The position numbers were made by a program, and so were the translations under genes. 64,000 bases of DNA from positions 2,108,001-2,172,000 of the forward strand of contig NZ_CP079925.1 of NCBI RefSeq assembly GCF_019355935.1, in the 5' to 3' direction. A model generated the notes under the pieces. The model worked only from the letters and a program-made list of their open reading frames with translations, had not been told where the DNA came from and ran no database searches. Origin of the DNA: Comamonas sp. Y33R10-2 (GTDB lineage Bacteria > Pseudomonadota > Gammaproteobacteria > Burkholderiales > Burkholderiaceae_C). Below, piece by piece: positions 1 to 64,000 of this stretch. The first letter of the stretch is position 1; each line of letters starts with the position of its first letter.

Positions 1-980
1 CCTGCATTGCTGAGGATGGCTGCAAATTCCGTGACTCGCGCCGAAGGCGAGCGCAACAAGCCTGAAGCGGGAAACGGATTGAACGGAATCAAGTTGAACT
101 TGCACCAATTCTTGCCGTTGCCACGTGCGCGCACCAACTCTATCAGTTGACGCGCATGCTCAGGCTGATCGTTAACGCCGTCGAGCATGCAATATTCAAA
201 AGTCAGGAAGTCGCGCGGTGCGAATTCCAGATAGCGCACGCAAGAATCGAGCAACTCTGCAATCGGGTACTTCTTGTTCAGTGGCACCAAGTTGTCACGC
301 AGCGGATCGTTGGGCGCATGCAGCGACACGGCCAGCGCCACGGCGCAGTCCTGCGACAGGCGGTCCACCATTGGGACCACGCCTGAGGTAGACACCGTCA
401 CGCGGCGGCGCGACATGCCATAAGCATGGTCGTCCAGCATCACGCGCAGCGCAGGCACTAGGGCGCTGTAGTTCTGCAGCGGCTCACCCATGCCCATCAT
501 CACCACGTTGGAGATGATGCGTTCATCCTTGCCCAAGCGCTTGCGCAGCGCATGCTCGGCAAACCACAGCTGAGCGAGAATTTCGCCCGTGGTCAGATTG
601 CGGCTGAAGCCCTGATGCCCGGTCGAGCAAAAGCGGCAACCTACGGCGCAACCTGCCTGAGATGAGACACACAGCGTGCCGCGGTCGTCTTCAGGAATAA
701 AAACAGTTTCAACGGCATTGCCGTCACCCACATCAAACAACCACTTCACGGTGCCGTCGGTCGAGACATGCTCAGACACCACGGGCAAAGCGGTCACATG
801 GGCCCGGCCTTTGAGCTTTTCGCGCAGAGACTTGGCCAGATCAGTCATCTGGTCAAAATCGGATGCGCCACGCTGGTGAATCCAGCGAAACAGCTGCGTT
901 GCACGGAAACGCTTCTCCCCGAGCTGCTCGCAATAAGCGGTCAGTCCTTCGAGGTCAAAATCAAGTAAATTGGTATTCAT
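1..980 (-). CDS. rlmN: 23S rRNA (adenine2503-C2)-methyltransferase RlmN (3' end beyond window)
   Basis: Reading the minus strand from the ATG at 978-980 gives about 326 residues with no stop before the window edge, so the C-terminus is missing. The protein begins [13 protein letters not shown] and carries the radical-SAM cluster motif CAVGCRFC (C-x3-C-x2-C), followed by [11 protein letters not shown] and the MGMGEP motif typical of RlmN. The family uses S-adenosylmethionine both as radical source and as methyl donor to modify A2503 of 23S rRNA and A37 of some tRNAs. The gene lies downstream of ndk on the same strand, a common order in Burkholderiales. The family is about 370-400 residues long, so roughly 50 residues are missing. 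Confidence 0.95.
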
Positions 981-1112
981 ATCGGCATGTGGCGAGGCGT
1001 CTTGTGAACGAAATGTGCCACGCCGTGGCCAGCAGCTTTAAGGCTGACACCGGCTTTGCAAAAGCGCAAAGCACTGGCGTCAGCGCAAGCATGCTGTAAA
1101 GCTAGCGTGGAA

Positions 1113-1538
1113 TTAACGCGAGTAAACGTTCATGCCGGGGAAGAAGAAAGCGATTTCCACAGCAGCAGTTTCAGCAGCGTCGGAGCCGTGCACGGCGTTA
1201 GCGTCGATGCTATCAGCGAAGTCGGCGCGGATAGTGCCCTTCTCAGCCTTCTTAGGATCGGTAGCGCCCATCAGTTCGCGGTTAGTCAGGATAGCGTTTT
1301 CGCCTTCCAGAGCTTGGATCATCACGGGGCCGGAGATCATGAAGTCCACCAGGTCCTTGAAGAAAGGACGAGCAGCGTGCACAGCGTAGAACTGTTCAGC
1401 TTCGCCACGCGACAGGTGAGCCATCTTGGAGGCCACAACCTTCAGGCCAGCGCCTTCAAAGCGAGCGTAGATTTGACCGATCACGTTCTTTGCAACTGCG
1501 TCGGGCTTGATGATGGAGAGAGTGCGTTCGATTGCCAT
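1113..1538 (-). CDS. ndk: nucleoside diphosphate kinase
   Basis: A 141-residue protein starting [15 protein letters not shown], the normal length for this family. It transfers the gamma phosphate of ATP to nucleoside diphosphates through a phosphohistidine, here the His of NAVHGSD near residue 117. I chose the ATG at 1536-1538 because the family begins exactly there and AGGAAAA precedes it at proper spacing; an upstream in-frame start would add 13 unrelated residues. It lies between rluB (upstream) and rlmN (downstream), all on the minus strand. Confidence 0.97.
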
Positions 1539-1657
1539 GATGATTTTCCTAATCAGGGTTACTTTGAGTATTTGCAAAAAAGCAAAACACTTGATTTTAG
1601 CGGTGCCTCCATAGACCTTTGAGCCCGGGCACCACTGAAATACTTGCCGCAGCCGAA

Positions 1658-3199
1658 TTAACGACCGCCGCGGCGACCACCGCCGCCGCCACTAGGGCGA
1701 CGCTTGGCGGTTTGACGGGCACGCGAGAGGCTATCGCTGCCGATATAGCTCACTGCGGTGCGCAAAGGATCGGGCTGATTCTGGTTATTGCCAGCACCTT
1801 GCTGCCCACGGCCCATAGCAGCGCTTGAACCCGGACGGGGCACACTTTTGTTGCCACGCGGAGCTTCACGGCCATCGCCAAAAATACCCATAGGTGCGGG
1901 GCGGTTGCCATCCCATTCACCACGGCGCTGACCGCCGCCTTCGCGGCGACCTTGTGGCGCGCGATCGGCATTCGCAGCTGGGCCGCGACCGCCTCGGTTA
2001 TTTGCACCACGAGCGACGGGGTTGACACGCTCAACAGGTGCGCGTTCCTTCATGCCGGCAGCCGACATCAGCGCCTTGATATCGGCCTGATCGAGCTCAA
2101 CCCATGCGCCGCGCTTCAAACCACGGGGCAGCATCATTGCGCCGTAGCGAATACGAATCAGGCGGCTGACAGCGTGGCCCACCGCTTCAAACATGCGGCG
2201 CACTTCGCGGTTGCGGCCTTCAGAGATGGTGACGCGGTACCAGCAGTTGGCACCTTCGCCGCCGCCGTCTTCAATGGCGCCGAAGCTCGCTTCGCCGTCA
2301 TCGAGCTGCACGCCATCAATCAGGCGCTTCTTTTCTTCTTTGTCCAGCGCTCCCAACACGCGGGCTGCGTATTCACGCTCCAGACCGAAGCGGGGATGCA
2401 TCAAATTGTTAGCCAGCTCACCCGAGCTAGTGAACAGCAGCAGGCCTTCGGTGTTCAAGTCCAGACGGCCGACCGATTGCCACTTGCCGTGCTGCAACCT
2501 GGGGAGCTTGCGGAACACGGTGGGGCGGTTTTGCGGATCATCATGCGTCACCACTTCGCCCACGGGCTTGTGATAAGCAATCACGCGAGCCGGTGGTGGA
2601 TCAATGCGAAAGCGAATAGGCTCGCCATTGACTTTGACGATATCGCCAAACTGAACGCGTTGACCCACGTGGGCTGGCTCACCGTTGACCGAAATACGGC
2701 CTTCCAAAATGAGCTTTTCCATCTCCAGGCGCGAGCCCATGCCGGCCTGCGCCAGCACCTTGTGCAGCTTGGGCGAATCGACTTGCGGAGCCAGCACGCG
2801 CTTGATGAGCGCTTCAACACCGTTTTCTTCTTCGTCGTCAAAGTCGCCCGAGATCACATCAGAAAAATCGATGTTCTGGCTTTTGGAGGAATTTTGCACT
2901 TCAGCGCCCTCAGCGCCTTCGTCGACAGCTACAGCATTTGTAGCGCCGTCCAACGACTCTTCGGGTGCTTCCAAGGCTTCAGCGGCCTCAAATGCTGCAG
3001 CGCGTGCTTCTGCGCGCTTGCGCGCCAGCTTGGCTTCAGCAGCAGCCGTTTTCTTCACACCCTGCTTACGGGTTGCGCCGGGCTTAGGCACTTCAGCAAC
3101 AGGCTTGGGCGCGCGGGGCTTGCGGGCCTTCTTGACCTGTTCAATTTCGGGCGAAGCGTCTGTGGCTTCAGGCATCGGGTTCGATGTCTCGTTGTTCAT
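1658..3199 (-). CDS. rluB: RluB-type 23S rRNA pseudouridine synthase with long disordered tails
   Basis: The 513-residue protein has a central catalytic part of about 245 residues: an S4 RNA-binding domain ([14 protein letters not shown], near residue 145) and a pseudouridine synthase domain with [12 protein letters not shown], whose Asp is the catalytic residue. RluB isomerises U2605 of 23S rRNA. About 140 N-terminal residues are rich in Ala, Lys, Pro and acidic residues, and about 115 C-terminal residues are rich in Arg, Gly and Asn and end in a run of GGGG/RRGGR. Both tails are probably disordered and the basic tail could contact RNA. Its ATG overlaps the scpB stop by 4 bp (ATGA), so the two genes are probably translationally coupled. 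Confidence 0.93.
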
Positions 3200-4383
3200 T
3201 CCGGTTTTCCTTCGGGGGTAACTTCATCGTCACCCTCCACAATTCGCTCATTTGCTGACTCGGCTTGCATCGCAGCGTTGGCCAGCACAGTGTTCTTGTC
3301 TTCTACGGCCCTGTCTTCAAGAGACTCTTCTTCAGCGCCGTAGTCATCATCGAGAAATGCCTTCAGCCCCACCCACTCAGGTCGGCCAGACTTTTTGGCA
3401 ACCGGCTTTTCCTCAGGCGTCGCCACTTTGACGGGCCTTGCAGGTTTGACCGGCTTAGTCTGGCGGGCTTTCACCGGTTCAGACTCTTCACTCTCTATCG
3501 TTTTTATAGCTGCCTGCGCATGATCCTCTAAGGCTTGAGGCTGATTTGACTCAGACTCCAGCGCATCTAGCTCTGGCAGCTCTTGAGCTTGCTCAGCCTC
3601 TTGCAATGCAGCTGGCGCATCGACGATGACATCAAAGACATCGCCAGACTCACCAACCGCCACAAGCTCAGTCAATGCGTCCGCATCTGCATCTGCATCT
3701 GCATCTGCATCTGCATCTGCATCCACACCTGCAGCCGCATCCACATCTGCACCCGTAGAAGCTTGCTCATTCGCTTCAGCTTCAGCAGCTACTTCTGCGC
3801 TCTCCCCCTCTTGCCCACCCTCTTTTTCACCCGCTTCGCCATCCAAGGCCTTGAACAGGCTTTGCTGAGCTTGAGTTTCCTCGAGCATCGGCAGCTGATC
3901 GAGCGACTGCAAGCCCAAGTCATCCAAAAACTGGCGCGTCGTCGCAAACAGCGCAGGCCGGCCCACGGTTTCCCGGTGACCAATGACTTCAATCCAGCCA
4001 CGGTCTTCCAGTTGCTTAATCAGCAAGCTGTTGACCGTGACGCCGCGAATGTCTTCAATATCGCCACGAGTGACCGGCTGACGGTAGGCAATGATGGCCA
4101 GTGTCTCCAGCGTTGCACGCGTGTACTTGGGCGGCTTTTCGGGGTGTAACTTATCCAGATACACCCGCATCTCAGGGCGACTTTGGAAACGCCAGCCTGA
4201 AGCCACCTGCACCAGTTCTACGCCTTTGAGGGCCCAGTCCTTTTGCAAGTCCAGCAGCAAATCCTTAACCGTGTCCGAGCCCAGCACATCATCAAAAAGT
4301 GAGCGCATATCCCGCAGCGTTACGGGCTGCGAGGCACAAATCAATGCTGTTTCAAGAACCCGCTTGGCATCAACCGTATTCAT
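3196..4383 (-). CDS. scpB: segregation and condensation protein ScpB with acidic repeat tail
   Basis: The first 180 residues form the tandem winged-helix ScpB fold ([18 protein letters not shown], then [20 protein letters not shown] and [15 protein letters not shown]). ScpB dimerises and joins ScpA and Smc in the bacterial condensin. The family is usually 180-300 residues; this protein has 395 because of a long acidic linker. Within it lies an Asp-Ala repeat of eight units, encoded mostly by six perfect GCATCT hexamers on the plus strand, and a stretch resembling a Comamonadaceae interspersed repeat. The gene overlaps rluB by 4 bp. The core identification is firm; the tail has no assigned role. 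Confidence 0.93.
3683..3724. repeat. GCATCT hexanucleotide repeat inside scpB
   Basis: Six perfect copies of GCATCT stand head to tail from 3683 to 3718, followed by one variant copy, GCATCC. On the coding strand they read as alternating Asp and Ala codons. Gain or loss of units would keep the frame and only change the linker length. Confidence 0.9.
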
Positions 4384-4481
4384 GGGCGCAGCGTTTCGGG
4401 AGCGGCTGCCGCACCAAGAGCGGTGGGTGGCCTGTTTCTAAGAAGAGAGGAAGCGCCCCATTGGTGCCATGCGAGTGATGG

Positions 4482-5558
4482 TCAGAGGCTTTCCCCAGCA
4501 TTGTAACGCAGAGCCCATAAATCCAGTGCGCTAGCCATGTCTTGTGGCAGCGGCGCGTGCAGCACCAGTGGTTTTTGGCTCACAGGGTGCTCAAAAGCCA
4601 ATCTGAATGCATGCAAAGCCTGACGCTCCAACCCTCCTTCGGGGTGGCCGCCATACAGCGTATCCGCGACCAAGGAGTGACCCAGCGACGCCATATGCAC
4701 CCGAATCTGGTGTGTGCGCCCCGTGTGCAAGGTGCAACGCACCAAACAATGCAGCGCATCACCATCGATCAAGTCAAAGTCCGTACGGGCCAGCTTGCCG
4801 GCGTGCAAGCTCATATCGACCACGGCCATACGCAAGCGGTTACGCGGATCACGACCAATAGGCGCACTCACTTCGCGGTGCTTGCGACTGCCCCAATCTT
4901 TGTGTGCAATCGCCAAATACTGGCGGCTCACATCACGGGCTGCAATCATTTTGATGAGCGCATCCATGGTGCTGCGGTTGCGCGCCACCACCATCAGGCC
5001 ACTGGTGTCTTTATCGAGCCGATGAACAATGCCCGCACGCGGCACATGGCGCGCTTTTTCATCGCGGGCCAGCAAGCCATTAAGAAGCGTCCCCGTCCAG
5101 TTGCCAGGCGCCGGGTGTACGACCAAACCGGCAGGCTTGTTGATGACCAGCAGATCGTCGTCTTCATAGACCACCTGCAAATCCATTGCTTCAGGCTGGA
5201 AAGCCATGCTCTGCTGGGTGGGCCGCATTTCCACACGCAGCTGATCGCCAAAGCTGACTTTGGCCGAGGGCTTGCTCAAAACCTTGCCGTTAAGCGTGAC
5301 TGCGCCATCGGCCAGCAGTTGCTGCAGATAGCTGCGCGAAAACTCAGACACGCCCAGCGCCAGTACCTTATCGGCACGCTGGCCATGGTGCTCGGTGGTG
5401 GCAGTCAACTCTCGGTGCTCAACTTCTGCACCGGAGATCAGGTCTTCGGCGGCTTCGTCCCAGCTTTGCTCTGGGGCATCAGAAGGAACAAGCCCCTGCG
5501 GGGCAGGGGCTTGTTCGATAGTTGCAGCTTGCGCAGTTTGTTTGCGTTGCGATGCCAT
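4482..5558 (-). CDS. rluD: 23S rRNA pseudouridine(1911/1915/1917) synthase RluD
   Basis: The 358-residue protein has an N-terminal S4 domain (RADKVLALGVSEFSRSYLQQ, from about residue 61) and an RluA-family catalytic domain. The signature HRLDKDTSGLMVVA contains the catalytic Asp, and RTHQIRVHMASLGHSL is the second conserved block. RluD makes three pseudouridines in helix 69 of 23S rRNA. About 55 N-terminal residues are poorly conserved and low-complexity. The gene begins only 3 bp after the nlpD stop, so they are probably cotranscribed. Confidence 0.95.
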   Translation of the reverse strand: MASQRKQTAQAATIEQAPAPQGLVPSDAPEQSWDEAAEDLISGAEVEHRELTATTEHHGQRADKVLALGVSEFSRSYLQQLLADGAVTLNGKVLSKPSAKVSFGDQLRVEMRPTQQSMAFQPEAMDLQVVYEDDDLLVINKPAGLVVHPAPGNWTGTLLNGLLARDEKARHVPRAGIVHRLDKDTSGLMVVARNRSTMDALIKMIAARDVSRQYLAIAHKDWGSRKHREVSAPIGRDPRNRLRMAVVDMSLHAGKLARTDFDLIDGDALHCLVRCTLHTGRTHQIRVHMASLGHSLVADTLYGGHPEGGLERQALHAFRLAFEHPVSQKPLVLHAPLPQDMASALDLWALRYNAGESL

Positions 5559-5561
5559 CGC

Positions 5562-6413
5562 TTAACGAGAGGGCAGGTAACGCGAAGGATCGACAGGTTT
5601 GCCCTGGCGACGCACTTCAAAGTGCAGCTTGACGCGATCCGCATCGGTGCTGCCCATTTCGGCAATTTTCTGACCCTTCTTCACGGACTGATCTTCCTTA
5701 ACCAGCAAAGACTGGTTGTGGGCATAGGCCGTCAGATAGGTGTTGTTGTGCTTCAAGATGATCAGGTTGCCGTAACCACGCAAGCCAGCGCCGGCATACA
5801 CCACACGGCCGTCAGCAGCAGCGATCACAGGGTCACCCGCTTTACCGCTGATGTCATAACCCTTGTTGCGCTGCTCATCAAAGCCAGCAATCAGCGAACC
5901 ACTGGCAGGCCAGATGAAGTTGACAGCATCAGCACCCGAGGCTGCTGGTGCGCTGCTTGGGGGCGCCGAGGGCACAGGCGTTGCTGTTGCGGCTGGTGCT
6001 GTTGGTGTCGTTGCAGCGCCACCACCAACCACCACAGGAGCCACGGTGCGACCCGAGCCAGTCGAGGTTGATGCCACTGACGCATCGCGCCCAGGCGGCA
6101 CTACGCGCACGACTTGACCGACTTCGATTGCATTGGGGTTGTCCAGATTGCTCCAGCGGGCAATGTCTTTCCAGCTCTGACCATGCTCCAAGCCCACGCG
6201 AATCAGCGTGTCACCGGGCTTGATGGTGTAGTAACCAGGCTTGCCCGCATTTTCTGCACCGGGCAGAGATTTGACGTCCACAGTCGAAGAGGCGGAAGAC
6301 GACTGTCCGCGATCTTCCACAGGAGCCCTGTTTGCCTGAGTAGAGCAACCGGCGAGGATGACACCTGCCAGCACTGCCGATCCCAATGCACCAAGACTTC
6401 GCGATACCAACAT
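5562..6413 (-). CDS. nlpD: NlpD-like lipoprotein with LysM and degenerate LytM domain
   Basis: The 283-residue protein has a lipoprotein signal (VLAGVILAGC, lipid-modified Cys at residue 23), a LysM peptidoglycan-binding domain (YYTIKPGDTLIRVGLEHG, near residues 61-105), a Pro/Ala-rich linker and a C-terminal LytM (M23) domain. The first zinc-binding His of active M23 enzymes is replaced, since NKGYDIS stands where H-x3-D is expected, while HFEVR remains. In E. coli NlpD the LytM domain is likewise inactive and activates amidase AmiC during septum splitting, and the same role is inferred here. AAGGGA precedes the ATG. It sits between pcm-surE and rluD; pcm-nlpD linkage is common in proteobacteria. 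Confidence 0.93.
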   Translation of the reverse strand: MLVSRSLGALGSAVLAGVILAGCSTQANRAPVEDRGQSSSASSTVDVKSLPGAENAGKPGYYTIKPGDTLIRVGLEHGQSWKDIARWSNLDNPNAIEVGQVVRVVPPGRDASVASTSTGSGRTVAPVVVGGGAATTPTAPAATATPVPSAPPSSAPAASGADAVNFIWPASGSLIAGFDEQRNKGYDISGKAGDPVIAAADGRVVYAGAGLRGYGNLIILKHNNTYLTAYAHNQSLLVKEDQSVKKGQKIAEMGSTDADRVKLHFEVRRQGKPVDPSRYLPSR

Positions 6414-6426
6414 AAGCTATTCCCTT

Positions 6427-7221
6427 TTAGGCTATCCCCGATTTTAGAGGGACAAAGTTAACTGCTTCCAGAACTGTTTGTGTAAACCCGTGTGAACTCT
6501 TGTCAATCACCAGCAGCGCTTGCTTACCCGAGCCTACGACGACGGGGGCAACAAGGCGCCCGCCTACAGCCAATTGTTCACACCAAGCTTGTGGCACAGC
6601 TTCTCCGCCAGCCGCACAGATAATGCCGGCATAAGGCGCCCCGCTGGCAAAACCCACCATTCCATCACCCAAAATCAAGTGAACATTCGATAAACGCATG
6701 GGGCGCAAATTACTGCGCGCTTTCTCGTGCAGGCCGCGCAAACGCTCTATCGAATAAACCTCTTTGGTCACCATAGCCAGCACAGCGGCCTGATAGCCAC
6801 AGCCTGTGCCAACTTCCAGCACCCGGCCCTGCCCACTTCTGGCGGCATCAGAGTCCAACAATAGCTCAATCATCCGCGCCACAACACTGGGCTTGGAGAT
6901 GGTCTGAGCCAGACCAATCGGCAAGCTGGTGTCTTCATAGGCCTGATTGACCAAGGCACTATCCACAAACCGGTGGCGCTCCACGGTGGCCATGGCGTGC
7001 AACACCGCAGGGTTGCTAACGCCTGCAGCAGCGATGCGCTGGACCATTCGCGCACGCACCGCTGATGAGTCAAGCCCCACACCCACTGGCGAGGCTGATA
7101 CACCCAAGGGGTAGATAGACTTAGGAGCAGGCGAGCGCGCAGCGCTAGAGCCTGTTTGCACCGAGGTCTGCACGGAGCGGGCAATCCAGCCCGGAACTTG
7201 GGGCGAACGGCGTTCAGTCAC
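6427..7221 (-). CDS. pcm: protein-L-isoaspartate O-methyltransferase
   Basis: The 264-residue protein contains the SAM-binding motif VLEVGTGCGYQAAVLA and RHRFVDSALVNQAYEDTSLP, both typical of PCMT. The enzyme methylates abnormal isoaspartyl residues and so starts their repair. The start is a GTG overlapping the surE stop by 4 bp (GTGA), which indicates translational coupling. About 60 N-terminal residues precede the usual family start and may be an extension or a late-start artefact. The surE-pcm-nlpD order is a classical stationary-phase survival cluster. Confidence 0.94.
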   Translation of the reverse strand: MTERRSPQVPGWIARSVQTSVQTGSSAARSPAPKSIYPLGVSASPVGVGLDSSAVRARMVQRIAAAGVSNPAVLHAMATVERHRFVDSALVNQAYEDTSLPIGLAQTISKPSVVARMIELLLDSDAARSGQGRVLEVGTGCGYQAAVLAMVTKEVYSIERLRGLHEKARSNLRPMRLSNVHLILGDGMVGFASGAPYAGIICAAGGEAVPQAWCEQLAVGGRLVAPVVVGSGKQALLVIDKSSHGFTQTVLEAVNFVPLKSGIA

Positions 7222-7985
7222 GAAGCCGCACCTGTCAGTTTGCTAGCCGTCTGCGCCCAATAACCCAAACTATCGTGATCCGTTAAATCCACTTTCAGCG
7301 GCGTCATCGCCACATGGCCATGAGCCGTGGCGTGAAAGTCCGTGCCTTCTGAATCATCCTTGGCAGCGCCTGCACTGCCAATCCAGTACATGGTCTCGCC
7401 ACGCGGGCTTTGCTGAACAATAGCTTGCTCTGCCGAGTGGCGACGGCCTAATCTGCACAATTTGACGCTCTTGATCGCATCCAGCGGCATATTGGGAATG
7501 TTCACGTTCAGCAGCCAAGGTGACGTGCCTATGAGCTGCTGCGACTGCATGTCCAGCACCATCTGGCGGGCCTTGGCGGCAGCGGCTTCAATTTCCCCCC
7601 ACCCCTTATCAACCTGCGAGAAGGCGATGGAGGGAATGCCGAACAAAAAACCTTCCATGGCCGCGCCCACAGTGCCTGAGTAAATGGTGTCGTCCCCCAT
7701 ATTGGCGCCGTTGTTGATGCCGGAGACCACCAAGTCAGGTCGGTAGCCCAACAAGCCCGTCAGCGCGATATGCACGCAATCGGCAGGCGTGCCATTCACA
7801 TAGCGAAAGCCGTTATAGGCCTTGTGTACATAAAGCGGCGCGTTCAGCGTCAGGGCGTTGGACTTGGCGCTGTTGTTGTGCTCAGGCGCCACCACTTCAA
7901 CGTCTGCCACGGTGCGCAGGGCATCGTGCAAAGCCACGATACCGGGGGCCTGAAAGCCGTCGTCATTGCAAATAAGAATCTTCAT
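7218..7985 (-). CDS. surE: 5'/3'-nucleotidase SurE
   Basis: The 255-residue protein starts MKILICNDDGFQAPGI; the NDD motif is the metal-binding signature of the family. SGINNGANMGDDTIYSGTVG and GTPADCVHIAL are further conserved blocks. SurE hydrolyses nucleoside monophosphates and short polyphosphates. I chose the ATG at 7983-7985 because family members begin at this MKIL; a GTG three codons upstream is also possible. The stop overlaps the pcm start. Confidence 0.95.
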   Translation of the reverse strand: MKILICNDDGFQAPGIVALHDALRTVADVEVVAPEHNNSAKSNALTLNAPLYVHKAYNGFRYVNGTPADCVHIALTGLLGYRPDLVVSGINNGANMGDDTIYSGTVGAAMEGFLFGIPSIAFSQVDKGWGEIEAAAAKARQMVLDMQSQQLIGTSPWLLNVNIPNMPLDAIKSVKLCRLGRRHSAEQAIVQQSPRGETMYWIGSAGAAKDDSEGTDFHATAHGHVAMTPLKVDLTDHDSLGYWAQTASKLTGAAS

Positions 7986-8110
7986 GGATGGCACGGATTG
8001 TAGGGCGCTCCAAGGTCACGGCAGAGACACGCTGCATCCGCACCACACTTCTATCATCAGAGCGCCTTTTACCCCCAGAAGACCGACTCTAAAGATCAGG
8101 AGACATTCCC

Positions 8111-9088
8111 ATGCACGCTTGGCTTTGCACCACCCCCACCGGCGTTGAGACTTTGCAGTGGACCGAGCAGCCAACACCCCAGCCCGGCCCCGGTCAGGTG
8201 CTGCTGGAAGTCAAGGCGGCCAGCCTGAATTTTCCGGACCTGCTGATTGTGCAGAACAAATACCAGATCAAGCCCCCGCTGCCCTTTGTGCCCGGGTCAG
8301 AGTACGCGGGCGTGGTGCAGGCCGTGGGCGACGGCGTCAAGCACCTGAAGGTGGGTCAACATGTGGCCTGCCTGTCTGGCACCGGCGGTTTCGCTACACA
8401 TACGCTAGCGCCTGCTGCTTTATGCATGCCGATTCCCGCCGAATTTCCCTTTGTAGACGCCGCCGCATTCATCATGACCTATGCCACCAGCCACCATGCG
8501 CTGATAGATCGCGCTCAACTCAAGGCAGATGAGACCGTACTGGTGCTGGGCGCAGCGGGCGGTGTGGGCACTGCCGCCATCCAGATTGCCAAAGCCGCCG
8601 GTGCCCGCGTAATTGCCGCAGCATCCACCGACGAAAAATGCGCGCTGTGCAAGGCTCAGGGGGCCGACGCGACAATCAATTACAGCCAGGGCGATCTGCG
8701 CGAAGCCATCAAGGCCGCTACCGACGGCAAAGGCCCCGACATCATTTACGACCCCGTAGGTGGTGACTTTGCCGAGCCCGCGTTTCGCTCCATTGCCTGG
8801 CGGGGGCGCTATCTCATCGTCGGTTTTGCCTCGGGCCCTATTCCTTCGCTGCCGCTCAATCTAGCGCTGCTCAAGGGTGCATCGCTGGTCGGCGTCTTCT
8901 GGGGCGACTTTGCCAAGCGCGAGCCGAAGAACAACGCTGCCATGATGCAGGAGCTGGCCCAGTGGTATGCCCAAGGCAAGATCAAGCCGGTGATTGACCG
9001 CACCATGCCCATGAGCGAGCTGTTTGCCGCCTATGCACGCATGGGCTCGCGCCAGGTGCAAGGCAAGCTGGTCATGGTCAACGTGTAA
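8111..9088 (+). CDS. NADPH:quinone oxidoreductase-like MDR-family protein
   Basis: The 325-residue protein is a medium-chain dehydrogenase/reductase without zinc ligands. The N-terminal GroES-like domain includes LNFPDLLIVQNKYQ and PFVPGSEYAGVV. The Rossmann domain has VLVLGAAGGVGTAAIQIAKAAGA for NADP(H) binding. Members reduce quinones or activated enones or act as acyl-chain reductases; the substrate cannot be read from the sequence. GGAGA stands 7 bp before the ATG. It is transcribed away from surE, so a promoter should lie in 7990-8110. Confidence 0.9.
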   Translation: MHAWLCTTPTGVETLQWTEQPTPQPGPGQVLLEVKAASLNFPDLLIVQNKYQIKPPLPFVPGSEYAGVVQAVGDGVKHLKVGQHVACLSGTGGFATHTLAPAALCMPIPAEFPFVDAAAFIMTYATSHHALIDRAQLKADETVLVLGAAGGVGTAAIQIAKAAGARVIAAASTDEKCALCKAQGADATINYSQGDLREAIKAATDGKGPDIIYDPVGGDFAEPAFRSIAWRGRYLIVGFASGPIPSLPLNLALLKGASLVGVFWGDFAKREPKNNAAMMQELAQWYAQGKIKPVIDRTMPMSELFAAYARMGSRQVQGKLVMVNV

Positions 9089-9158
9089 AGCGGGGATCTC
9101 GCGTGCCAAAAGTCAGCCGCAGACGGCATACTCTGGCTGACATTTTCACGGCCACCCC

Positions 9159-10763
9159 ATGTCCTTGCTGAACCAACTGCCCACGCTGCAGCGGCGCCGA
9201 TTTCTGATTGCGTCCTCCTTCGCTACCGCTGCAGGCAGCCTGCCCGCCTGGGCGCGTTCCAGCAACGAGCCGGGCTTCAACCCCTTCGGGCTGGGCGTGG
9301 CCAGCGGAGATGTCCAGAGCGACAATATCCTGATCTGGACCCGTGTCGCCGTGCCGCCCAGCAGCCCCGATGAAGCAAACACCGCACAGCCCGCGTTCAA
9401 GCTACGCTGGGAAGTGGCCCATGACGACAACTTTCGCCAGATCGTTGCCAGCGGGGACACACTGGCCCAGCCCGAATGGGGGCACAGCGTTCGCTTAGAG
9501 GTCAAAGGGCTTGCGCCAGACCGCTGGTACTTCTACCGCTTCATGCTGGGCAGCGCAGTCAGCACCACGGGCCGCTGCCGCACCGCTCCGCTGCCCCATG
9601 CCGATGTGCGAAAGCTGCGATTGGCCGTGGCCTCCTGCCAGCGCTGGGAACATGGTTTCTACACCGCCTGGGCCGATGCCGCACAGGCTGCGCCAGACAT
9701 GGTGCTGTTTCTGGGCGACTACATCTATGAATACGCCCAGCCTGAAAAAACCGAAGGCCTGGCCCGCCCCCAGCCACTGCCCACCGCCCGCACGCTGCAG
9801 GACTACCGCAACCGCTATGCGCTGCACAAAAGCGATGCCCACCTGCAAGCCGCCCATGCGGTATGCAACTGGTCCGTCATCTGGGACGACCATGAAGTGG
9901 AAAATGACTATGTAGCCCAGTATGGACGTGGGGAGTCTGCTCTCTTTTTAGCCAGGCGCATGGCCGCATGGCAGGCGTTTTACGAAAACATGCCGCTGCG
10001 CCCCAGTGCGTTGCAGCGTAACCAACAACTGGCTCTGTACCGGACCCTGAACTGGGGCCGGCTGGCGCGCATGCACATGCTGGATGGCCGCCAGTACCGC
10101 GACCTGCAAGCCTGTCGACCCGAAGGCAAAGCCAGCACCGGCACTGTGGACCCGCAAGCCTGCACCGCCCTGCACGACCCGGCGCGCAGCTTTCTGGGCT
10201 GGGATCAGGAACGCTGGCTGGACCAGCAACTGAAGGCCGACAGCCAAAACAATACCGAGGCCACCCGATGGAGCCTGCTGGTGCAGACCACGCTGTTTTC
10301 TGCCCGCAAGCATCCCAACGGCAAACCATCCACCGACAGCTGGGATGGCTACCCCGAAGCGCGCCAGCGTCTGGTCAACCAGATACGTCAGAGCCAGCCC
10401 CGAAACAGCGTTGTGCTGGGCGGAGATATCCACCAGAACTATGTCTGCGCCATTGGCAGACAAGCCGATCAAGCACCCGATAAAGCCAACCCCGTGATCG
10501 CCAGCGAGTTTTGCGGAACCTCCATCAGCTCGCACAGCGGCACCACACAAGCCAAGGTCGATGCCATCATCGCCAGCAACCCGCAAGTGCTGTACGCCCG
10601 CTGCGAGGAGCGCGGCTACAGCCTGGTGGAAATCACGCCCCAGACCATGAGCACAGAATTGCGCGCAGTCACCAACCCGCTACAAGCCAGCAGCAGTGTC
10701 TATTCGCTGGCCCGATTTGCGGTGGAAGACCGCAAACCTGGACCTGTGAAGATCCACGGATAA
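9159..10763 (+). CDS. Tat-exported PhoD-family alkaline phosphatase/phosphodiesterase
   Basis: The 534-residue protein begins with a twin-arginine signal (LQRRRFLIASSFATAAG, cleavage likely after AWA). An N-terminal Ig-like PhoD domain (FNPFGLGVASGDVQSDNILIW) is followed by the metallophosphoesterase domain with FLGDYIYEY, WDDHEVENDY and VVLGGDIHQNYV. PhoD enzymes use Fe3+ and Ca2+ to release phosphate from phosphomonoesters and diesters in the periplasm. No obvious partner gene is adjacent. Confidence 0.92.
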   Translation: MSLLNQLPTLQRRRFLIASSFATAAGSLPAWARSSNEPGFNPFGLGVASGDVQSDNILIWTRVAVPPSSPDEANTAQPAFKLRWEVAHDDNFRQIVASGDTLAQPEWGHSVRLEVKGLAPDRWYFYRFMLGSAVSTTGRCRTAPLPHADVRKLRLAVASCQRWEHGFYTAWADAAQAAPDMVLFLGDYIYEYAQPEKTEGLARPQPLPTARTLQDYRNRYALHKSDAHLQAAHAVCNWSVIWDDHEVENDYVAQYGRGESALFLARRMAAWQAFYENMPLRPSALQRNQQLALYRTLNWGRLARMHMLDGRQYRDLQACRPEGKASTGTVDPQACTALHDPARSFLGWDQERWLDQQLKADSQNNTEATRWSLLVQTTLFSARKHPNGKPSTDSWDGYPEARQRLVNQIRQSQPRNSVVLGGDIHQNYVCAIGRQADQAPDKANPVIASEFCGTSISSHSGTTQAKVDAIIASNPQVLYARCEERGYSLVEITPQTMSTELRAVTNPLQASSSVYSLARFAVEDRKPGPVKIHG

Positions 10764-10836
10764 AAGCGCCATCGACTCGCCAAAGCACTGCGCCTGCGGC
10801 AAGGCCAAAGCCCAGCACTGCGGCATACTTGCGCCC

Positions 10837-12456
10837 ATGCAATACACATGGGCTGTACGTCGCGCGTTCCCTCTGTGGCGGACTGCCGCCTCTGCCGTTC
10901 TTCTGGCCAGCATCCTATCCGGCTGCGGTCTGCCACCCATGCCGCCGCGCACCGACACTCATGCCATCAGTGCCCAGGAGTCTCAACAGACCCGGCTGGG
11001 TCAGGCACTGGCACCACTGCAGCAAGCGCACCCCAATCTAAGCGGCATTCACCCATTGAGCGACGCCCATGACGCCTTTGCCGCGCGTGCGCTGCTGGCC
11101 CGCGCCGCCGAGCGCACGCTGGATGTGCAGTACTACATCTGGCGCAACGACACCACGGGTCACCTGCTGCTCAATGAGCTCCTGAAGGCCGCCAACCGCG
11201 GCGTGCGCGTGCGCCTGCTGCTAGACGACGGAGGCACCGCCGGCATGGATGCCACGCTGGCTGCCCTCGACCAACACCCGAACATTGAAGTGCGCCTGTT
11301 CAACCCCTTTGTCGTGCGCACGCCCAAAGCGCTGGGCTATGTCACAGACTTCTCGCGCACCCAGCGGCGCATGCACAACAAAGGCTTTACGGCGGATAAC
11401 CAAGCCTCCATCGTCGGGGGCCGCAATATTGGCGATGAATACTTTGCCGCCACGGATGGCGTGCTGTTTGCCGATCTCGATGTGGTCGCCGTCGGCACCG
11501 TGGTGCCCTATATTGGCCACGACTTTGATCGCTACTGGAGCAGCCAGTCCGCCTACCCCAGCGCCAGCCTGCTGCCGCCTATGCCAGAGCAAGCTGTGCA
11601 GCAGGTCTACAGCGGCCTGCAGACCGACACCCTGCGGTCTGAATCCCAAGCCTATATTCAGGCCGTGCAGCAAAGCCGCTTTAGTCAGGACTTGCTCGCA
11701 GGCAATCTGCCTCTGCAATGGGCTGCCACCACACTGGTCAGCGACGACCCCACCAAGGTCTTGAGTCAGGCAGGCAAAGAAGACTTGATGCTGGCCCAGC
11801 TGCAACCTGCTATTGGTATAGCAGCCCAGTCGTTGGACCTGATCTCGCCGTACTTTGTGCCCACGCAGGCGGGCATTAACGCTTTTGCCAAGATGCGCGC
11901 ACAAGGGATCAAGGTACGCATTCTGACTAACAGCCTTGAAGCCACCGACGTAGCCGCCGTGCACGCTGGCTATGAGCAATACCGCGAGCCACTGCTCAAG
12001 CTTGGGGTCGAGCTGTACGAAATGCGCCGCCAGATCAATCTGCAGCCGCACAATGCACCCAAAATCTATGGAGAACCGCCGTCGCCCGCCGCCTTCAGCG
12101 GCAGCAAAGGTGGAGCGACGGGCAGCTCAGGTGCCAGCCTGCACGCAAAAACCTTTGCCATTGATGGACAGCGACTGTTTGTCGGCTCCTTCAACTTCGA
12201 CCCACGCTCGGCATTGCTCAATACCGAGCAGGGGCTGGTCATACTGCACCCAAAGCTGGCGCAAGAGGTCAGCCAGACACTCGATCAGTACCTGCCCATG
12301 ATGGCCTACAAGGTGCAGCTGAATGCCAGTGGTAAGTTGCAATGGACCAGTGAAGCAGGTCAGCCGCAAACCTTCAGCCACGACCCCGGCACCAGCTGGT
12401 TCAAGCGCGCCATGGTACGGGTGCTGAGCTGGCTGCCGATCGAAGGCTTGCTGTAA
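10837..12456 (+). CDS. phospholipase D-family lipoprotein (cardiolipin synthase ClsC-like)
   Basis: The 539-residue protein has a lipoprotein-type signal (LLASILSGCGLPP, Cys near residue 30). Two HKD motifs, HNKGFTADNQASIVGGRN and HAKTFAIDGQRLFVGSFNFD, form the phospholipase D active site. YYIWRNDTTGHLLLNEL resembles the ClsC/YmdC branch, which condenses phosphatidylglycerol and phosphatidylethanolamine to cardiolipin. The exact reaction is inferred from that resemblance only. Confidence 0.9.
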   Translation: MQYTWAVRRAFPLWRTAASAVLLASILSGCGLPPMPPRTDTHAISAQESQQTRLGQALAPLQQAHPNLSGIHPLSDAHDAFAARALLARAAERTLDVQYYIWRNDTTGHLLLNELLKAANRGVRVRLLLDDGGTAGMDATLAALDQHPNIEVRLFNPFVVRTPKALGYVTDFSRTQRRMHNKGFTADNQASIVGGRNIGDEYFAATDGVLFADLDVVAVGTVVPYIGHDFDRYWSSQSAYPSASLLPPMPEQAVQQVYSGLQTDTLRSESQAYIQAVQQSRFSQDLLAGNLPLQWAATTLVSDDPTKVLSQAGKEDLMLAQLQPAIGIAAQSLDLISPYFVPTQAGINAFAKMRAQGIKVRILTNSLEATDVAAVHAGYEQYREPLLKLGVELYEMRRQINLQPHNAPKIYGEPPSPAAFSGSKGGATGSSGASLHAKTFAIDGQRLFVGSFNFDPRSALLNTEQGLVILHPKLAQEVSQTLDQYLPMMAYKVQLNASGKLQWTSEAGQPQTFSHDPGTSWFKRAMVRVLSWLPIEGLL

Positions 12457-12510
12457 TCAAGCCACCGCTGGAAAATCCGCCCGGGCAAGCATGCAATTTG
12501 CGCTGGCCAA

Positions 12511-12525
12511 TATACGAAACGTATA
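12511..12525. promoter_or_regulatory. perfect inverted repeat TATACG-AAA-CGTATA upstream of the parD-like gene
   Basis: Two 6-bp arms around a 3-bp spacer end 15 bp before the GTG start of the parD-like gene. The right arm overlaps TATACT (12522-12527), a good -10 candidate. A ribbon-helix-helix protein encoded just downstream could bind here to repress itself; that is inference. Confidence 0.5.
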
Positions 12526-12540
12526 CTCGCAGTATGATGC

Positions 12541-12765
12541 GTGCCCATGGGAATCGTTAAAATTTCAGACCAATTGCACGACCAGATTCGTGTCTCCAGC
12601 GCGGCTCTTGGCCGCTCCATCAATGCCCAAGCCGAACACTGGCTGCGCGTAGGCCAGCTGGCCGAGCATCACCCTCAGCTCAATTACGAAGGTATTTGCG
12701 CCCTACTGATGCAGCAAGCTAAACGCACGCTGCAACTGCAGCCGCTGGCAGGAGATATGCAATGA
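12541..12765 (+). CDS. ParD-like antitoxin-family protein without a toxin partner
   Basis: A 74-residue protein (GIVKISDQLHDQIRVSSAAL, SINAQAEHWLRVGQLAEHHP) that matches the ParD-like family with a ribbon-helix-helix type N-terminus. Start codons are GTG at 12541 or ATG at 12547. In classical modules ParD neutralises a ParE toxin, but no ParE-like gene is nearby. Instead the stop codon overlaps the map start by 4 bp (ATGA), coupling it to methionine aminopeptidase. The inverted repeat at 12511-12525 may be its operator. The function of this orphan is unknown. Confidence 0.82.
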   Translation: MPMGIVKISDQLHDQIRVSSAALGRSINAQAEHWLRVGQLAEHHPQLNYEGICALLMQQAKRTLQLQPLAGDMQ

Positions 12766-13568
12766 AGCGCGGCAAACAAAAAATGGTGCCCATTCACGAT
12801 GCATCGGATATTTTTCTCTCGCGCAAGGCCGGTGGCCTAGCCGCGCAGGTGCTGGCCATGCTCACGCCCCATGTGCAGCCCGGTGTCAGCACCGATGATT
12901 TGGACAAAATCTGCCACGACTACATCGTCGATGAGCTCAAGTGCACCCCCACCAATATCGGTTACCACGGCTTTCCCAAGACCGTGTGCACCTCCGTCAA
13001 CCATGTGATTTGCCACGGCATCCCGGACGCCAAGCAAATCCTCAAGGAAGGCGACATTGTCAACGTGGATGTGGCCGTAACCACGCCTGAAGGCTGGATT
13101 GGCGACACCAGCCGCATGTACTACGTAGGCCAGCCCAGCAACTTGGCCAAGCGTTTGGTCAACACCACTTATGAAGCGCTGGTCGCAGGCATTCACGCCG
13201 TCAAGCCCGGCGCTACGCTCGGTGATGTCGGCCACGCCATTCAAACCGTGGCACAGCGCGAACGCTTTTCCATCGTGCGCGAGTACTGCGGTCACGGCAT
13301 CGGCAAGGTCTACCACGACGAACCGCAGGTGCTGCACTTTGGCACGCCCGGCCAAGGCTTGGTGCTTGAACCCGGCATGATCTTCACGATTGAGCCCATG
13401 CTTAACGCTGGCAAGGCCGCGACGCGCGAGCTGGCAGACGGCTGGACCGTTATCACCAATGACAAATCGCTGTCTGCCCAATGGGAGCACATGGTGGTGG
13501 TGACTGACACCGGCTTTGATTTGCTGACAGCTTGGCCAGAAGGCACAGGCAGCTACCCCGCCATTTAA
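12762..13568 (+). CDS. map: type I methionine aminopeptidase
   Basis: The 268-residue pita-bread enzyme removes the initiator Met from nascent proteins. All five metal ligands are visible: Asp in NVDVAV, Asp in GDTSRMYYVG, His in CGHGIGKVYH, Glu in IFTIEPML and Glu in QWEHMVVV. The catalytic His lies in IGYHGFPKTVCTSVNHVICHG. It overlaps the parD-like gene by 4 bp. Its position next to a toxin-antitoxin-type regulator rather than rpsB suggests it may be a second map copy in this genome; that cannot be checked here. Confidence 0.96.
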   Translation: MKRGKQKMVPIHDASDIFLSRKAGGLAAQVLAMLTPHVQPGVSTDDLDKICHDYIVDELKCTPTNIGYHGFPKTVCTSVNHVICHGIPDAKQILKEGDIVNVDVAVTTPEGWIGDTSRMYYVGQPSNLAKRLVNTTYEALVAGIHAVKPGATLGDVGHAIQTVAQRERFSIVREYCGHGIGKVYHDEPQVLHFGTPGQGLVLEPGMIFTIEPMLNAGKAATRELADGWTVITNDKSLSAQWEHMVVVTDTGFDLLTAWPEGTGSYPAI

Positions 13569-13583
13569 GGCAACGTGCCTGCC

Positions 13584-13916
13584 ATGCAAAACTACCTGTA
13601 TCTGGGCCTGGCCATCGTCTGCGAGGTGATTGCCACCTCGTTTTTGGCCAAGTCTGATGGCTTTACCAAGCTGCTGCCCACAGCTGTGGCACTGGTCGGC
13701 TACGGCATCTCGTTTTACCTGCTGGCGCTCACTCTGCGCGTGGTGCCCACGGGGATTGCCTATGCCATTTGGTCAGGCGTGGGCATTGTGCTGGTCTCCG
13801 CCGTGGCTTATTTCTGGCAAGGCCAGAAGCTCGACGCCCCCGCTCTAGCCGGCATGGCCATGATTGTGGGCGGCGTGCTGGTGATCAATCTGTTCTCAAA
13901 AACAGTCGGTCATTGA
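13584..13916 (+). CDS. small multidrug resistance (EmrE-like) transporter
   Basis: A 110-residue protein with four predicted transmembrane helices, the standard SMR size. The essential membrane Glu is in LYLGLAIVCEVIATSFL, and GIAYAIWSGVGIVLVSAVAY is the conserved third/fourth-helix signature of the EmrE branch. It exports hydrophobic cations in exchange for protons as a dimer in the inner membrane. I chose the ATG at 13584 because the family starts there; a GTG at 13575 is possible. It follows map by 15 bp and overlaps the convergent hydrolase gene by 7 bp. Confidence 0.92.
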   Translation: MQNYLYLGLAIVCEVIATSFLAKSDGFTKLLPTAVALVGYGISFYLLALTLRVVPTGIAYAIWSGVGIVLVSAVAYFWQGQKLDAPALAGMAMIVGGVLVINLFSKTVGH

Positions 13917-14596
13917 TCAGCGTCGTAGTCCTGCACAAGCTGCGATAAATCCTGCAGCCACTGCATGCTGGCCTTGAGTTCCTCGGGGCGAATTTCATGC
14001 GCACCGGGGTACTCGTGATAGTTCAGTTGCAAAGGCAATGCGCCCAGCTTGTCGCGAATAGCGTGAGCGCTGGTCAGCGGAATCACATTGTCATAAGTGC
14101 CGTGACTCACCCAAGCTGACTTGCCCGCAAACGCAGCTGCCGGTGCGTGTTGCGCTGCAATTTCAGGCAGCAAGCGGCTGTGCCAGATGAGTGCGGCGCG
14201 CAGCGTTTGCGGCTGGGTCAGCAGCTGGCTCAGGCTCATGATGCCGCCTTGGCTAAAGCCTCCCACCACTACGCGCTCGGGCGGAATATTGAGCTGTGCC
14301 GCAGCCTGCTCTACCGTTTGCTGCACCAGCGTGCGCGCCTGCTGCTCTTGCGGCACGTTGATGTGGCGCGTGCCATCAGCATCGACCGTGAACTGAAACC
14401 ACGCATAAGCGCCCATGCCCATGGCAAAAGGCGCACGCAGGCTGATGACGTGAAACTGAGGCGGCACATAGGGGGCCAGACCGAACAAGTCCTGCTCATT
14501 GCTGCCTACGCCATGCATGAGCACCAACAGCCACACCGGCTGTCCTTGAGCAGCTTGAGCGGGACGTTCCAGATAGGTCAAAGGCAGTGTATTCAT
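13910..14596 (-). CDS. alpha/beta hydrolase (phospholipase/carboxylesterase family)
   Basis: The 228-residue protein has LLVLMHGVGSNEQDLFGLAP and the nucleophile elbow GGFSQGGIMSL, with Asp in GTYDNVIP and His in YPGAHEI completing the triad. It belongs to the YpfH/carboxylesterase family acting on short acyl esters; the natural substrate is unknown. The ATG chosen is preceded by GGAGGA at 6-bp spacing, so the longer frame from an upstream TTG is unlikely. It is convergent with the EmrE-like gene and overlaps its end. Confidence 0.88.
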   Translation of the reverse strand: MNTLPLTYLERPAQAAQGQPVWLLVLMHGVGSNEQDLFGLAPYVPPQFHVISLRAPFAMGMGAYAWFQFTVDADGTRHINVPQEQQARTLVQQTVEQAAAQLNIPPERVVVGGFSQGGIMSLSQLLTQPQTLRAALIWHSRLLPEIAAQHAPAAAFAGKSAWVSHGTYDNVIPLTSAHAIRDKLGALPLQLNYHEYPGAHEIRPEELKASMQWLQDLSQLVQDYDADQ

Positions 14597-14639
14597 GAAA
14601 AATCCTCCGAAGAGGCCAATTAACAAAGTGAAATCCGCC

Positions 14640-14795
14640 TGTAGTGCTTTTGTATTCTGCGGCTGCAGCTATCAAAAAAATATAGCGCAGACCCGCAAGC
14701 CCATGCGCTACAGAAGTCATCGCTACGGCGGATTAGAAAATCTATTTTGATAGCAACCAGTCCTTACAAATCAAGGACTAGAGCCATAAAATACC
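14640..14795. repeat. degenerate Comamonadaceae-type interspersed repeat region
   Basis: This non-coding stretch holds CAGCTATCAAAAAAATATAGC and, further on, TATTTTGATAGC with short inverted segments such as AGTCCTT/AAGGACT. From memory these resemble dispersed palindromic repeats common in Comamonadaceae genomes (GCTATCAAAA...ATAGC cores). No gene is visible. Confidence 0.4.
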
Positions 14796-15206
14796 TCAAT
14801 CCTGAACCTTCCCACGCAGTGCCTTGACGCCAGAGCGCAAGTTCTTACCCTGCAGCCGTCTTTGCTGCGAGCCCCAAGTCGGCTTGGTGGCCTTGCGCGG
14901 GCGTGGCGGCTTGGCCACCGTTGCCACCAGTGCGTTCAGGCGCTCCAAGCCATCCCACAGGTTGTGCTCTTGCGTGCGGTACTTTTGCGCCTTGATGACC
15001 AAGACGCCTTCGGTGGTGATGCGCGAATCACCCAGCGCCAGCAGGCGCTGCTGCACATCTTCAGGCAGGCGCGAGGCGCGAATGTCAAAGCGCAGGTGCA
15101 CGGCGCTGGCCACCTTGTTGACGTTTTGGCCGCCCGGGCCTTGGGAGCGAATCGCCGTCCACTGCACATCGGCCTCGGTCAGCACAAAGGTGGAAGAGGT
15201 CGTCAC
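14796..15206 (-). CDS. arfB: alternative ribosome-rescue peptidyl-tRNA hydrolase ArfB
   Basis: The 136-residue protein contains the GGQ motif in AIRSQGPGGQNVNKVASAVH, as in release factors, and a basic C-terminus (RPRKATKPTWGSQQRRLQGK) that in ArfB enters the empty mRNA channel of stalled ribosomes. I chose the GTG at 15204-15206: it overlaps the hydrolase stop by 4 bp (GTGA) and matches the usual distance from start to GGQ. An upstream start at 15233 would extend into the neighbouring gene. Confidence 0.92.
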   Translation of the reverse strand: MTTSSTFVLTEADVQWTAIRSQGPGGQNVNKVASAVHLRFDIRASRLPEDVQQRLLALGDSRITTEGVLVIKAQKYRTQEHNLWDGLERLNALVATVAKPPRPRKATKPTWGSQQRRLQGKNLRSGVKALRGKVQD

Positions 15207-16150
15207 GGTAAGGCTCGCTGCAGGGCAGCGCAAAACTGCGCAGGGTTTTCATGCTGCGCCCAGTGCCCAGCGTCCTCCATGACCTGCCAATGCAGCGGCT
15301 TCGCGCATTGGCGCTGCATCAATTCATGCAACGCTGGCAGGTGGCCGACATACAGCGGGTCATACCGCCCATAAATAGCAGCGACAGGAATGTTTAAACG
15401 GCTCAGCGCCTGCGCCAGCACATTGGTGCGCGACAAGCGCCTGCGCCCTAGACGGTCGCGCGCTACGTTAAGCGCATGCAGCGTCAGGGTTTCATCATCA
15501 ATCAGCGCCGCGTCATGCAGCATCAATTGCGCAATATTGTGGTGATGCGCCTGCATCTGCGCCTCAAGCCCTGGCAGATGACGCCAGCCTTTAAGGCGCA
15601 CAGTGCGTCCCTCGGTCATGCCCATACCCGGCGCACCCACCAGCAGCAAGCGCTGTGCAAGCTCAGGGTGGGCGGCAGCCAACATGCCGGCCGTCATGCC
15701 GCCAAAAGAAAAGCCCACCAAATCGCAGACAGGCTCACTGCTTGCGCCGCCCAGGATTTGCTCAATGCCATAGGCCAGTGGCTGCAGCATAGTGTCCGCA
15801 TCTGTGCCGCCGGGCACACGATCAGAGCCGCCAAAACCGGGTAAATCAGGCAGCCACAGGCTATAGCCCGCAGCAGTCAAAGGCTCAATCACGCGCAGCC
15901 AATGGGTCCAGCTGCCGCTACCGCCATGCAGCATTACCAAAGGCCGTTCACGCCGGGTCACACCATCTGGGGGTTGCCAGCCATGCCAAACCATCTGGCC
16001 GCTGCCTTCATCTGCGCTAATGGGCGTAAACACCCGCCGAGCACGATCTTGCAACTGGGCCATCAAGGCAGACAAAGCCAGCCCCAGCTCTTGCGAGTTC
16101 TGGTCTAAAGAGTAAGTGCTCTCACCCACTGATTCAGCAACCTCTTGCAT
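15203..16150 (-). CDS. alpha/beta-fold hydrolase
   Basis: A protein of about 315 residues with PLVMLHGGSGSWTHWLRVIEP (oxyanion region), the nucleophile elbow LVGFSFGGMTAG, an acid in YGRYDPLYVGH and the catalytic His in EDAGHWAQHENP. The substrate is unknown. The ATG at 16150 is used here; a GTG at 16168 would overlap aroQ by 7 bp. The stop overlaps the arfB GTG start, so aroQ, this gene and arfB probably form one operon. Confidence 0.85.
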   Translation of the reverse strand: MQEVAESVGESTYSLDQNSQELGLALSALMAQLQDRARRVFTPISADEGSGQMVWHGWQPPDGVTRRERPLVMLHGGSGSWTHWLRVIEPLTAAGYSLWLPDLPGFGGSDRVPGGTDADTMLQPLAYGIEQILGGASSEPVCDLVGFSFGGMTAGMLAAAHPELAQRLLLVGAPGMGMTEGRTVRLKGWRHLPGLEAQMQAHHHNIAQLMLHDAALIDDETLTLHALNVARDRLGRRRLSRTNVLAQALSRLNIPVAAIYGRYDPLYVGHLPALHELMQRQCAKPLHWQVMEDAGHWAQHENPAQFCAALQRALP

Positions 16151-16161
16151 CACTTTCTCAC

Positions 16162-16605
16162 TCACCACTGCGCCACCGCATCAATGGCCAAGCCATAGCC
16201 GGCCACGCCAAAGCCGCATATCACGGCGCGAGCGGCGGCAGACAGATAGGAGTGATGGCGAAAGCTCTCACGCGCATGCACATTGCTGATATGCAGCTCC
16301 ACCAGCGGCACGCCCGTACCCTTGATAGCATCCAAAATCGCCACGCTGGTGTGGGTGTAAGCACCGGCATTCATGATGACCGCGGCCAGCTCGCCCTTGG
16401 CCTGCAAACGTCCGGCCTCATGCACCCAATCCACCAACTCGCCTTCGTGATTGCTTTGACGAAACTCCAGAGCCAAAGCGTGACGCTGGCAAGCAGCTTC
16501 GCAAAGCATTTGCACATCAGCGAGCGTGGACGAGCCGTAGATAGCGGGCTCGCGCATACCTAGCAAATTGAGATTGGGGCCATTGAGGACGTAAACGGTT
16601 TTCAC
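16162..16605 (-). CDS. aroQ: type II 3-dehydroquinate dehydratase
   Basis: The 147-residue protein has YVLNGPNLNLLGMREPAIYG with the active-site Tyr, RQSNHEGELVDW, NAGAYTHTS and ELHISNVHARESFRHHS, all diagnostic. It converts 3-dehydroquinate to 3-dehydroshikimate in aromatic amino acid synthesis and forms dodecamers. GGAGAGAG precedes the ATG. Confidence 0.96.
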   Translation of the reverse strand: MKTVYVLNGPNLNLLGMREPAIYGSSTLADVQMLCEAACQRHALALEFRQSNHEGELVDWVHEAGRLQAKGELAAVIMNAGAYTHTSVAILDAIKGTGVPLVELHISNVHARESFRHHSYLSAAARAVICGFGVAGYGLAIDAVAQW

Positions 16606-16672
16606 GAAAGCTCTCTCCTTGTTTTATGACTGCCTGCGATTATGCGAGCGCCTCACCTTCGCTGCAGACATA

Positions 16673-16695
16673 AAAACGGCTGCCTAAGCAGCCGC
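16673..16695 (-). terminator. rho-independent terminator after the His-rich protein gene
   Basis: On the minus strand CGGCTGC-TTAG-GCAGCCG is followed by TTTTT. It lies 24 bp past the stop of the gene ending at 16719. Confidence 0.8.
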
Positions 16696-16718
16696 GAGAG
16701 ATCAAGTTACCTCAACCA

Positions 16719-17096
16719 TTAACGACGATGGCCATGACCGTGACCGCGGTGACCGTGATGGCGATGGCCATGAGGACGATGATCGCGATACCCATGCCCA
16801 CTCCAGCGCGGGCCACCTTGGTAATAAACAGGCGCAGGGCGGTACATAGGGCGAGGTGGCGCGTAATACGCAGGAGGAGGTGCGTAGTACACCGCAGGAG
16901 GCGGTGCGTAATACACGGGGCGTGGCGGCATATAAACCGGGGCACCTACGCCCACAGCAACGCCGGGCACGCCAACACCCACTGACCAGCTAACGCCGCC
17001 ATGCGCTTGAGCGGCGCCCACCGCCATCAAGCCTGCAATCGCCATAGAACCTGCCGCCAGCCACTTGGCAACTCGCTTGGAAGTGTTTTTAAACAT
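16719..17096 (-). CDS. exported Tyr/Pro-rich protein with His-rich tail
   Basis: A protein of about 125 residues with a clear signal peptide (WLAAGSMAIAGLMAVGAAQA, cleaved before HGG). A Val/Gly stretch is followed by repeats of the type VYYAPPPA and a tail of alternating Gly, His and Arg (HGHRHHGHRGHGHGHRR). Similar small exported proteins are common in Burkholderiales and are often called hypothetical. Metal binding by the His tail is plausible but unproven. AGGAGAG precedes the ATG. Confidence 0.75.
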   Translation of the reverse strand: MFKNTSKRVAKWLAAGSMAIAGLMAVGAAQAHGGVSWSVGVGVPGVAVGVGAPVYMPPRPVYYAPPPAVYYAPPPAYYAPPRPMYRPAPVYYQGGPRWSGHGYRDHRPHGHRHHGHRGHGHGHRR

Positions 17097-17295
17097 CAAA
17101 ATCTCTCCTCTGTTTATGAGTCATCGAGGGCAGAACTTGCAGTTCTAAGCTGAGACTTCAGCCCTGTAGATATAACGCTTACGACTCCAATTTGGTTGGC
17201 AGGTTCCATCAAGATATTGTGACTAAATGCACAACTGCGCAGCATCAGTGTCCGCAGGCCAACACGAGGTCATGTCAGCAGCCTAAAATGCTGCA

Positions 17296-19113
17296 ATGAG
17301 CTCTGCTGACGCCTCCAAATCCAACAATGCCGCCCCTGAGGCGGTCAAGCCCACCAACTTCCTGCGCCAGATCATTGAATCCGATCTGGACAAGGGCACC
17401 TATGCCACCCGCCATTGGGGCGGTACGCCCGGTGATGCCCAGCACCACCAAAGCGGTCAGGTCGATCAGGCCAAGATCCGCACGCGCTTTCCGCCAGAGC
17501 CCAATGGCTACCTGCACATTGGTCACGCCAAGTCCATCTGCCTGAACTTTGGTCTGGCGCGCGACTTTGATGGTGTCTGCCACCTGCGCTTTGACGATAC
17601 CAACCCTGAAAAAGAAGAGCAGGAATACGTTGACAGCATCATTGATTCTGTCAAATGGCTGGGCTTTGACTGGAAAGATGCCAACGGCAGCGACAACCTG
17701 TACTTTGCCAGCAACTATTTCGACTTCATGCACCGCTGCGCGGTCCACCTGATCGAGCAAGGCGTGGCTTACGTGGACGAGCAGTCCGCCGACGATATGA
17801 AGGCCAACCGCGGCGATTTCACCCGCGCCGGCGTGAACAGCCCCTTCCGCGACCGTAGCGTGGCAGAAAACCTGCAGCGCTTTGCCGACATGAAAGATGG
17901 CAAGCTGGCTGATGGCTCCGCCGTGCTGCGCGCCAAGATTGACATGGCTGCGCCCAATATCAACCTGCGTGACCCCGCCATTTACCGCGTGCGCCATGCA
18001 GAGCACCACAACACTGGCAACCAATGGTGCATCTACCCCATGTACACCTTTGCGCACCCCATTGAGGATGCGCTGGAGCACATCACCCACTCCATCTGCA
18101 CGCTGGAGTTTGAGGATCAGCGCCCGTTCTACAACTGGTTGCTCGACCACCTGCGCGAAGGCGGCTTGATTGACTCGCCACAGCCTCGCCAGTACGAGTT
18201 CTCTCGCCTGAACCTGACTTACGTCATCACCAGCAAGCGCAAGCTCAAGCATCTGGTGGACAACAACCTTGTCACCGGCTGGGACGATCCCCGTATGCCC
18301 ACCGTGGTCGGCCTGCGCCGCCGCGGCTACACGCCCGCCTCCATCCGCAACTTCTGCGACCGCATTGGCGTGACCAAGGATTACGCCTGGATCGACTACG
18401 GCACGCTGGACGGCTGCTTGCGCGAAGATCTGGAAAACCAAGCTCACCGCGCCATGGTGGTGCTGGACCCGGTCAAGCTCGAACTCACTAACTGGGCTGA
18501 AGTGTTTGGCAGCGCCGATTATCTGGAGCCTTGCAACCTGCCTGCCCTGCCCCACCCTGTGGACGGCGAGCCTGTGGCCGAACGCCACTTCAGCATTGGC
18601 CGTGAGGTATGGATTGAGCGCGAAGACTTTGTCGAAGAGCCACCCAAAGGCTACAAGCGCCTGTTCCCCGGCAACAAGGTACGCCTGAAGGGCGGCTATG
18701 TGATCGAGTGCACCGGCTGCGAAAAAGATGCCGACGGCCACATCACCAAGGTGCTGGCCACCGTGGTGCCCGACACCAAGAGCGGTACACCCGGTGCCGA
18801 CACCGTCAAGGTCAAGGCCGCCATCACCTGGGTAGGCGTGAGCGACGGCCTGCAAGCTGAAGTGCGCCTGTACGACCGCCTGTTCACCGACGCCCAGCCT
18901 GATGCAGGCGGCAAGGACTTCCTCACGCTGCTGAACCCCGGCAGCCTGAAGGTGGTCACGGCCTATGTGGAGCCATCGCTGAAGGCTGCGAAGCCGGACG
19001 ACAAGTTCCAGTTCGAGCGCTTTGGTTACTTTGTGGCGGACCGCAAGGACCACAGCACCGACAAGCCCGTGTTCAACAAGATCACAGGGCTCAAGGACAG
19101 CTGGGGTAAATAA
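17296..19113 (+). CDS. glnS: glutaminyl-tRNA synthetase
   Basis: The 605-residue class I synthetase starts with TNFLRQIIESDLDKGTY and has the HIGH motif in GYLHIGHAKSICLNFGLA and the KMSKS-equivalent YVITSKRKLKHLV. The C-terminal half holds the anticodon-binding beta-barrels. It charges tRNA-Gln directly. The length is slightly above the E. coli enzyme (554). The gene is monocistronic with its own terminator. Confidence 0.97.
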   Translation: MSSADASKSNNAAPEAVKPTNFLRQIIESDLDKGTYATRHWGGTPGDAQHHQSGQVDQAKIRTRFPPEPNGYLHIGHAKSICLNFGLARDFDGVCHLRFDDTNPEKEEQEYVDSIIDSVKWLGFDWKDANGSDNLYFASNYFDFMHRCAVHLIEQGVAYVDEQSADDMKANRGDFTRAGVNSPFRDRSVAENLQRFADMKDGKLADGSAVLRAKIDMAAPNINLRDPAIYRVRHAEHHNTGNQWCIYPMYTFAHPIEDALEHITHSICTLEFEDQRPFYNWLLDHLREGGLIDSPQPRQYEFSRLNLTYVITSKRKLKHLVDNNLVTGWDDPRMPTVVGLRRRGYTPASIRNFCDRIGVTKDYAWIDYGTLDGCLREDLENQAHRAMVVLDPVKLELTNWAEVFGSADYLEPCNLPALPHPVDGEPVAERHFSIGREVWIEREDFVEEPPKGYKRLFPGNKVRLKGGYVIECTGCEKDADGHITKVLATVVPDTKSGTPGADTVKVKAAITWVGVSDGLQAEVRLYDRLFTDAQPDAGGKDFLTLLNPGSLKVVTAYVEPSLKAAKPDDKFQFERFGYFVADRKDHSTDKPVFNKITGLKDSWGK

Positions 19114-19140
19114 AATTTATCCCATCTAAGCGTTGATTAA

Positions 19141-19170
19141 GGCTGTCAAAGATTTTTGACAGCCTTTTTT
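19141..19170 (+). terminator. rho-independent terminator of glnS
   Basis: A 10-bp perfect stem GGCTGTCAAA/TTTGACAGCC with a 4-nt loop is followed by six T residues. Confidence 0.92.
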
Positions 19171-19324
19171 ATTGCCCTTACGTTGAATACACTCATTGAA
19201 AAACAATCAAACCAAACTTTGTGAAACTCGTGCGTTCGCTCTTTTCTTCTTAGAATCGAGCAGTCAGACTATCGAATTAATTTATTGATAGTTTTTTATT
19301 TCGAAAAAGTATCCAAGGAAAACA

Positions 19325-20746
19325 ATGAACAAGAAAGCAGGCATAGCTATTGCAGCAGCAGTGGCCGTGGTCACAGCAGGCGCTCTGGGCACTAGCTATT
19401 ACATGGGCGGCAAGCTGCAGCAAAGCTTTACCGAAGGCATTGCCAAGGGCAACGATTACGGCATCAAAATTCAGATCACCAGCTATGAACGCGGAGCTTT
19501 CTCCTCCACCGCCAAGACGGTCTGGACGCTGGATGACAGTGACGAACCCACCCAGTTCACGGCCGAGCACAAAATCAACCACGGCCCCTTGCCTTTAGGC
19601 CATGCAGCCGAAATTCATACCCGCTTTAACCTGCCCGATGATGCTGAGCCCGCGATCAAGACCGCGCTCAATGGCCGCTCGCCACTGGAGATTGCCACCA
19701 AGGTTGGCTGGGGCCGCAGCAGCTCTAACGTGATGACTTCACCCGCTGTAGTCACCCGAGTCAACGAGAGCGACATGAACTGGGGCGGCATGAAGATCGC
19801 ATGGGACATGCCTGCCGATCTGAAGGGCGCCAAGGGCACGGGTAGTTTTGAAGGGCTGGAGTTCAAAGATGCTGAAGGTAGCGTTGCCATGGGCAAGGCC
19901 GACATACGCTTTGACAACAAGCAACCCGAAGGCCAGAAGTTCTGGACCGGCCCGTTTGTTTTGAACATTGCCAAATTTACCGCCAGCAAGACCGAAGATG
20001 GCAAAACCTCAGCCAGCCAGGTTGAAGGCATCAGCATGGATTCGGACACCCGACTTTTGGGTGACGTGGTGGAAATGACGCTCAAGACAGGTGTTAAAAG
20101 TGCCAAGCTCGAAGACAAGCAAGCCGACGACATCTTGCTGGATTTAGCCATCAACAATGTAGATACCGGCTGGATTAACCACGTAATGGATTTGAGCAAG
20201 CGCATGAAATCGCAGCGCTCCGAGGCAGCGCAAGGCGAGCAAGCGGGTAGCGACGAGGACGAAATGTCCAACGGCGACTTGCGCGATGCCATGCTCAAAA
20301 ACCTGATACAGGCGCTGGCACGCAAGCCATCCGTTGAAATCAAGCGCTTATCTATGCGCACTCCTGAAGGGGTGAGCGAGTTTTCGGCAGCCGTTCAGTA
20401 TGTCGGTGACGGAAAAAAAATGGGCAATCTGCTCAAGGACCTGAAGGTGAGCGTCAAGGCCGATATGCCAAAGCCCCTGATGGAAAGCCTGATGCAATCG
20501 CGCAAGCGCGCCAGCCTGATCGCTCATCTGGATGATGAAAACGATTACAAGTCAGAAGAAATTGACTCCGCTGCCAAATTCCAAACTCAGGGCAGCCTAG
20601 AGTTGCTGACGAAAGAAGGCATCTTTGAAGACAAGGACGGCAAGATTCGCACCGACATTGTTTTTGCCAACGGTGAAATTCAGGCCAACGGCAAACCGCT
20701 GAGCCCAGAAGGCACCGCCATGCTGATGACCGAGGCCATAGAGTAA
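19325..20746 (+). CDS. YdgA-like DUF945 family protein
   Basis: The 473-residue protein has an N-terminal signal or anchor (IAIAAAVAVVTAGALGTSYYM) and the DUF945 features GGKLQQSFTEGIA, SYERGAFSSTAKTVWTL and NHGPLPLG. The rest is predicted beta-rich and exported to the periplasm. E. coli YdgA is dimeric and inner-membrane associated, but the family has no firm function. AAGGAAAACA precedes the ATG. A 20-codon hydrophobic reading frame follows. Confidence 0.85.
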   Translation: MNKKAGIAIAAAVAVVTAGALGTSYYMGGKLQQSFTEGIAKGNDYGIKIQITSYERGAFSSTAKTVWTLDDSDEPTQFTAEHKINHGPLPLGHAAEIHTRFNLPDDAEPAIKTALNGRSPLEIATKVGWGRSSSNVMTSPAVVTRVNESDMNWGGMKIAWDMPADLKGAKGTGSFEGLEFKDAEGSVAMGKADIRFDNKQPEGQKFWTGPFVLNIAKFTASKTEDGKTSASQVEGISMDSDTRLLGDVVEMTLKTGVKSAKLEDKQADDILLDLAINNVDTGWINHVMDLSKRMKSQRSEAAQGEQAGSDEDEMSNGDLRDAMLKNLIQALARKPSVEIKRLSMRTPEGVSEFSAAVQYVGDGKKMGNLLKDLKVSVKADMPKPLMESLMQSRKRASLIAHLDDENDYKSEEIDSAAKFQTQGSLELLTKEGIFEDKDGKIRTDIVFANGEIQANGKPLSPEGTAMLMTEAIE

Positions 20747-20781
20747 ATGGCAAAACTCAAGACATCAACCAAGGCATAAGC

Positions 20782-20844
20782 ATGATTACTTTGCTCGCCG
20801 TTGTGGCGGTGGTTGCGATCATCGTCTTTCTCATCATGCGCTAA
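20782..20844 (+). CDS. possible 20-residue single-helix membrane peptide
   Basis: ATG at 20782 and TAA at 20842-20844 enclose MITLLAVVAVVAIIVFLIMR, a nearly pure hydrophobic helix ending in Arg. It starts 35 bp after the DUF945 gene and ends 21 bp before a strong terminator, so it lies within the same transcript. The upstream AAGG is a weak ribosome site. Expression is unproven. Confidence 0.4.
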   Translation: MITLLAVVAVVAIIVFLIMR

Positions 20845-20865
20845 ACAGCTGAGTCATTTCGCCCC

Positions 20866-20900
20866 GCTACGCCCGCCCTTCAAGCGGGCGTAGCTTTTGC
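20866..20900 (+). terminator. rho-independent terminator after the DUF945 gene
   Basis: An 11-bp perfect stem GCTACGCCCGC/GCGGGCGTAGC with a 7-nt loop is followed by TTTTGCTT. Confidence 0.85.
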
Positions 20901-21050
20901 TTCCATCACCATGGATTCAAGAGCAACTTCTCTGCTCAGTCTTTAGAGTTGCTCTTTACACGACTCACGCTTGCGCATTGACCTAGCGCTATCGTTTCTA
21001 TATCAGATAGTCTTTGGTATATATGGGCCTGAGCCCTTTTAAGATCAAAA

Positions 21051-21917
21051 ATGAACATCAGTACCGCTCTTGAACGTCGCCGCCTTCTGCAATGGATGAG
21101 CTTGACGGCAGGCATGGCCAGCGCCCCTGCCTGGGCAGTCAATGCCGCACAAGGCGTCAGTTCCATCAGACCCCAGGACAGCCGCGTGCCCGGTGGGATT
21201 GCCCGCCTCTCGCTCGGCCCTGCAGCGACTCGCCCCCAATTGAGCTATAACGATGCGCCTGCATTGGTACTTGGAGACATGATTGAATGGACGGCGCTGA
21301 TCGGCATCCCCTTATCGACGACTCCGGGCGAGTACACCCTGCCTGTCGAAATGGATGGTCAGCTGCGCAACAAGCAACTGACGGTGCAAAACAAAAAGTA
21401 TGTGGAGCAACGCCTCACGGTCTCTCCTAAGACCGTAGACCTATCCCCCGAAGACAACGCCCGCTATGAACGTGAGGCGGCTCACCTTAAGACCGTGATG
21501 GCTAGCCTGAGTCAACCGTTCCCTATCGCAACCAACCTGCAAATGCAGGTGCCTGTGCCCGGCCGACGCTCCAGCAGCTTTGGACTGCGCCGCATCTTCA
21601 ACGGCCAGCCGCGCAATCCGCACAGCGGCATGGACATTGCCGCAGCAACAGGTACACCCATCAGGGCGCCGTTGCCCGGGAAAGTCATTGATGTAGGCGA
21701 CTATTTTTTCAACGGCGGAACCGTCTGGCTAGACCATGGCGGCGGCCTGCTCAGCATGTACTGCCACCTCAGCCAAATGGGCTGCAAAGTAGGAGACATG
21801 CTGAAAACAGGCGACGTCTTTTGCAAGGTCGGCGCCACAGGTCGCGTCACAGGCCCCCACTTGCATTGGGGCGTGATGCTTAATCGCGCCATGGTCGATC
21901 CGGCTTTGTTTCTTTAA
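21051..21917 (+). CDS. secreted M23-family peptidase
   Basis: The 288-residue protein has an export signal with RRR and a hydrophobic core (LLQWMSLTAGMASAPAWA), possibly Tat. A middle domain with FPLSTTPGEYTL-like spacing precedes the M23 domain. The zinc ligands HSGMDIA and HLHWGVML are intact, so unlike the NlpD copy it should cut peptidoglycan peptide bridges. The ATG lacks a strong ribosome site. Confidence 0.88.
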   Translation: MNISTALERRRLLQWMSLTAGMASAPAWAVNAAQGVSSIRPQDSRVPGGIARLSLGPAATRPQLSYNDAPALVLGDMIEWTALIGIPLSTTPGEYTLPVEMDGQLRNKQLTVQNKKYVEQRLTVSPKTVDLSPEDNARYEREAAHLKTVMASLSQPFPIATNLQMQVPVPGRRSSSFGLRRIFNGQPRNPHSGMDIAAATGTPIRAPLPGKVIDVGDYFFNGGTVWLDHGGGLLSMYCHLSQMGCKVGDMLKTGDVFCKVGATGRVTGPHLHWGVMLNRAMVDPALFL

Positions 21918-21934
21918 ATCAAAGTCACCCCAAC

Positions 21935-21963
21935 AAAAAAGCGGCTCAACAGCCGCTTTTTGC
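21935..21963. terminator. bidirectional terminator between the M23 and DUF2242 genes
   Basis: AAAAAA-GCGGCT-CAAC-AGCCGC-TTTTT stands between convergent genes and can serve both strands. Confidence 0.85.
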
Positions 21964-22036
21964 TATCTAAATGAGAACACACCCCACAAGCTCATCAATG
22001 GCTACAGAGTGATTTCACTTTAAGACAGGCGTTTCT

Positions 22037-22582
22037 TCAAGGCGTTTCTTTATCTTGCTTGAGATAGCTTTCTAACAGCTCAAAAAAGCTGTCATAGAAG
22101 CTACGTTTGGCAATGGTCTCGCTACCAATCTTGACCAACGAGTCAGAGGTCGAAGAAAACGGCAAAGACAGCGAGCCCAAAGCGCTGACGCCCACGCTCG
22201 CAGAGGTCGCACTTTTTTTCAGCGTATAGCGATCTTGCAGCGCCGTTGCAAAACCTAAGCTCACCTGCCCATCACTGGTCTGCGGCACACAGACCACACG
22301 GAAGTTGATTTCTAGATTCGTATCCACATTGGGCTGAAAGTTTTTGCGCCCTTCGACCAGCTCCTGCGTCCTCGCTGTCGCGATATAGCCCTGACTGAGC
22401 AAAGCCCGGCGCGCCGCCTCGCAAGTCTGCGCAGGGGTTGCATCAAAGCCTCGAGAAAAAGTAGAACTAGAGTCAAAAGTCTCATCCAGCGGTTCATGCG
22501 CGGTTTTGGTAATAGCGCAGCCACTCAGCAGCCCCACCAACAGGCTAGCAAGACCCAGATTCAAAAAATTCTTTACAGACAA
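22037..22582 (-). CDS. DUF2242 family lipoprotein
   Basis: A protein of about 181 residues with a lipobox (ASLLVGLLSGC). FDATPAQTCEAARRALLSQGY is the DUF2242 signature. I chose a TTG start because GGTGGAG lies 5 bp before it and the signal peptide then has normal length; starting at the ATG at 22639 adds 19 residues before it. The function is unknown; it is likely an outer-membrane or periplasmic lipoprotein. Confidence 0.78.
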   Translation of the reverse strand: MSVKNFLNLGLASLLVGLLSGCAITKTAHEPLDETFDSSSTFSRGFDATPAQTCEAARRALLSQGYIATARTQELVEGRKNFQPNVDTNLEINFRVVCVPQTSDGQVSLGFATALQDRYTLKKSATSASVGVSALGSLSLPFSSTSDSLVKIGSETIAKRSFYDSFFELLESYLKQDKETP

Positions 22583-22914
22583 AGCAACTCCACCAAAGCG
22601 CACAAAATTTTCTCGAGACAGAGGTTGCACTGTACGCACCTCATTTTCAAGAGTAGCAGTTTGGCGACTCCTTGCTGAGCAAGCCAGTGCAAGCCCTACG
22701 AATTATTGCTATCTTTACAGGGCCTTCACGCGCATCAACTGCAGACTCGCCTTGAGCTCCCCTTTCGCACGCACCGTTTATTTGCTGACAATACGCGAGC
22801 AGCATCGAATGAAGGGCATCGCATCACAGGGGAACTGATAAGGTCAGCATGACTCAGATGCCTTAAACACAGCGAGCAGCCATCTCGCCCCTATTTCACC
22901 TTCAAGGAACTCTC

Positions 22915-23739
22915 ATGAAATTTCGCTGGAACTGGTGCCTTCCCCTTGTTGCCTCGATGACGCTAGCCGCTTGCGGCACAACAAGCGGTGGCGGCACCAG
23001 CAAGACTGGCCCCAATGGCCCTGCAGGCGATGCCGCATCTCTGACGGCCTATCACTGGAAGCTACAACAAGCCTTCACGCCCGCAGGCACTGCAGATCAA
23101 ACGTGGTTTCTGAGCGCCAATCAAACACCGATCGAGCTGGACTTTATTGAGCAACGCGTTGTGGTCAAGAATTTGTGCAACGTCATGTCTGCACCCTACA
23201 GCGTTGAAGGCCAGCGCCTGAACGTACAACGCGCAATGAGCACACTGCGCGCGTGCAATGACAACCAGCTCATGATGCTGGAACAAAAAGTCGCCCGGAT
23301 CCTACCCACGACCAAACAGTGGAATGTGCAATTTGGTGAAACCGCGCAAGAGCAACCCCGACTCACCGTTCAGTTCATCGACGGAACACGCTTTCAGTTC
23401 AGCGGCAAGCCAACTGCGCAAACCCAGTACGGCAGCGCTCCTGAACGCATTTTTCTGGAAGTAGCCCCGCAGCGCAAAGCCTGCAGCCACGGCGTCATCA
23501 AAGACTACCAGTGCCTGCAAGTTCGCGAGATTCGGTACGCTGAAAACGGCGTCAAAACCCATACCGGCCAGTGGGAAAATTTCTACAGCGAAATTGATGG
23601 CTACAAGCACGAAGCCGGTGTAAGCAATGTGCTGCGCATTAACCGTTTCAAGCGCCAGAACATGCCTGCAGATGCATCGAGCTATGCCTATGTGCTGGAC
23701 ATGGTGGTTTCTTCAGCGATTGTAGAAAAGCGAAAATAG
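22915..23739 (+). CDS. META/DUF4377 domain lipoprotein
   Basis: The 274-residue protein has a lipoprotein signal (SMTLAACGTTSGGG). A META (HslJ-like) domain at about residues 45-165 (YHWKLQQAF, CNVMSAPYSVEGQRLNVQ, LRACN) is followed by a DUF4377 domain (CSHGVIKDYQCLQVRE, GQWENFYSEIDGY, NVLRINRF). Such proteins are linked to envelope stress or heat-shock-type responses, but no reaction is known. AAGGAAC precedes the ATG. Confidence 0.85.
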   Translation: MKFRWNWCLPLVASMTLAACGTTSGGGTSKTGPNGPAGDAASLTAYHWKLQQAFTPAGTADQTWFLSANQTPIELDFIEQRVVVKNLCNVMSAPYSVEGQRLNVQRAMSTLRACNDNQLMMLEQKVARILPTTKQWNVQFGETAQEQPRLTVQFIDGTRFQFSGKPTAQTQYGSAPERIFLEVAPQRKACSHGVIKDYQCLQVREIRYAENGVKTHTGQWENFYSEIDGYKHEAGVSNVLRINRFKRQNMPADASSYAYVLDMVVSSAIVEKRK

Positions 23740-23755
23740 GCTTTCCGACAGACCT

Positions 23756-23780
23756 CGCCCCTTAGAAAAGGGGCGTTCTT
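23756..23780 (+). terminator. probable terminator of the META/DUF4377 gene
   Basis: The stem CGCCCC/GGGGCG with an 8-nt loop is followed by a short TTCTT run, so it is weaker than the others in this window. Confidence 0.6.
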
Positions 23781-23931
23781 AGCGGTGAACAAAATCTCGG
23801 TACAGAGCTACAAGATTTGTTTTTGAACCCGCCGACAGGCACAAATGCCTGAGCAATGCAAAGCGACCACCCTATTCACGTAGCCTTAGCAAGCCACCGT
23901 GAAAAGCGCAATGCAGGACAATAGAGGCATC

Positions 23932-25299
23932 ATGACCCTCAAAGCCCCCGAACTGCTGCTGCCTGCCGGCTCGCTCGACAAGATGCGTGCTGCCTATGAC
24001 TTTGGTGCCGACGCCGTGTACGCCGGCCAACCGCGCTACAGCTTGCGTGCGCGCAATAATGAATTCCGCCTGGAGCAGATCGGCCAGGGCATTGCCGAAG
24101 CACATGCACGCGGCAAAAAGTTCTTTCTGACCAGTAATTTGATTGCGCACAATGACAAGGTGCGCACTTACATCCGCGACATTGAGCCCATCATTGCGAT
24201 GAAGCCCGACGCCATGATCATGGCCGACCCCGGCCTGATCATGATGGTCAAAGAAAAGTGGCCCGAGCAGGAAATTCACCTTTCCGTGCAGGCCAACACG
24301 ACCAACTACGCCACCGTGAAATTCTGGCAAAAGATGGGCGTCTCGCGCATCATTTTGTCGCGTGAACTGAGCTTGGACGAAATCGAAAAGATCCGCCAAG
24401 AATGCCCTGACATGGAGATTGAAGTCTTTGTGCACGGCGCGCTGTGCATTGCTTACTCCGGCCGCTGCCTCTTGTCCGGCTACTTCAACCGCCGCGACCC
24501 CAACCAAGGCACATGCACCAATGCCTGCCGCTGGGATTACAAGACGCATGATGCGGCTGTAGATGCCAACACCGGCGAAGCGCTGGGCCAGACCATGGAA
24601 AACGGCTTCAATTTTGAAGACGCCAAAAACGATCTGGACAACCAGTTCACCAGCACCTGCGGTGACCAGCAACGCCACCCTAAGGCCGACGCCATCTACC
24701 TGCTGGAAGAAAAAGGCCGTCCCGGCGAGATGATGCCCATCATGGAAGATGAGCACGGCACCTACATCATGAACTCCAAAGACCTGCGCGCCGTGGAGCA
24801 TGTGGAGCGCCTAACCAAGATTGGCGTGGATTCGCTCAAGATCGAAGGCCGTACCAAGAGCCTGTACTACGTGGCCCGCACCGCACAAACCTACCGCCGC
24901 GCCATTGATGACGCCGTGGCCGGTCGTCCCTTCAACCCCGAGTTGATTACCGAGCTGGAAGGCCTGGCCAACCGTGGTTATACCGGTGGTCTGATGGAGC
25001 GCCGCCCCGCCAACGATTATCAAAATTACGAAACTGGCCACAGCGTGCTGCAGCGCAGCCACTTTGTGGGCGAGGTGCGTAGCTATGCCGATGGCATGGC
25101 CGAGATCGAGACCAAGAACCGTTTCTCGGTGGGCGATACGCTGGAAATCATTCACCCTACCGGTAACCGCCAAGTCAAGCTGGAAAAAATGTTTGACCTA
25201 GAAGGCAAGCCCGTGGAAGTCGCCCAAGGTAACCCCATCCGTGTGCGCATTCCGCTGGAAGGCCCGGCAGAAGGTGCGCTGATTTCACGCCTGCTGTAA
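23932..25299 (+). CDS. trhP: U32-family tRNA 5-hydroxyuridine modification protein TrhP (YegQ)
   Basis: The 455-residue protein shows PELLLPAGSLDKMRAAYDFG, DAVYAGQPRYSLRARNNEF, HLSVQANTTNYATVKFW and the Cys-containing block CIAYSGRCLLSGYFNRRDPN with GTCTNACRWDY. In E. coli TrhP (YegQ) makes 5-hydroxyuridine at tRNA wobble U34 with an iron-sulfur cluster and prephenate. I chose the ATG at 23932 because the family starts at this MTLKAPELL; an upstream GTG would add 11 residues. Confidence 0.93.
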   Translation: MTLKAPELLLPAGSLDKMRAAYDFGADAVYAGQPRYSLRARNNEFRLEQIGQGIAEAHARGKKFFLTSNLIAHNDKVRTYIRDIEPIIAMKPDAMIMADPGLIMMVKEKWPEQEIHLSVQANTTNYATVKFWQKMGVSRIILSRELSLDEIEKIRQECPDMEIEVFVHGALCIAYSGRCLLSGYFNRRDPNQGTCTNACRWDYKTHDAAVDANTGEALGQTMENGFNFEDAKNDLDNQFTSTCGDQQRHPKADAIYLLEEKGRPGEMMPIMEDEHGTYIMNSKDLRAVEHVERLTKIGVDSLKIEGRTKSLYYVARTAQTYRRAIDDAVAGRPFNPELITELEGLANRGYTGGLMERRPANDYQNYETGHSVLQRSHFVGEVRSYADGMAEIETKNRFSVGDTLEIIHPTGNRQVKLEKMFDLEGKPVEVAQGNPIRVRIPLEGPAEGALISRLL

Positions 25300-25320
25300 G
25301 CTCAACCGGCTTTGCTTTTC

Positions 25321-25353
25321 CAACGCCCCATACGCTGGGGCGTTGCTCTTTTT
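25321..25353 (+). terminator. rho-independent terminator of trhP
   Basis: A 10-bp stem CAACGCCCCA/TGGGGCGTTG is followed by CTCTTTTTT. Confidence 0.9.
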
Positions 25354-25502
25354 TCAGTAGCTTCCTGTCTGCGTTCTAATTCATATTTCAAGCGAATATG
25401 CCTCGAAGTCAATGAAGAACTTAGACGATCAGCTCATTTATTGATAGTGGAATTCGGCATTTTGCCGCCTGCCACAAGCCTTGCACTCACGGATAAATAC
25501 AC

Positions 25503-26363
25503 ATGGATCTGCGCATTGACGAAGGCCTCAAGGCCTATATTGACCCACTCACAGCCGACGAGCATGAATCGCTAGAGCGCAGCATCCTCGCCGAAGGCTG
25601 CCGCGATGCGCTGGTGGTTTGGGGTGATCTGCTGATCGACGGTCACAACCGATACGGCATCTGCCAAAAACACGGCCTGCCCTTCAACACCATTCAGGCC
25701 ACACAGTTCAAGAACATGGACGATGTGCATCTGTGGATGATTGACCAGCATCTGGGTCGCCGCTCGGTGTCTGACTTTCAGCGAGGTGTGCTGGCCCTGC
25801 GCAAACGCGAAATCATCGCCGAGCGCCGTGCTGCTGCAGCCGCCGCCGTAAATGCCGCCAAGTCCGCCCAGCCCCCATCCGAAGAAGCGCCATGGGAAGG
25901 CGATACAGACCCCGCTATTGCCCAAGCGCTGGCAAGCGTAGCCAAGGTGCCCGATGAGGCGCTGGACACCCGCGAAGCACTGGCCCGCGCCGCCCGCCTG
26001 TCGGCCGGTCAAGTCAAAATGATTGAGACCATTCAGGAAAAGGCCGTACCTGAATTGGTCGCCGCCGTGAAGGCCGGTGAGTTGTCGCTCAACGCCGCCG
26101 CCGTGGTGGCCACACTGCCTGAAGCTGAGCAGCAAGCCGTTGCCGCTGAAGGTGCTGACGCCCTGAAACAAGCCGCCAAGCGCGTGCGCGATGCCAAGAA
26201 AAAGCCTAAGGCCGCCAAGCCCGAGGTCGATGAATCGGCAGATGCAGCACCCGCCGCCAGCGTCGAAGAGCTGCAAGAGCGCGTAACCGAGCTGCAAGCC
26301 GAAAACGAGCGCTTGCGCATGCAGGTCAAAACTCTGCAAGAGTTACTGGCCGAACAAGGCTGA
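25503..26363 (+). CDS. ParB/sulfiredoxin N-domain protein with coiled-coil tail
   Basis: The 286-residue protein has a ParB/Srx-like N-terminal fold (GDLLIDGHNRYGICQKHGLP, near residues 40-65) followed by QHLGRRSVSDFQRGVLALRK. The middle is Ala-rich and the C-terminus a predicted coiled coil (ELQERVTELQAENERLRMQ). Such proteins appear in plasmid partition and in stand-alone DNA-binding regulators; no parA is adjacent. It is the last clear core-region gene before the accessory cluster, and a phage or plasmid origin is possible. Confidence 0.75.
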   Translation: MDLRIDEGLKAYIDPLTADEHESLERSILAEGCRDALVVWGDLLIDGHNRYGICQKHGLPFNTIQATQFKNMDDVHLWMIDQHLGRRSVSDFQRGVLALRKREIIAERRAAAAAAVNAAKSAQPPSEEAPWEGDTDPAIAQALASVAKVPDEALDTREALARAARLSAGQVKMIETIQEKAVPELVAAVKAGELSLNAAAVVATLPEAEQQAVAAEGADALKQAAKRVRDAKKKPKAAKPEVDESADAAPAASVEELQERVTELQAENERLRMQVKTLQELLAEQG

Positions 26364-26475
26364 AAACGCTTAACAGTAGAGTCAGCCTTGCTTTGATAAA
26401 CGGCCGGGCAATGACCACTGACAGCTGGGCTTAAGTCCAGCACAGCATTCAAAGTGTGCCTCGCGCATGTTTGAA

Positions 26476-26620
26476 GGCGCTGTTGGATAACTACAGCTTC
26501 AGTTGAACCACCCAAAACCCCAGACGTGGCTACACCACGGCCACCGTCTGAGGACATCCCTGTTCAGCGAATCGATTCAAGATAGCTGCCCGGATGTGAG
26601 GCTGGGATTTTTCTATTGCA
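26476..26620 (-). mobile_element. decayed IS5-like transposase 3' end (left flank of accessory cluster)
   Basis: On the minus strand 26533-26616 reads IEKSQPHIRAAILNRFAEQG and continues CPQTVAVV, the typical C-terminus of IS5-family transposases. To its left GGCGCTGTTGGATAAC (from 26476) resembles a terminal inverted repeat. The DNA around 26544-26601 closely resembles the fragment at 46170-46226 (shared CTGAGGAC, AATCG-TTCAA and CGATGTG/GGATGTG words). Only the 3' end remains. Confidence 0.6.
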
Positions 26621-26653
26621 GTGGGGGCAGTCCACCACGAAATCCGACATGAC

Positions 26654-27319
26654 TCAATCAGCGCTCGAGCCACCACGAGAGAGGTGCTCAACCACCAATG
26701 TTTCAATATAGTTAAGCCAGCCTTCGCAAGCCTCCGGCGCTTCAAGATTACGGCCTAGATAATTGGAAATTGTGTAGCGGTTGGACACATACAAATAACA
26801 CAGCGAGGCGATTAACAAGAACACGTAGTCCACCGCTACCTTATTCTTGAAAACTCCTTCACGAGCACCGCGCTCAAGAATCTGCTCGAGTAATTTCATC
26901 TTCGGAGAAAAAATCCCCTGCATGCGAGCGGATGATTTCTTCAGGTGTGCCGCTTTGTACAAATTCTCCGTATTGAGCAGGCTTAAATATTCTGGGTTTT
27001 CTCTATAGTACGACCACGTAAAACGTACCAGCTTCCGAATCGCCTCTTCGGGCGGTACGTCCTCAAGCCTCAACGCTTGTTCCGCCAACATTTGCTTTTC
27101 ATACAACGACTCTAGAGAAGCAATGTACAGACCCTCCTTATTTCCAAAGTGGTAGTACAAGCTACGCTCATTGCGCTTGGCCCGTTGGACGATTTTTTCT
27201 ACGGTAGCGCCGCCATAGCCATTTTTTGAAAACTCGTTGATCGCTGCTTTCAAAATGACTGCGCGTGTCTTTTCGCTATCCCTCGCAACGCGCTTTTTTG
27301 CAGGTTCTATCTGATCCAT
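26654..27319 (-). CDS. TetR/AcrR-family regulator of the accessory catabolic cluster
   Basis: The 221-residue protein has the TetR helix-turn-helix at about residues 15-60 (AVILKAAINEFSKNGYGGAT, VEKIVQRAKRNERSLYYHFG). The C-terminal ligand domain (PPEEAIRKLVRFTWSYYREN) resembles regulators of aromatic-acid or acyl-CoA catabolism. It lies downstream of the acyl-CoA ligase on the same strand with a hairpin between them. The repeat TGAAG-N6-CTTCA in the cluster's promoters is the best candidate for its operator. Confidence 0.88.
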   Translation of the reverse strand: MDQIEPAKKRVARDSEKTRAVILKAAINEFSKNGYGGATVEKIVQRAKRNERSLYYHFGNKEGLYIASLESLYEKQMLAEQALRLEDVPPEEAIRKLVRFTWSYYRENPEYLSLLNTENLYKAAHLKKSSARMQGIFSPKMKLLEQILERGAREGVFKNKVAVDYVFLLIASLCYLYVSNRYTISNYLGRNLEAPEACEGWLNYIETLVVEHLSRGGSSAD

Positions 27320-27341
27320 AACTCTCGTTCCAACATTAATA

Positions 27342-27369
27342 GGCCATCCAACCTTTTGGGTGGATGGCC
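27342..27369 (-). promoter_or_regulatory. hairpin between the ligase and tetR genes, without a T tract
   Basis: The arms GGCCATCCA and TGGATGGCC form a stem extended by near-complementary ACC/GGG around TTTT. Neither strand has a T run after it, so it may be a leaky terminator, attenuator or mRNA-stability element. Confidence 0.5.
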
Positions 27370-27401
27370 ATGTGTGTGCTATCGAGTCTAGGTGTTCGCG
27401 C

Positions 27402-28910
27402 CTATTCTTCGATCAACTCTCTTTTTAGCACTTTCCCTGCAGGGCTGATCGGCAATACATCACGGAAGCTAAAAAGACGAGGCAATTTATATGCTGCCAA
27501 TTTTTCTTTGCAATGCTCCATCAACGCATCTTTGTCCTGAACTGCGCCAGGGCGCAATACCAGCACAACTTTGAGCAACTCTCCAAACTTGGCATCAGGG
27601 ATACCCACAGCAGCAGCTTGCGCAACCGAAGGATGCTGCAGCAAGACATTCTCCACCTCAATAGCAGAGATTTTTTGCCCCCCCGAGATCACTTGATCCC
27701 GTGTTCGACCCGCAATGTAGTAATGACCCCGGGCATCTTGATACGCTAAGTCACCGGTAATAAACCAGCCATTATCAAAAGCCGCAGCGGTCCGCTCCGG
27801 GTCCCTGAAGTAGCCGGACATTAAGGTATTGCTTGAACGGACCAAAATAGCGCCCGTCGCACCTTGCGCCACTGCTTGCCCTTCGTCATTGAGCAAGCGG
27901 ACCTCCACACCAGGAGCAGTTGAACCAACCGAGCCCACCGGTACCGCTTGCGCATCATCTGCACGGAAGCTAAAGATCGGCCGGCACTCGGACAAGGCGT
28001 AATAGTCTTGAATCCGCATTCCCAGACTGGACTCAATCGCATCACGCGTCGTGACGGCCAGCGGTGCACCCGACGACACGGCTATGCGCACCGAGCTCAA
28101 GTCATAACGGATGCTGGTTTGTGTCACATGCTCCAGCATCATCGCGTACATGGTTGGCACACCCAAGACCATGGTCACACGCTGAGCAACCACCCCCTCC
28201 AACACGCGAACAGGATGGAAGCGCGGGAACAACACTACAGACGCGCCCTGCATGAATGCAACCAGAGTAGCGGTGTGCAAGCCAAACAAAAAGGATAAAG
28301 GCAGAGCGCACAAGCAACGATCTTTCGCAGTCACATTCCAAATTTGCGCAAATGTTTCAGCACCGGCCATTTCAATGGCATCGGTTGCCGGCACACCCTT
28401 CGGGGCAGAAGTCGTCCCAGATGTGTAGATGACCAATGCCAAGTCTGCTGGCTTGCGCGCATGAAGTGCTACTGCGTCACCTTGTACCTGCACACTTTGA
28501 ATGACCAGTTGCTCCAACTCCAAATGCTCAACATGGACGTTCGATAGCGCTTGCGCTGCATGTATCTTGCTACTGCTAGATGCATCACTCACGACCAACG
28601 CAGGTTCTGCATGGCCCAAGATATAAGCAATCTCTGTCGCAGCCAAGTCAGAATTGATAGGGAACAATGCTGCACCACAGCGCATTACCGCGTGATAGAG
28701 AACCAAATATTCTGGGCAGTTACCAGATAGCAAACATACTCGATCACCCTCGCCAATTCCCTTGGCTTTGAGTAGGAAAGCCATCTGCAAAGATGCTTTC
28801 GCCAACTCTGCGTAGGTGATGGTTTGTTCACCAAAGATGATGGCGGCCTTGTCAGGGGTCGACACTGCAAAATGGTCGATGCGGCCCACGATGGTGTTGT
28901 AGTCGTTCAT
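27402..28910 (-). CDS. class I adenylate-forming acyl-CoA ligase
   Basis: The 502-residue enzyme has the P-loop-like motif LVIYTSGTTSAPKGVPATD, the DYYALSECRPIFSF block, GWFITGDLAYQDARGHYYIAGR and the C-terminal lysine motif SPAGKVLKREL. It activates a carboxylic acid with ATP and CoA. The substrate is unknown, but the neighbours point to a product of ring degradation. AAGGAG stands 6 bp before the ATG. It starts 18 bp after the acyl-CoA dehydrogenase gene, so they form one operon. Confidence 0.92.
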   Translation of the reverse strand: MNDYNTIVGRIDHFAVSTPDKAAIIFGEQTITYAELAKASLQMAFLLKAKGIGEGDRVCLLSGNCPEYLVLYHAVMRCGAALFPINSDLAATEIAYILGHAEPALVVSDASSSSKIHAAQALSNVHVEHLELEQLVIQSVQVQGDAVALHARKPADLALVIYTSGTTSAPKGVPATDAIEMAGAETFAQIWNVTAKDRCLCALPLSFLFGLHTATLVAFMQGASVVLFPRFHPVRVLEGVVAQRVTMVLGVPTMYAMMLEHVTQTSIRYDLSSVRIAVSSGAPLAVTTRDAIESSLGMRIQDYYALSECRPIFSFRADDAQAVPVGSVGSTAPGVEVRLLNDEGQAVAQGATGAILVRSSNTLMSGYFRDPERTAAAFDNGWFITGDLAYQDARGHYYIAGRTRDQVISGGQKISAIEVENVLLQHPSVAQAAAVGIPDAKFGELLKVVLVLRPGAVQDKDALMEHCKEKLAAYKLPRLFSFRDVLPISPAGKVLKRELIEE

Positions 28911-28928
28911 TCCGATACTCCTTCGTCT

Positions 28929-30095
28929 TTACAACAAGCCCAGTGCTGCGCCATCACCAGCCAGCAAACGTTTAGCAATTACCATTTTTTGAATTTCGTT
29001 AGTGCCTTCTGTGACGATGTAAATCGGCGCTTCACGGTAGTAACGCTCTACCGGGAATTCAGAAACGTAACCATACCCACCGTGCACACGCACCGCAGAC
29101 AGACACACTTCAGCCCCCATTTCACTAGCTACCATCTTGGCCATCCCCGCCAGCATGTCGCAGCGCTGACCACTATGTTTGACGCGCGCAGCTTCCATCG
29201 TCAGCGCGCGTGCAGCCATCACTTTGGCAGCCATATCTGCCAGCAAACCCTGAACTGCTTGGTGATTTGCAATAGGGGTGCCAAACGTCTCACGTTGCTG
29301 TGCGTACGTTAGCGCTGCCTCTAAAGCAGAACGCCCCAACCCAACTGCAGTTGCTGCAATCGCAATACGGCCGGTCTCAATCACATCAAGCAATTGCGAC
29401 AAGCCTTTACCGGGGGTTCCGCCCACAATGGCATCCGCCGAAAGTTGCACGTTGTCAAAGACCAACTCTGCCGTATCAACATGTTTGAAACCCATCTTGT
29501 GGTAGAGGCTGGGGACAGTAAAGCCTGGAGTACCCCGCTCCAGAATGCAAAGACTGATGCCATCTTTAATAGGCTTGGCCGCAGGGTTGGTTTTAACCAA
29601 CGCGATGTAGATGGATGCCTGCTCACCATTGGTGATGAAAATTTTGCTCCCTTTGAGGGTCCAGCCTCCCTCGGCATTGGGCGTTGCTGTGGTCGAAATG
29701 CTTTGCAAGTCAGAGCCTGCGCTCGGCTCGGTCAGCGCAATCGCACCGCGAATCTCACCCTGCGCCATGCGCGGCAGGTATTTCTGTTTTTGCTCTTCAG
29801 TGCCGTATCGATTCAGGATGCTAGACACCGAGCAATGACTATTGATAAAGCTGGGCAGACTGGCCCAGCCAAACGACAACTCCTCCATGATCCGCGTATA
29901 CACCGGCACACTCAAACCCAAGCCGCCATATTCCTCTGGGATCACGATGCCAAACAAACCTAGTTCTGCCATCTGAGCGATGACATCGTGTGGATACTCG
30001 TCAGAAGCCTCTAAAGCAGGAACTCTAGGCTTAATTTCCTTGCTGACATAACGGCGAATTGCCTCAACCAAAGCGTTTTCATCTTCCGTGTGCAT
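28929..30095 (-). CDS. acyl-CoA dehydrogenase
   Basis: The 388-residue flavoprotein has IALTEPSAGSDLQSI and FITNGEQASIYIALVKT (FAD and substrate contacts), RVHGGYGYVSEFPVERYYREA and the C-terminal IVTEGTNEIQKMVIAKRL. The Glu of EGTNEIQ lies in the position of the catalytic base region in short-chain enzymes. It oxidises an acyl-CoA to the 2-enoyl-CoA and passes electrons to ETF, whose genes are in the same cluster. GGAGTCTTGA precedes the ATG. It is divergent from the thioesterase gene across a regulatory region. Confidence 0.93.
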   Translation of the reverse strand: MHTEDENALVEAIRRYVSKEIKPRVPALEASDEYPHDVIAQMAELGLFGIVIPEEYGGLGLSVPVYTRIMEELSFGWASLPSFINSHCSVSSILNRYGTEEQKQKYLPRMAQGEIRGAIALTEPSAGSDLQSISTTATPNAEGGWTLKGSKIFITNGEQASIYIALVKTNPAAKPIKDGISLCILERGTPGFTVPSLYHKMGFKHVDTAELVFDNVQLSADAIVGGTPGKGLSQLLDVIETGRIAIAATAVGLGRSALEAALTYAQQRETFGTPIANHQAVQGLLADMAAKVMAARALTMEAARVKHSGQRCDMLAGMAKMVASEMGAEVCLSAVRVHGGYGYVSEFPVERYYREAPIYIVTEGTNEIQKMVIAKRLLAGDGAALGLL

Positions 30096-30248
30096 TCAAG
30101 ACTCCTACCAAAACTTGAGATCAAGACAACCCATAGACGGTTGCCCTTGCATTGCCCAACGAGACACCAAATTCCTTAGTCCCGCCGTCTGCACCGATAA
30201 GTGCATGTGATCAACTGACGCAATAGTTATGCCAGTTCAATGCATTTA

Positions 30249-30264
30249 TGCAGTAAATACTTCA
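30249..30264. promoter_or_regulatory. degenerate operator TGCAG-TAAATA-CTTCA
   Basis: It matches the 5-6-5 repeat TGAAG-N6-CTTCA with one mismatch and lies about 155 bp upstream of the acyl-CoA dehydrogenase start. It is a second site in the same divergent promoter region as 30344-30359. Confidence 0.5.
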
Positions 30265-30293
30265 ATCATTTAATGCTTCATATCAGTGTTTTT

Positions 30294-30314
30294 GTTGCAC
30301 TGTTAGCGTGCAAC
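30294..30314. promoter_or_regulatory. perfect inverted repeat GTTGCAC-N7-GTGCAAC
   Basis: Two perfect 7-bp arms flank TGTTAGC in the divergent promoter between the acyl-CoA dehydrogenase and thioesterase genes. Similar GTGCA words occur in the promoter regions near 34490-34515 and 39437-39485. It may bind a second regulator. Confidence 0.45.
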
Positions 30315-30343
30315 CGAACCATCAAATGCACCATTTCAATGAA

Positions 30344-30359
30344 TGAAGTAATTCCTTCA
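30344..30359. promoter_or_regulatory. operator candidate TGAAG-TAATTC-CTTCA
   Basis: A perfect 5-6-5 inverted repeat 52 bp before the thioesterase ATG, in the divergent promoter. The same repeat occurs exactly at 39395 and 43310. Confidence 0.65.
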
Positions 30360-30411
30360 ATAGGCGCAAAAATTGCTTACCTTGATTTGTTCGCTGTTCT
30401 GAAAGGATTCC

Positions 30412-30903
30412 ATGCAAGCAACAACACTCAAGCTGAGCGATATCGACCTTCCTGCGCCATTTGTGCATAAACGCACCGTCCGCTTTGGGGACACCGATGC
30501 AGCCCAAATTGTCTACACCGTCAATTTCTTCCATTACGCTATGGACGCTTTGGACGACTGGTTCAGAACCGTTTTAGAGCACGACTGGTTTTCCCTGAAT
30601 GTGCATTACGGTGTGTGCTTCCCATTGGTCCAAGCTGGGCTGGATTTCAAAGCCCCCCTTCGTCCAAGCGAAGAAATCAGTATTGAAATCGTGGTTACTG
30701 CCATGGGACGATCTTCCTTGCAGTTCTGCATCACAGGCACCCGACCCGATGGTATCGAAAGCTTTCAGGGTCTGTGGAAAGGCGTTTTCATCAACCCGCA
30801 TACGATGAAATCCGCCAGCATCCCTGAAGTTTTTATCCCCCGCATCCAAAGTTATATGGATGCTTGCTCTCACGCAGCTTCAACAAATCGTCCTCAGCCT
30901 TGA
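30412..30903 (+). CDS. 4-hydroxybenzoyl-CoA thioesterase-like hotdog protein
   Basis: The 163-residue protein has VRFGDTDAAQIVYTVNFFHY, the signature of the 4-hydroxybenzoyl-CoA thioesterase branch, where the Asp of GDTDAA is catalytic. It would release free acid and CoA from an aromatic or short acyl-CoA. GAAAGGA precedes the ATG. It stands alone, divergent from the acyl-CoA dehydrogenase/ligase operon, and could recycle CoA when a pathway intermediate accumulates. Confidence 0.85.
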   Translation: MQATTLKLSDIDLPAPFVHKRTVRFGDTDAAQIVYTVNFFHYAMDALDDWFRTVLEHDWFSLNVHYGVCFPLVQAGLDFKAPLRPSEEISIEIVVTAMGRSSLQFCITGTRPDGIESFQGLWKGVFINPHTMKSASIPEVFIPRIQSYMDACSHAASTNRPQP

Positions 30904-30949
30904 TCTTTCAAGAAGGTCTCAACGAAACGGCCAAGCCTTCACCATCAGA

Positions 30950-30980
30950 AAAGCCCATGCACACGTGCATGGGCTTTCTT
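30950..30980. terminator. bidirectional terminator between the thioesterase and TIM-barrel genes
   Basis: AAAGCCCATGCAC and GTGCATGGGCTTT form a 13-bp perfect stem with a 2-nt spacer between convergent genes; TTTCTT follows on the plus strand. Confidence 0.8.
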
Positions 30981-30998
30981 CAGGGGCTACCGGAACGC

Positions 30999-32111
30999 TT
31001 AGACAGACTCGGCTTCAAGCTCGTGCGCACAGGCCGCACTTGCTTCATCCAGCAAAGCTTGCCATGTCTCACGAACAAACCTCGAAACCGCAGCGTTCTG
31101 ACCGATTAACGAAAATTTGGCATTGTGCGCATAGTCTGGCAACGTAATCATCTCCGTAGTGATGGCACGCAAGCGCGATTGCTGATCGAAGGCATGGTGT
31201 CGCAACACCATACGTACAACTTGCTTGATGCAATCGAGTTGAGATTCCTCCCAAACCGAATGCCACTCACCCGGTGCCGGCTCCGTAAACGGATAGATGA
31301 TCCCCCGACCCGGAATTCCATCTTCATAAGGAAAGATGGAATATTTTGGGATCGCCGCCACTTCACGCGACAGGTTGATGGTGGACCATGTATTGCGCGG
31401 CCCATTGGGTGCTGCTGCACGCACTTGCAGCCAACGCACAATTCCCATGTCCAACCACCGCTGAACTAAGTTATCTGACTTGCGTGGATCCAGCTCCAAA
31501 CGGCCTGATTGCACATCTTCATAGATTCCACAGATGCGCAACTCTTGCTCGTTGCCGATCTTGAACAGAATGTGACTGTAGTCCAGCGTAAAGTTAAATG
31601 GTACGCCCTGGTCACGCACCAACTGTGCGACAGTGGCTACGCGGCGCGGGTCTTCGCTCCACATATTAACGTGCAACTCCATGGTGGGCTCGACATCCAT
31701 AGGCATGCCAATTTCATAAGCCCGAACGTAGAAATCCGCCACTTCCTGATCGGTGATCTCACGCCCATTCACATCGTGCCAGTACAGCATGATGTTGTGC
31801 TGCTTAGCCCCGACTTTCGCGGCAAGCGTCAACTTCTCTCGCAATATAGACTCATCTTCGCCCAGGGCATAAAACCAACTTGCGGTATAGATGGGCAATT
31901 CGTATTGGGAACTGCAGCGGTGGAAAAGCTCAACCTCATGCCCCATGGGCAGTCGATCCAGACCATCAAATACACCAGCAGCCTTCACCAAACGAAACTG
32001 CTCTTCAATCGAAGGTTCTTCGATGGCAATCGGTCGCTCCATCGAGGAGTCCTGCACGCCACGTCCATTACAACCAATCGGTGGCAACACATTCATGATC
32101 GCTTGTGACAT
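30999..32111 (-). CDS. xylose isomerase-like TIM-barrel protein
   Basis: I recognise this 370-residue protein only at fold level. Blocks such as VEPTMELHVNMWSEDPRRVA and NFTLDYSHILFK recall the metal-binding Glu, Asp and His residues of the xylose isomerase-like (AP endonuclease 2) TIM barrels. These include sugar isomerases, epimerases and several lyases or hydrolases in catabolic clusters. It is the last gene of the operon Rieske oxygenase, binding protein, TIM barrel, starting 2 bp after the previous stop. A step on the ring-cleavage or side-chain product is likely but unknown. Confidence 0.6.
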   Translation of the reverse strand: MSQAIMNVLPPIGCNGRGVQDSSMERPIAIEEPSIEEQFRLVKAAGVFDGLDRLPMGHEVELFHRCSSQYELPIYTASWFYALGEDESILREKLTLAAKVGAKQHNIMLYWHDVNGREITDQEVADFYVRAYEIGMPMDVEPTMELHVNMWSEDPRRVATVAQLVRDQGVPFNFTLDYSHILFKIGNEQELRICGIYEDVQSGRLELDPRKSDNLVQRWLDMGIVRWLQVRAAAPNGPRNTWSTINLSREVAAIPKYSIFPYEDGIPGRGIIYPFTEPAPGEWHSVWEESQLDCIKQVVRMVLRHHAFDQQSRLRAITTEMITLPDYAHNAKFSLIGQNAAVSRFVRETWQALLDEASAACAHELEAESV

Positions 32112-32113
32112 TC

Positions 32114-33322
32114 TTAGTGCCCTTTCGCACGCAGTTTTTGCACAACATCATCGGCGGGGCTCAGCTTGTTGCCATCGATGTAGCCCTCCAGGCTCATACC
32201 ACCCTTACCGCCATTGACCACCGTTTTCCCAACAAACACCCCCATCGTGGATTGGTTGTCTTGCTTGCGGAAAGAGATATCTCCAATGGGAGATTTGTAG
32301 TTCAGTGATTTGAACGAGGTAATCAGCTTTTCAGTGTCTGTTGCACCGGCTTTTTCAATACCTGCAGCCAACACTTTTGCGGATAAATAGCCCACCAAGG
32401 AGTTCATGCGCGGGTGCTCCTTGTACTTAGCCTGGTAGGTTTGCACAAAGGCCTGGTGCTCAGGGTTTGCGATGCTGGCAAATGGGTAGCCCGTAGTTAC
32501 CCATGACGCTGGCGCATCCGAACGCAACGGATCCAAATACTCTGGCTCACCTGTCAGCAAGCTCACCACTTCACGCCCCTCAAACAAACCCCGGTTGCGG
32601 CCTTCACGCGCCAACTTGATCAAGTCGCTACCAAACAGCGCGTTGAAAATAGCATCAGGCTTGGCATCTGCAATCGATTGCACCAAGGCGCCGGCTTCCA
32701 GCTTCCCCATAGGTGGCGCTTGCTCGGCCACAAACTCTACATCTGGCTGCAGCTTCTTGAGTTCCTGTTTGAACGCGGCTGCCGCAGCCTGGCCATACTC
32801 GTAATTGGGGTAAATCAATGCCCAACGCTTTTTATTGAGTTTGGCAGCCGCAGGTACAACTGCAGCCACAGAAGCATAAGTTCCTGGGCGCAATCTATAG
32901 GTGTAGCGATTGCCGTGCTCCCAAACTACCTTGTCGCTCATCGGCCCTGTGGCAAAGAAAAAGGTTTTGCGTTGCACGGCAAAGTCTGCCAATGCCACGC
33001 CAATGTGTGACAGCGTGACACCACTGAGCACATCCACTTTCTCACGCGTTAGCAACTCCTCTGCGACTCGTACCGCGTCCCCGGGATTAGCATTGTCATC
33101 GCGGAAGATGGTTTCCATCTTCTGGCCCAAAATGCCACCGCTCTTGTTGATCTCTTCTTGGGCCAACAACCAACCATGCTTATAGGGCCCTGTGGTCTGC
33201 GGCAGTGCCTTGTAGCTATTGATTTCGCCAATCTTGATGACTCCCTGCGCAGCAGCAGCGGACATGCACCAAGTCGTCACACCCAATGCGATCAGTGTCA
33301 CTTGCAATCCTTTTACCACCAT
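32114..33322 (-). CDS. branched-chain-type ABC transporter substrate-binding protein
   Basis: A protein of about 402 residues with a signal peptide (LQVTLIALGVTTWCMSAAAA) and a type I periplasmic-binding fold (GVIKIGEINSYKALPQTTGP, WLLAQEEINKSGGILGQKM, LSGVTLSHIGVALADFAVQ). This is the LivK/Peripla_BP_6 family, which in Burkholderiales often carries aromatic acids. Its permease and ATPases (livHM, livG, livF) lie upstream in a separate operon. The ATG at 33322 is chosen because GGGGGA precedes it; a TTG five codons upstream is possible. Confidence 0.9.
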   Translation of the reverse strand: MVVKGLQVTLIALGVTTWCMSAAAAQGVIKIGEINSYKALPQTTGPYKHGWLLAQEEINKSGGILGQKMETIFRDDNANPGDAVRVAEELLTREKVDVLSGVTLSHIGVALADFAVQRKTFFFATGPMSDKVVWEHGNRYTYRLRPGTYASVAAVVPAAAKLNKKRWALIYPNYEYGQAAAAAFKQELKKLQPDVEFVAEQAPPMGKLEAGALVQSIADAKPDAIFNALFGSDLIKLAREGRNRGLFEGREVVSLLTGEPEYLDPLRSDAPASWVTTGYPFASIANPEHQAFVQTYQAKYKEHPRMNSLVGYLSAKVLAAGIEKAGATDTEKLITSFKSLNYKSPIGDISFRKQDNQSTMGVFVGKTVVNGGKGGMSLEGYIDGNKLSPADDVVQKLRAKGH

Positions 33323-33352
33323 AGATCCCCCTAACAAGTTGAGTTAAAACGA

Positions 33353-34372
33353 TTAATTGGATGCAGCCATCTCTTCGATGATGCGACGCATCTTGATGTT
33401 GGAAGCATCTAAAGACAGGTTCACGCGCTTCCATTCCCGGTTTTGGTCTTCGCGCTGCTGGATTCCTTCCAACACCACCTTGTCCTCGTTAAAGGCCAAG
33501 CGCAAACCGTCCACCAGGCGTGTATCCACCTCCGTATCTGATGGCATGTTTTTGATGCACAGCCAATGCTGGACGCTAGTGCTTTGATCCACTGGCGTGA
33601 TGAAGTGGCAGGCATACATCTGTATGCAGTCTTCCCGATTACCTTCGGGTGCTCCTGTGCCAGTCTTGGCAGAGCCAAAATCGATCACCGCAACGGAAGG
33701 TGCGTGGTAATGGTAGTAATGCCAGCGGTCCACATTGCCACCAAAATCCTTGAGGCCTTCAAACACCGGTATCAGCGGTCCATCAATCACCCAGCGCCAT
33801 GTCACCACTTTGTTGCCATCGCGCTCGTGCATCACTCGCGTTTCCTCACGACCCGAACTCGCCAAAGTCGATTGATGCACATAGACCACATGGGTTGGAT
33901 CGCACAGGTTATCTGCCAAATTCAGATAGTTCGTATGCACTAGCAATGCATCACCTTGCACCACACTGAATTCTGGGTTGTCGTATTCAGGCATGTTGAA
34001 CACCAGGCTCAAGTCCGCCTTGTCCGCATCCCCCATCCACACCCACACCATGCCCATGCTCTCGGCAGTGGGGAATTTGCGAATTTCCGAGCCAGCTGGC
34101 GGGCGCGCCATACCCGGGGCGGAAATACACTTCCCGCTGCAATCAAATGCCATGCCGTGGTAGCCACACTCTACGGAGTCGCCTTTGAGCTTCCCCAAAG
34201 AAAGCGGTGCCAAGCGATGTGGGCAGGCATCTTCTAGCGCCACAATTTCGCCGCCTTCCGTGCGATAGAGCACGATGTCCTGCTCCAGAACACGGCGAGC
34301 ATTGAGGTTACGGCCAATGTCACTAGACCATGCCAATGGGTACCAAGCGTTGTAAGCGTAAGCTGCTTTCAT
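33353..34372 (-). CDS. Rieske non-heme iron oxygenase, VanA-like
   Basis: The 339-residue protein has the Rieske cluster motifs CPHR and CGYHG near residues 50-75 and the mononuclear iron site in NLADNLCDPTHVVYVHQ (Asp, His, His). Overall it resembles vanillate O-demethylase oxygenase VanA and related single-component oxygenases that demethylate or hydroxylate aromatic and heteroaromatic acids. The ATG used has AAAGGA 8 bp upstream. The likely electron donor is the reductase at 34681-35649. It heads the operon with the binding protein and TIM-barrel genes. Confidence 0.9.
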   Translation of the reverse strand: MKAAYAYNAWYPLAWSSDIGRNLNARRVLEQDIVLYRTEGGEIVALEDACPHRLAPLSLGKLKGDSVECGYHGMAFDCSGKCISAPGMARPPAGSEIRKFPTAESMGMVWVWMGDADKADLSLVFNMPEYDNPEFSVVQGDALLVHTNYLNLADNLCDPTHVVYVHQSTLASSGREETRVMHERDGNKVVTWRWVIDGPLIPVFEGLKDFGGNVDRWHYYHYHAPSVAVIDFGSAKTGTGAPEGNREDCIQMYACHFITPVDQSTSVQHWLCIKNMPSDTEVDTRLVDGLRLAFNEDKVVLEGIQQREDQNREWKRVNLSLDASNIKMRRIIEEMAASN

Positions 34373-34440
34373 CTGCCATATCCTTTTCATGCACATCAAA
34401 TAAAGGGTTCCATCCCTATAAAGCAGAACTTGTGCCAGAT

Positions 34441-34472
34441 ATCAATGTAAGTAAAACCTTCATTACATTGAT
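34441..34472. promoter_or_regulatory. long inverted repeat enclosing an operator-like core upstream of the Rieske gene
   Basis: The perfect 10-bp arms ATCAATGTAA and TTACATTGAT are separated by 12 bp. The centre contains GTAAG-TAAAAC-CTTCA (34447-34462), a degenerate form of the cluster's 5-6-5 repeat. It lies about 70-100 bp upstream of the Rieske start. Confidence 0.6.
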
Positions 34473-34627
34473 TGCATGAATTACTTCAGTGCAAGTGTGC
34501 TTGCTACTGGTGCAAAAGAATCAAAATTTATATCGTGATGCACCGTTAGCGACCCGATCAGGTCGCTACCGCGGATGCCATGAAACGCATGTATGGAAGA
34601 CACCCACTACACACACTCAACTCCAAT

Positions 34628-34656
34628 AAAAAAGGGAGCTACGTAGCTCCCTTTTT
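34628..34656. terminator. terminator after the ferredoxin reductase gene
   Basis: AAAAAAGGGAGCTAC is directly followed by its complement GTAGCTCCCTTTTT, a near-perfect palindrome with T runs on both strands. It ends the livHM-livG-livF-reductase operon on the minus strand. Confidence 0.85.
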
Positions 34657-34680
34657 CCAAACAATCCAGCCCTCGATCCA

Positions 34681-35649
34681 TTACACCGACAAGACCAAGC
34701 GTTTGCCTTTGCATCGAGAGACACAGATCATCATGCTCTTGGCTGCTTCGCGCTCCTTGTCCGACAAAATAGCATCGTGGTGATCTATGCCGCCCTCCGC
34801 TTCCAGCACGGGCGTCTCGCAGGCTCCGCATACGCCCTCAAGACAACTGTGATCAGGAGCTATCCCTGCCTCCAACAGCACCTCCAAAATGCTCTTCCCA
34901 GCAGGTACTTGCACAACACGCTGGCTTTTTTGGCACACAACCTCAAAGCCATTGGATTGGTCCAGCCCTGCAACATCAACACCTGCAAAACGCTCCACAT
35001 GCACATGCGGGTAACCCAAGCTTTGACAAGTTTCCTCGAACGCATTCAGCATAGGCGTGGGGCCACAGCAGTAAAAATGCGCCTGCGCATCAAACGGTGC
35101 AAGCAGCGCTTTCAAATCAGGAGGACTGCCAGCATCCGCATCCCAATGCACGGTCAAACCTTCTGCGCCGCACAAAGCCTGCAGTTGCGCCACAAAAGCA
35201 GCTTCAAACTTGCTTCTGGCGCAATACACCACGTGAAAATCACGCTTCTCTAAAGACAATGCTTGCGCCATGGCCAGGATAGGCGTAACACCAATCCCGC
35301 CTGCCATCAAAACACTCAAGGGAGCAGCAACATCTAGCGCAAAATTATTGCGCGGCACTGAGATAGATAGCACCTGCCCCACTCGCAACTGCTCGTGTAC
35401 ATAGCGTGAACCACCACGGCTTTTCGCATCGTGCAGCACCCCGACTACATAGCGTCCATGGCCAGGTGCAGCATTACACAGCGAGTAACTGCGTACGTAA
35501 TCAGCCCCCAGGTGCAGATCAATGTGACTTCCCGCCTCAAAACCTGGAAATACATTACCGGTTTCAGCTGCCTGCAACTCCACACTCAACACACCAGGCG
35601 CTTCATAACGCATGTTGTGCACCCGAGCTTGTAAAAGCGCTGTACTCAT
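34681..35649 (-). CDS. VanB-like oxygenase reductase with C-terminal [2Fe-2S] domain
   Basis: The 322-residue protein has a flavin-binding domain (GSHIDLHLGADYVRSYSLCN), an NAD-binding domain (SVLMAGGIGVTPILAMAQAL) and a plant-type ferredoxin domain (CLEGVCGACETPVLEAEGG, then ICVSRCKGKRL). This is the class IA phthalate dioxygenase reductase/VanB layout. It takes electrons from NADH to the Rieske oxygenase. AAGGAG precedes the ATG. It is the last gene of the ABC transporter operon, which couples uptake with the electron supply. Confidence 0.92.
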   Translation of the reverse strand: MSTALLQARVHNMRYEAPGVLSVELQAAETGNVFPGFEAGSHIDLHLGADYVRSYSLCNAAPGHGRYVVGVLHDAKSRGGSRYVHEQLRVGQVLSISVPRNNFALDVAAPLSVLMAGGIGVTPILAMAQALSLEKRDFHVVYCARSKFEAAFVAQLQALCGAEGLTVHWDADAGSPPDLKALLAPFDAQAHFYCCGPTPMLNAFEETCQSLGYPHVHVERFAGVDVAGLDQSNGFEVVCQKSQRVVQVPAGKSILEVLLEAGIAPDHSCLEGVCGACETPVLEAEGGIDHHDAILSDKEREAAKSMMICVSRCKGKRLVLSV

Positions 35650-35659
35650 CACGCTCTCC

Positions 35660-36397
35660 TTACATACTTAAGTACGCACGGCGCACTTCTTCATTAGCAG
35701 CCAACTCATCCATCGTTCCGGAAAAACGAATTTGCCCCTTCTCCAGTACATAGGCACGATCACTGACGAGCTCTGCAAAATGCATGTTTTGCTCCGATAG
35801 CAAAATCGATACACCTTGCGCCTTGAGTTCCAAAATCATATTGGCCATCTGCTCGACAATCACCGGTGCGACTCCCTCCGAAGGCTCATCCAGCAAAACC
35901 AGGTAGGGGTTCCCCATCAACGTACGTGCCACCGTCAGCATCTGCTGCTCACCACCACTCATGCGCCCGCCTGGACGTTGAGGCATCTCTCCCAAATTGG
36001 GAAAAAGCTTGAACAATCGCTCCGGCGACCACAAAGGGGCCGGGCTTCCATCCGGCCAGTTGCGGGGTGGCTGAGTACCCACTTCCAAGTTCTCCATCAC
36101 ACTCAAATCGGTAAACACGCGACGATCTTCCGGCACAAAGCCCAAACCCAGCTTGGATGCATGGTGAGGCTCCGAGGTCGAAATGTTATGCCCAAAAAAG
36201 TAGATATCACCGCTGCGCTTGGCCAGCATTCCCATCAAAGCTTTGAGCGTAGTGGACTTGCCCGCACCATTGCGCCCCATCAAAGCCACCACCTCACCAC
36301 GGCGCACCTCTAGGTCCACGTCATACAGAATTTGTGCAGCGCCATACCAAGCGCATAAATCGTCCGCACTCAGCAATGTCATCGGCTTTTCATTCAT
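35660..36397 (-). CDS. livF: branched-chain-type ABC transporter ATPase LivF
   Basis: The 245-residue ATPase has Walker A GRNGAGKSTT, the signature RMSGGEQQMLTVAR and Walker B LVLLDEPSEG. The LivF subtype is shown by GLGFVPEDRRVFTDLSVMEN. It overlaps livG by 4 bp (ATGA) and precedes the reductase gene by 10 bp. Confidence 0.94.
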   Translation of the reverse strand: MNEKPMTLLSADDLCAWYGAAQILYDVDLEVRRGEVVALMGRNGAGKSTTLKALMGMLAKRSGDIYFFGHNISTSEPHHASKLGLGFVPEDRRVFTDLSVMENLEVGTQPPRNWPDGSPAPLWSPERLFKLFPNLGEMPQRPGGRMSGGEQQMLTVARTLMGNPYLVLLDEPSEGVAPVIVEQMANMILELKAQGVSILLSEQNMHFAELVSDRAYVLEKGQIRFSGTMDELAANEEVRRAYLSM

Positions 36398-37215
36398 ACA
36401 GTCGCTCCTTGCTTCAGTTGCACTTGGCCCGCATTCGCAGCTTGCTTTTCAAACGTTTTTCCACTGCCAAAATATACTTCTTGCACTTTGGGGTGGTCTC
36501 GCATTGCCTCAGGCTTACCTTCAGCGATCAAGCGACCGCGGGCCAGCACAATAGCTCGATCGGAGTACGCAAAAACCACATCCATGCTGTGCTCGGTAAA
36601 CAGCACTGCCATGTCGTTGTGGATCACCAAATCCTTGGTCAGCGCCATGAGGTTGTTGCGCTCTTTAGGTGCCATACCCGCGGTAGGCTCGTCCATCAGC
36701 AACAGACGTGGGGCATTGGCCATGGCAACGGCCAGCTCCACGCGTTTAACGTCGCCATACGACAACTCGCTGCATGCACGATCGGCTGCCGCTTTCATTC
36801 CAACCTGCTCCAGCAGCGTCAATGCCTTGTCACGGCGATGATCCGCTGCTGCACGCCATGTGGAAAACAATTTCCCGTCTTGTGAAAGCAGTGCCATTTG
36901 CACGTTCTCCACCACGGTCAACGAGGCAAAGGTTTCTGCAATTTGGAAGGTTCGACCAACACCCTGGCGCCAAATTTCACGTGGGCTTTTACCCACTAGT
37001 TCCACGCCCGCCAGCTTGATAGAGCCTTGGTTGGCCTTGAGTTGCCCATTCACCATATTGAAGGTAGTGGACTTGCCTGCGCCATTGGGCCCAATTAGTG
37101 CCAATAGTTCTCCGGGATACAAGTCAAAGCTGATTCCATCCACAGCCTTCACACCACCAAAAGATTTCCCCAAATCACGCACTTGTAGCAGCGCTTTTTT
37201 GGATTCAGTTTGCAT
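36394..37215 (-). CDS. livG: branched-chain-type ABC transporter ATPase LivG
   Basis: The 273-residue ATPase has Walker A GPNGAGKSTTFNMVNG, the signature ELSYGDVKRVELA and Walker B LLLMDEPTAGM. GVGRTFQIAETFASLTVVEN is typical of LivG. The ATG at 37215 is chosen for GGAGAAA at 6-bp spacing; a start at 37248 would overlap the permease gene. Confidence 0.94.
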   Translation of the reverse strand: MQTESKKALLQVRDLGKSFGGVKAVDGISFDLYPGELLALIGPNGAGKSTTFNMVNGQLKANQGSIKLAGVELVGKSPREIWRQGVGRTFQIAETFASLTVVENVQMALLSQDGKLFSTWRAAADHRRDKALTLLEQVGMKAAADRACSELSYGDVKRVELAVAMANAPRLLLMDEPTAGMAPKERNNLMALTKDLVIHNDMAVLFTEHSMDVVFAYSDRAIVLARGRLIAEGKPEAMRDHPKVQEVYFGSGKTFEKQAANAGQVQLKQGATV

Positions 37216-37240
37216 CGCAATTTCTCCTTGTGTCTCGGGC

Positions 37241-39151
37241 TTACGCACGACTCAATGTGTTCGCACGCTTGGCATTCACCCGAACACTCATCCACATTTG
37301 GTGAGAAAATCCAGAAATCCCCTGAGGAAAGACCAACACCAGCAGCAAAATAATGCCGCCCAGCATGGCACGCCAATACTCGGTGTTACGCGCTACCGAG
37401 TCATACAACCATGTGAAGCTAAATGCACCGACAATAGGGCCCGTCAAAGTTTGCAAGCCACCCAGCAGCACCATCACCATGCCATCGACGGACTTGGCTG
37501 TTGCCATCGACTCAGGAGAAATACTGCCCTTCGAGAAGACAAACAATGCGCCAGCCAAACCCGCCACTGCACCGGCCAACGTAAAAGCTGCCCACTGCAT
37601 GCGCTTGACATCGATACCAATCGCATCCGCACGCAAAGCTGAATCACGCGCTGCACGCAAGGCGTAACCAAACGGCGAGAACAGCACACGTCGCAGCCAC
37701 CAGACACCGGCACCTGCCAAAGCCAATGTCAACCAGTAGTAGGCGCGCTTGTCACTGAACAACTCGGAAGGCCAGATACCTGTGAGTCCGTTGCTGCCGC
37801 CCGTAAAGTCATCCCACTGAAAAGTAACCGCCCAAGTGATCTGTGCGAAAGCCAGAGTAAGCATGGCCAGGTAAGTGCCAGACAAGCGCACCGCAAACCA
37901 GCCAAACACCAGCGCACCGATACCGGCAAACACAGGCGCAGCAATCATGGCCAGCTCCATCGGCATGCCGCTGTTACGCACCAACAAAGCCGCTGCATAA
38001 GCACCGATACCGAAATACGCAGCATGACCGAAGGAATGCAGTCCAGCAGGGCCCATGATGAAGTGCAAGCTGGCGGCAAACAGTGCTGCAATCAATAAAT
38101 CAATCAGCAAAACCGTGGTGTACGGAGAGTCCGCCGTAAAGAACGGAGCTAACACCAACGCTACGGTAAAGACACCTACCGCAGCAATGAAGTTGGGTGA
38201 GGCTTTGCGCAGTGGCGCCTCTGCTTCACCCATGTGACGGCTGGCAGCTTGCGGGCGCCCCATCAGGCCCCATGGACGCCAGACCAGCACGGCAGCCATC
38301 ACCAAGAAATCCACCACCAAGGTGAGCTTGGAAAATGAGATCGTGACCCCCATCACCTCCACCACACCCAGCCAAATACACAGCGCTTTCAGCTGCGCCA
38401 CCAACAACGCGGCCAAATACGCACCAGGCAATGAGCCCATCCCCCCCACAACTACTACCACGAAGGCGGCGCCGATGGTGTGCATATCCATCTCTAACGT
38501 GGCTGGCTCACGCGGCAGCTGCAACGCACCGCCTAGGCCTGCCAGCATCGCCCCCAGAGCGAACACCGCTGTGAACAGCCAGGCTTGATTCACACCCAGC
38601 GCACTGACCATCTCTCGGTCCTGTGTGGCTGCACGGATCAAGGTGCCAAAGCGGGTACGACTGAGCAACAGCCACATACCCAACAGCACAAGAGGACCTA
38701 CCAAGATCAAGAACAGATCATAGGTAGGCATCTGGCGCCCCAATATGCTGACTGAGCCATCCAGGCCAGGCGCCCGAGGGCCTAACAGTTCCTCCGGTCC
38801 CCACAACCACAAAGCCGCATCTTTGATGATCAACACCAAGGCAAAGGTGGCAAGCAATTGAAACAACTCCGGTGCTCGGTAGATTCGACGCAAAAGCACA
38901 ATTTCAATGAGCGCACCCAAAACACCTACGATCAATGCCGCTATCGGTACGGCCACCCAAAATCCCATAGGGCCTAGTGCTTCCGCAATGGAATAGGCCA
39001 AATAAATGCCGACCATAAAAAATGACCCGTGCGTGAAGTTCACGATACGGGTCACACCAAAGATCAACGACAAGCCTGCAGCCACCAAAAATAGTGACGA
39101 CGCCGAAGCCAGCCCGTTGAGCAGCTGAAAAAGCAGTCCAGAAAAACTCAT
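37241..39151 (-). CDS. fused LivH-LivM branched-chain-type ABC permease
   Basis: This 636-residue protein joins two permeases normally encoded separately. The N-terminal half (LFLVAAGLSLIFGVTRIVNF, GSLPGAYLAALLVAQLKAL) is LivH-like and the C-terminal half (FGHAAYFGIGAYAAALLVRN, LTLAFAQITWAVTFQWDDFTGG) is LivM-like. A soluble linker near residues 310-330 (GRPQAASRHMGEAEAPLRKA) separates them. The fusion fixes a 1:1 pairing of both half-channels. It heads the operon livHM-livG-livF-reductase; an operator-like repeat lies upstream at 39395-39410. Confidence 0.9.
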   Translation of the reverse strand: MSFSGLLFQLLNGLASASSLFLVAAGLSLIFGVTRIVNFTHGSFFMVGIYLAYSIAEALGPMGFWVAVPIAALIVGVLGALIEIVLLRRIYRAPELFQLLATFALVLIIKDAALWLWGPEELLGPRAPGLDGSVSILGRQMPTYDLFLILVGPLVLLGMWLLLSRTRFGTLIRAATQDREMVSALGVNQAWLFTAVFALGAMLAGLGGALQLPREPATLEMDMHTIGAAFVVVVVGGMGSLPGAYLAALLVAQLKALCIWLGVVEVMGVTISFSKLTLVVDFLVMAAVLVWRPWGLMGRPQAASRHMGEAEAPLRKASPNFIAAVGVFTVALVLAPFFTADSPYTTVLLIDLLIAALFAASLHFIMGPAGLHSFGHAAYFGIGAYAAALLVRNSGMPMELAMIAAPVFAGIGALVFGWFAVRLSGTYLAMLTLAFAQITWAVTFQWDDFTGGSNGLTGIWPSELFSDKRAYYWLTLALAGAGVWWLRRVLFSPFGYALRAARDSALRADAIGIDVKRMQWAAFTLAGAVAGLAGALFVFSKGSISPESMATAKSVDGMVMVLLGGLQTLTGPIVGAFSFTWLYDSVARNTEYWRAMLGGIILLLVLVFPQGISGFSHQMWMSVRVNAKRANTLSRA

Positions 39152-39394
39152 ACATCCCCTTTTCCTACACCCAGGCCACAAGCTCTTGCAGTGACAGAGC
39201 ACGCATCTGCATCCCCGTCACCAATCAAACTGCAGCACTGTTGCAATGAAGTAAAAGCACTTCGCAGAAGCAACTCTGTGAAGTGCCTCTGCGCACCTGA
39301 TACCCCGCACTCATAGACTCCTAATGTCTATGGCATGCGCGATATCCGTTTTCCACACAAGAGGAATAGAGCAACATTCGTGCCGATTTATGTT

Positions 39395-39410
39395 TGAAGT
39401 GTTTCCTTCA
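39395..39410. promoter_or_regulatory. operator candidate TGAAG-TGTTTC-CTTCA
   Basis: A perfect 5-6-5 inverted repeat 244 bp before the livHM start, in the 560-bp gap between etfA and livHM. A looser relative, TGAAG-N8-CTTCG, lies at 39247-39264. The 13-bp word TGCACCATTTCAA at 39437 also occurs in the 30.3-kb promoter. Confidence 0.65.
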
Positions 39411-39594
39411 ATAAAAACTTTTATGCATGCATCTCGTGCACCATTTCAAGAGATTAATGGCTCTTCATTTCACCGCACTGGTGCAAGCAATGCAGATCTC
39501 GGGTCACGAGCACCAAAAGCACGCAGCAGTGATTGCCACGTCACCACCTAGAACTCGCTTCAACAGTGCAACGCCCATACACAGCAACAGTCAT

Positions 39595-39622
39595 CAAAAA
39601 AGGGCCTTACGGCCCTTTTTTG
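39595..39622. terminator. bidirectional terminator after etfA
   Basis: AAAAAAGGGCC-TTAC-GGCCCTTTTTT is an 11-bp perfect stem with a 4-nt loop. On the minus strand it ends the etfBA transcript. Confidence 0.88.
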
Positions 39623-39711
39623 ATAGAAAATTCTGTGCTCTATGTAATGGCTTCAGCTCTCTTCCTCTTCATTTCCAGCACCAGCACCAACAAGCGTGAG
39701 TAAATTCTTTT

Positions 39712-40644
39712 TTACAGGAGACTTGCCACTGCTGGAACTGCCTTGAACAGATCAGCTTCCAGACCGTAATCAGCCACCGAGAAGATCGGGGCCTCTGCAT
39801 CCTTGTTGATCGCAACGATCACCTTGGAGTCCTTCATACCGGCCAAGTGCTGGATGGCGCCCGAGATTCCGCAGGCGATATAAAGATTAGGCGCAACAAT
39901 CTTGCCGGTCTGACCGACTTGCAAATCGTTAGGAGCGTAGCCTGCATCGACAGCAGCGCGCGAAGCACCGATGGCAGCGCCCAGCTTGTCAGCCAGAGGC
40001 GACATGACTTCGGTGAACTTCTCAGCTGAGCCCAGCGCGCGACCACCGGAGACGATGATCTTGGCGGCAGTCAGCTCAGGACGCTCGCTCTTGGTCACTT
40101 CGCGGCCTACAAAGGCGCTCTTGCCGGAATCTGCCACGGCAGCCACAGCCTCCACAGCGGCGGAGCCACCAGTGGCAGCAGCAGCGTCAAAGCCAGTGGT
40201 GCGCACGGTGATAACCTTAATGGCATCAGCGGACTGCACAGTGGCGATGGCGTTGCCAGCGTAAATGGGGCGCTCGAAGGTGTCAGCGGAATCGACCTTG
40301 GTGATGTCGCTAATCTGGGCCACGTCCAGCTTGGCAGCGACGCGGGGAGCCACGTTCTTGCCAGCGGCAGTCGAAGGGAACAGGATGTGGCTGTAGTTGC
40401 TAGCAATAGCCAGCACTTGAGCCGCCACGTTCTCAGCCAGACCGTCTTTGAGGCTTGCGCCGTTAGCGTGGATGACCTTGGTCACGCCCGCGATTTGAGC
40501 GGCAGCAGCGGCTGCAGCAGCAGCGCCTTCGCCAGCGACGAGCACGTGCACATCACCGCCGCAAGCAGCGGCAGCAGTCACGGTGTTCAGGGTCGCGGCC
40601 TTGATCGAAGCATTGTCGTGTTCAGCAATAACGAGGGATGTCAT
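39712..40644 (-). CDS. etfA: electron transfer flavoprotein alpha subunit
   Basis: The 310-residue protein has the C-terminal FAD-binding ETF domain ([71 protein letters not shown]). With EtfB it takes electrons from acyl-CoA dehydrogenase to ETF-quinone oxidoreductase. It follows etfB by 14 bp. The acyl-CoA dehydrogenase of this cluster is its likely partner; the chromosome probably also has a housekeeping copy. Confidence 0.95.
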
Positions 40645-40658
40645 TTGTCGTTCTTCCT

Positions 40659-41411
40659 TTAGATCACTTTGGCTTCGTTCTTGAGCTTGTCGACCAGTGC
40701 GGCGACATCAGCCACCTTGACACCAGCGCCGCGCTTGGCGGGCTCGGCAACCTTCAGGGTCTTGAGGCGGGGAGCAACGTCCACACCAAAATCTTCAGGC
40801 TTGAAGGTATCGAGCTGCTTTTTCTTAGCCTTCATGATGTTGGGCAAGGTGACGTAGCGGGGCTCGTTCAGGCGCAGATCGGTGGTGATGATGGCGGGGA
40901 TGGACAGAGACAGCGTCTCCAGACCACCGTCGACTTCACGGCTCACGGCAACCTTGTCGCCAGCAACTTCCACCTTGGAAGCGAAAGTCGCTTGGGGCAG
41001 GTCTGTCAGCGCAGCCAGCATCTGGCCGGTTTGGTTGTTGTCGCCATCAATGGCTTGCTTGCCCAGAATCACGAGGCCGGGCTGCTCTTTGTCAACCAAA
41101 GCCTTGAGCAGCTTGGCGATGGCCAAGGGCTGCAGGTCCACATCGGTCTCAACCAAAATGCCGCGGTCTGCACCGATGGCCATGGCTGTGCGCAGGGTTT
41201 CCTGGAACTGAGTCACACCGCAGGAGACGACGATCACTTCAGTGACTACGCCTTTTTCTTTAAGGCGAACGGCTTCTTCGACGGCGATTTCGTCAAAGGG
41301 GTTCATGCTCATCTTGACGTTGGCGATGTCTACACCCGTGCCGTCCGATTTGACGCGGACTTTCACGTTGTAGTCCACCACGCGTTTGACTGCTACCAAT
41401 GCTTTTATCAC
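40659..41411 (-). CDS. etfB: electron transfer flavoprotein beta subunit
   Basis: The protein has [40 protein letters not shown] and [20 protein letters not shown], diagnostic of EtfB. Starting at the GTG at 41411 gives 250 residues, the usual length. The codon where relatives have their ATG is ATA (GTG ATA AAA GCA), so the normal start seems mutated; a GTG at 41459 would add 16 foreign residues. GAAGAGG lies just before the chosen GTG. Confidence 0.92.
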
Positions 41412-41498
41412 GACCTCTTCACTCCATCTTTCTTTATGTACAGCGGCCAAAAGGCGCACCTTTCAGTGCGCACTAAATAGCCATCTATTGGTAAGTAG

Positions 41499-42083
41499 TT
41501 AACGTAAGCCGTCTACGCCCACGATCTCAGAGGCTTGCAAACCCCCAATACGCGGCAGAGGCCTACCGCTATCGGTAACTGCCACCGCTACCAAAATTTC
41601 TCCCTTACGTGGTGCATCACTCACGCGCGCCTCCACCGCATCAAAATGGCTACGCACAAAAGCCGCATCTTTGTGCCCCAGTGGCACATCAATCGCCGTT
41701 CCCAGCGAGCCACGTTTCTTGGCTGAAGGCACCAAGGCGGCCCCCTTTTCTACTGCCGTGCGCAACGGAGCCCCCAACTTCGGATGCAAGATGGCTGCAG
41801 CGTGCTCCAGCTCACCAGACTCACCAACGATGGCGGCCTTACCGTAGCTTTGCGCTTGGCCAGGTTCAATGCCCAAGGCCTTCACAGCCTTTTCCCCCAA
41901 CAAGGCACCAAGTTCTTCGCCAATAGCAATCAACTCATCCAGGTTTTCGCTGTACTGCCCAGCATATGGGTTCTCAATCACCGCCATTGCCACCGCACGG
42001 CGCGTAGATGGACTCACAGGCCTGCCCATCTCTTGCAGCGTTTCGTCGATCTGAACTACTATTTTGCGAATCTTGGCACTCAT
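41499..42083 (-). CDS. DUF1185 (amino acid synthesis family) protein, copy A
   Basis: The 194-residue protein has ENPYAGQYSENLDELIAIGE, AAIVGESGELEHAAAILHP, GTAIDVPLGHKDAAFVRSHF and RIGGLQASEIVGVDGLR. I recognise the DUF1185 or amino acid synthesis family, which has a solved structure but no established reaction. AAGGAGT precedes the ATG at normal spacing. It is followed by etfB after 87 bp and preceded by a paralogue, so the operon probably runs copy B, copy A, etfB, etfA. Confidence 0.85.
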   Translation of the reverse strand: MSAKIRKIVVQIDETLQEMGRPVSPSTRRAVAMAVIENPYAGQYSENLDELIAIGEELGALLGEKAVKALGIEPGQAQSYGKAAIVGESGELEHAAAILHPKLGAPLRTAVEKGAALVPSAKKRGSLGTAIDVPLGHKDAAFVRSHFDAVEARVSDAPRKGEILVAVAVTDSGRPLPRIGGLQASEIVGVDGLR

Positions 42084-42141
42084 ATCTAACTCCTTGAATT
42101 TGTGAAATACGGGGTACTTGAATAAAGGATGTGGGCGCGAA

Positions 42142-42795
42142 TTAGCGCAATCCATCCCAAACACTGATGTTCTCGGCACGCAAACCACCCACCCGGTCAT
42201 GGATGCGATAGCCCGTGCTCATTGCCAGAACAAAGACCAGTTCATCCGCCTGAGGTGCACCAGGTACCCGCACTTCGATAGCGTCAAACTGGCCACGAAC
42301 GTAACTGGCATTGATATTGGTCAGAGGGACATCCAAGGTCACGCCTGGCCCGCCGACCTTTTTCGTCGAAGGTACGATTGACAAAGCATTACCAGGTTGG
42401 CCTTTGGATTTATCGGCATCGCCATTACGGTAGGCCACACGATCCCCCTTCCAACCTAACAACTCGCGCATGGCGTAGCCACCCGGCACATGCCACAAAG
42501 CGCCATGCTCTAACTCCCCCGCCTCTCCAACAATCGATCCCTTGCCATAGGTTGCGATCTGCTCCACTGGAACGGCCATCGTTTGCATAAGGCGGCGCGC
42601 CATATCGATGCCAACTTGCTCGAGCTGCGACATCATCGGCAAGATGTCCTGAACATAGCCTCCGGCATAGGGATTGGTCATCACCACACCAATCGCACCA
42701 CGTAGCAGCGGTTGCTCAGGGGCTGGCCCAAACTCGTGAAAGATATGCTCAACCTGCGTAAACACGCGGCGAATACTGATCAGTTCTGCTTCCAT
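42142..42795 (-). CDS. DUF1185 (amino acid synthesis family) protein, copy B
   Basis: The 217-residue paralogue of the next gene has TNPYAGGYVQDILPMMSQLE, GSIVGEAGELEHGALWHVPG, GVTLDVPLTNINASYVRGQF and GGLRAENISVWDGLR. It carries an extra insert of about 20 residues near LLGWKGDRVAYRNGDADKSK. The two copies share block order but are well diverged, which suggests a hetero-oligomer or two consecutive reactions. GAAGGAAG precedes the ATG. Confidence 0.85.
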   Translation of the reverse strand: MEAELISIRRVFTQVEHIFHEFGPAPEQPLLRGAIGVVMTNPYAGGYVQDILPMMSQLEQVGIDMARRLMQTMAVPVEQIATYGKGSIVGEAGELEHGALWHVPGGYAMRELLGWKGDRVAYRNGDADKSKGQPGNALSIVPSTKKVGGPGVTLDVPLTNINASYVRGQFDAIEVRVPGAPQADELVFVLAMSTGYRIHDRVGGLRAENISVWDGLR

Positions 42796-42851
42796 TTACG
42801 TCTTCCTTCTTCAAAGTTTTCAGCCTGTGGCAGTTGTTCATTAGTTCTGAC

Positions 42852-43034
42852 TTAGCCGCCACACACCGCCGCACTACAGGCAACTGCCATGAACAGCCCC
42901 GCACCTTCCAATGTGATCAAGTGCTGACCTGCGCCGTGCGTTTGTTGCTTCGATGAGTCCACAACACACTCCACCGATGCATTACCGAAAGCTTTTCGTT
43001 GTTCGTGCCACCACGTGGCAATCCAACTTGTCAT
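42852..43034 (-). CDS. possible small protein upstream of the DUF1185 pair
   Basis: ATG at 43034 opens a 60-codon frame: MTSWIATWWHEQRKAFGNAS at the start and GLFMAVACSAAVCGG at the end. AAAGGG lies 7 bp before the start, and the frame ends 56 bp before the DUF1185 copy B start. I do not recognise a family. It could be a leader-encoded small protein or a chance frame. Confidence 0.35.
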   Translation of the reverse strand: MTSWIATWWHEQRKAFGNASVECVVDSSKQQTHGAGQHLITLEGAGLFMAVACSAAVCGG

Positions 43035-43309
43035 TGCGTAACCCTTTCGTTCGAAACCACTGAAAACAGCGTCATCAAGCAACTTCTGACGCTCCTTCGA
43101 TCAAGCTGGAAAGCTTCTTGCTTAGAACATCCCATGCCTTGTTTTATTGATCAACAAGTAAATAAATACTTCCATCAACAAAACAAACAGTTAGCAAGGT
43201 TTATGCCTAGAAAAGTTCATAACTACCTACACCCAAGAAATGAGATCTACGCACCAACATTGAGCGGATCAGCAGTCCATTTGAGAGCACAGCAAACCAA
43301 AAGAGTGCA

Positions 43310-43325
43310 TGAAGCACCTACTTCA
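43310..43325. promoter_or_regulatory. operator candidate TGAAG-CACCTA-CTTCA
   Basis: A perfect 5-6-5 inverted repeat 41 bp before the amidohydrolase ATG. A second, different repeat, AAGTA-AATAAA-TACTT, lies at 43156-43171 in the same divergent region of 570 bp. Apart from these and the small frame at 42852-43034 nothing else is visible in this gap. Confidence 0.65.
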
Positions 43326-43366
43326 ATATTTCAGTAAACAACGTCCCTCTAGAAAGGAAAACATCC

Positions 43367-44557
43367 ATGGCAGCAGAAATCACTACAGGCAAGTCCGGAA
43401 AAGTTGTGATCCACAACATCGGACTCTTGCTCTCGGGCAACATTGACAACCCCGTTCTCTCGGCCGACACCATCGTGCTCGAGGACGGCATCATCACAGC
43501 TGTTGGCAAATACAAAGATTGCGACACCGACCATGCCCAAACCGTCATTGACTGCCAGCAAACAGCTATCGCTCCGGGTCTGATTGATAGCCACGTACAC
43601 CCTGTTTTTGGTGACTGGACGCCACGTCAAAGTCAGCTAGGCTGGATCGATTCCATGATGCATGGCGGTGTGACCACCATGATTTCTGCCGGAGAGGTAC
43701 ACCTGCCCGGTCGCCCCAAAGATATCGTGGGCCTCAAAGCGTTGGCCATCACAGCACAGCGTGCTTTTGACAACTACCGTCCTGGAGGCGTCAAGGTGCT
43801 GGCTGGTGCGCCCATCATCGAAAAAGGCATGGTCGAAAGTGACTTCAAGGACCTAGCTGATGCAGGTGTCAGACTACTGGGCGAAGTAGGCTTGGGTACC
43901 GTCAAAGCCGGCTACGAAGCCCAGGAGATGGTGGCATGGGCACGTAAATACGGCATTCAAAGCACTATTCACACTGGTGGCCCATCGGTACCAGGATCGG
44001 GCTATATCGACAAAGACACCATCTTGGAGGCTGATGCCGACATCATCGGTCACATCAACGGCGGCCACACCTCCTTGCCTGAAGCACATGTCTGCGAGCT
44101 GTGTGAAAAAAGCAGTCGCGGCATTGAAATTGTGCACAACGGCAATGAAAAAACGGCCATTGCCGCAGCCAAAATGGCCATGGAACTCAAATGCCCCCAC
44201 CGCGTCATTTTGGGTACCGATGGCCCTGCAGGCTCCGGCGTTCAACCTTTGGGCATATTGCGCATGATCTCCATGCTGTCCGCCTTAGCCAACATCCCAG
44301 CGGAACTTGTGTTCTGTTTTGCGACTGGCAACACCGCCAAGATGCGCAACCTCAATTGCGGATTGATTGAAGTCGGTCGTGCTGCTGACTTTGTGTTCAT
44401 GGATCGAGCACAGCACACGGCCGGCAAAACTTTGCTCGAAAGCGTGCAATGTGGCGATATCCCAGGCATCGGCATGGTGATGATCGACGGTCTCATCCGT
44501 GCACACCGCAGCCGCAACACACCACCGGCCACGCAAGTGCCGGTGGTTGCCCAATAA
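43367..44557 (+). CDS. enamidase-like amidohydrolase
   Basis: The 396-residue metal-dependent amidohydrolase has the HxH motif in PGLIDSHVHPVFGDWTPRQS, then MHGGVTTMISAGEVHLPGRP, GEVGLGTVKAGYEA, IHTGGPSVPGSG, HINGGHTSLPEAH and LGTDGPAGSGVQPLGILRM. These follow block by block the enamidase of the anaerobic nicotinate pathway of Eubacterium barkeri, as I remember it. That enzyme opens 1,4,5,6-tetrahydro-6-oxonicotinate to 2-formylglutarate and ammonia. A similar hydrolysis of a cyclic enamide is inferred. GAAAGGA precedes the ATG. An aldehyde dehydrogenase follows. Confidence 0.85.
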   Translation: MAAEITTGKSGKVVIHNIGLLLSGNIDNPVLSADTIVLEDGIITAVGKYKDCDTDHAQTVIDCQQTAIAPGLIDSHVHPVFGDWTPRQSQLGWIDSMMHGGVTTMISAGEVHLPGRPKDIVGLKALAITAQRAFDNYRPGGVKVLAGAPIIEKGMVESDFKDLADAGVRLLGEVGLGTVKAGYEAQEMVAWARKYGIQSTIHTGGPSVPGSGYIDKDTILEADADIIGHINGGHTSLPEAHVCELCEKSSRGIEIVHNGNEKTAIAAAKMAMELKCPHRVILGTDGPAGSGVQPLGILRMISMLSALANIPAELVFCFATGNTAKMRNLNCGLIEVGRAADFVFMDRAQHTAGKTLLESVQCGDIPGIGMVMIDGLIRAHRSRNTPPATQVPVVAQ

Positions 44558-44570
44558 ACACTACCCGCAT

Positions 44571-44600
44571 GCTTGCCGGCCTACAAAAGTGCCGGCAAGC
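44571..44600. promoter_or_regulatory. intercistronic hairpin between the amidohydrolase and aldehyde dehydrogenase genes
   Basis: GCTTGCCGGC and GCCGGCAAGC form a 10-bp perfect stem with a 10-nt loop. No T run follows, so full termination is unlikely; it may stabilise the upstream message or tune downstream expression. Confidence 0.55.
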
Positions 44601-44636
44601 CCTTGCTCCACTCCGATTTGATCGCAATGTCACACC

Positions 44637-46085
44637 ATGCAGCATTTTGACAATCTGATGAATGGCCGATGGGTTGCAGCCCACGACTACGTTCCCAACA
44701 TCAACCCCAGCGACATTACCGATGTTGTTGGCAGGTATGCACAGTCTCGGCCCCATGATGTTGACTTGGCAGTCATGGCGGCCAAGGAAGCATTCACCAC
44801 ATGGAGTCACAGCCCCATTCTGCAGCGACATGATTGCCTGCAAAAAATCGCTACGGAGTTATTAGCCCGTAAACAAGAACTCGGCAATCAGTTAGCCCGT
44901 GAAGAAGGAAAAACCTTGCCGGAAGCCATCGGCGAAGTGGTACGCGCCAGCCAAATCTTCCAATTCTTTGCAGGCGAATGCTTGCGTTTGAGTGGGGAGT
45001 GCCTTCCATCAGTTCGCGCAAACATTCAAGTTGATGTCACACGAGAACCGATCGGTGTTATTGGTCTCATCACTCCTTGGAATTTTCCCATCGCCATTCC
45101 GGCCTGGAAAATTGCCCCAGCCTTGGCTTACGGCAATAGCGTTGTTTTCAAACCCTCAGAACTCACACCGGGATGTGCTTGGGCACTGGCCGACATCATT
45201 CACCGCAGCGGTCTGCCCGCTGGTGTATTTAATTTGGTCATGGGCGAAGGCAAAGACATCGGCGAAGCCCTCACCCACAACCCCGACGTAGTCGCAATCA
45301 GTTTTACAGGCTCCACCGGTGTAGGGCGCGCGATTGCGGCAGCATGCGCTCCATTGGGAAAAAAGCTTCAACTGGAAATGGGAGGACACAACCCGCAAAT
45401 CATTCTGGATGATGCGGAGCTAGAACTGGCTGTGGAACTATCCGTGCAAAGTGCATTCTTCTCAACAGGCCAGCGTTGCACGGCCGCAAGCCGACTCATC
45501 GTGACCGATGGCATCTACCCCGCATTTTTGCAAGCCATGCAAGTTCGCATGGGCCAATTGAAAGTAGGCGATGCAAGAATAAGCGGCACCGACATCGGCC
45601 CAGTGGTCAGTCAGGGGCAACTGGATACCGATATGTGCTTCATTCAAGCAGCAATTTCACAAGGCGCCATCGTAGCTAGCGGCGGCGCATTGACACAGTG
45701 TCATTCTGCAAGCGGTGCGCGAGGCTTCTATTTACAACCGACGCTCTTTACCGACACCACAACTGACATGCAAATCAATCAGGAAGAAGTGTTTGGCCCT
45801 GTCGCCAGCATCTTGCGTGTACGCAATTATGAAGAGGCCCTTGCGACGGCGAATGCAACTGCTTTCGGTCTTTCAGCAGGCATTGCAACCACCAGTCTGA
45901 AGTACGCCAGCCATTTCAAACGCCATAGTCAAGCAGGCATGGTGATGGTCAACCTCGCAACAGCTGGCGTGGACTTCCATGTTCCTTTTGGTGGACGTAA
46001 AGCGTCAAGTTACGGTGCACGCGAGCAAGGGCGCTACGCGCAGGAGTTTTTTACAGCCGTGAAAACTGCGTATACGTTTGCATAG
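44637..46085 (+). CDS. aldehyde dehydrogenase (2-oxoglutarate-semialdehyde dehydrogenase-like)
   Basis: The 482-residue NAD(P)-dependent enzyme has ITPWNFPIAIPAWKIAPALA, ISFTGSTGVGRAIA, the catalytic Glu in LQLEMGGHNPQIIL, the catalytic Cys in STGQRCTAASRLIV and NQEEVFGPVASILRV. VNLATAGVDFHVPFGGRKAS resembles dehydrogenases for ketoglutarate or succinate semialdehyde, that is acid aldehydes. A formyl-diacid released by the upstream amidohydrolase would be a matching substrate. The ribosome site is weak. Confidence 0.9.
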   Translation: MQHFDNLMNGRWVAAHDYVPNINPSDITDVVGRYAQSRPHDVDLAVMAAKEAFTTWSHSPILQRHDCLQKIATELLARKQELGNQLAREEGKTLPEAIGEVVRASQIFQFFAGECLRLSGECLPSVRANIQVDVTREPIGVIGLITPWNFPIAIPAWKIAPALAYGNSVVFKPSELTPGCAWALADIIHRSGLPAGVFNLVMGEGKDIGEALTHNPDVVAISFTGSTGVGRAIAAACAPLGKKLQLEMGGHNPQIILDDAELELAVELSVQSAFFSTGQRCTAASRLIVTDGIYPAFLQAMQVRMGQLKVGDARISGTDIGPVVSQGQLDTDMCFIQAAISQGAIVASGGALTQCHSASGARGFYLQPTLFTDTTTDMQINQEEVFGPVASILRVRNYEEALATANATAFGLSAGIATTSLKYASHFKRHSQAGMVMVNLATAGVDFHVPFGGRKASSYGAREQGRYAQEFFTAVKTAYTFA

Positions 46086-46113
46086 CGCTTTAGAGTGCAC
46101 GCGCTCTGAATAT

Positions 46114-46312
46114 GGGCGTTGTTGCACAAATCTTGTTTGAGGTGAGCCCAGCCGTTCACGTGCCACGGCTGCCGCCTGAGGACGGCCAAACTTAGTCAAT
46201 CGTTTCAATATGGCAGCACGATGTGTAACTCGTTGACTTGGCGCTCGAAGGTGCAGGGCATCACAAGCTCGCCCAGTCATTTGATTCTGCTCGCCTTGGT
46301 TTTTTACCAAAC
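46114..46312 (-). mobile_element. decayed IS5-like transposase 3' end and terminal repeat (right flank of accessory cluster)
   Basis: GGGCGTTGTTGCACAAATC at 46114-46132 looks like an IS5-family terminal inverted repeat. On the minus strand 46161-46238 reads SQRVTHRAAILKRLTKFGRP and on to QAAAVA, the transposase C-terminus. The same block occurs at 26533-26616 in the same orientation. No 5' part remains. The stretch 46313-46410 shows nothing further. Confidence 0.6.
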
Positions 46313-46414
46313 TTCTACGGTAGTAGCTGCGCCCCTTCAGTCAGGCACGGTATTTTTATCGACCGTTACCCGCTGAGTTAACCCCTTTTTGAGGCAATCT
46401 CGGCACAATAGAAA

Positions 46415-46446
46415 AAGGACTCCTAGCTTTATAGCTAGGAGTCCTT
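46415..46446 (-). terminator. terminator of the former tRNA-Pro gene
   Basis: AAGGACTCCTAGCT and AGCTAGGAGTCCTT form a 14-bp perfect stem with a 4-nt loop. On the minus strand it is followed by TTTTTC. It lies 8 bp after the tRNA CCA end. Confidence 0.85.
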
Positions 46447-46454
46447 ATCTAGTT

Positions 46455-46499
46455 TGGTCGGAATGGCGGGATTCGAACTCGCGACCCCTTGCACCCCAT
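46455..46499 (-). other. attachment site: 45-bp 3' fragment of tRNA-Pro(GGG)
   Basis: Read on the minus strand the sequence runs from ATGGGGTGCAAG (anticodon loop with GGG and the 3' anticodon stem) through GGTTCGAATC-type T-arm (GAGTTCGAATCCCGC) to CATTCCGACCA. The expected 5' half of a tRNA is absent beyond 46499, where unrelated AT-rich DNA begins. This is the displaced 3' end left by a tRNA-specific integration. The integrase at 46705 lies next to it. Confidence 0.85.
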
Positions 46500-46704
46500 C
46501 TTAAGGGTTGCATATGAAAATTTTGGCTTTAATGGCTCAAAAAATAGTTTATCTTATTGTTTATAAAAAGCTTTTTTATTTATCAAGACGTGCACCAATG
46601 TTTGCAGTTGTTTGCCAATGTGCCAACTTCATCGCCTAGATTGTTACCCCCTTGTTGCCCCCTCATGAAGTTACAAATTATGATGAGCAAAACTTCAAGG
46701 AGTA

Positions 46705-48108
46705 TTGATAAGCAAGCTGCAGCTGAAGGATTTGTGTGCTCTGACCAAGAAGGATATCGGTCACTATATTTCCGATGGCCAGTCCGTACAGGGCGAAGTT
46801 CGGCTCCTTAAGGACAGCCCCGACAGCTCAGCCAATCGTCCGCTTATCAGCGTCCACTTCAAGCTCATCTACCGCTTTGCCTCCAAGCCGCGGAAGATTT
46901 ATCTGGGTGCATGGCCTGCCAACACATTGAGCGACATCCGCGCACAAAGAGACTTGTATCGCGGCCTGCTCGTCCAAGGAATTGATCCCAAAGCCGAGAT
47001 TGCTCGGCAGCAAGAGCTTCGCAGCATCGATCAACAGATTGAGAACGAACTTCAACTCGTCGAGCGTATACAACAACAAGAGCAAGCAAGCAACAAACTC
47101 CTTGCTGTGCAAAAACGCCGTGAGCGCCAGACCTATCGCCAATTCTTTGAGCAGGACTTCTTCCCCAACACCCTAAGGCTCGGGCGTGCCGACGGTGGCG
47201 AGGAAGTCATGCGATCGTTTGAGAAAGACGTATTTCCGATTATTGGAGATGTGGCATTGGAAGACGTCCGCAAAGAGCATTTGACGCTAATCCTAGACAC
47301 CATCGGTCAGCGAGCTACTAAATCGCTGAACATGGTCCGAACCAAGAAAAAAGTGCTCTCCGACCTGCGCCAAAGCTTCGATTACGCGTTTAAGAATGAC
47401 CTCATCCCCGGTGATCCCAGCCAGAAAATTTCTAAAAAAAGCTTGGGCAAAGACAAAATGGGCGATCGCGTGCTCAGCCAGCACGAGATTGCGGATTTCA
47501 TGCAAAAGCTGCCATGCTGCGACCTTTCTCAGAGCTACCAATTGGCGCTACTGATCACACTGGCCACCGGTGTCCGGGTCGCCGACGAACTTCTCAGCGC
47601 CCGCTGGAAACAAGTGGACTTCAAGGCCCGCATCTTTCAGGTGCAGGATCCCAAGAATGGTGTGAACCATCAAATCCACCTCTCCGACTACGCTGAAGAA
47701 AAATTCAAAGCGCTGCACACAATTTCTGGTCACTCCGAATGGATCTTTCCAAGCCAGCGCAACAGCGGTACGCACATCAACATCAAAGATCTCACCAAAA
47801 AAGTGGCGGACCGCCAACGCGGAGCCGAGCCCGCGCTCAAGGGGCGAACTCAGGCTCACAAGAATGGGCTGGAATTACCACTGGGCAAATGGCGTCCGCA
47901 TGATCTGCGCAGAACCATGTCGACCACTATGGTAGAAAAAGGGATAGCGACAGATATCGCTGATAAATGCCTCAATCACCTCGAAGTTGATTCAAACCGG
48001 CGAACCTACATTCTGGCCGCAAACAAAAATGAAATGAAAGAAGCTTGGAATCTTATTGGCTCCTACCTTCAAAATATTGAATCAACATCTGATTCAAAAA
48101 ACGCATAA
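46705..48108 (+). CDS. P4-type tyrosine recombinase/integrase
   Basis: The 467-residue protein has the catalytic residues of tyrosine recombinases: Arg in TLATGVRVADELLSA, H-x-x-R in WRPHDLRRTMSTTM, His in DKCLNHLEVDSNR and Tyr in RRTYILA. The N-terminal part resembles the arm-binding domain of P4-like integrases (RKIYLGAWPANTLSDIRAQR). The start is a TTG just after AAGGAG. It lies 206 bp from the tRNA-Pro fragment, its presumed target. Catalytic residues are intact, so it may still be active. Confidence 0.92.
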   Translation: MISKLQLKDLCALTKKDIGHYISDGQSVQGEVRLLKDSPDSSANRPLISVHFKLIYRFASKPRKIYLGAWPANTLSDIRAQRDLYRGLLVQGIDPKAEIARQQELRSIDQQIENELQLVERIQQQEQASNKLLAVQKRRERQTYRQFFEQDFFPNTLRLGRADGGEEVMRSFEKDVFPIIGDVALEDVRKEHLTLILDTIGQRATKSLNMVRTKKKVLSDLRQSFDYAFKNDLIPGDPSQKISKKSLGKDKMGDRVLSQHEIADFMQKLPCCDLSQSYQLALLITLATGVRVADELLSARWKQVDFKARIFQVQDPKNGVNHQIHLSDYAEEKFKALHTISGHSEWIFPSQRNSGTHINIKDLTKKVADRQRGAEPALKGRTQAHKNGLELPLGKWRPHDLRRTMSTTMVEKGIATDIADKCLNHLEVDSNRRTYILAANKNEMKEAWNLIGSYLQNIESTSDSKNA

Positions 48109-48144
48109 AAACAACACAAAATATAGTAAAAACCCTATATTTGT

Positions 48145-48164
48145 CATCATTTTATAAAATGATG
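48145..48164. promoter_or_regulatory. perfect 20-bp palindrome between int and alpA
   Basis: CATCATTTTA is directly followed by its reverse complement TAAAATGATG. It lies 37 bp after int and 95 bp before the alpA-like start. It may be the operator of the AlpA-like regulator or act as a terminator. Confidence 0.6.
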
Positions 48165-48259
48165 CACTGAATTGAGTGTTTCAGGCATTCGCTAAGTGGC
48201 GTTTTTTAACGCCAATTTTTATTTGCATTAACATCTTTTCATGTGCTGTATTAAGAGTC

Positions 48260-48751
48260 ATGAAAATGCAAAAAATCGAGTTCCTTCTGAGCACTTCTTT
48301 GCTCACTCCTGCGTCCAATGAGGCACTGAATTCCGGATTGCAGAGCTTCGATCAACTCATTGGTATTGACGAAGTCATGCGCATTTTGTCCGTCAAACGC
48401 ACGAGCTTGTATAAGGGTATGAAAAATGGAGTGTTCCCTGAACCCATGCGATTCAGCAAGAGGATGATTCGCTGGCGCCTGACTGATGTCATGGCTGTTG
48501 TTCGACAATCTAAGCCGTTTATTCCCAATCCCTTGGCTGCTAATGATTCGAAGGCTGTTTGTTGTGCCAGCGGCACACCAGAGCATTCGAAATCAACTCT
48601 GTATTCGAAATCAACTCTGCATTCAATTTCAGCACATAAATCGCAGCATTTGGAGAAACTGGAGGAACGCAGACTTGAACTGCTTGCTAATGTAACCTCT
48701 TCAAAATTACGCGCCAAGGTACCAATCAAACGGCATATTCCCAAGAACTGA
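48260..48751 (+). CDS. AlpA-family (excisionase-like) regulator
   Basis: The protein of about 163 residues has an AlpA/MerR-type helix-turn-helix (LIGIDEVMRILSVKRTSLYK, then GMKNGVFPEPMRFSKRMIRW). AlpA of CP4-57 activates its island's integrase and promotes excision. The protein is longer than usual (about 70 residues), with an extra N-terminal segment and a Ser/Lys-rich C-terminal tail. The ATG at 48260 is used; a GTG at 48176 would add 28 residues. Confidence 0.8.
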   Translation: MKMQKIEFLLSTSLLTPASNEALNSGLQSFDQLIGIDEVMRILSVKRTSLYKGMKNGVFPEPMRFSKRMIRWRLTDVMAVVRQSKPFIPNPLAANDSKAVCCASGTPEHSKSTLYSKSTLHSISAHKSQHLEKLEERRLELLANVTSSKLRAKVPIKRHIPKN

Positions 48752-48788
48752 TAGCACTTCGGAGTGCCCGATCAGTCAATCAATTTTA

Positions 48789-48820
48789 AATGTGGATTTC
48801 AGTCCTCTGAAACCCACATT
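48789..48820 (-). terminator. probable terminator after the ferredoxin reductase gene
   Basis: AATGTGG-TTTCAG pairs with CTGAAA-CCACATT with one bulge. On the minus strand it is followed by TTTAAAATTG. It is the only hairpin in the 206-bp gap after the reductase. Confidence 0.5.
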
Positions 48821-48957
48821 ATTATTAAGCGATGAATATTGAGTGATGAAAAAAGCATTGATTAGGCATAATTTCACCGAATTAATGGATACCCTCGTGA
48901 GTTAGGTACAGAAACTCTGGTTCATTATGACTCAGGATAAACTCAAGATGTAGATCA

Positions 48958-50187
48958 TTACACCATGCTTTTCAACGAAATTCCTATGTCGCTCAGCTTT
49001 GACGCGGGGATCAGCGCGCCAGCTTGAACCAGCCCTTTGCCCTGAACAAAGTCTTTCATTGCATTCACACAGTCCATTGCAATTACTTTTCCTTGTTTGA
49101 GGTAGATCACCGAAAAACTTCGCTCCACAGGGTCTCCACGCATAACTGCTTCGTCATACCCCTTCGAAAGCCCTACGGTCTGCAGCTTGAGGTCGTATTG
49201 CTGAGACCAGAACCACGGAATCGCACCATAAGGCTCGAAAGTACCCGTCAAGGATCGCGCGACTGTTGTCGCCATGTCTGCAGCATTTTGGACAGATTCA
49301 ATCCGAGTTGGTGCACCATCGCACCAAATGCTGGCGTGCAAAGCTGCATCCCCTATGGCATAGATGTCTGAAAGACTGGTGCGACAGTACTCATCAACCC
49401 ACACACCATTACCACCAGCAGCTCCAGCTGCAAGCAGCGGTTCAGCGTTCGGAATAATGCCGATGCCGACAACCACGACCTCCGCTGGGATTACTTCACC
49501 ACTGCAAAGTCGAACCCCCTCAACAACATTGCTGCTGTCAAGTTCAAGCGCTTCAATCTGAACATTGAGTCTCACATCAACGCCTTGCTGCCGGTGTTGA
49601 TCCTCATAGAACATTGACAATGCTTCCCCAGCCACTCGGCTGAGCACTCGAGACCCTGACTCCAGCAGTGTCACGCGCTTTCCAAGCTTGCGCAAAACCG
49701 CTGCAGTTTCCAGCCCGACATAGCCGCCGCCCACGATGACGACACTTGACGCTGTCGGCAGCGCTGCAGCCAGATGATCTGCATCGTCACGCGTGCGAAC
49801 AGTGAAAACACCTTTGGCTTTTGCACCAGAGCAGTCGAGCGTTCTTGCACGCCCACCCGCAGCCCAGATCAAGTGCTGGTAGCGGTAGGCTGATCCATCC
49901 TCAGAAAAAACAGTGTGGGCCTGAGGATCTACGGCAGTGACCTTGCACTTGGTGACGATGTCAATTTTTCGTTCAAGCCAAAAGGCTTGCTGCCGGATTA
50001 GCAAGCGTTCAAAGGACTTTTCACCCGCCAGGTAGTCCTTGGACAGTGGAGGTCGCTCGTATGGCAGCTGGTCCTCATCCCCCAGCACCGTGATGCGGCC
50101 ATCATAGTGAGCATTGCGCAGCCCAATTGCAGCTTGCGCCCCAGAATGCCCGGCTCCAACAATCAGAATATCGGTATCAACTGTCAT
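48958..50187 (-). CDS. FAD-dependent ferredoxin reductase (putidaredoxin reductase type)
   Basis: The 409-residue protein has two Rossmann motifs: ILIVGAGHSGAQAAIGLRNA for FAD and VVIVGGGYVGLETAAVLRK for NAD(P)H. It also has YERPPLSKDYLAGE and DIYAIGDAALH. This is the glutathione reductase-type fold that feeds adrenodoxin-like ferredoxins of P450 and Rieske oxygenase systems. It starts 2 bp after the ferredoxin gene. GAGGA precedes the ATG. The likely acceptors are the two Rieske oxygenases at 56.7 and 62.2 kb. Confidence 0.93.
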   Translation of the reverse strand: MTVDTDILIVGAGHSGAQAAIGLRNAHYDGRITVLGDEDQLPYERPPLSKDYLAGEKSFERLLIRQQAFWLERKIDIVTKCKVTAVDPQAHTVFSEDGSAYRYQHLIWAAGGRARTLDCSGAKAKGVFTVRTRDDADHLAAALPTASSVVIVGGGYVGLETAAVLRKLGKRVTLLESGSRVLSRVAGEALSMFYEDQHRQQGVDVRLNVQIEALELDSSNVVEGVRLCSGEVIPAEVVVVGIGIIPNAEPLLAAGAAGGNGVWVDEYCRTSLSDIYAIGDAALHASIWCDGAPTRIESVQNAADMATTVARSLTGTFEPYGAIPWFWSQQYDLKLQTVGLSKGYDEAVMRGDPVERSFSVIYLKQGKVIAMDCVNAMKDFVQGKGLVQAGALIPASKLSDIGISLKSMV

Positions 50188-50189
50188 GC

Positions 50190-50507
50190 TCAATCCTCAG
50201 GAGCAACGGTCAAGCGCAAGCCATCCAGCGAGGCTGAGACAGGGATCTGGCATGACAGTCGTGAGCAATCCTTGCGGTGTTCCGAGGTGTCAAGAAGTTC
50301 GTTTTCGTCTTTGTTTGGCGCAGGCAATCTGTCAAGAAATGCGCTGTCTACGTAAACGTGACATGTCGCGCATGAGCAGCAGCCTCCGCAAATAGCCTGA
50401 ATTTCGTCTAGGCCGCTGTCGCGCAGCGCTTCCATGACCGAACGCCCTGGATCGGCTTGCACGGTTTTCTCAATTCCCGCTCGAGAGATGACATGAATCA
50501 GTGGCAT
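50190..50507 (-). CDS. putidaredoxin/adrenodoxin-type [2Fe-2S] ferredoxin
   Basis: The 105-residue protein has the cluster ligands in [15 protein letters not shown] and the last Cys in RLSCQIPVS. The spacing is that of putidaredoxin and of DdmB, the ferredoxin of dicamba demethylase. An additional Cys stands next to the first CxxC unit. I chose the ATG at 50507 because it gives the normal length; an upstream ATG is possible. It forms an operon with its reductase and is divergent from lysR. Confidence 0.92.
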
Positions 50508-50560
50508 GGTCAGATTTAGGCTGCTATTGAGTTGTGGTGCGTTCACTCTAGACATAGCCG

Positions 50561-50611
50561 GCGCATCTGGAAAATACATTTCAAGAATTCATGGCATCGT
50601 TTTTGCCTATG
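50561..50611. promoter_or_regulatory. 51-bp conserved promoter element, copy A (fdx/lysR)
   Basis: This segment between the ferredoxin and lysR starts matches the segment 63481-63531 upstream of the second Rieske gene at 38 of 51 positions without gaps. Shared words include GCATCTG, AAAATACATTT and ATGGCA. It contains GGCA-N7-TGCC on the minus strand, a LysR-box-like arrangement. Confidence 0.65.
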
Positions 50612-50620
50612 TGGTGTCAT

Positions 50621-51538
50621 ATGACTTATCCACAATTACGCTACACGCTTCGCCAACTCCGCTACTTTGTTGTGACAGCGGAGGTTTTGTCCTTCACGGC
50701 GGCATCAAAGGTGCTGCATATTTCGCAGCCATCGATTTCCACTTCACTGGCTGAGCTTGAATCCACTTTTGGCGTTCAGCTTTTCGTGCGGCATCATGCT
50801 GCCGGCCTATCCCTGACACAAGCTGGCCGAGATTTGCTGGGCATGGCTCGCAACCTTCTCAAAAATGCTGAAGACCTACATAGCACAGCCCGCGAAATCA
50901 ACGCAGGACTAAGCGGAACCATTGCGTTGGGTTGCATGGTTTCACTGGCGCCAGCCATGCTGCCCAAGCTCCTGTCCAAGTTCAATCTGGAGTTGCCGAA
51001 CGTCGAGTTCGATACTTTTGAAGTCGGACAGGAAGATCTGTTGCGCTGCCTGCGCGATGGAAGCCTGGATTTGGCGCTGACCTATGACTTGGCACTGGTC
51101 GAGGACATTGAGTTCACGCCATTGAGCGAATTGCAGCCCTACGCGATCCTGCCCAAGCTACACAGGCTTGCTCGCCAACCGACCGTATCCTTGGAAAGCT
51201 TGATCGAAGAGCCTTACGTTCTGCTTGATCTACCCCACAGTCGAGAATATTTCTCGTCACTTTTCGAGCCTTTGGGGCGCTTGCCCAAGCCCGCATTTCA
51301 CTCGTCACAACCGGAAGTCGTTCGAGGCATGGTTGCCAACGGACTTGGCTACAGCATCCTTAACTTTCCGCTGCGCTCGATGCAGACCGTTGATGGTGCT
51401 GAATTCGCAATTCGGCCATTCACTGAACCTGTGCGACCTCTACAACTGGGAATTGCCCGATTGGCCTGCGTTCAACCGAGACAAGTCGTCCAGCGCTTTT
51501 CAGAGTTTTGCGTGACATCGGTTCCCAAAATGCTCTGA
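50621..51538 (+). CDS. LysR-family transcriptional regulator
   Basis: The 305-residue protein has an N-terminal helix-turn-helix (LRYFVVTAEVLSFTAASKVL, HISQPSISTSLAELESTFGV, QLFVRHHAAGLSLTQAG) and a LysR substrate domain. I chose the ATG at 50621 rather than 50591, because the upstream ATG lies inside the conserved promoter element. It is divergent from the ferredoxin operon and probably responds to the island's substrate. Confidence 0.92.
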   Translation: MTYPQLRYTLRQLRYFVVTAEVLSFTAASKVLHISQPSISTSLAELESTFGVQLFVRHHAAGLSLTQAGRDLLGMARNLLKNAEDLHSTAREINAGLSGTIALGCMVSLAPAMLPKLLSKFNLELPNVEFDTFEVGQEDLLRCLRDGSLDLALTYDLALVEDIEFTPLSELQPYAILPKLHRLARQPTVSLESLIEEPYVLLDLPHSREYFSSLFEPLGRLPKPAFHSSQPEVVRGMVANGLGYSILNFPLRSMQTVDGAEFAIRPFTEPVRPLQLGIARLACVQPRQVVQRFSEFCVTSVPKML

Positions 51539-51566
51539 TCTCAAGACATAGGTTAAAGCCATGCAA

Positions 51567-51596
51567 TGCATCTTTAGAAAGTCTTTTGAAGATGCA
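51567..51596. promoter_or_regulatory. inverted repeat TGCATCTT-N14-AAGATGCA upstream of the monooxygenase
   Basis: Two perfect 8-bp arms lie 52 bp before the monooxygenase ATG. The 30-bp span equals that of TGCAT-N20-ATGCA in promoter element copy B (63482-63511), and the GCATCT word is common to both. Confidence 0.5.
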
Positions 51597-51648
51597 GCGA
51601 CGCGTCCTAGAGTGCACATCGACAGCACAGACAAGGACGATTTTCAAC

Positions 51649-52917
51649 ATGTCTATCCAAACTACCGAAGTCATCATCGTTGGCGCAGGCCAGGCCGGCG
51701 TTGCGATGAGCGAACATCTTCTTAAAGCCGGAATTCCTCATCTGGTACTTGAAAGAGCACGTATTGCCGAACGTTGGCGAACGGGGCGCTGGGATTCTCT
51801 GGTGGCCAATGGTCCAGCGTGGCATGACCGCTTCCCAGGCCTGGAGCTTCCAGGTGGTCCAGATGCCTTTGTTCCCAAGGAGCAAGTAGCGGACTATTTT
51901 GTTTCTTACGTAAAGCATCTGAACTCCCCAGTACGCTGTGGGGTAGAGGTTCAGAAAGTGACTCGTCTTGCCGGCCGTTCCGGTTTCTTGGTAGAGACCA
52001 ATAGCGGCCCATTTGAAGCGCAATACGTGGTCGCAGCAACCGGTGCCTTCCAGACGCCTGTGATCCCATCCATCGTGCCAAAGGATGCTGGCGTCACGCA
52101 ATTTCACTCTGCGCACTATCGCAATCCAGAGCAATTACCAGAAGGTGCAGTTCTTGTAGTTGGAGCCGGATCATCCGGGGTGCAGATTGCTGACGAGCTG
52201 GCGCGCTCGGGTCGAAAAGTGTACCTATCGGTCGGCCCTCATGATCGCCCCCCCCGTAGTTACCGTGGCCGTGACTTCGTATGGTGGCTGGGAGTGCTCA
52301 ACAAATGGGATGCCGAGGCCACACTAGGCGTAGAGCACACCACCATTGCCGTCAGCGGTGCGCGTGGAGGCCATACGGTGGACTTTAGACGCTTGGCTGC
52401 AGAGGGCATCACGCTCTTGGGTCGCTCCGACTCCTATGCCAACGGCAAGCTGCATTTTGCCGATGACCTGCGCACCAATATCGAGCGTGGAGATAAGAAT
52501 TACCTGTCAGTTCTCGACGAAGCTGACGCCTACGTGCAGCGCAGCGGAATCGATCTGCCACTGGAACCGCAAGCGCGCGAGTTCCTGCCGTTGCCCGAGT
52601 GTGTATTGCAACCGCTGAAGACTTTGGATCTCGGCAAAGCCGGTATTTCCACCATCCTGTGGGCGACCGGCTACGTGTCGGACTACAGCTGGTTGCCTGC
52701 GGATGCCGTGGGCACCGATGGTCGACCCAATCACCAGCGCGGTGTTGGTGGAGCGCCTGGCATTTACTTCTTGGGATTGCCCTGGCAGACGCGCCGTGGC
52801 TCGTCCTTTATTTGGGGGGTCTGGTACGACGCCAAGTACGTCGCTGATCACATCACCAAACAAAACGACTACATGACCTACCAACCCAATACACCGCAAC
52901 TTTCAACGCAAGTTTGA
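51649..52917 (+). CDS. flavin-containing monooxygenase
   Basis: The 422-residue protein has an FAD site (EVIIVGAGQAGVAMSEHLLK) and an NADPH site (AVLVVGAGSSGVQIADELAR), plus ATGAF and ILWATGY, typical of the FMO/CzcO-like family. Members oxygenate nitrogen or sulfur atoms or perform Baeyer-Villiger reactions. I chose the ATG at 51649 since the FAD motif then starts at residue 10; an in-frame upstream start would overlap lysR. It heads the operon with RidA, DUF1028 and M20 genes. Confidence 0.9.
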   Translation: MSIQTTEVIIVGAGQAGVAMSEHLLKAGIPHLVLERARIAERWRTGRWDSLVANGPAWHDRFPGLELPGGPDAFVPKEQVADYFVSYVKHLNSPVRCGVEVQKVTRLAGRSGFLVETNSGPFEAQYVVAATGAFQTPVIPSIVPKDAGVTQFHSAHYRNPEQLPEGAVLVVGAGSSGVQIADELARSGRKVYLSVGPHDRPPRSYRGRDFVWWLGVLNKWDAEATLGVEHTTIAVSGARGGHTVDFRRLAAEGITLLGRSDSYANGKLHFADDLRTNIERGDKNYLSVLDEADAYVQRSGIDLPLEPQAREFLPLPECVLQPLKTLDLGKAGISTILWATGYVSDYSWLPADAVGTDGRPNHQRGVGGAPGIYFLGLPWQTRRGSSFIWGVWYDAKYVADHITKQNDYMTYQPNTPQLSTQV

Positions 52918-52938
52918 GTCATTTTTTCGGAGTTCACC

Positions 52939-53358
52939 ATGACAACCCATACCCGCATCCGCCCTTTCAACACTCGCGAAACTTACCCCGAGCAAAAACT
53001 CGACAACGACTTATGCCAAGCAGTGGTTGCCAATAACATCGTGTTTTTGCGCGGCCAAATTGGTCAGGACCTTGATTCTCGTGAGTCGGTTGGCATCGGC
53101 GACGTTGCAGCGCAGACAGAAAAAGCAATGGCCAACATCAAGATGCTTTTGGAAGAGTCCGGAAGCGAGCTCAGCCACATCTGCAAGATCACGATTTATA
53201 TGGTTGATGTGCGTTACCGCGAAGCGGTATACAACGTTGTTGGGCACTGGCTCAAGGGTGTGTTTCCGGTTTCAACCGGCATCATCGTCTCCGCCTTGGC
53301 CCGCCCCGAGTGGTTGGTTGAGATTGATGCGACGGCTGTGATCCCAGATCAACGCTAA
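52939..53358 (+). CDS. RidA-family protein
   Basis: The 139-residue protein has VVANNIVFLRGQIGQD, SHICKITIYMVDVRYREAVY and STGIIVSALARPEWLVEIDA, with the Arg and Glu of the RidA active site. RidA proteins hydrolyse reactive enamine/imine intermediates and release ammonia; catabolic members such as RutC have dedicated substrates. Here it follows an N-oxidising type monooxygenase, which would suit imine removal. GGAG precedes the ATG. Confidence 0.9.
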   Translation: MTTHTRIRPFNTRETYPEQKLDNDLCQAVVANNIVFLRGQIGQDLDSRESVGIGDVAAQTEKAMANIKMLLEESGSELSHICKITIYMVDVRYREAVYNVVGHWLKGVFPVSTGIIVSALARPEWLVEIDATAVIPDQR

Positions 53359-53370
53359 GACGCAAGAGTT

Positions 53371-54045
53371 ATGACAATTTCTCTTGCAGGCCGCTGCGCA
53401 CGCACTGGCGCCATGGGCGGCATCATCAGCAGCTCAAGCCCTGCCGTAGCAAGTCGCTGCCTATGGGTCAGCTCTCAAGGTGTCGTGATGACTCAAAACG
53501 TCACCGACCCTGTACTCGGCATTCTAGGGATCAAGCTGCTTGAGCAGGGCTATGGAGCATCAGGCGTCATCTCCCAACTTACTTGCGCCCGACCTCACAT
53601 CGACTGGCGACAACTGGCAGCTCTTGACAGTAGTGGACAAGCGCAGACCTTCACGGGCAGTCAAGGCTTGGGCATCGCAGCCACTGCAATCGGACAAGAC
53701 TGTGTGGCTGCGGGCAATATGCTGGCCAACGAAGCTGTGCTTGAAGCAATGGTGCGCGGGTTTGAAAGCGACCCCTATGCATATATCGCTGAGCGTCTAC
53801 TCAATGCGCTTAAGTCAGGCTTGGCAGCGGGCGGTGAGGCGGGCCCTGTTCACTCAGCAGGTTTAACTGTGCATGACAGCGACCTCTGGCCCTGCGTAGA
53901 CCTGCGTATCGATTGGTCTGATTCCTCTGTCTTCGACGACCTGCAAGGGCTGTGGCAAAGGTACCAACCGCAGATGAGGGACTACGTAACCCGTGCCCGC
54001 AATCCCAAGGACGCCCCATCCTACGGAGTCCCCGGAGATCCTTAA
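53371..54045 (+). CDS. DUF1028 family protein
   Basis: The 224-residue protein shows MTISLAGRCARTGAMGGIIS, SSPAVASRCLWVSSQGVV, QNVTDPVLGILGIKLL and SAGLTVHDSDLWPCVDLRID. These are the marks of DUF1028, a putative Ntn-hydrolase-like fold without known reaction. It is often seen beside RidA and M20 peptidase genes. It starts 12 bp after ridA and is followed after 19 bp by the M20 gene. Confidence 0.85.
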   Translation: MTISLAGRCARTGAMGGIISSSSPAVASRCLWVSSQGVVMTQNVTDPVLGILGIKLLEQGYGASGVISQLTCARPHIDWRQLAALDSSGQAQTFTGSQGLGIAATAIGQDCVAAGNMLANEAVLEAMVRGFESDPYAYIAERLLNALKSGLAAGGEAGPVHSAGLTVHDSDLWPCVDLRIDWSDSSVFDDLQGLWQRYQPQMRDYVTRARNPKDAPSYGVPGDP

Positions 54046-54064
54046 CACTCAGGAGTCTGAACAC

Positions 54065-55249
54065 ATGGCCCATGCAATGCTTGCACCGATGCTCGACATC
54101 CTCGAGAAGCTCATCGGTTTTGATACTCGCAGCAGCGAATCCAACCTGCCGCTGATCGAGTATGTTCGAAGTTACCTCGCCAGCTATGGCGTCGAGTCGA
54201 CACTGATTCCCAACGCTGATGGCAACAAGGCGAACCTTTATGCGACCATCGGACCTAGCAATCGTGCGGGCCTGTGTCTGTCGGGGCACACAGACGTGGT
54301 CCCAGCTTCAGGGCAGCCATGGACTGTTCCCGCGTTCCAGATGACGCGCTCCGCGGACCGCGTCATCGGTCGAGGAACTGCAGATATGAAAGGCTTCATT
54401 GCTGCTGTACTTGTCATGGTGCCCCGCTTTATCGAGACTGCGCACGCGTGTCCCATCCACATCGCGCTCAGCTACGACGAAGAGGTCGGCTGCCTTGGGG
54501 TTCGCGGCTTGCTCACGCATCTTGTGGCAGCTCCCGTCAAACCGCTGGCTTGCATCATTGGGGAGCCCACAAGCATGCAGGTGGCCGTAGCACACAAAGG
54601 CAAGCGGGCCTATCGTTGCTGCGTACAAGGCCTTGCAGGGCATTCGTCTCTCACAAACCTCGGTGTCAATGCAGTGGACTTTGCGGCTGAGCTGACGAGT
54701 TACCTGCGCCGGACAAGCAACGAGTTACGCGAGCGTGGTGCGCGTAACGCTGCATTTGTACCCCCGTACTCGACGATCCACACAGGCAGACTGTCTGGAG
54801 GCATTGCCTTGAACGTCATTCCTGATCACGCAGAGCTGGAGTTCGAAATTCGCAATCTTCCAGATGATGACCCGGATGCCGTGGTGGACACCGTTCGCAT
54901 CTTCGCCGATCAAACCTTGGTTCCTGAGATGCGCCAGGTTCATGCGGGTAGTTCAATCAAATGGGAGCAGTTAGTCGACTACCCCGCGCTATCAGATGAC
55001 CCTGCATCCGCTTGGCTCAAGGAGCTTGCGTGCGCTGCAGCCAATAGTCCTACGACGCGAACCGTTTCGTTTGGCACGGAAGGGGGACTCTTCCAGGAGA
55101 TCGGCGTGCCAACCGTCGTGTGTGGGCCGGGTAGCATCGTACAAGCGCACAAGGCAGATGAGTACGTTACGTTGGCGCAACTCTCTCAGTGCTTGGACTT
55201 TATGGAATCGCTGGCCGCCCGGAATGGCGAAGGTAAGTTGATTCCTTAA
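54065..55249 (+). CDS. M20-family deacylase (ArgE-like)
   Basis: The 394-residue metallohydrolase has LCLSGHTDVVPASGQPW (His and Asp metal ligands), RGTADMKGFIAAVLVM (bridging Asp), SYDEEVGCLG (catalytic Glu), IIGEPTSMQVAVAHKG and the C-terminal CGPGSIVQAHKADEY. It resembles acetylornithine deacetylase and hydrolyses an N-acyl bond. The ATG has CAGGAG upstream. As the last gene of the monooxygenase operon it may cut an amide formed in the pathway; arginine synthesis is unlikely in this context. Confidence 0.9.
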   Translation: MAHAMLAPMLDILEKLIGFDTRSSESNLPLIEYVRSYLASYGVESTLIPNADGNKANLYATIGPSNRAGLCLSGHTDVVPASGQPWTVPAFQMTRSADRVIGRGTADMKGFIAAVLVMVPRFIETAHACPIHIALSYDEEVGCLGVRGLLTHLVAAPVKPLACIIGEPTSMQVAVAHKGKRAYRCCVQGLAGHSSLTNLGVNAVDFAAELTSYLRRTSNELRERGARNAAFVPPYSTIHTGRLSGGIALNVIPDHAELEFEIRNLPDDDPDAVVDTVRIFADQTLVPEMRQVHAGSSIKWEQLVDYPALSDDPASAWLKELACAAANSPTTRTVSFGTEGGLFQEIGVPTVVCGPGSIVQAHKADEYVTLAQLSQCLDFMESLAARNGEGKLIP

Positions 55250-55319
55250 TTTCCTCACCCCTTAGAGCGGTTAACACCACTCAGCAAACCGAAGGGTTGC
55301 GTTAGCGGCTCTTAGTGAA

Positions 55320-55363
55320 GCCGTCCGGTACCGCCCTCAATGGGCAGGTACCGGACGGCAATT
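55320..55363 (+). terminator. terminator of the monooxygenase operon
   Basis: A 13-bp stem GCCGTCCGGTACC/GGTACCGGACGGC is extended by GCCC/GGGC near the loop and followed by AATTTT. It lies between the convergent M20 and porin genes. Confidence 0.85.
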
Positions 55364-55376
55364 TTCATTTCGGCGT

Positions 55377-56339
55377 TCAGAATGTGTATGTCAGGCCAGC
55401 ACCGAAAGCATTGGCTGACCTGGATGGATAGACCTTGCGACCCACGTCGGCATAGACACTGGTGCGCTTCGACAGGCTGTACAGCACGCCTATGCCCATG
55501 GCCTTTTGGGCTTTCACGCCATCGACATCCACTTGACCCCAGCCAGCCCTCAACACGGTATTACCCATGGTGTAGGTTCCGCCCAAGGTCAACGACTTGG
55601 CTTTGGACAAACTGGCTTTGCTGACGTCGTAAGCACCCATCAGGGCAAAATTGCCAAAATGCCCCTTGAGCGCGAAGAAGTTGTCGGTATTACCTGCACT
55701 GTTCTTGCCATACGCATACATAGCAGCGAATTGCTTATTGCTGTATTTAACAGTCGCTGCAATAGGCTTGTTATTGTCAGCAGGCGATTTCTCGGGTGAA
55801 GCGCTCAAGTGCACCGAAAATCCACCCGCAAATTTGGGCGAATCATAGAAAACACCATTATTGAGGCGTCCATACTCTGCAGTTCCGGCGTTTCCTTTAG
55901 GGTCGGACGGGAAGTTGTAGTGCCACAAATCCCAGGCAGGAGATGCAACACGGTTGAAGTAATACCATGGGTCGAAGTCATAGTCATTACTGTAGATGGC
56001 ATCCAAGCGTCGGCCAATTTGAACTGAGCCGAAGCTGCCCTTCAAACCCACGGTGGCCTCCCCAGACCAAAACGGCTTGTTCGCACTTTCAATAGCACCA
56101 GTGCTCGTATCAAGCCGATGACTCAATGCGAAAGTGGTTGCCAGCCCGGACCCGAGGTCCTCTGAACCCCGAAAAGTAATGTTGCTTGGCTGTATCGGTC
56201 CGACCTTCCCCGCTTTGTCATAGTCTCGATAGACGCCAACATCGAGGAAGCCCGAAATTGTTACATTGGATTGAGCCTGTGATGCTGAAGCTCCTGCCAT
56301 CATGGCCATGAAGCATGCAGCACGTATCATTTTTGCCAT
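55377..56339 (-). CDS. Gram-negative general porin (Omp32-like)
   Basis: The 320-residue protein has a signal peptide (ACFMAMMAGASASQAQ), the start NVTISGFLDVGVYRDYDKAG, FRGSEDLGSGLATTFALSHR and the C-terminal GLTYTF ending in Phe, needed for outer-membrane assembly. It forms a trimeric 16-stranded barrel in comamonads and Bordetella. It lies between two operons of the island and may admit the substrate. An inverted repeat lies upstream at 56504-56524. Confidence 0.92.
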   Translation of the reverse strand: MAKMIRAACFMAMMAGASASQAQSNVTISGFLDVGVYRDYDKAGKVGPIQPSNITFRGSEDLGSGLATTFALSHRLDTSTGAIESANKPFWSGEATVGLKGSFGSVQIGRRLDAIYSNDYDFDPWYYFNRVASPAWDLWHYNFPSDPKGNAGTAEYGRLNNGVFYDSPKFAGGFSVHLSASPEKSPADNNKPIAATVKYSNKQFAAMYAYGKNSAGNTDNFFALKGHFGNFALMGAYDVSKASLSKAKSLTLGGTYTMGNTVLRAGWGQVDVDGVKAQKAMGIGVLYSLSKRTSVYADVGRKVYPSRSANAFGAGLTYTF

Positions 56340-56503
56340 ATTTATATCTCACTGGGTTGAATTTCCCGGCAGGAATTTTCATAAATCTCGCAATGTAAAA
56401 ATATGGAATTTATTTTATTAAATGCAAAATTTTTCAAAATGAGATTTTGAAATTCCCCATACCCGGTCGATAAAAAATTTTCGACCGACAGTTATGCTAT
56501 TCA

Positions 56504-56524
56504 ATGCAGATGGATATTCTGCAT
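56504..56524. promoter_or_regulatory. inverted repeat ATGCAGA-N7-TCTGCAT upstream of the porin
   Basis: Perfect 7-bp arms lie 165 bp before the porin ATG. A second stem, CGGTCGA-N10-TCGACCG, lies at 56464-56487. The TCTGCA/TGCAGA word also occurs in promoter element copy B. This leader of 230 bp is AT-rich and has no gene. Confidence 0.45.
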
Positions 56525-56570
56525 ACAGTTTTCATTGATGATTAATATATAAATCCTATGCAGATTAATT

Positions 56571-56616
56571 AAAAAATGGCGGTGCCACCGCAATATACGG
56601 TGGCACCGCCATTTTT
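56571..56616 (-). terminator. terminator of the Rieske/Pot operon
   Basis: AAATGGCGGTGCCACCG and CGGTGGCACCGCCATTT form a long perfect stem with a 7-nt loop, with A and T runs on both sides. It follows the last gene of the minus-strand operon by 45 bp. Confidence 0.9.
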
Positions 56617-56661
56617 ACTTCGACTTGATTTAATCAAACCAAATGATTAAATGAATGCCAT

Positions 56662-57819
56662 TTACTCGATGACTTGTTTTCCTATGTAGGCGTAAAAATC
56701 TCGAAGCGTGCCCTCAAGGTTGTCGCAAGCCAGAGGCCCCGGGTTATAGAACGAAGAGTGAAGCCCGGTCTGCAACGTCTCGAGTTTGGTGCGATCTTCA
56801 GCATTGAAGGCATCAGCAAATGCGACATAGCTGGCCACACTCGCCTCATCAGGTGCTTGCTCATGGCCAGCGATCCCCCAGCGAACTGCCACACTGTCGA
56901 CTGTCTTTGGCCGCAGACACAGGTAGACAGTTTGATGCGGCATGTAAGTAACGACAAGATTCGGAAATACGCTGAATAGAAAACTAAACCTGCGCTCATC
57001 GGCGCTCAGCTCAGGATGGTGTGGCGCACGCTGGGAAGAATCAGGTGTGTAGTGCGCCCGATAGGCTGAAAAATGACCATTGCCCTCCACGTACTCACAC
57101 AGCTCTGTGGGCGTTACCGGGCGCAACGTGCGAGGGTGCGTTGCGTTCAAGTGGTAGCCTTCCATGAAGTTCTCTGCGAGGCACTTCCAGTTGGTTTGCC
57201 AGACCTCCTCAGTGCTGTGATAAAGCTCACGTTCTTCATGATGGTAGTTACGGATATGAGTCTCGAGTGGCGCTAAGGACTGCGCCAAAGGTGGTGCATT
57301 GCCATCCAGATTGACAAAGATGAAGTTTTGCCAGACCGTCGTTGCAATCGTTGGCAAGGCGCAGCGTGCAGTGTCCAGAAAAGGGCTGTCCTGCATCAAC
57401 GGTGCTCGCTTGAGCTTCCCGTCAAGCTCAAAAGTCCATGCGTGGTAAGCACAAACATGTAGTTTTTTATTTCCTCGTCCGGTGGCGACGAGGTTGCCTC
57501 GATGGCGGCACACATTGGCCATCACCCTTACTTCCCCTGAACCGTCCCGCTGCACGATCAAAGGCTCGCCAGCGACGTCGGTCGTGTAGTAGTCACCCTT
57601 GGTGGGGATCTCCCCTGTATGTCCGACACACACCCAGTTGCGTCTAAACACTTTTGTTCGTTCGATTTCGGCAAACGCTGGCGATGTATAGAACTCCCCT
57701 GGCATTGCATGGGTCGCTCGTACTCCCGGGCGTGCAAGCTCTTGCAGCTTCTCCAGTAGCTGCTGATCTGCGTTAGAAATATCTTCGGATGGGAAATAAG
57801 ACATGCTGCTGTCGCTCAT
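56662..57819 (-). CDS. Rieske oxygenase alpha subunit 1 (GbcA/CntA-like)
   Basis: The 385-residue protein has Rieske ligands in NVCRHRGNLVATGRG and CAYHAWTF, and the mononuclear iron site in LAENFMEGYHLNATHPRT. The overall pattern (PGEFYTSPAFAEIERTKVF, RNWVCVGH) is that of the quaternary-ammonium oxygenases such as glycine betaine, carnitine and stachydrine demethylases. No beta subunit is present, as in that group. It starts 3 bp after potC. It is a paralogue of the oxygenase at the other end of the operon. Confidence 0.9.
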   Translation of the reverse strand: MSDSSMSYFPSEDISNADQQLLEKLQELARPGVRATHAMPGEFYTSPAFAEIERTKVFRRNWVCVGHTGEIPTKGDYYTTDVAGEPLIVQRDGSGEVRVMANVCRHRGNLVATGRGNKKLHVCAYHAWTFELDGKLKRAPLMQDSPFLDTARCALPTIATTVWQNFIFVNLDGNAPPLAQSLAPLETHIRNYHHEERELYHSTEEVWQTNWKCLAENFMEGYHLNATHPRTLRPVTPTELCEYVEGNGHFSAYRAHYTPDSSQRAPHHPELSADERRFSFLFSVFPNLVVTYMPHQTVYLCLRPKTVDSVAVRWGIAGHEQAPDEASVASYVAFADAFNAEDRTKLETLQTGLHSSFYNPGPLACDNLEGTLRDFYAYIGKQVIE

Positions 57820-57822
57820 GGA

Positions 57823-58659
57823 TCAGGTTATAGAGTTGCCATGGCCAGCTGTACGGCCACGTAACCAGTGAATTGCGCCGAACAGCGCGATGGCAAAAAC
57901 GGTCAGCATGCTGGCGACGGCGAGAATCGTAGGATCAATCGAATCCCGCATCCCGCTCCACATCTCACGTGGGATCGTGTTCTGATCAGGCCCCCCGATG
58001 AACAAGATCACAATGACCTCATCGAACGAAGTTGCAAACGCAAAGATGGCGCCAGCCGTGACAGCCGGTGAAATCAACGGCAGCGTGACACGCCGAAAAG
58101 CAGTCCAAGGCGTGGCCCCCAAGCTCGTCGCTGCACGAACGAGGTTATGGTCAAAAGACAGCAAAGATGCATTGACTGTTATGACCACAAAAGGCGTTCC
58201 CAACGCGGCATGGGATAGCACGACACCGGTGTAGGTATCGTTGAGTCCCAAGGGAGCAAATACCAAATAAAAGCCCACAGCCACAACCACCACGGGAATG
58301 ATCATTGGCGAGATCAGCAGCGGCATGATCAGCGAGCGGAAGGGGAAATTCGGTCGCGACAAACCCAAGGCAGCCAGCGTCCCCATGACTGTCGCGATCA
58401 GTGTGGAAACAACACCGATACCGACACTATTGATCAGTGCTTGCTGCCACGCGGGACTGAACAATGCCTTCTCGTACCAGCGCAACGAGAAGCCTGTCAT
58501 GGGGTACGAGAAGTACGCACTGGAATTGAAGGACAGTGGAATGATTGCGAGCAGTGGTGCAATCAAAAAAAACAACACCAACCCAGTTTGCCAATTGGCC
58601 CAGGCCAGCGAGAGTTTTGATGACAACGGACGGTTATCAATGCGATTAAGAATGGCCAT
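57823..58659 (-). CDS. PotC-type ABC transporter permease
   Basis: The 278-residue inner-membrane protein has about six membrane helices and the EAA-type loop AATSLGATPWTAFRRVTLPL. It has FSLRWYEKALFSPAWQQALI, typical of spermidine/putrescine-type permeases. GGAGGT precedes the ATG. It pairs with the PotB-type permease encoded just upstream. Confidence 0.92.
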   Translation of the reverse strand: MAILNRIDNRPLSSKLSLAWANWQTGLVLFFLIAPLLAIIPLSFNSSAYFSYPMTGFSLRWYEKALFSPAWQQALINSVGIGVVSTLIATVMGTLAALGLSRPNFPFRSLIMPLLISPMIIPVVVVAVGFYLVFAPLGLNDTYTGVVLSHAALGTPFVVITVNASLLSFDHNLVRAATSLGATPWTAFRRVTLPLISPAVTAGAIFAFATSFDEVIVILFIGGPDQNTIPREMWSGMRDSIDPTILAVASMLTVFAIALFGAIHWLRGRTAGHGNSIT

Positions 58660-58671
58660 CAGATACCTCCA

Positions 58672-59934
58672 TCAGCCCAGACGCAGGCGATCAATGCCGA
58701 CAAGTCGGTTGAAGATCAAGTAAAACGCTACGGTAAACACCAGCAAATAGGCAGACAGTGCGCCGGCGAGTCCCCAGTTAAGCATCTCATTGGTCTGTTG
58801 CGCGATCAGCTGACTGATCATCTCGTCACCTGCACCGCCGAGCAGAGCTGGCGTGATGTAGTAACCCAAAGCAATCACAAATACGAGGAAGCACCCTGCC
58901 CCTACCCCTGGCAAAGTCTGCGGCATATACACCCGGATAAAGGCGAGCACAGGGTGAGCGCCCAGTGACTGTGCTGCCCGCATGTACGTGGGAGGAACGT
59001 TCTTCATCACCGAATAAATCGCCAAAATCATGTAAGGCAGCAGCACGTGAGTCATCCCCACCAGCACGCCAATGCGGTTGAAAATTAAGGGCATGGGTTC
59101 ACTGATCATGCTTAGGCTTTGCAGTACGCTATTGACGATGCCACTCGGCTGCAGCATGACGTACCACGCAGTCACGCGCACCAGCAGCGATGTCCAGAAC
59201 GGAATAATCACTAACAGCAAAAGCTTGGCACTGCGCTCTGGCGGCAGCGTTGCCAGGCGCCACGCCACTGGATAGGCAAGCACCAAACACAGCAGCGTCA
59301 CCACGGTGCTGATCCATACGGTTCTTCCGAAAGACTGTAAATAGACGCTGCCTTGCTCATCGCCTGCAACGACTGAGCCACTGGCATCCACTTTGGCATC
59401 GACCGCTTCTAGCAGGTAGTCAGCCGTTGGAGTCCGGGTTGCCCGCTGCATCAGGCGCCATGTCTCATGCTCACCCCACCGGGCATCCAACTCAATGAGC
59501 GCAGGCTTCCATGCAGCAGGCGCTTGCTCGGGGAGACTTCGCGCCGAACGCATCAACAGGCTGCGCATGTCCGACTGGTAGAAGTTCAGGCGGCGGGAGA
59601 CGGTGCCCAACTCTCCCGCTTTAGAGGCAGCAGCCAAATCAGTGCTTAGTGCCACAAACGCCATTTCATCCGGAACACCCTGACCATCCCACACTTGGAG
59701 AACCTGCGTGAGTTGTGGCATTGACTCAGGCATCTCTGGGTTCTGCACACTTCGTGCCAACAGCATGGCAATTGGCGCGATAAAAGTTAGCAGCAAAAAG
59801 AGCAGCAACGGCAGCACGAGCAAAAACGCCTCGCGCGCTGCACGTCGTCGTGCCTGGCGATACAAGTCAACAGGGCTAACAGCAGTCATTGCAGATGCTG
59901 CAGCACTGTTGGGAGTGGATAGTTCGGGTGTCAT
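58672..59934 (-). CDS. PotB-type ABC transporter permease with a large insertion
   Basis: The 420-residue protein is about 130 residues longer than E. coli PotB. The extra part, roughly residues 65-200 (VQNPEMPESMPQLTQVLQVW to DEQGSVYLQSFGR), is soluble and lies between the first membrane helix and the core, probably in the periplasm. The core has AAQSLGAHPVLAFIRVYMPQ as EAA loop. Similar long versions occur in Burkholderiales. The insert could contact the binding protein. Confidence 0.9.
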   Translation of the reverse strand: MTPELSTPNSAAASAMTAVSPVDLYRQARRRAAREAFLLVLPLLLFLLLTFIAPIAMLLARSVQNPEMPESMPQLTQVLQVWDGQGVPDEMAFVALSTDLAAASKAGELGTVSRRLNFYQSDMRSLLMRSARSLPEQAPAAWKPALIELDARWGEHETWRLMQRATRTPTADYLLEAVDAKVDASGSVVAGDEQGSVYLQSFGRTVWISTVVTLLCLVLAYPVAWRLATLPPERSAKLLLLVIIPFWTSLLVRVTAWYVMLQPSGIVNSVLQSLSMISEPMPLIFNRIGVLVGMTHVLLPYMILAIYSVMKNVPPTYMRAAQSLGAHPVLAFIRVYMPQTLPGVGAGCFLVFVIALGYYITPALLGGAGDEMISQLIAQQTNEMLNWGLAGALSAYLLVFTVAFYLIFNRLVGIDRLRLG

Positions 59935-59966
59935 AGGCTGTCAGGCGGTTTTCAGTGCCACATCTC

Positions 59967-61019
59967 TTAGCGTGTTAGCCAGTTCTGGAACTGTTTACCG
60001 ATCGAGTCACTCTTATCAACCCAAAAACTCACATCAATCTTCAATGCGTTCTGGAAATTGCCAGGCGCAGTAGGTAGCTCCTTTAAGCGAGTTGGGTCAA
60101 TCAGTGGGATGGCGCTTGTACGGGGAGGCGCGTAGGGGATGTACTTTGTGAGGTCAGCGTAGCGCTGAGGCTGCGAGGCAAAAGCAATAAATTCCGCAGC
60201 AAGCTTTGCATTTTTGGCGCCAGCCGGTACGCCCCACCACTCATAGTCATACAGCTGCGCATCCCATACGATCTTGAAAGGCTTGCCATCTTGCTTAACA
60301 GCATCAGAGATGCGCCCGTTGTAGGCGGTAACCATGGATACCGCACCATCTGCGAGCAATTGAGGTGCTTGTGCTCCGGACTCCCACCAGACAATGCTGC
60401 TCTTGATGGAGTCCAGTTTCTTGAATGCGCGATCTATACCTTGTTGAGTAGAGAGCAGCTTATAGACTTGTTCCTTGGGCACTCCATCGGCCATCAGCGC
60501 CCATTCCAAGGTTCCCTTGGCTGATTTGCGCATACCGCGCTTTCCAGGGAATTTTTGCAGATCAAAGAAATCGCTGATCGAGTTGGGGGTTCCAGTTACT
60601 TTGGTGGAGTCATAGGCATAGACGGTTGACCAAACCATGCTGACAACCGCGCAATCACTGATAGCTCCGGGCAGAAAGTCCTTGGTATCCCCGAGAAGTT
60701 TCACAGGGAATTTCTGAAGCAGTCCTTCCTCGCAAGCGCGCATTGCATCGTTGGCTTCCAGATCCACCAAATCCCAGGTGACATTCTTGGCTTGCACCAT
60801 GGCTTGCAACTTGGCTAGACCACCGCTGTACGACTGGAAGGTGAAGTCATGCTTGGTCTTCTCGGTAAACGGTGTGAAATAAGCTTGCTTGACGGCTGCC
60901 TCGTAGGCTCCTCCGAAAGTCACAACGGCCAAGGTTTCTGCTTGCGCAGAAGCGCTAAGGCCCGCAAAAGCCGCAATCGTCAAGGCAATAGCCCGCATAG
61001 AGGGAAAGCGAATCGACAT
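59967..61019 (-). CDS. PotD-type periplasmic substrate-binding protein
   Basis: The 350-residue protein has a signal peptide (AIALTIAAFAGLSASAQA) followed by ETLAVVTFGGAYEAAVKQAY, WDLVDLEANDAMRACEEGLL and GVPAGAKNAKLAAEFIAFAS, the pattern of polyamine/opine-type binding proteins. The ligand is unknown; cationic amines are typical for the family. The ATG at 61019 has GAGGAA at 6-bp spacing. It lies between potA and potB of the same operon. Confidence 0.92.
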   Translation of the reverse strand: MSIRFPSMRAIALTIAAFAGLSASAQAETLAVVTFGGAYEAAVKQAYFTPFTEKTKHDFTFQSYSGGLAKLQAMVQAKNVTWDLVDLEANDAMRACEEGLLQKFPVKLLGDTKDFLPGAISDCAVVSMVWSTVYAYDSTKVTGTPNSISDFFDLQKFPGKRGMRKSAKGTLEWALMADGVPKEQVYKLLSTQQGIDRAFKKLDSIKSSIVWWESGAQAPQLLADGAVSMVTAYNGRISDAVKQDGKPFKIVWDAQLYDYEWWGVPAGAKNAKLAAEFIAFASQPQRYADLTKYIPYAPPRTSAIPLIDPTRLKELPTAPGNFQNALKIDVSFWVDKSDSIGKQFQNWLTR

Positions 61020-61068
61020 AGGAAATTCCTCGGTTTGTGGAAAAGGGAAATGAAGGCGTAACGCTGGT

Positions 61069-62178
61069 TTACGGAGTCGTTTCGAAGGGCTGGTGCAAGA
61101 CCTTGCAGTCTTCGGGTCGCCAGTGGGCGATGACGCTGTCGCCAATTACCGGTCGTGTGGCGTGCTGGTCGTTTGGCAGCTTTGCGACGATCTGTTGTCC
61201 GTCGGGCAAGCCCAACTCCACGCGGTAGTGGTCTCCGCAATAGATCAGCTTGTGGACTTTGGCCGTCAGGACGTTGCAGTCCGGGGTGTACTCATGACCT
61301 AAGTGAGTTCGCTCGGGCCGCAAAGCCAGTACACCCGTTCCGCTTGGTCGCAGGCCATCACTGCGTCTGCCACGCACATGTGTACCGTCAGCAAGTACGA
61401 TCGTGGCCCAGTGGTCTGACAGGTCAGCCACCTGTCCATGCAGACCATTGTTCTCACCCACAAAGTTCGCCACGAAAGCGTTGCGAGGGTTTTCGTAGAG
61501 CTCTGTGGGCGGGGCAAGCTGCTGGATATAGCCTTCCGAGAACACAGCCACACGATCAGACATGGTCAATGCTTCACCTTGGTCGTGGGTCACGTACACA
61601 ATGGTCAGGCCCAACTCGCGGTGCAGCCGCATGATTTCGTACTGCATGGTTTCGCGCAGTTGCTTGTCAAGTGCGCCCAAAGGCTCGTCCATCAGCACGA
61701 CCTTGGGTTCGAAAACCAATGCTCGTGCCAGTGCAACTCGCTGCTGCTGGCCACCTGAGAGTTGCGCTGGCCGGCGATTTGCCAAATGGCCGAGCTCCAC
61801 CATCTCCAGTGCTCGTTTGACGCGCGCCTGTTGCTCACCCTTGGGGGTATTTCTCACCGACAGTGGGAAGGCTATGTTTTGGGCGATGCTCAGGTGCGGG
61901 AACAGTGCATAGTTCTGAAACACCATCCCGATATCGCGTTGGTGCGGAGGCTTGTCATCAAGGCGTTGGCCGTCGATCAGGATGCTGCCAAGCGTTGGTG
62001 ATTCAAAGCCTGCCAACATCATCAGCGTAGTCGTCTTTCCAGAGCCGGAAGGGCCTAACAGCGAGATGAATTCTCCGCGCGCAACATCCAGATTCAAGCC
62101 TTGAACGACGTAGTGCTCACCGTCGTAAGTCTTGTCAATTTGACGAAAAGAAATAAAGGGACTGGAGACTTCAAACAT
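61069..62178 (-). CDS. PotA-type ABC transporter ATPase
   Basis: The 369-residue ATPase has Walker A LLGPSGSGKTTTLMMLAGFE, the signature RRPAQLSGGQQQRVALARAL and Walker B VVLMDEPLGALDKQ, plus a C-terminal TOBE domain (GVLALRPERTHLGHEYTPD). A strong AGGAGGAGG site precedes the ATG. It follows the second Rieske gene by 12 bp. Confidence 0.94.
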   Translation of the reverse strand: MFEVSSPFISFRQIDKTYDGEHYVVQGLNLDVARGEFISLLGPSGSGKTTTLMMLAGFESPTLGSILIDGQRLDDKPPHQRDIGMVFQNYALFPHLSIAQNIAFPLSVRNTPKGEQQARVKRALEMVELGHLANRRPAQLSGGQQQRVALARALVFEPKVVLMDEPLGALDKQLRETMQYEIMRLHRELGLTIVYVTHDQGEALTMSDRVAVFSEGYIQQLAPPTELYENPRNAFVANFVGENNGLHGQVADLSDHWATIVLADGTHVRGRRSDGLRPSGTGVLALRPERTHLGHEYTPDCNVLTAKVHKLIYCGDHYRVELGLPDGQQIVAKLPNDQHATRPVIGDSVIAHWRPEDCKVLHQPFETTP

Positions 62179-62190
62179 ACCGCCTCCTCC

Positions 62191-63387
62191 TTAGGTCGCG
62201 GATGCTTGTGAGGCAGCCAATCGCTTTGCCAAGTAGCACGCAAAGTCGTAGTTCGGACGCTCCAGTCGGTTCAACTGTCCAGGTGTTGCCAGCGGTGCTT
62301 GAACTCCGCGGAACACAGATTCGACCCCCAGACGGTCTTCTGCATTGACCTCGTCAAGCAGCTTCTTGAGTTGTGCCATGTACTCATGCGCTTTGGGATC
62401 CGCAACGAACTCGGGAGCAAGACCACCACCAAAGCGAATGTGTACCTTGTCTACGCCACGTGGTTGCAGTGACAGGTACCAGAAATAGCCTGGGGTCAGT
62501 GTGATGAGGTGCGAGGGATAGACGGCCAGCAGCGCTGTTGTTTTGCGCCAGTGACCTTGCAGCCGTTGGTTATCGGGGTGTGCAATTCCAATCGGCAGTG
62601 ATGCTTCTTTGGTAATCCAGTGATAGTTGAACGCCTCCAGACCAGGCGGGCACTCCATTTCCTCCAGTTTGGAGTGAGGGCCAACTGTTGCTCGGTGGAG
62701 CATTGGGAGGTGGTAGCTCTCCATGAAGTTTTCCGCGAGGATCTTCCAGTTGGTATTCCAAACATGCTCTTCGTAGAAGGTTTCAACGTAGTTGGACATT
62801 TCGTAAGATGCAACGAGCTTGTCCAACTCTGCCAGGCGTTCAGCTACCGGGGATGCATTCGTGTCGAGGCTGACGTACACCCAGCCTTGCCATACTTCAC
62901 AACGTACCTGTGGCAGGTTGTAGGACTCTTTGCAAAAATGTGGCTGCTCCGCCATCATTGGCGCGGCTCGTAAATCTCCGTCTAGCGTATAAGACCAAGC
63001 GTGATAAGGGCACACGATGGTTTTTGTATTACCTCGCCCTTCAAGAAGAACAGCCATTCGGTGCAAACAGACGTTTGACATTGCACTCAAGCTGCCATCA
63101 GCCTTACGGACCACGACGACTGGCTGTCCGTTGATGTCAGCTGTAACGTAGTCACCGGTTTTTGCGAAAGTGCTGGCGCGTCCAAGGCACTGCCACTCAC
63201 GACCAAAAACATCTTGCTGTTCTAGTTGGAGAAATCCGCTGGACGTATAGACCTCCGGCGGCATGGAACGAGCCTCCTCAAAAGGTAGCTTGCATGACTC
63301 GCGCAGCTTCGCAAGAGTCTTTAAACCTTCTTGCTGGATGAATCCGGCTACCTGAGGTTGGAATCGAATTTCATGAGTTTCTTGCAT
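62191..63387 (-). CDS. Rieske oxygenase alpha subunit 2 (GbcA/CntA-like)
   Basis: The 398-residue protein has Rieske ligands in NVCLHRMAVLLEGRG and CPYHAWSY and the iron site in LAENFMESYHLPMLHRATVG. PPEVYTSSGFLQLEQQDVFG and REWQCLGRA align with subunit 1, yet the two are well diverged and likely act on different substrates or steps. It is the first gene of the operon. Its promoter carries copy B of the 51-bp element shared with the ferredoxin/lysR promoter. Confidence 0.9.
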   Translation of the reverse strand: MQETHEIRFQPQVAGFIQQEGLKTLAKLRESCKLPFEEARSMPPEVYTSSGFLQLEQQDVFGREWQCLGRASTFAKTGDYVTADINGQPVVVVRKADGSLSAMSNVCLHRMAVLLEGRGNTKTIVCPYHAWSYTLDGDLRAAPMMAEQPHFCKESYNLPQVRCEVWQGWVYVSLDTNASPVAERLAELDKLVASYEMSNYVETFYEEHVWNTNWKILAENFMESYHLPMLHRATVGPHSKLEEMECPPGLEAFNYHWITKEASLPIGIAHPDNQRLQGHWRKTTALLAVYPSHLITLTPGYFWYLSLQPRGVDKVHIRFGGGLAPEFVADPKAHEYMAQLKKLLDEVNAEDRLGVESVFRGVQAPLATPGQLNRLERPNYDFACYLAKRLAASQASAT

Positions 63388-63480
63388 AGCTGTCGCGTAA
63401 GTTCGTTGATTCAGTAGCTCCGCTTCCAGATAAAAAGCTCATCCGTTGCGGCGCTGTTTGCATCAATTTACGCAGGCAAA

Positions 63481-63531
63481 GTGCATCTGCAAAATACATT
63501 TAGAACATGCATGGCAGTGTTTGCAGCTATG
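63481..63531. promoter_or_regulatory. 51-bp conserved promoter element, copy B (Rieske/Pot operon)
   Basis: It matches 50561-50611 at 38 of 51 positions without gaps and lies 94-144 bp upstream of the Rieske gene. The part TGCAT-N20-ATGCA (63482-63511) forms an inverted repeat. It is probably the binding site of the LysR regulator. Confidence 0.65.
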
Positions 63532-64000
63532 CACTCAAAAGGGGATATCTTTCCCTAAATCAGGGCATTCAACTGGGGAAAATGTCCGGTGTTGGTGCAC
63601 ATGCAGCGGCATTTTGCAAGAAGTAGCTTCATTTTTTGAACAAATAGCTAAGCGAGGTTTCTCCCCTAAAAATGGACTGCTAACAGGCCGAACGAGGAAA
63701 TATCTATGACCCACAAATGGAGATGCAACACAGCACCATTTTCAGAGCCAACGTCGCTTTAGGCGGTGCGCGTCAAGTGCCCCGCCGCTGCGCTCGCTCA
63801 CCTCCATAAAACTCATCCCGGCCAGTTTGCCGATTGGAAACGACTGCTGTGTGTGCGTCAGATGTATTTGGCACGGCTTCATGCGTCTCGGTAACTTTTG
63901 CTTGTCAATTTCTGCAATATTTAAAGCAGCTCACAATCTATGCAATTTCATTGGTTATCTTAAATTTTGATCAATAAACTACAAATTTTCATAGCTTATG
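63532..64000. other. intergenic stretch at the right edge without a recognised gene
   Basis: I see no convincing coding frame, RNA gene or repeat here. The last 120 bp are AT-rich. A partner gene may start beyond the window. Confidence 0.5.

Follow-up and report, generated by a model that had tools for sequence, protein, structure and literature searches.

A putative three-unit regulon for the uptake and oxidative breakdown of a betaine-like zwitterion in Comamonas sp. Y33R10-2

Two Rieske oxygenases, an ABC importer, a ferredoxin/reductase pair and a block of downstream enzymes encoded by Comamonas sp. Y33R10-2 probably belong together, and with a probability of roughly 0.55 we favour the reading that they constitute an acquired three-unit catabolic regulon, which would import and oxidatively dismantle a betaine-like zwitterion. 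The observations behind this reading are the gene set, the operon structure, a shared operator-like element, conservation and the enzyme classes; from these we infer regulation by the LysR protein, the order of the steps, the substrate class and the roles of the hydrolases. Every gene named in the initial annotation was recovered as an open reading frame at its position in the window (the whole 64-kb stretch analysed), and the Rieske CxH/CxxH, ferredoxin Cys, Rossmann and M20 metal motifs were all found in the encoded proteins.

The minus-strand operon proposed earlier, in which two Rieske oxygenases bracket a Pot-type importer, was borne out. The genes coding for Rieske oxygenase 1 (R1, 62191..63387), a potA-type ATPase (61069..62178, over the TIGR01187 cut-off), a substrate-binding protein (SBP, 59967..61019), a 420-aa potB-type permease (58672..59934) and a potC-type permease (57823..58659), both assigned by profile matches, and Rieske oxygenase 2 (R2, 56662..57819) are separated by gaps of 12, 49, 32, 12 and 3 bp. 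The SBP start was placed at ATG 61019, ahead of a signal-peptide-like stretch, the TTG at 61145 being a mechanical over-extension into potA. A terminator-like hairpin lies at 56591-56575, hairpins in the region being no more frequent than by chance (21 versus 15.2 +/- 4.8), and given this hairpin and the tight gaps the genes from R1 to R2 read as one operon. Also on the minus strand are an FAD ferredoxin reductase (FdR, 48958..50193; Pyr_redox_2 and Reductase_C) and a [2Fe-2S] ferredoxin (Fdx, 50190..50579; weak ISC-type match). A plus-strand block (50591-55249) encodes, each by profile match, a LysR regulator (50591..51538, true start probably 50621), an FMO-type flavin monooxygenase (51508..52917, likely start 51649), a RidA-fold protein (52939..53358), a DUF1028 protein (53371..54045) and an M20 ArgE-like deacylase (53993..55249).

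A 49-bp operator-like element precedes exactly three transcription units, namely the R1 operon (63483..63531, minus strand), Fdx/FdR, where it lies in the divergent gap between Fdx and LysR (50563..50611, minus strand), and the FMO operon (51547..51595, plus strand). Since the element overlaps the listed Fdx start, the true start is probably 50507 or 50555. On both strands of the window, the best other matches of each 49-mer are the other two sites (35-37/49), whereas the next best reaches only 26-30/49, the 30 arising when a site is compared with its own reverse strand; this cross-matching is the fairer test, as the operator patterns were derived from the three sites themselves and their chance expectation is post hoc. 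A genome-wide search with a 34-base core at up to 3 mismatches, instead of the full 49 bases, returned only the three window sites in 3.84 Mb. The element was found ahead of LysR in 39/39 related Burkholderiales loci, and six R1-upstream stretches, each cut at a CATAGG/TATAGG start, were aligned for it. Sigma-70-type promoters were below chance (1 versus 8.7 in shuffles). The placement before exactly three units, the uniqueness of the core and its retention ahead of LysR suggest that the three units are probably one regulon, with the LysR protein encoded within it as its likely controller. The suggestion that the remote ferredoxin, reductase and FMO set serve the oxygenases thus gains support from the common element, and R1, an R2-type gene, Fdx and FdR are contiguous in two other loci (L041, L045).

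Group V (quaternary-amine) Rieske oxygenases are defined by a bridging Glu, with an aromatic residue at the CntA-203 position marking subgroup Va (PMC7948474). R1, recognized by the Pfam Rieske and Ring_hydroxyl_A families and modelled with a pLDDT of 91.5, carries the bridging Glu223 (CntA-205 position), Phe221 at the CntA-203 position and, by motif, the iron ligands His226/His231 and Asp351; R2, assigned by profile and homologue alignment, has Glu220 and Phe218. The Glu is invariant in the 62-row R1 alignment, which comprises 61 of the 80 R1 loci and the window R1, and in all 120 R2 homologues listed out of 685, and the CntA-203 position is Phe in 61 rows and Tyr in one row for R1 and Phe in 120/120 of the same listed R2 homologues. 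CntA is the best PDB match by sequence and the best fold match. Together these features agree with the initial annotation, which had placed both oxygenases nearer to the betaine/carnitine group than to aromatic hydroxylases. An assignment of the two enzymes to the ordinary aromatic ring hydroxylases is accordingly the least probable reading considered: besides the conserved bridging Glu, no beta-subunit family occurs among the neighbours scanned, and CntA and Stc2 outrank the aromatic enzymes in the fold ranking. A CxxC pair beside the iron site, described as unique to some group V enzymes (PMC10952381), is absent, with Ser/Leu in R1, Gly/Leu in most R2 homologues and no Cys at either place. 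R1 and R2 thus appear, from their bridging Glu and aromatic residue, to be quaternary-amine (group V) type enzymes, though lacking the Cys pair found in CntA and Stc2. In the tree, CntA and Stc2 group together (95/95) apart from R1/R2, the reference end branches being very long (5.3 to 9.7). Identity with the carnitine monooxygenase CntA/YeaW (group Va) is 23% over the structural alignment, and that system relies on one FMN reductase, whereas the window encodes a ferredoxin and an FAD reductase plus extra downstream genes. The group Vb enzymes Stc2 (stachydrine demethylase) and GbcA (glycine betaine) have Asn at the substrate-defining position, in contrast to Phe in R1/R2, and membership in GbcA was rejected, as NF058607 scores 130.7 (R1) and 156.5 (R2) against a cut-off of 670.

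The importer was initially expected to carry cationic amines because of its Pot-type components, an expectation that its binding protein does not support. While the ATPase and permease families resemble those of the PotABCD polyamine importer, the solved chains nearest to the SBP in sequence are GABA/opine receptors, which bind zwitterionic or acidic ligands (1e-50, versus 2e-6 for E. coli PotD). The fold ranking likewise puts these receptors nearest, although it alone does not fix the ligand and the Z differences may partly stem from open versus closed forms. Structure prediction, recommended along with the initial annotation, favoured the oxygenase assignment, R1 being closest in fold to CntA, and did not favour a polyamine type for the SBP. 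The SBP keeps Arg236 and Glu/Asp260, and its model is of low confidence at 215-238, which hampers pocket comparison. Polyamine uptake is disfavoured on the basis of these closest relatives, and the PotD equivalog NF007048 gives the SBP 30.8 bits against a cut-off of 582.

In the downstream block, the RidA-fold protein has Ser112 where the three solved chains compared have Arg, and the position is Ser in 72, Cys in 3 and Arg in none of 75 distinct aligned sequences; we take it to correspond to E. coli Arg105, the imine deaminase residue. DUF1028 carries Thr2 directly after Met1 in all 115 sequences aligned of 120 listed, and is a candidate N-terminal Thr hydrolase of the Ntn-hydrolase superfamily, the latter a name taken from the sources; no paper found in our literature search names DUF1028. 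The M20 protein exceeds the TIGR01892 cut-off (356.1 versus 297.7) and that of PRK07522, and is predicted to be an ArgE-like deacylase. The FMO is replaced by an HpaB type in some relatives, the two never occurring together in the 80 R1 loci. The combination of a flavin monooxygenase, a RidA-fold protein and a hydrolase resembles the logic of the Rut pyrimidine pathway; the enzyme families differ, however, the RutC match reaching 38 bits against a cut-off of 169. The downstream module RidA-DUF1028-M20 must also serve purposes other than handling a Rieske product, as it occurs without a Rieske gene in the examined stretches of Klebsiella, Pantoea, Ideonella and Burkholderia pyrrocinia plasmids.

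The gene set recurs in shuffled order in Caballeronia/Paraburkholderia, Paracoccus and roseobacters, and R1 with the importer is also present in a gammaproteobacterium. This recurrence in differing order, together with one element on exactly three units, indicates an association beyond chance. Similar sets are found in soil and marine bacteria. Fifteen of the 80 R1 loci, some with full flanks, lack all of FMO, HpaB, RidA, DUF1028 and M20. R2 orthologues occur in only two of the 80 R1 loci (L030, L040), and a conserved partnership between R1 and R2 was rejected: the four of the 11 R2-type matches (38-43%) that were placed in the tree belong to another subfamily. Within the family of the host, R1 is rare (1/100); the count of the same 2/300 genomes takes two order-level samples as identical, as their labels suggest. 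A tyrosine integrase (46705..48108, plus strand) and an AlpA-like regulator (48176..48751, plus strand), both profile matches, lie nearby. Given this rarity and the integrase, the gene set was apparently acquired horizontally. No tRNA that could mark an integration site was found in the window or in locus L106. Of 24 plasmid records with R1, 10 were examined, with the downstream set present in seven and absent in three (L086, L089, L090); of 13 with R2, six were examined through R2 and three more through R1, and of 244 with DUF1028, four were examined through DUF1028.

We hypothesize that the GABA/opine-type importer would take up a small zwitterion with a carboxylate and a cationic nitrogen. 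R1, as the core step, and R2, as an accessory second oxidation, would then oxidise a carbon next to a quaternary or pyridinium nitrogen with electrons that the regulon's own FAD reductase and ferredoxin would supply. Oxygenation of the Rieske product would next fall to the flavin monooxygenase, which is FMO here and, in some relatives, HpaB together with a flavin reductase. DUF1028 and the M20 protein may then cleave the amide or N-acyl bonds so formed, and central metabolism would receive an amino acid or its N-methylated form. Neither the HMM nor the fold matches single out a substrate. A search for formaldehyde dehydrogenase, purU and MttB genes beside R1, with one representative query each and coverage of at least half, found none in the available stretches of the 80 loci; this weighs against our reading, in which dealkylation itself is a putative step. 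Also against it stand the missing Cys pair, the separation from CntA and Stc2 in the tree, the Arg-less RidA, the Rieske-free downstream modules, the 15 R1 loci without any of the downstream enzymes, the single genome in which N-methylglutamate/TMAO genes clearly adjoin R1, the scarcity of R2 and, as described below, an R2-like context (L104) with no betaine hint.

The main risk to novelty is homarine (N-methylpicolinate) catabolism, for which Ferrer-Gonzalez et al. reportedly described an operon, homABCDER, in 2026. Here R1 would attack the pyridinium ring, and the flavin enzyme and hydrolases would open it to yield N-methylglutamate. Homarine is a betaine-like zwitterion, the core of five enzymes and a regulator fits the reported operon name, gene families and substrate class may be the same, roseobacters carry orthologues, an ArgE-like enzyme would suit a five-carbon N-acyl amino acid, and in L119 the N-methylglutamate genes lie next to R1. 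Yet the host genome has no SoxD-type gene (N-methylglutamate dehydrogenase/sarcosine oxidase subunit), present in 8/8 other R1-bearing genomes searched, and N-methylglutamate/TMAO genes clearly adjoin R1 in a single genome (L119), the only other hit in the 80 loci being a weak 29% match (L053); with one genome only, N-methylglutamate dehydrogenase was rejected as a general partner. We consider the homarine reading unlikely. In its favour, Mgd takes part in homarine catabolism (PMC13390433). Two congeners without R1 also lack a SoxD-type gene. The claim that the set is undescribed stands in so far as no paper describing it was found in our literature search, with the reservation that the 2026 pathway may be the same.

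Rather improbable, in our view, is the breakdown of an aliphatic amino-acid betaine (proline, hydroxyproline or histidine betaine), from which R1 and R2 would strip two N-methyl groups before amino-acid catabolism. R2-like genes do adjoin DHDPS-family, aldehyde dehydrogenase and FAD oxidase genes in L134 and L135, presumably hydroxyproline catabolism, lie near hut genes and an S-(hydroxymethyl)glutathione dehydrogenase in L133, and neighbour the MttB family in L103 and L105. These genes, however, share no more than 48-54% identity with R2 (39% in L105), with no R1 annotated or matched beside them; R2 orthologues are as rare in R1 loci as noted above, FMO, DUF1028 and M20 would be superfluous for simple demethylation, and the CntA-203 residue is aromatic rather than the Asn of demethylases. 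A sixth such context (L104) holds further Rieske/reductase pairs only and no betaine hint. Cleavage of the C-N bond of carnitine, gamma-butyrobetaine or a GABA-like acid in the manner of CntA would match the receptor type of the SBP, the best fold match and the Phe at CntA-203, but would leave FMO, DUF1028 and M20 without a role and sits poorly with the separation of R1/R2 from CntA on long branches; we regard it as very unlikely.

Beyond the regulon itself, and at a little under even odds, the set may represent an undescribed aerobic mobile pathway spread across Burkholderiales, Rhodobacterales and Rhizobiales, which would dismantle a betaine-like N-heterocycle or some other N-alkyl zwitterion by means of an interchangeable flavin monooxygenase and quaternary-amine Rieske oxygenases of a new, deeply branching lineage (ENFMESYHL type); DUF1028, an orphan Ntn-hydrolase, and the Arg-less RidA would thereby gain a first metabolic role. 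If true, a widespread unassigned gene set including DUF1028 would be tied to the breakdown of betaine-type compounds in soil and sea, the small three-unit regulon would open its inducer to direct screening, and quaternary-amine Rieske chemistry would reach a lineage outside the CntA/Stc2 branch characterised so far.

The oxygenase genes R1 (62191-63387) and R2 (56662-57819) enclose the importer genes in a minus-strand operon that reads, 5' to 3', R1, potA, binding protein, potB, potC, R2, with successive intergenic gaps of 12, 49, 32, 12 and 3 bp. Rechecking of the open reading frames bore out the gene coordinates of the initial annotation, and the start of the binding-protein gene was placed at 61019. 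PotB (58672-59934) exceeds the E. coli type by some 130 residues, and its PotB match begins only at residue 197; a permease in a related locus (L091) is of about the same length. A terminator-like hairpin, of a kind no commoner than chance in the region, lies directly 3' of R2, and a porin gene is found 322 bp past the end of R2. Given the hairpin and the tight gaps within the operon, the porin gene is probably a separate transcription unit. Beyond it lie, on the plus strand, genes for a LysR regulator, the flavin monooxygenase FMO, RidA, DUF1028 and an ArgE-like M20 hydrolase and, on the minus strand, the [2Fe-2S] ferredoxin (50190-50579) and its FAD reductase (48958-50193).

Comparison of the sequences upstream of transcription units identified a 49-bp element ahead of R1 (63483-63531), ahead of FMO (51547-51595) and in the divergent gap between the ferredoxin and LysR genes (50563-50611). 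The three copies share 35-37 of 49 positions pairwise, with next-best matches on both strands of the window at 26-30. A 34-base core pattern, derived from the three sites themselves, matches with up to three mismatches only these sites in the whole 3.84-Mb genome, and its reversed control matches none there. Compared with the window consensus, every one of the 39 Burkholderiales R1 loci has its best match at 31/49 or higher and on the same strand (ten shuffled consensus strings scored 23-26). In 34 of them this match falls in the stretch from LysR to the flavin gene; in four it overlaps the aligned FMO edge by at most 66 bp, the window FMO query being over-extended there, and in one the contig stops short of the flavin gene. 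A gapped form precedes R1 in all six loci aligned. The FMO copy contains the dyad TGCATCTT...AAGATGCA, a sequence feature that LysR operators may have. Since the copies stand ahead of the three units, the ferredoxin and reductase genes and those of the FMO unit, previously regarded as remote, most likely belong to one regulon with the importer and oxygenase genes.

A scan of genome contigs for R1 gave at least 588 confirmed stretches, of which the best 80 were tallied; as the contigs are related, these are counts and not independent events. Each of the four importer genes (potA, binding protein, potB, potC) occurs in 38 of the 39 Burkholderiales loci, which also hold RidA and DUF1028 (37 each), FMO (34), M20 (32), the HpaB-type monooxygenase (4) and R2 (1). 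The other 41, mostly from Alphaproteobacteria, hold RidA (19), DUF1028 (20), FMO (14), HpaB (5), M20 (15), R2-type (12), old-yellow-enzyme-like flavoprotein (8) and window-type binding protein (5) genes. None of FMO, HpaB, RidA, DUF1028 and M20 is present at 15/80, some on short contigs and some with full flanks (L042, L043). The downstream set is carried by seven of the ten R1 plasmids opened from 24 records (two from Paracoccus, and one each from Pseudosulfitobacter, Tropicibacter, Thioclava, Caballeronia and Paraburkholderia) and was not seen on three (L086, L089, L090), L089 and L090 being at 42-45% identity. FMO and HpaB never co-occur in these best 80 loci, and in four (L006, L007, L008, L015) HpaB and a flavin reductase take the place that FMO has elsewhere, flanked by RidA and LysR. 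This mutual exclusion from a common slot suggests that the two are probably equivalent, and flavin monooxygenation would therefore be a defined step.

The M20 protein scores above the curated cut-off for acetylornithine deacetylase. DUF1028, which one source names as a member of the Ntn-hydrolase superfamily, keeps Thr2 in all 115 aligned of 120 homologues among the matches listed, and matched one solved chain by sequence, 2imh, named hypothetical. An imine-deaminase role for the RidA protein is doubtful, because all 75 distinct sequences carry Ser (72) or Cys (3) at the position occupied by Arg in the three solved RidA-fold chains compared. RidA-DUF1028-M20 is also present, with no Rieske gene alongside, in the stretches opened of Klebsiella, Pantoea, Ideonella and Burkholderia pyrrocinia plasmids. 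Those from Klebsiella and Pantoea (L099, L101) encode RidA-DUF1028-argE together with an importer of the Pot type and further enzymes, among them a flavin oxidoreductase, and hold quinone oxidoreductase, GST, AroQ-like and GhrA-like genes. Relatives of DUF1028 occur in 244 plasmid records, 105 of them from Klebsiella.

As to the substrate, six R2-like plasmid contexts were opened. Two near-identical ones (L134, L135) hold genes that we take to encode hydroxyproline catabolism. On a Paracoccus seriniphilus plasmid (L133) a hut operon, argE and genes for a reductase and the formaldehyde-detoxifying S-(hydroxymethyl)glutathione dehydrogenase adjoin the R2-like gene; this set may encode a pathway for histidine betaine. 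Two contexts (L103, L105) carry MttB-family methyltransferases, and L104 further Rieske pairs only. Because of the hydroxyproline-, histidine- and MttB-type neighbours, the evidence leans towards amino-acid betaines. Near R1, none of three one-carbon genes sought was found in the best 80 of at least 588 loci. In one genome (G559, L119) TMAO demethylase-like, N-methylglutamate dehydrogenase-like and synthase-like genes adjoin LysR-DUF1028-RidA-flavin reductase-R1-HpaB. The flavin step, exchangeable between FMO and HpaB types, and the pair of candidate amidohydrolases suggest that the substrate is an N-heterocycle, which would be opened to give an N-acyl amino acid. Homarine, the catabolism of which is treated in a 2026 paper cited in PMC13390433, would fit; against it, the host genome lacks a SoxD-type gene, which all eight other R1-bearing genomes searched possess.

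The R1 region appears to have been acquired. R1 occurs in 1/100 genomes of the host's family (the host itself), in 2/300 of the order sample and 7/398 of the phylum sample, host included, and in 10/385 of a class sample around G579 (E 1e-90), three of the ten at 60% identity or more. A close binding-protein orthologue is confined in the order sample (n=300) to the two R1 genomes (65% in G119), other relatives reaching at most 50%. An integrase and an AlpA-like regulator sit between the reductase gene and the genes preceding it. Past the window end (L106), an IS-type transposase with rve domains (3929-4753) separates the R1 promoter from defence-like genes. There, DUF3584 SMC-like, DUF7281 and two small genes (5035-10946) form an arrangement that, in our reading, recalls a Wadjet-type defence operon; PADLOC returned no match for it. 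A run encoding a Multi-ubiquitin protein, a DUF6791/ThiF (E1-like) protein, DUF6527 and an IrrE-UvrD-PD(D/E)XK fusion (11828-17655) is a predicted bacterial ubiquitin-like operon adjoining the catabolic island. Within the window, a second, unrelated-looking minus-strand Rieske locus (32114-39202) comprises a Peripla_BP_6 receptor (32114-33337), a VanA_C-type oxygenase (33353-34399), a DmmA/VanB-like reductase (34681-35652) and a branched-chain-type ABC importer (35660-39202). Two adjacent, overlapping PF06684 'AA_synth' genes occupy 41499-42795 on the minus strand.

The gene set initially described is borne out, and the case for it is now stronger. Its interpretation finds support for the enzyme group and partner genes but not for cationic amines as the cargo, and dealkylation is a candidate, unproven role. 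Rieske-initiated betaine breakdown is known; what is new is a candidate variant with an unusual, compact gene set.
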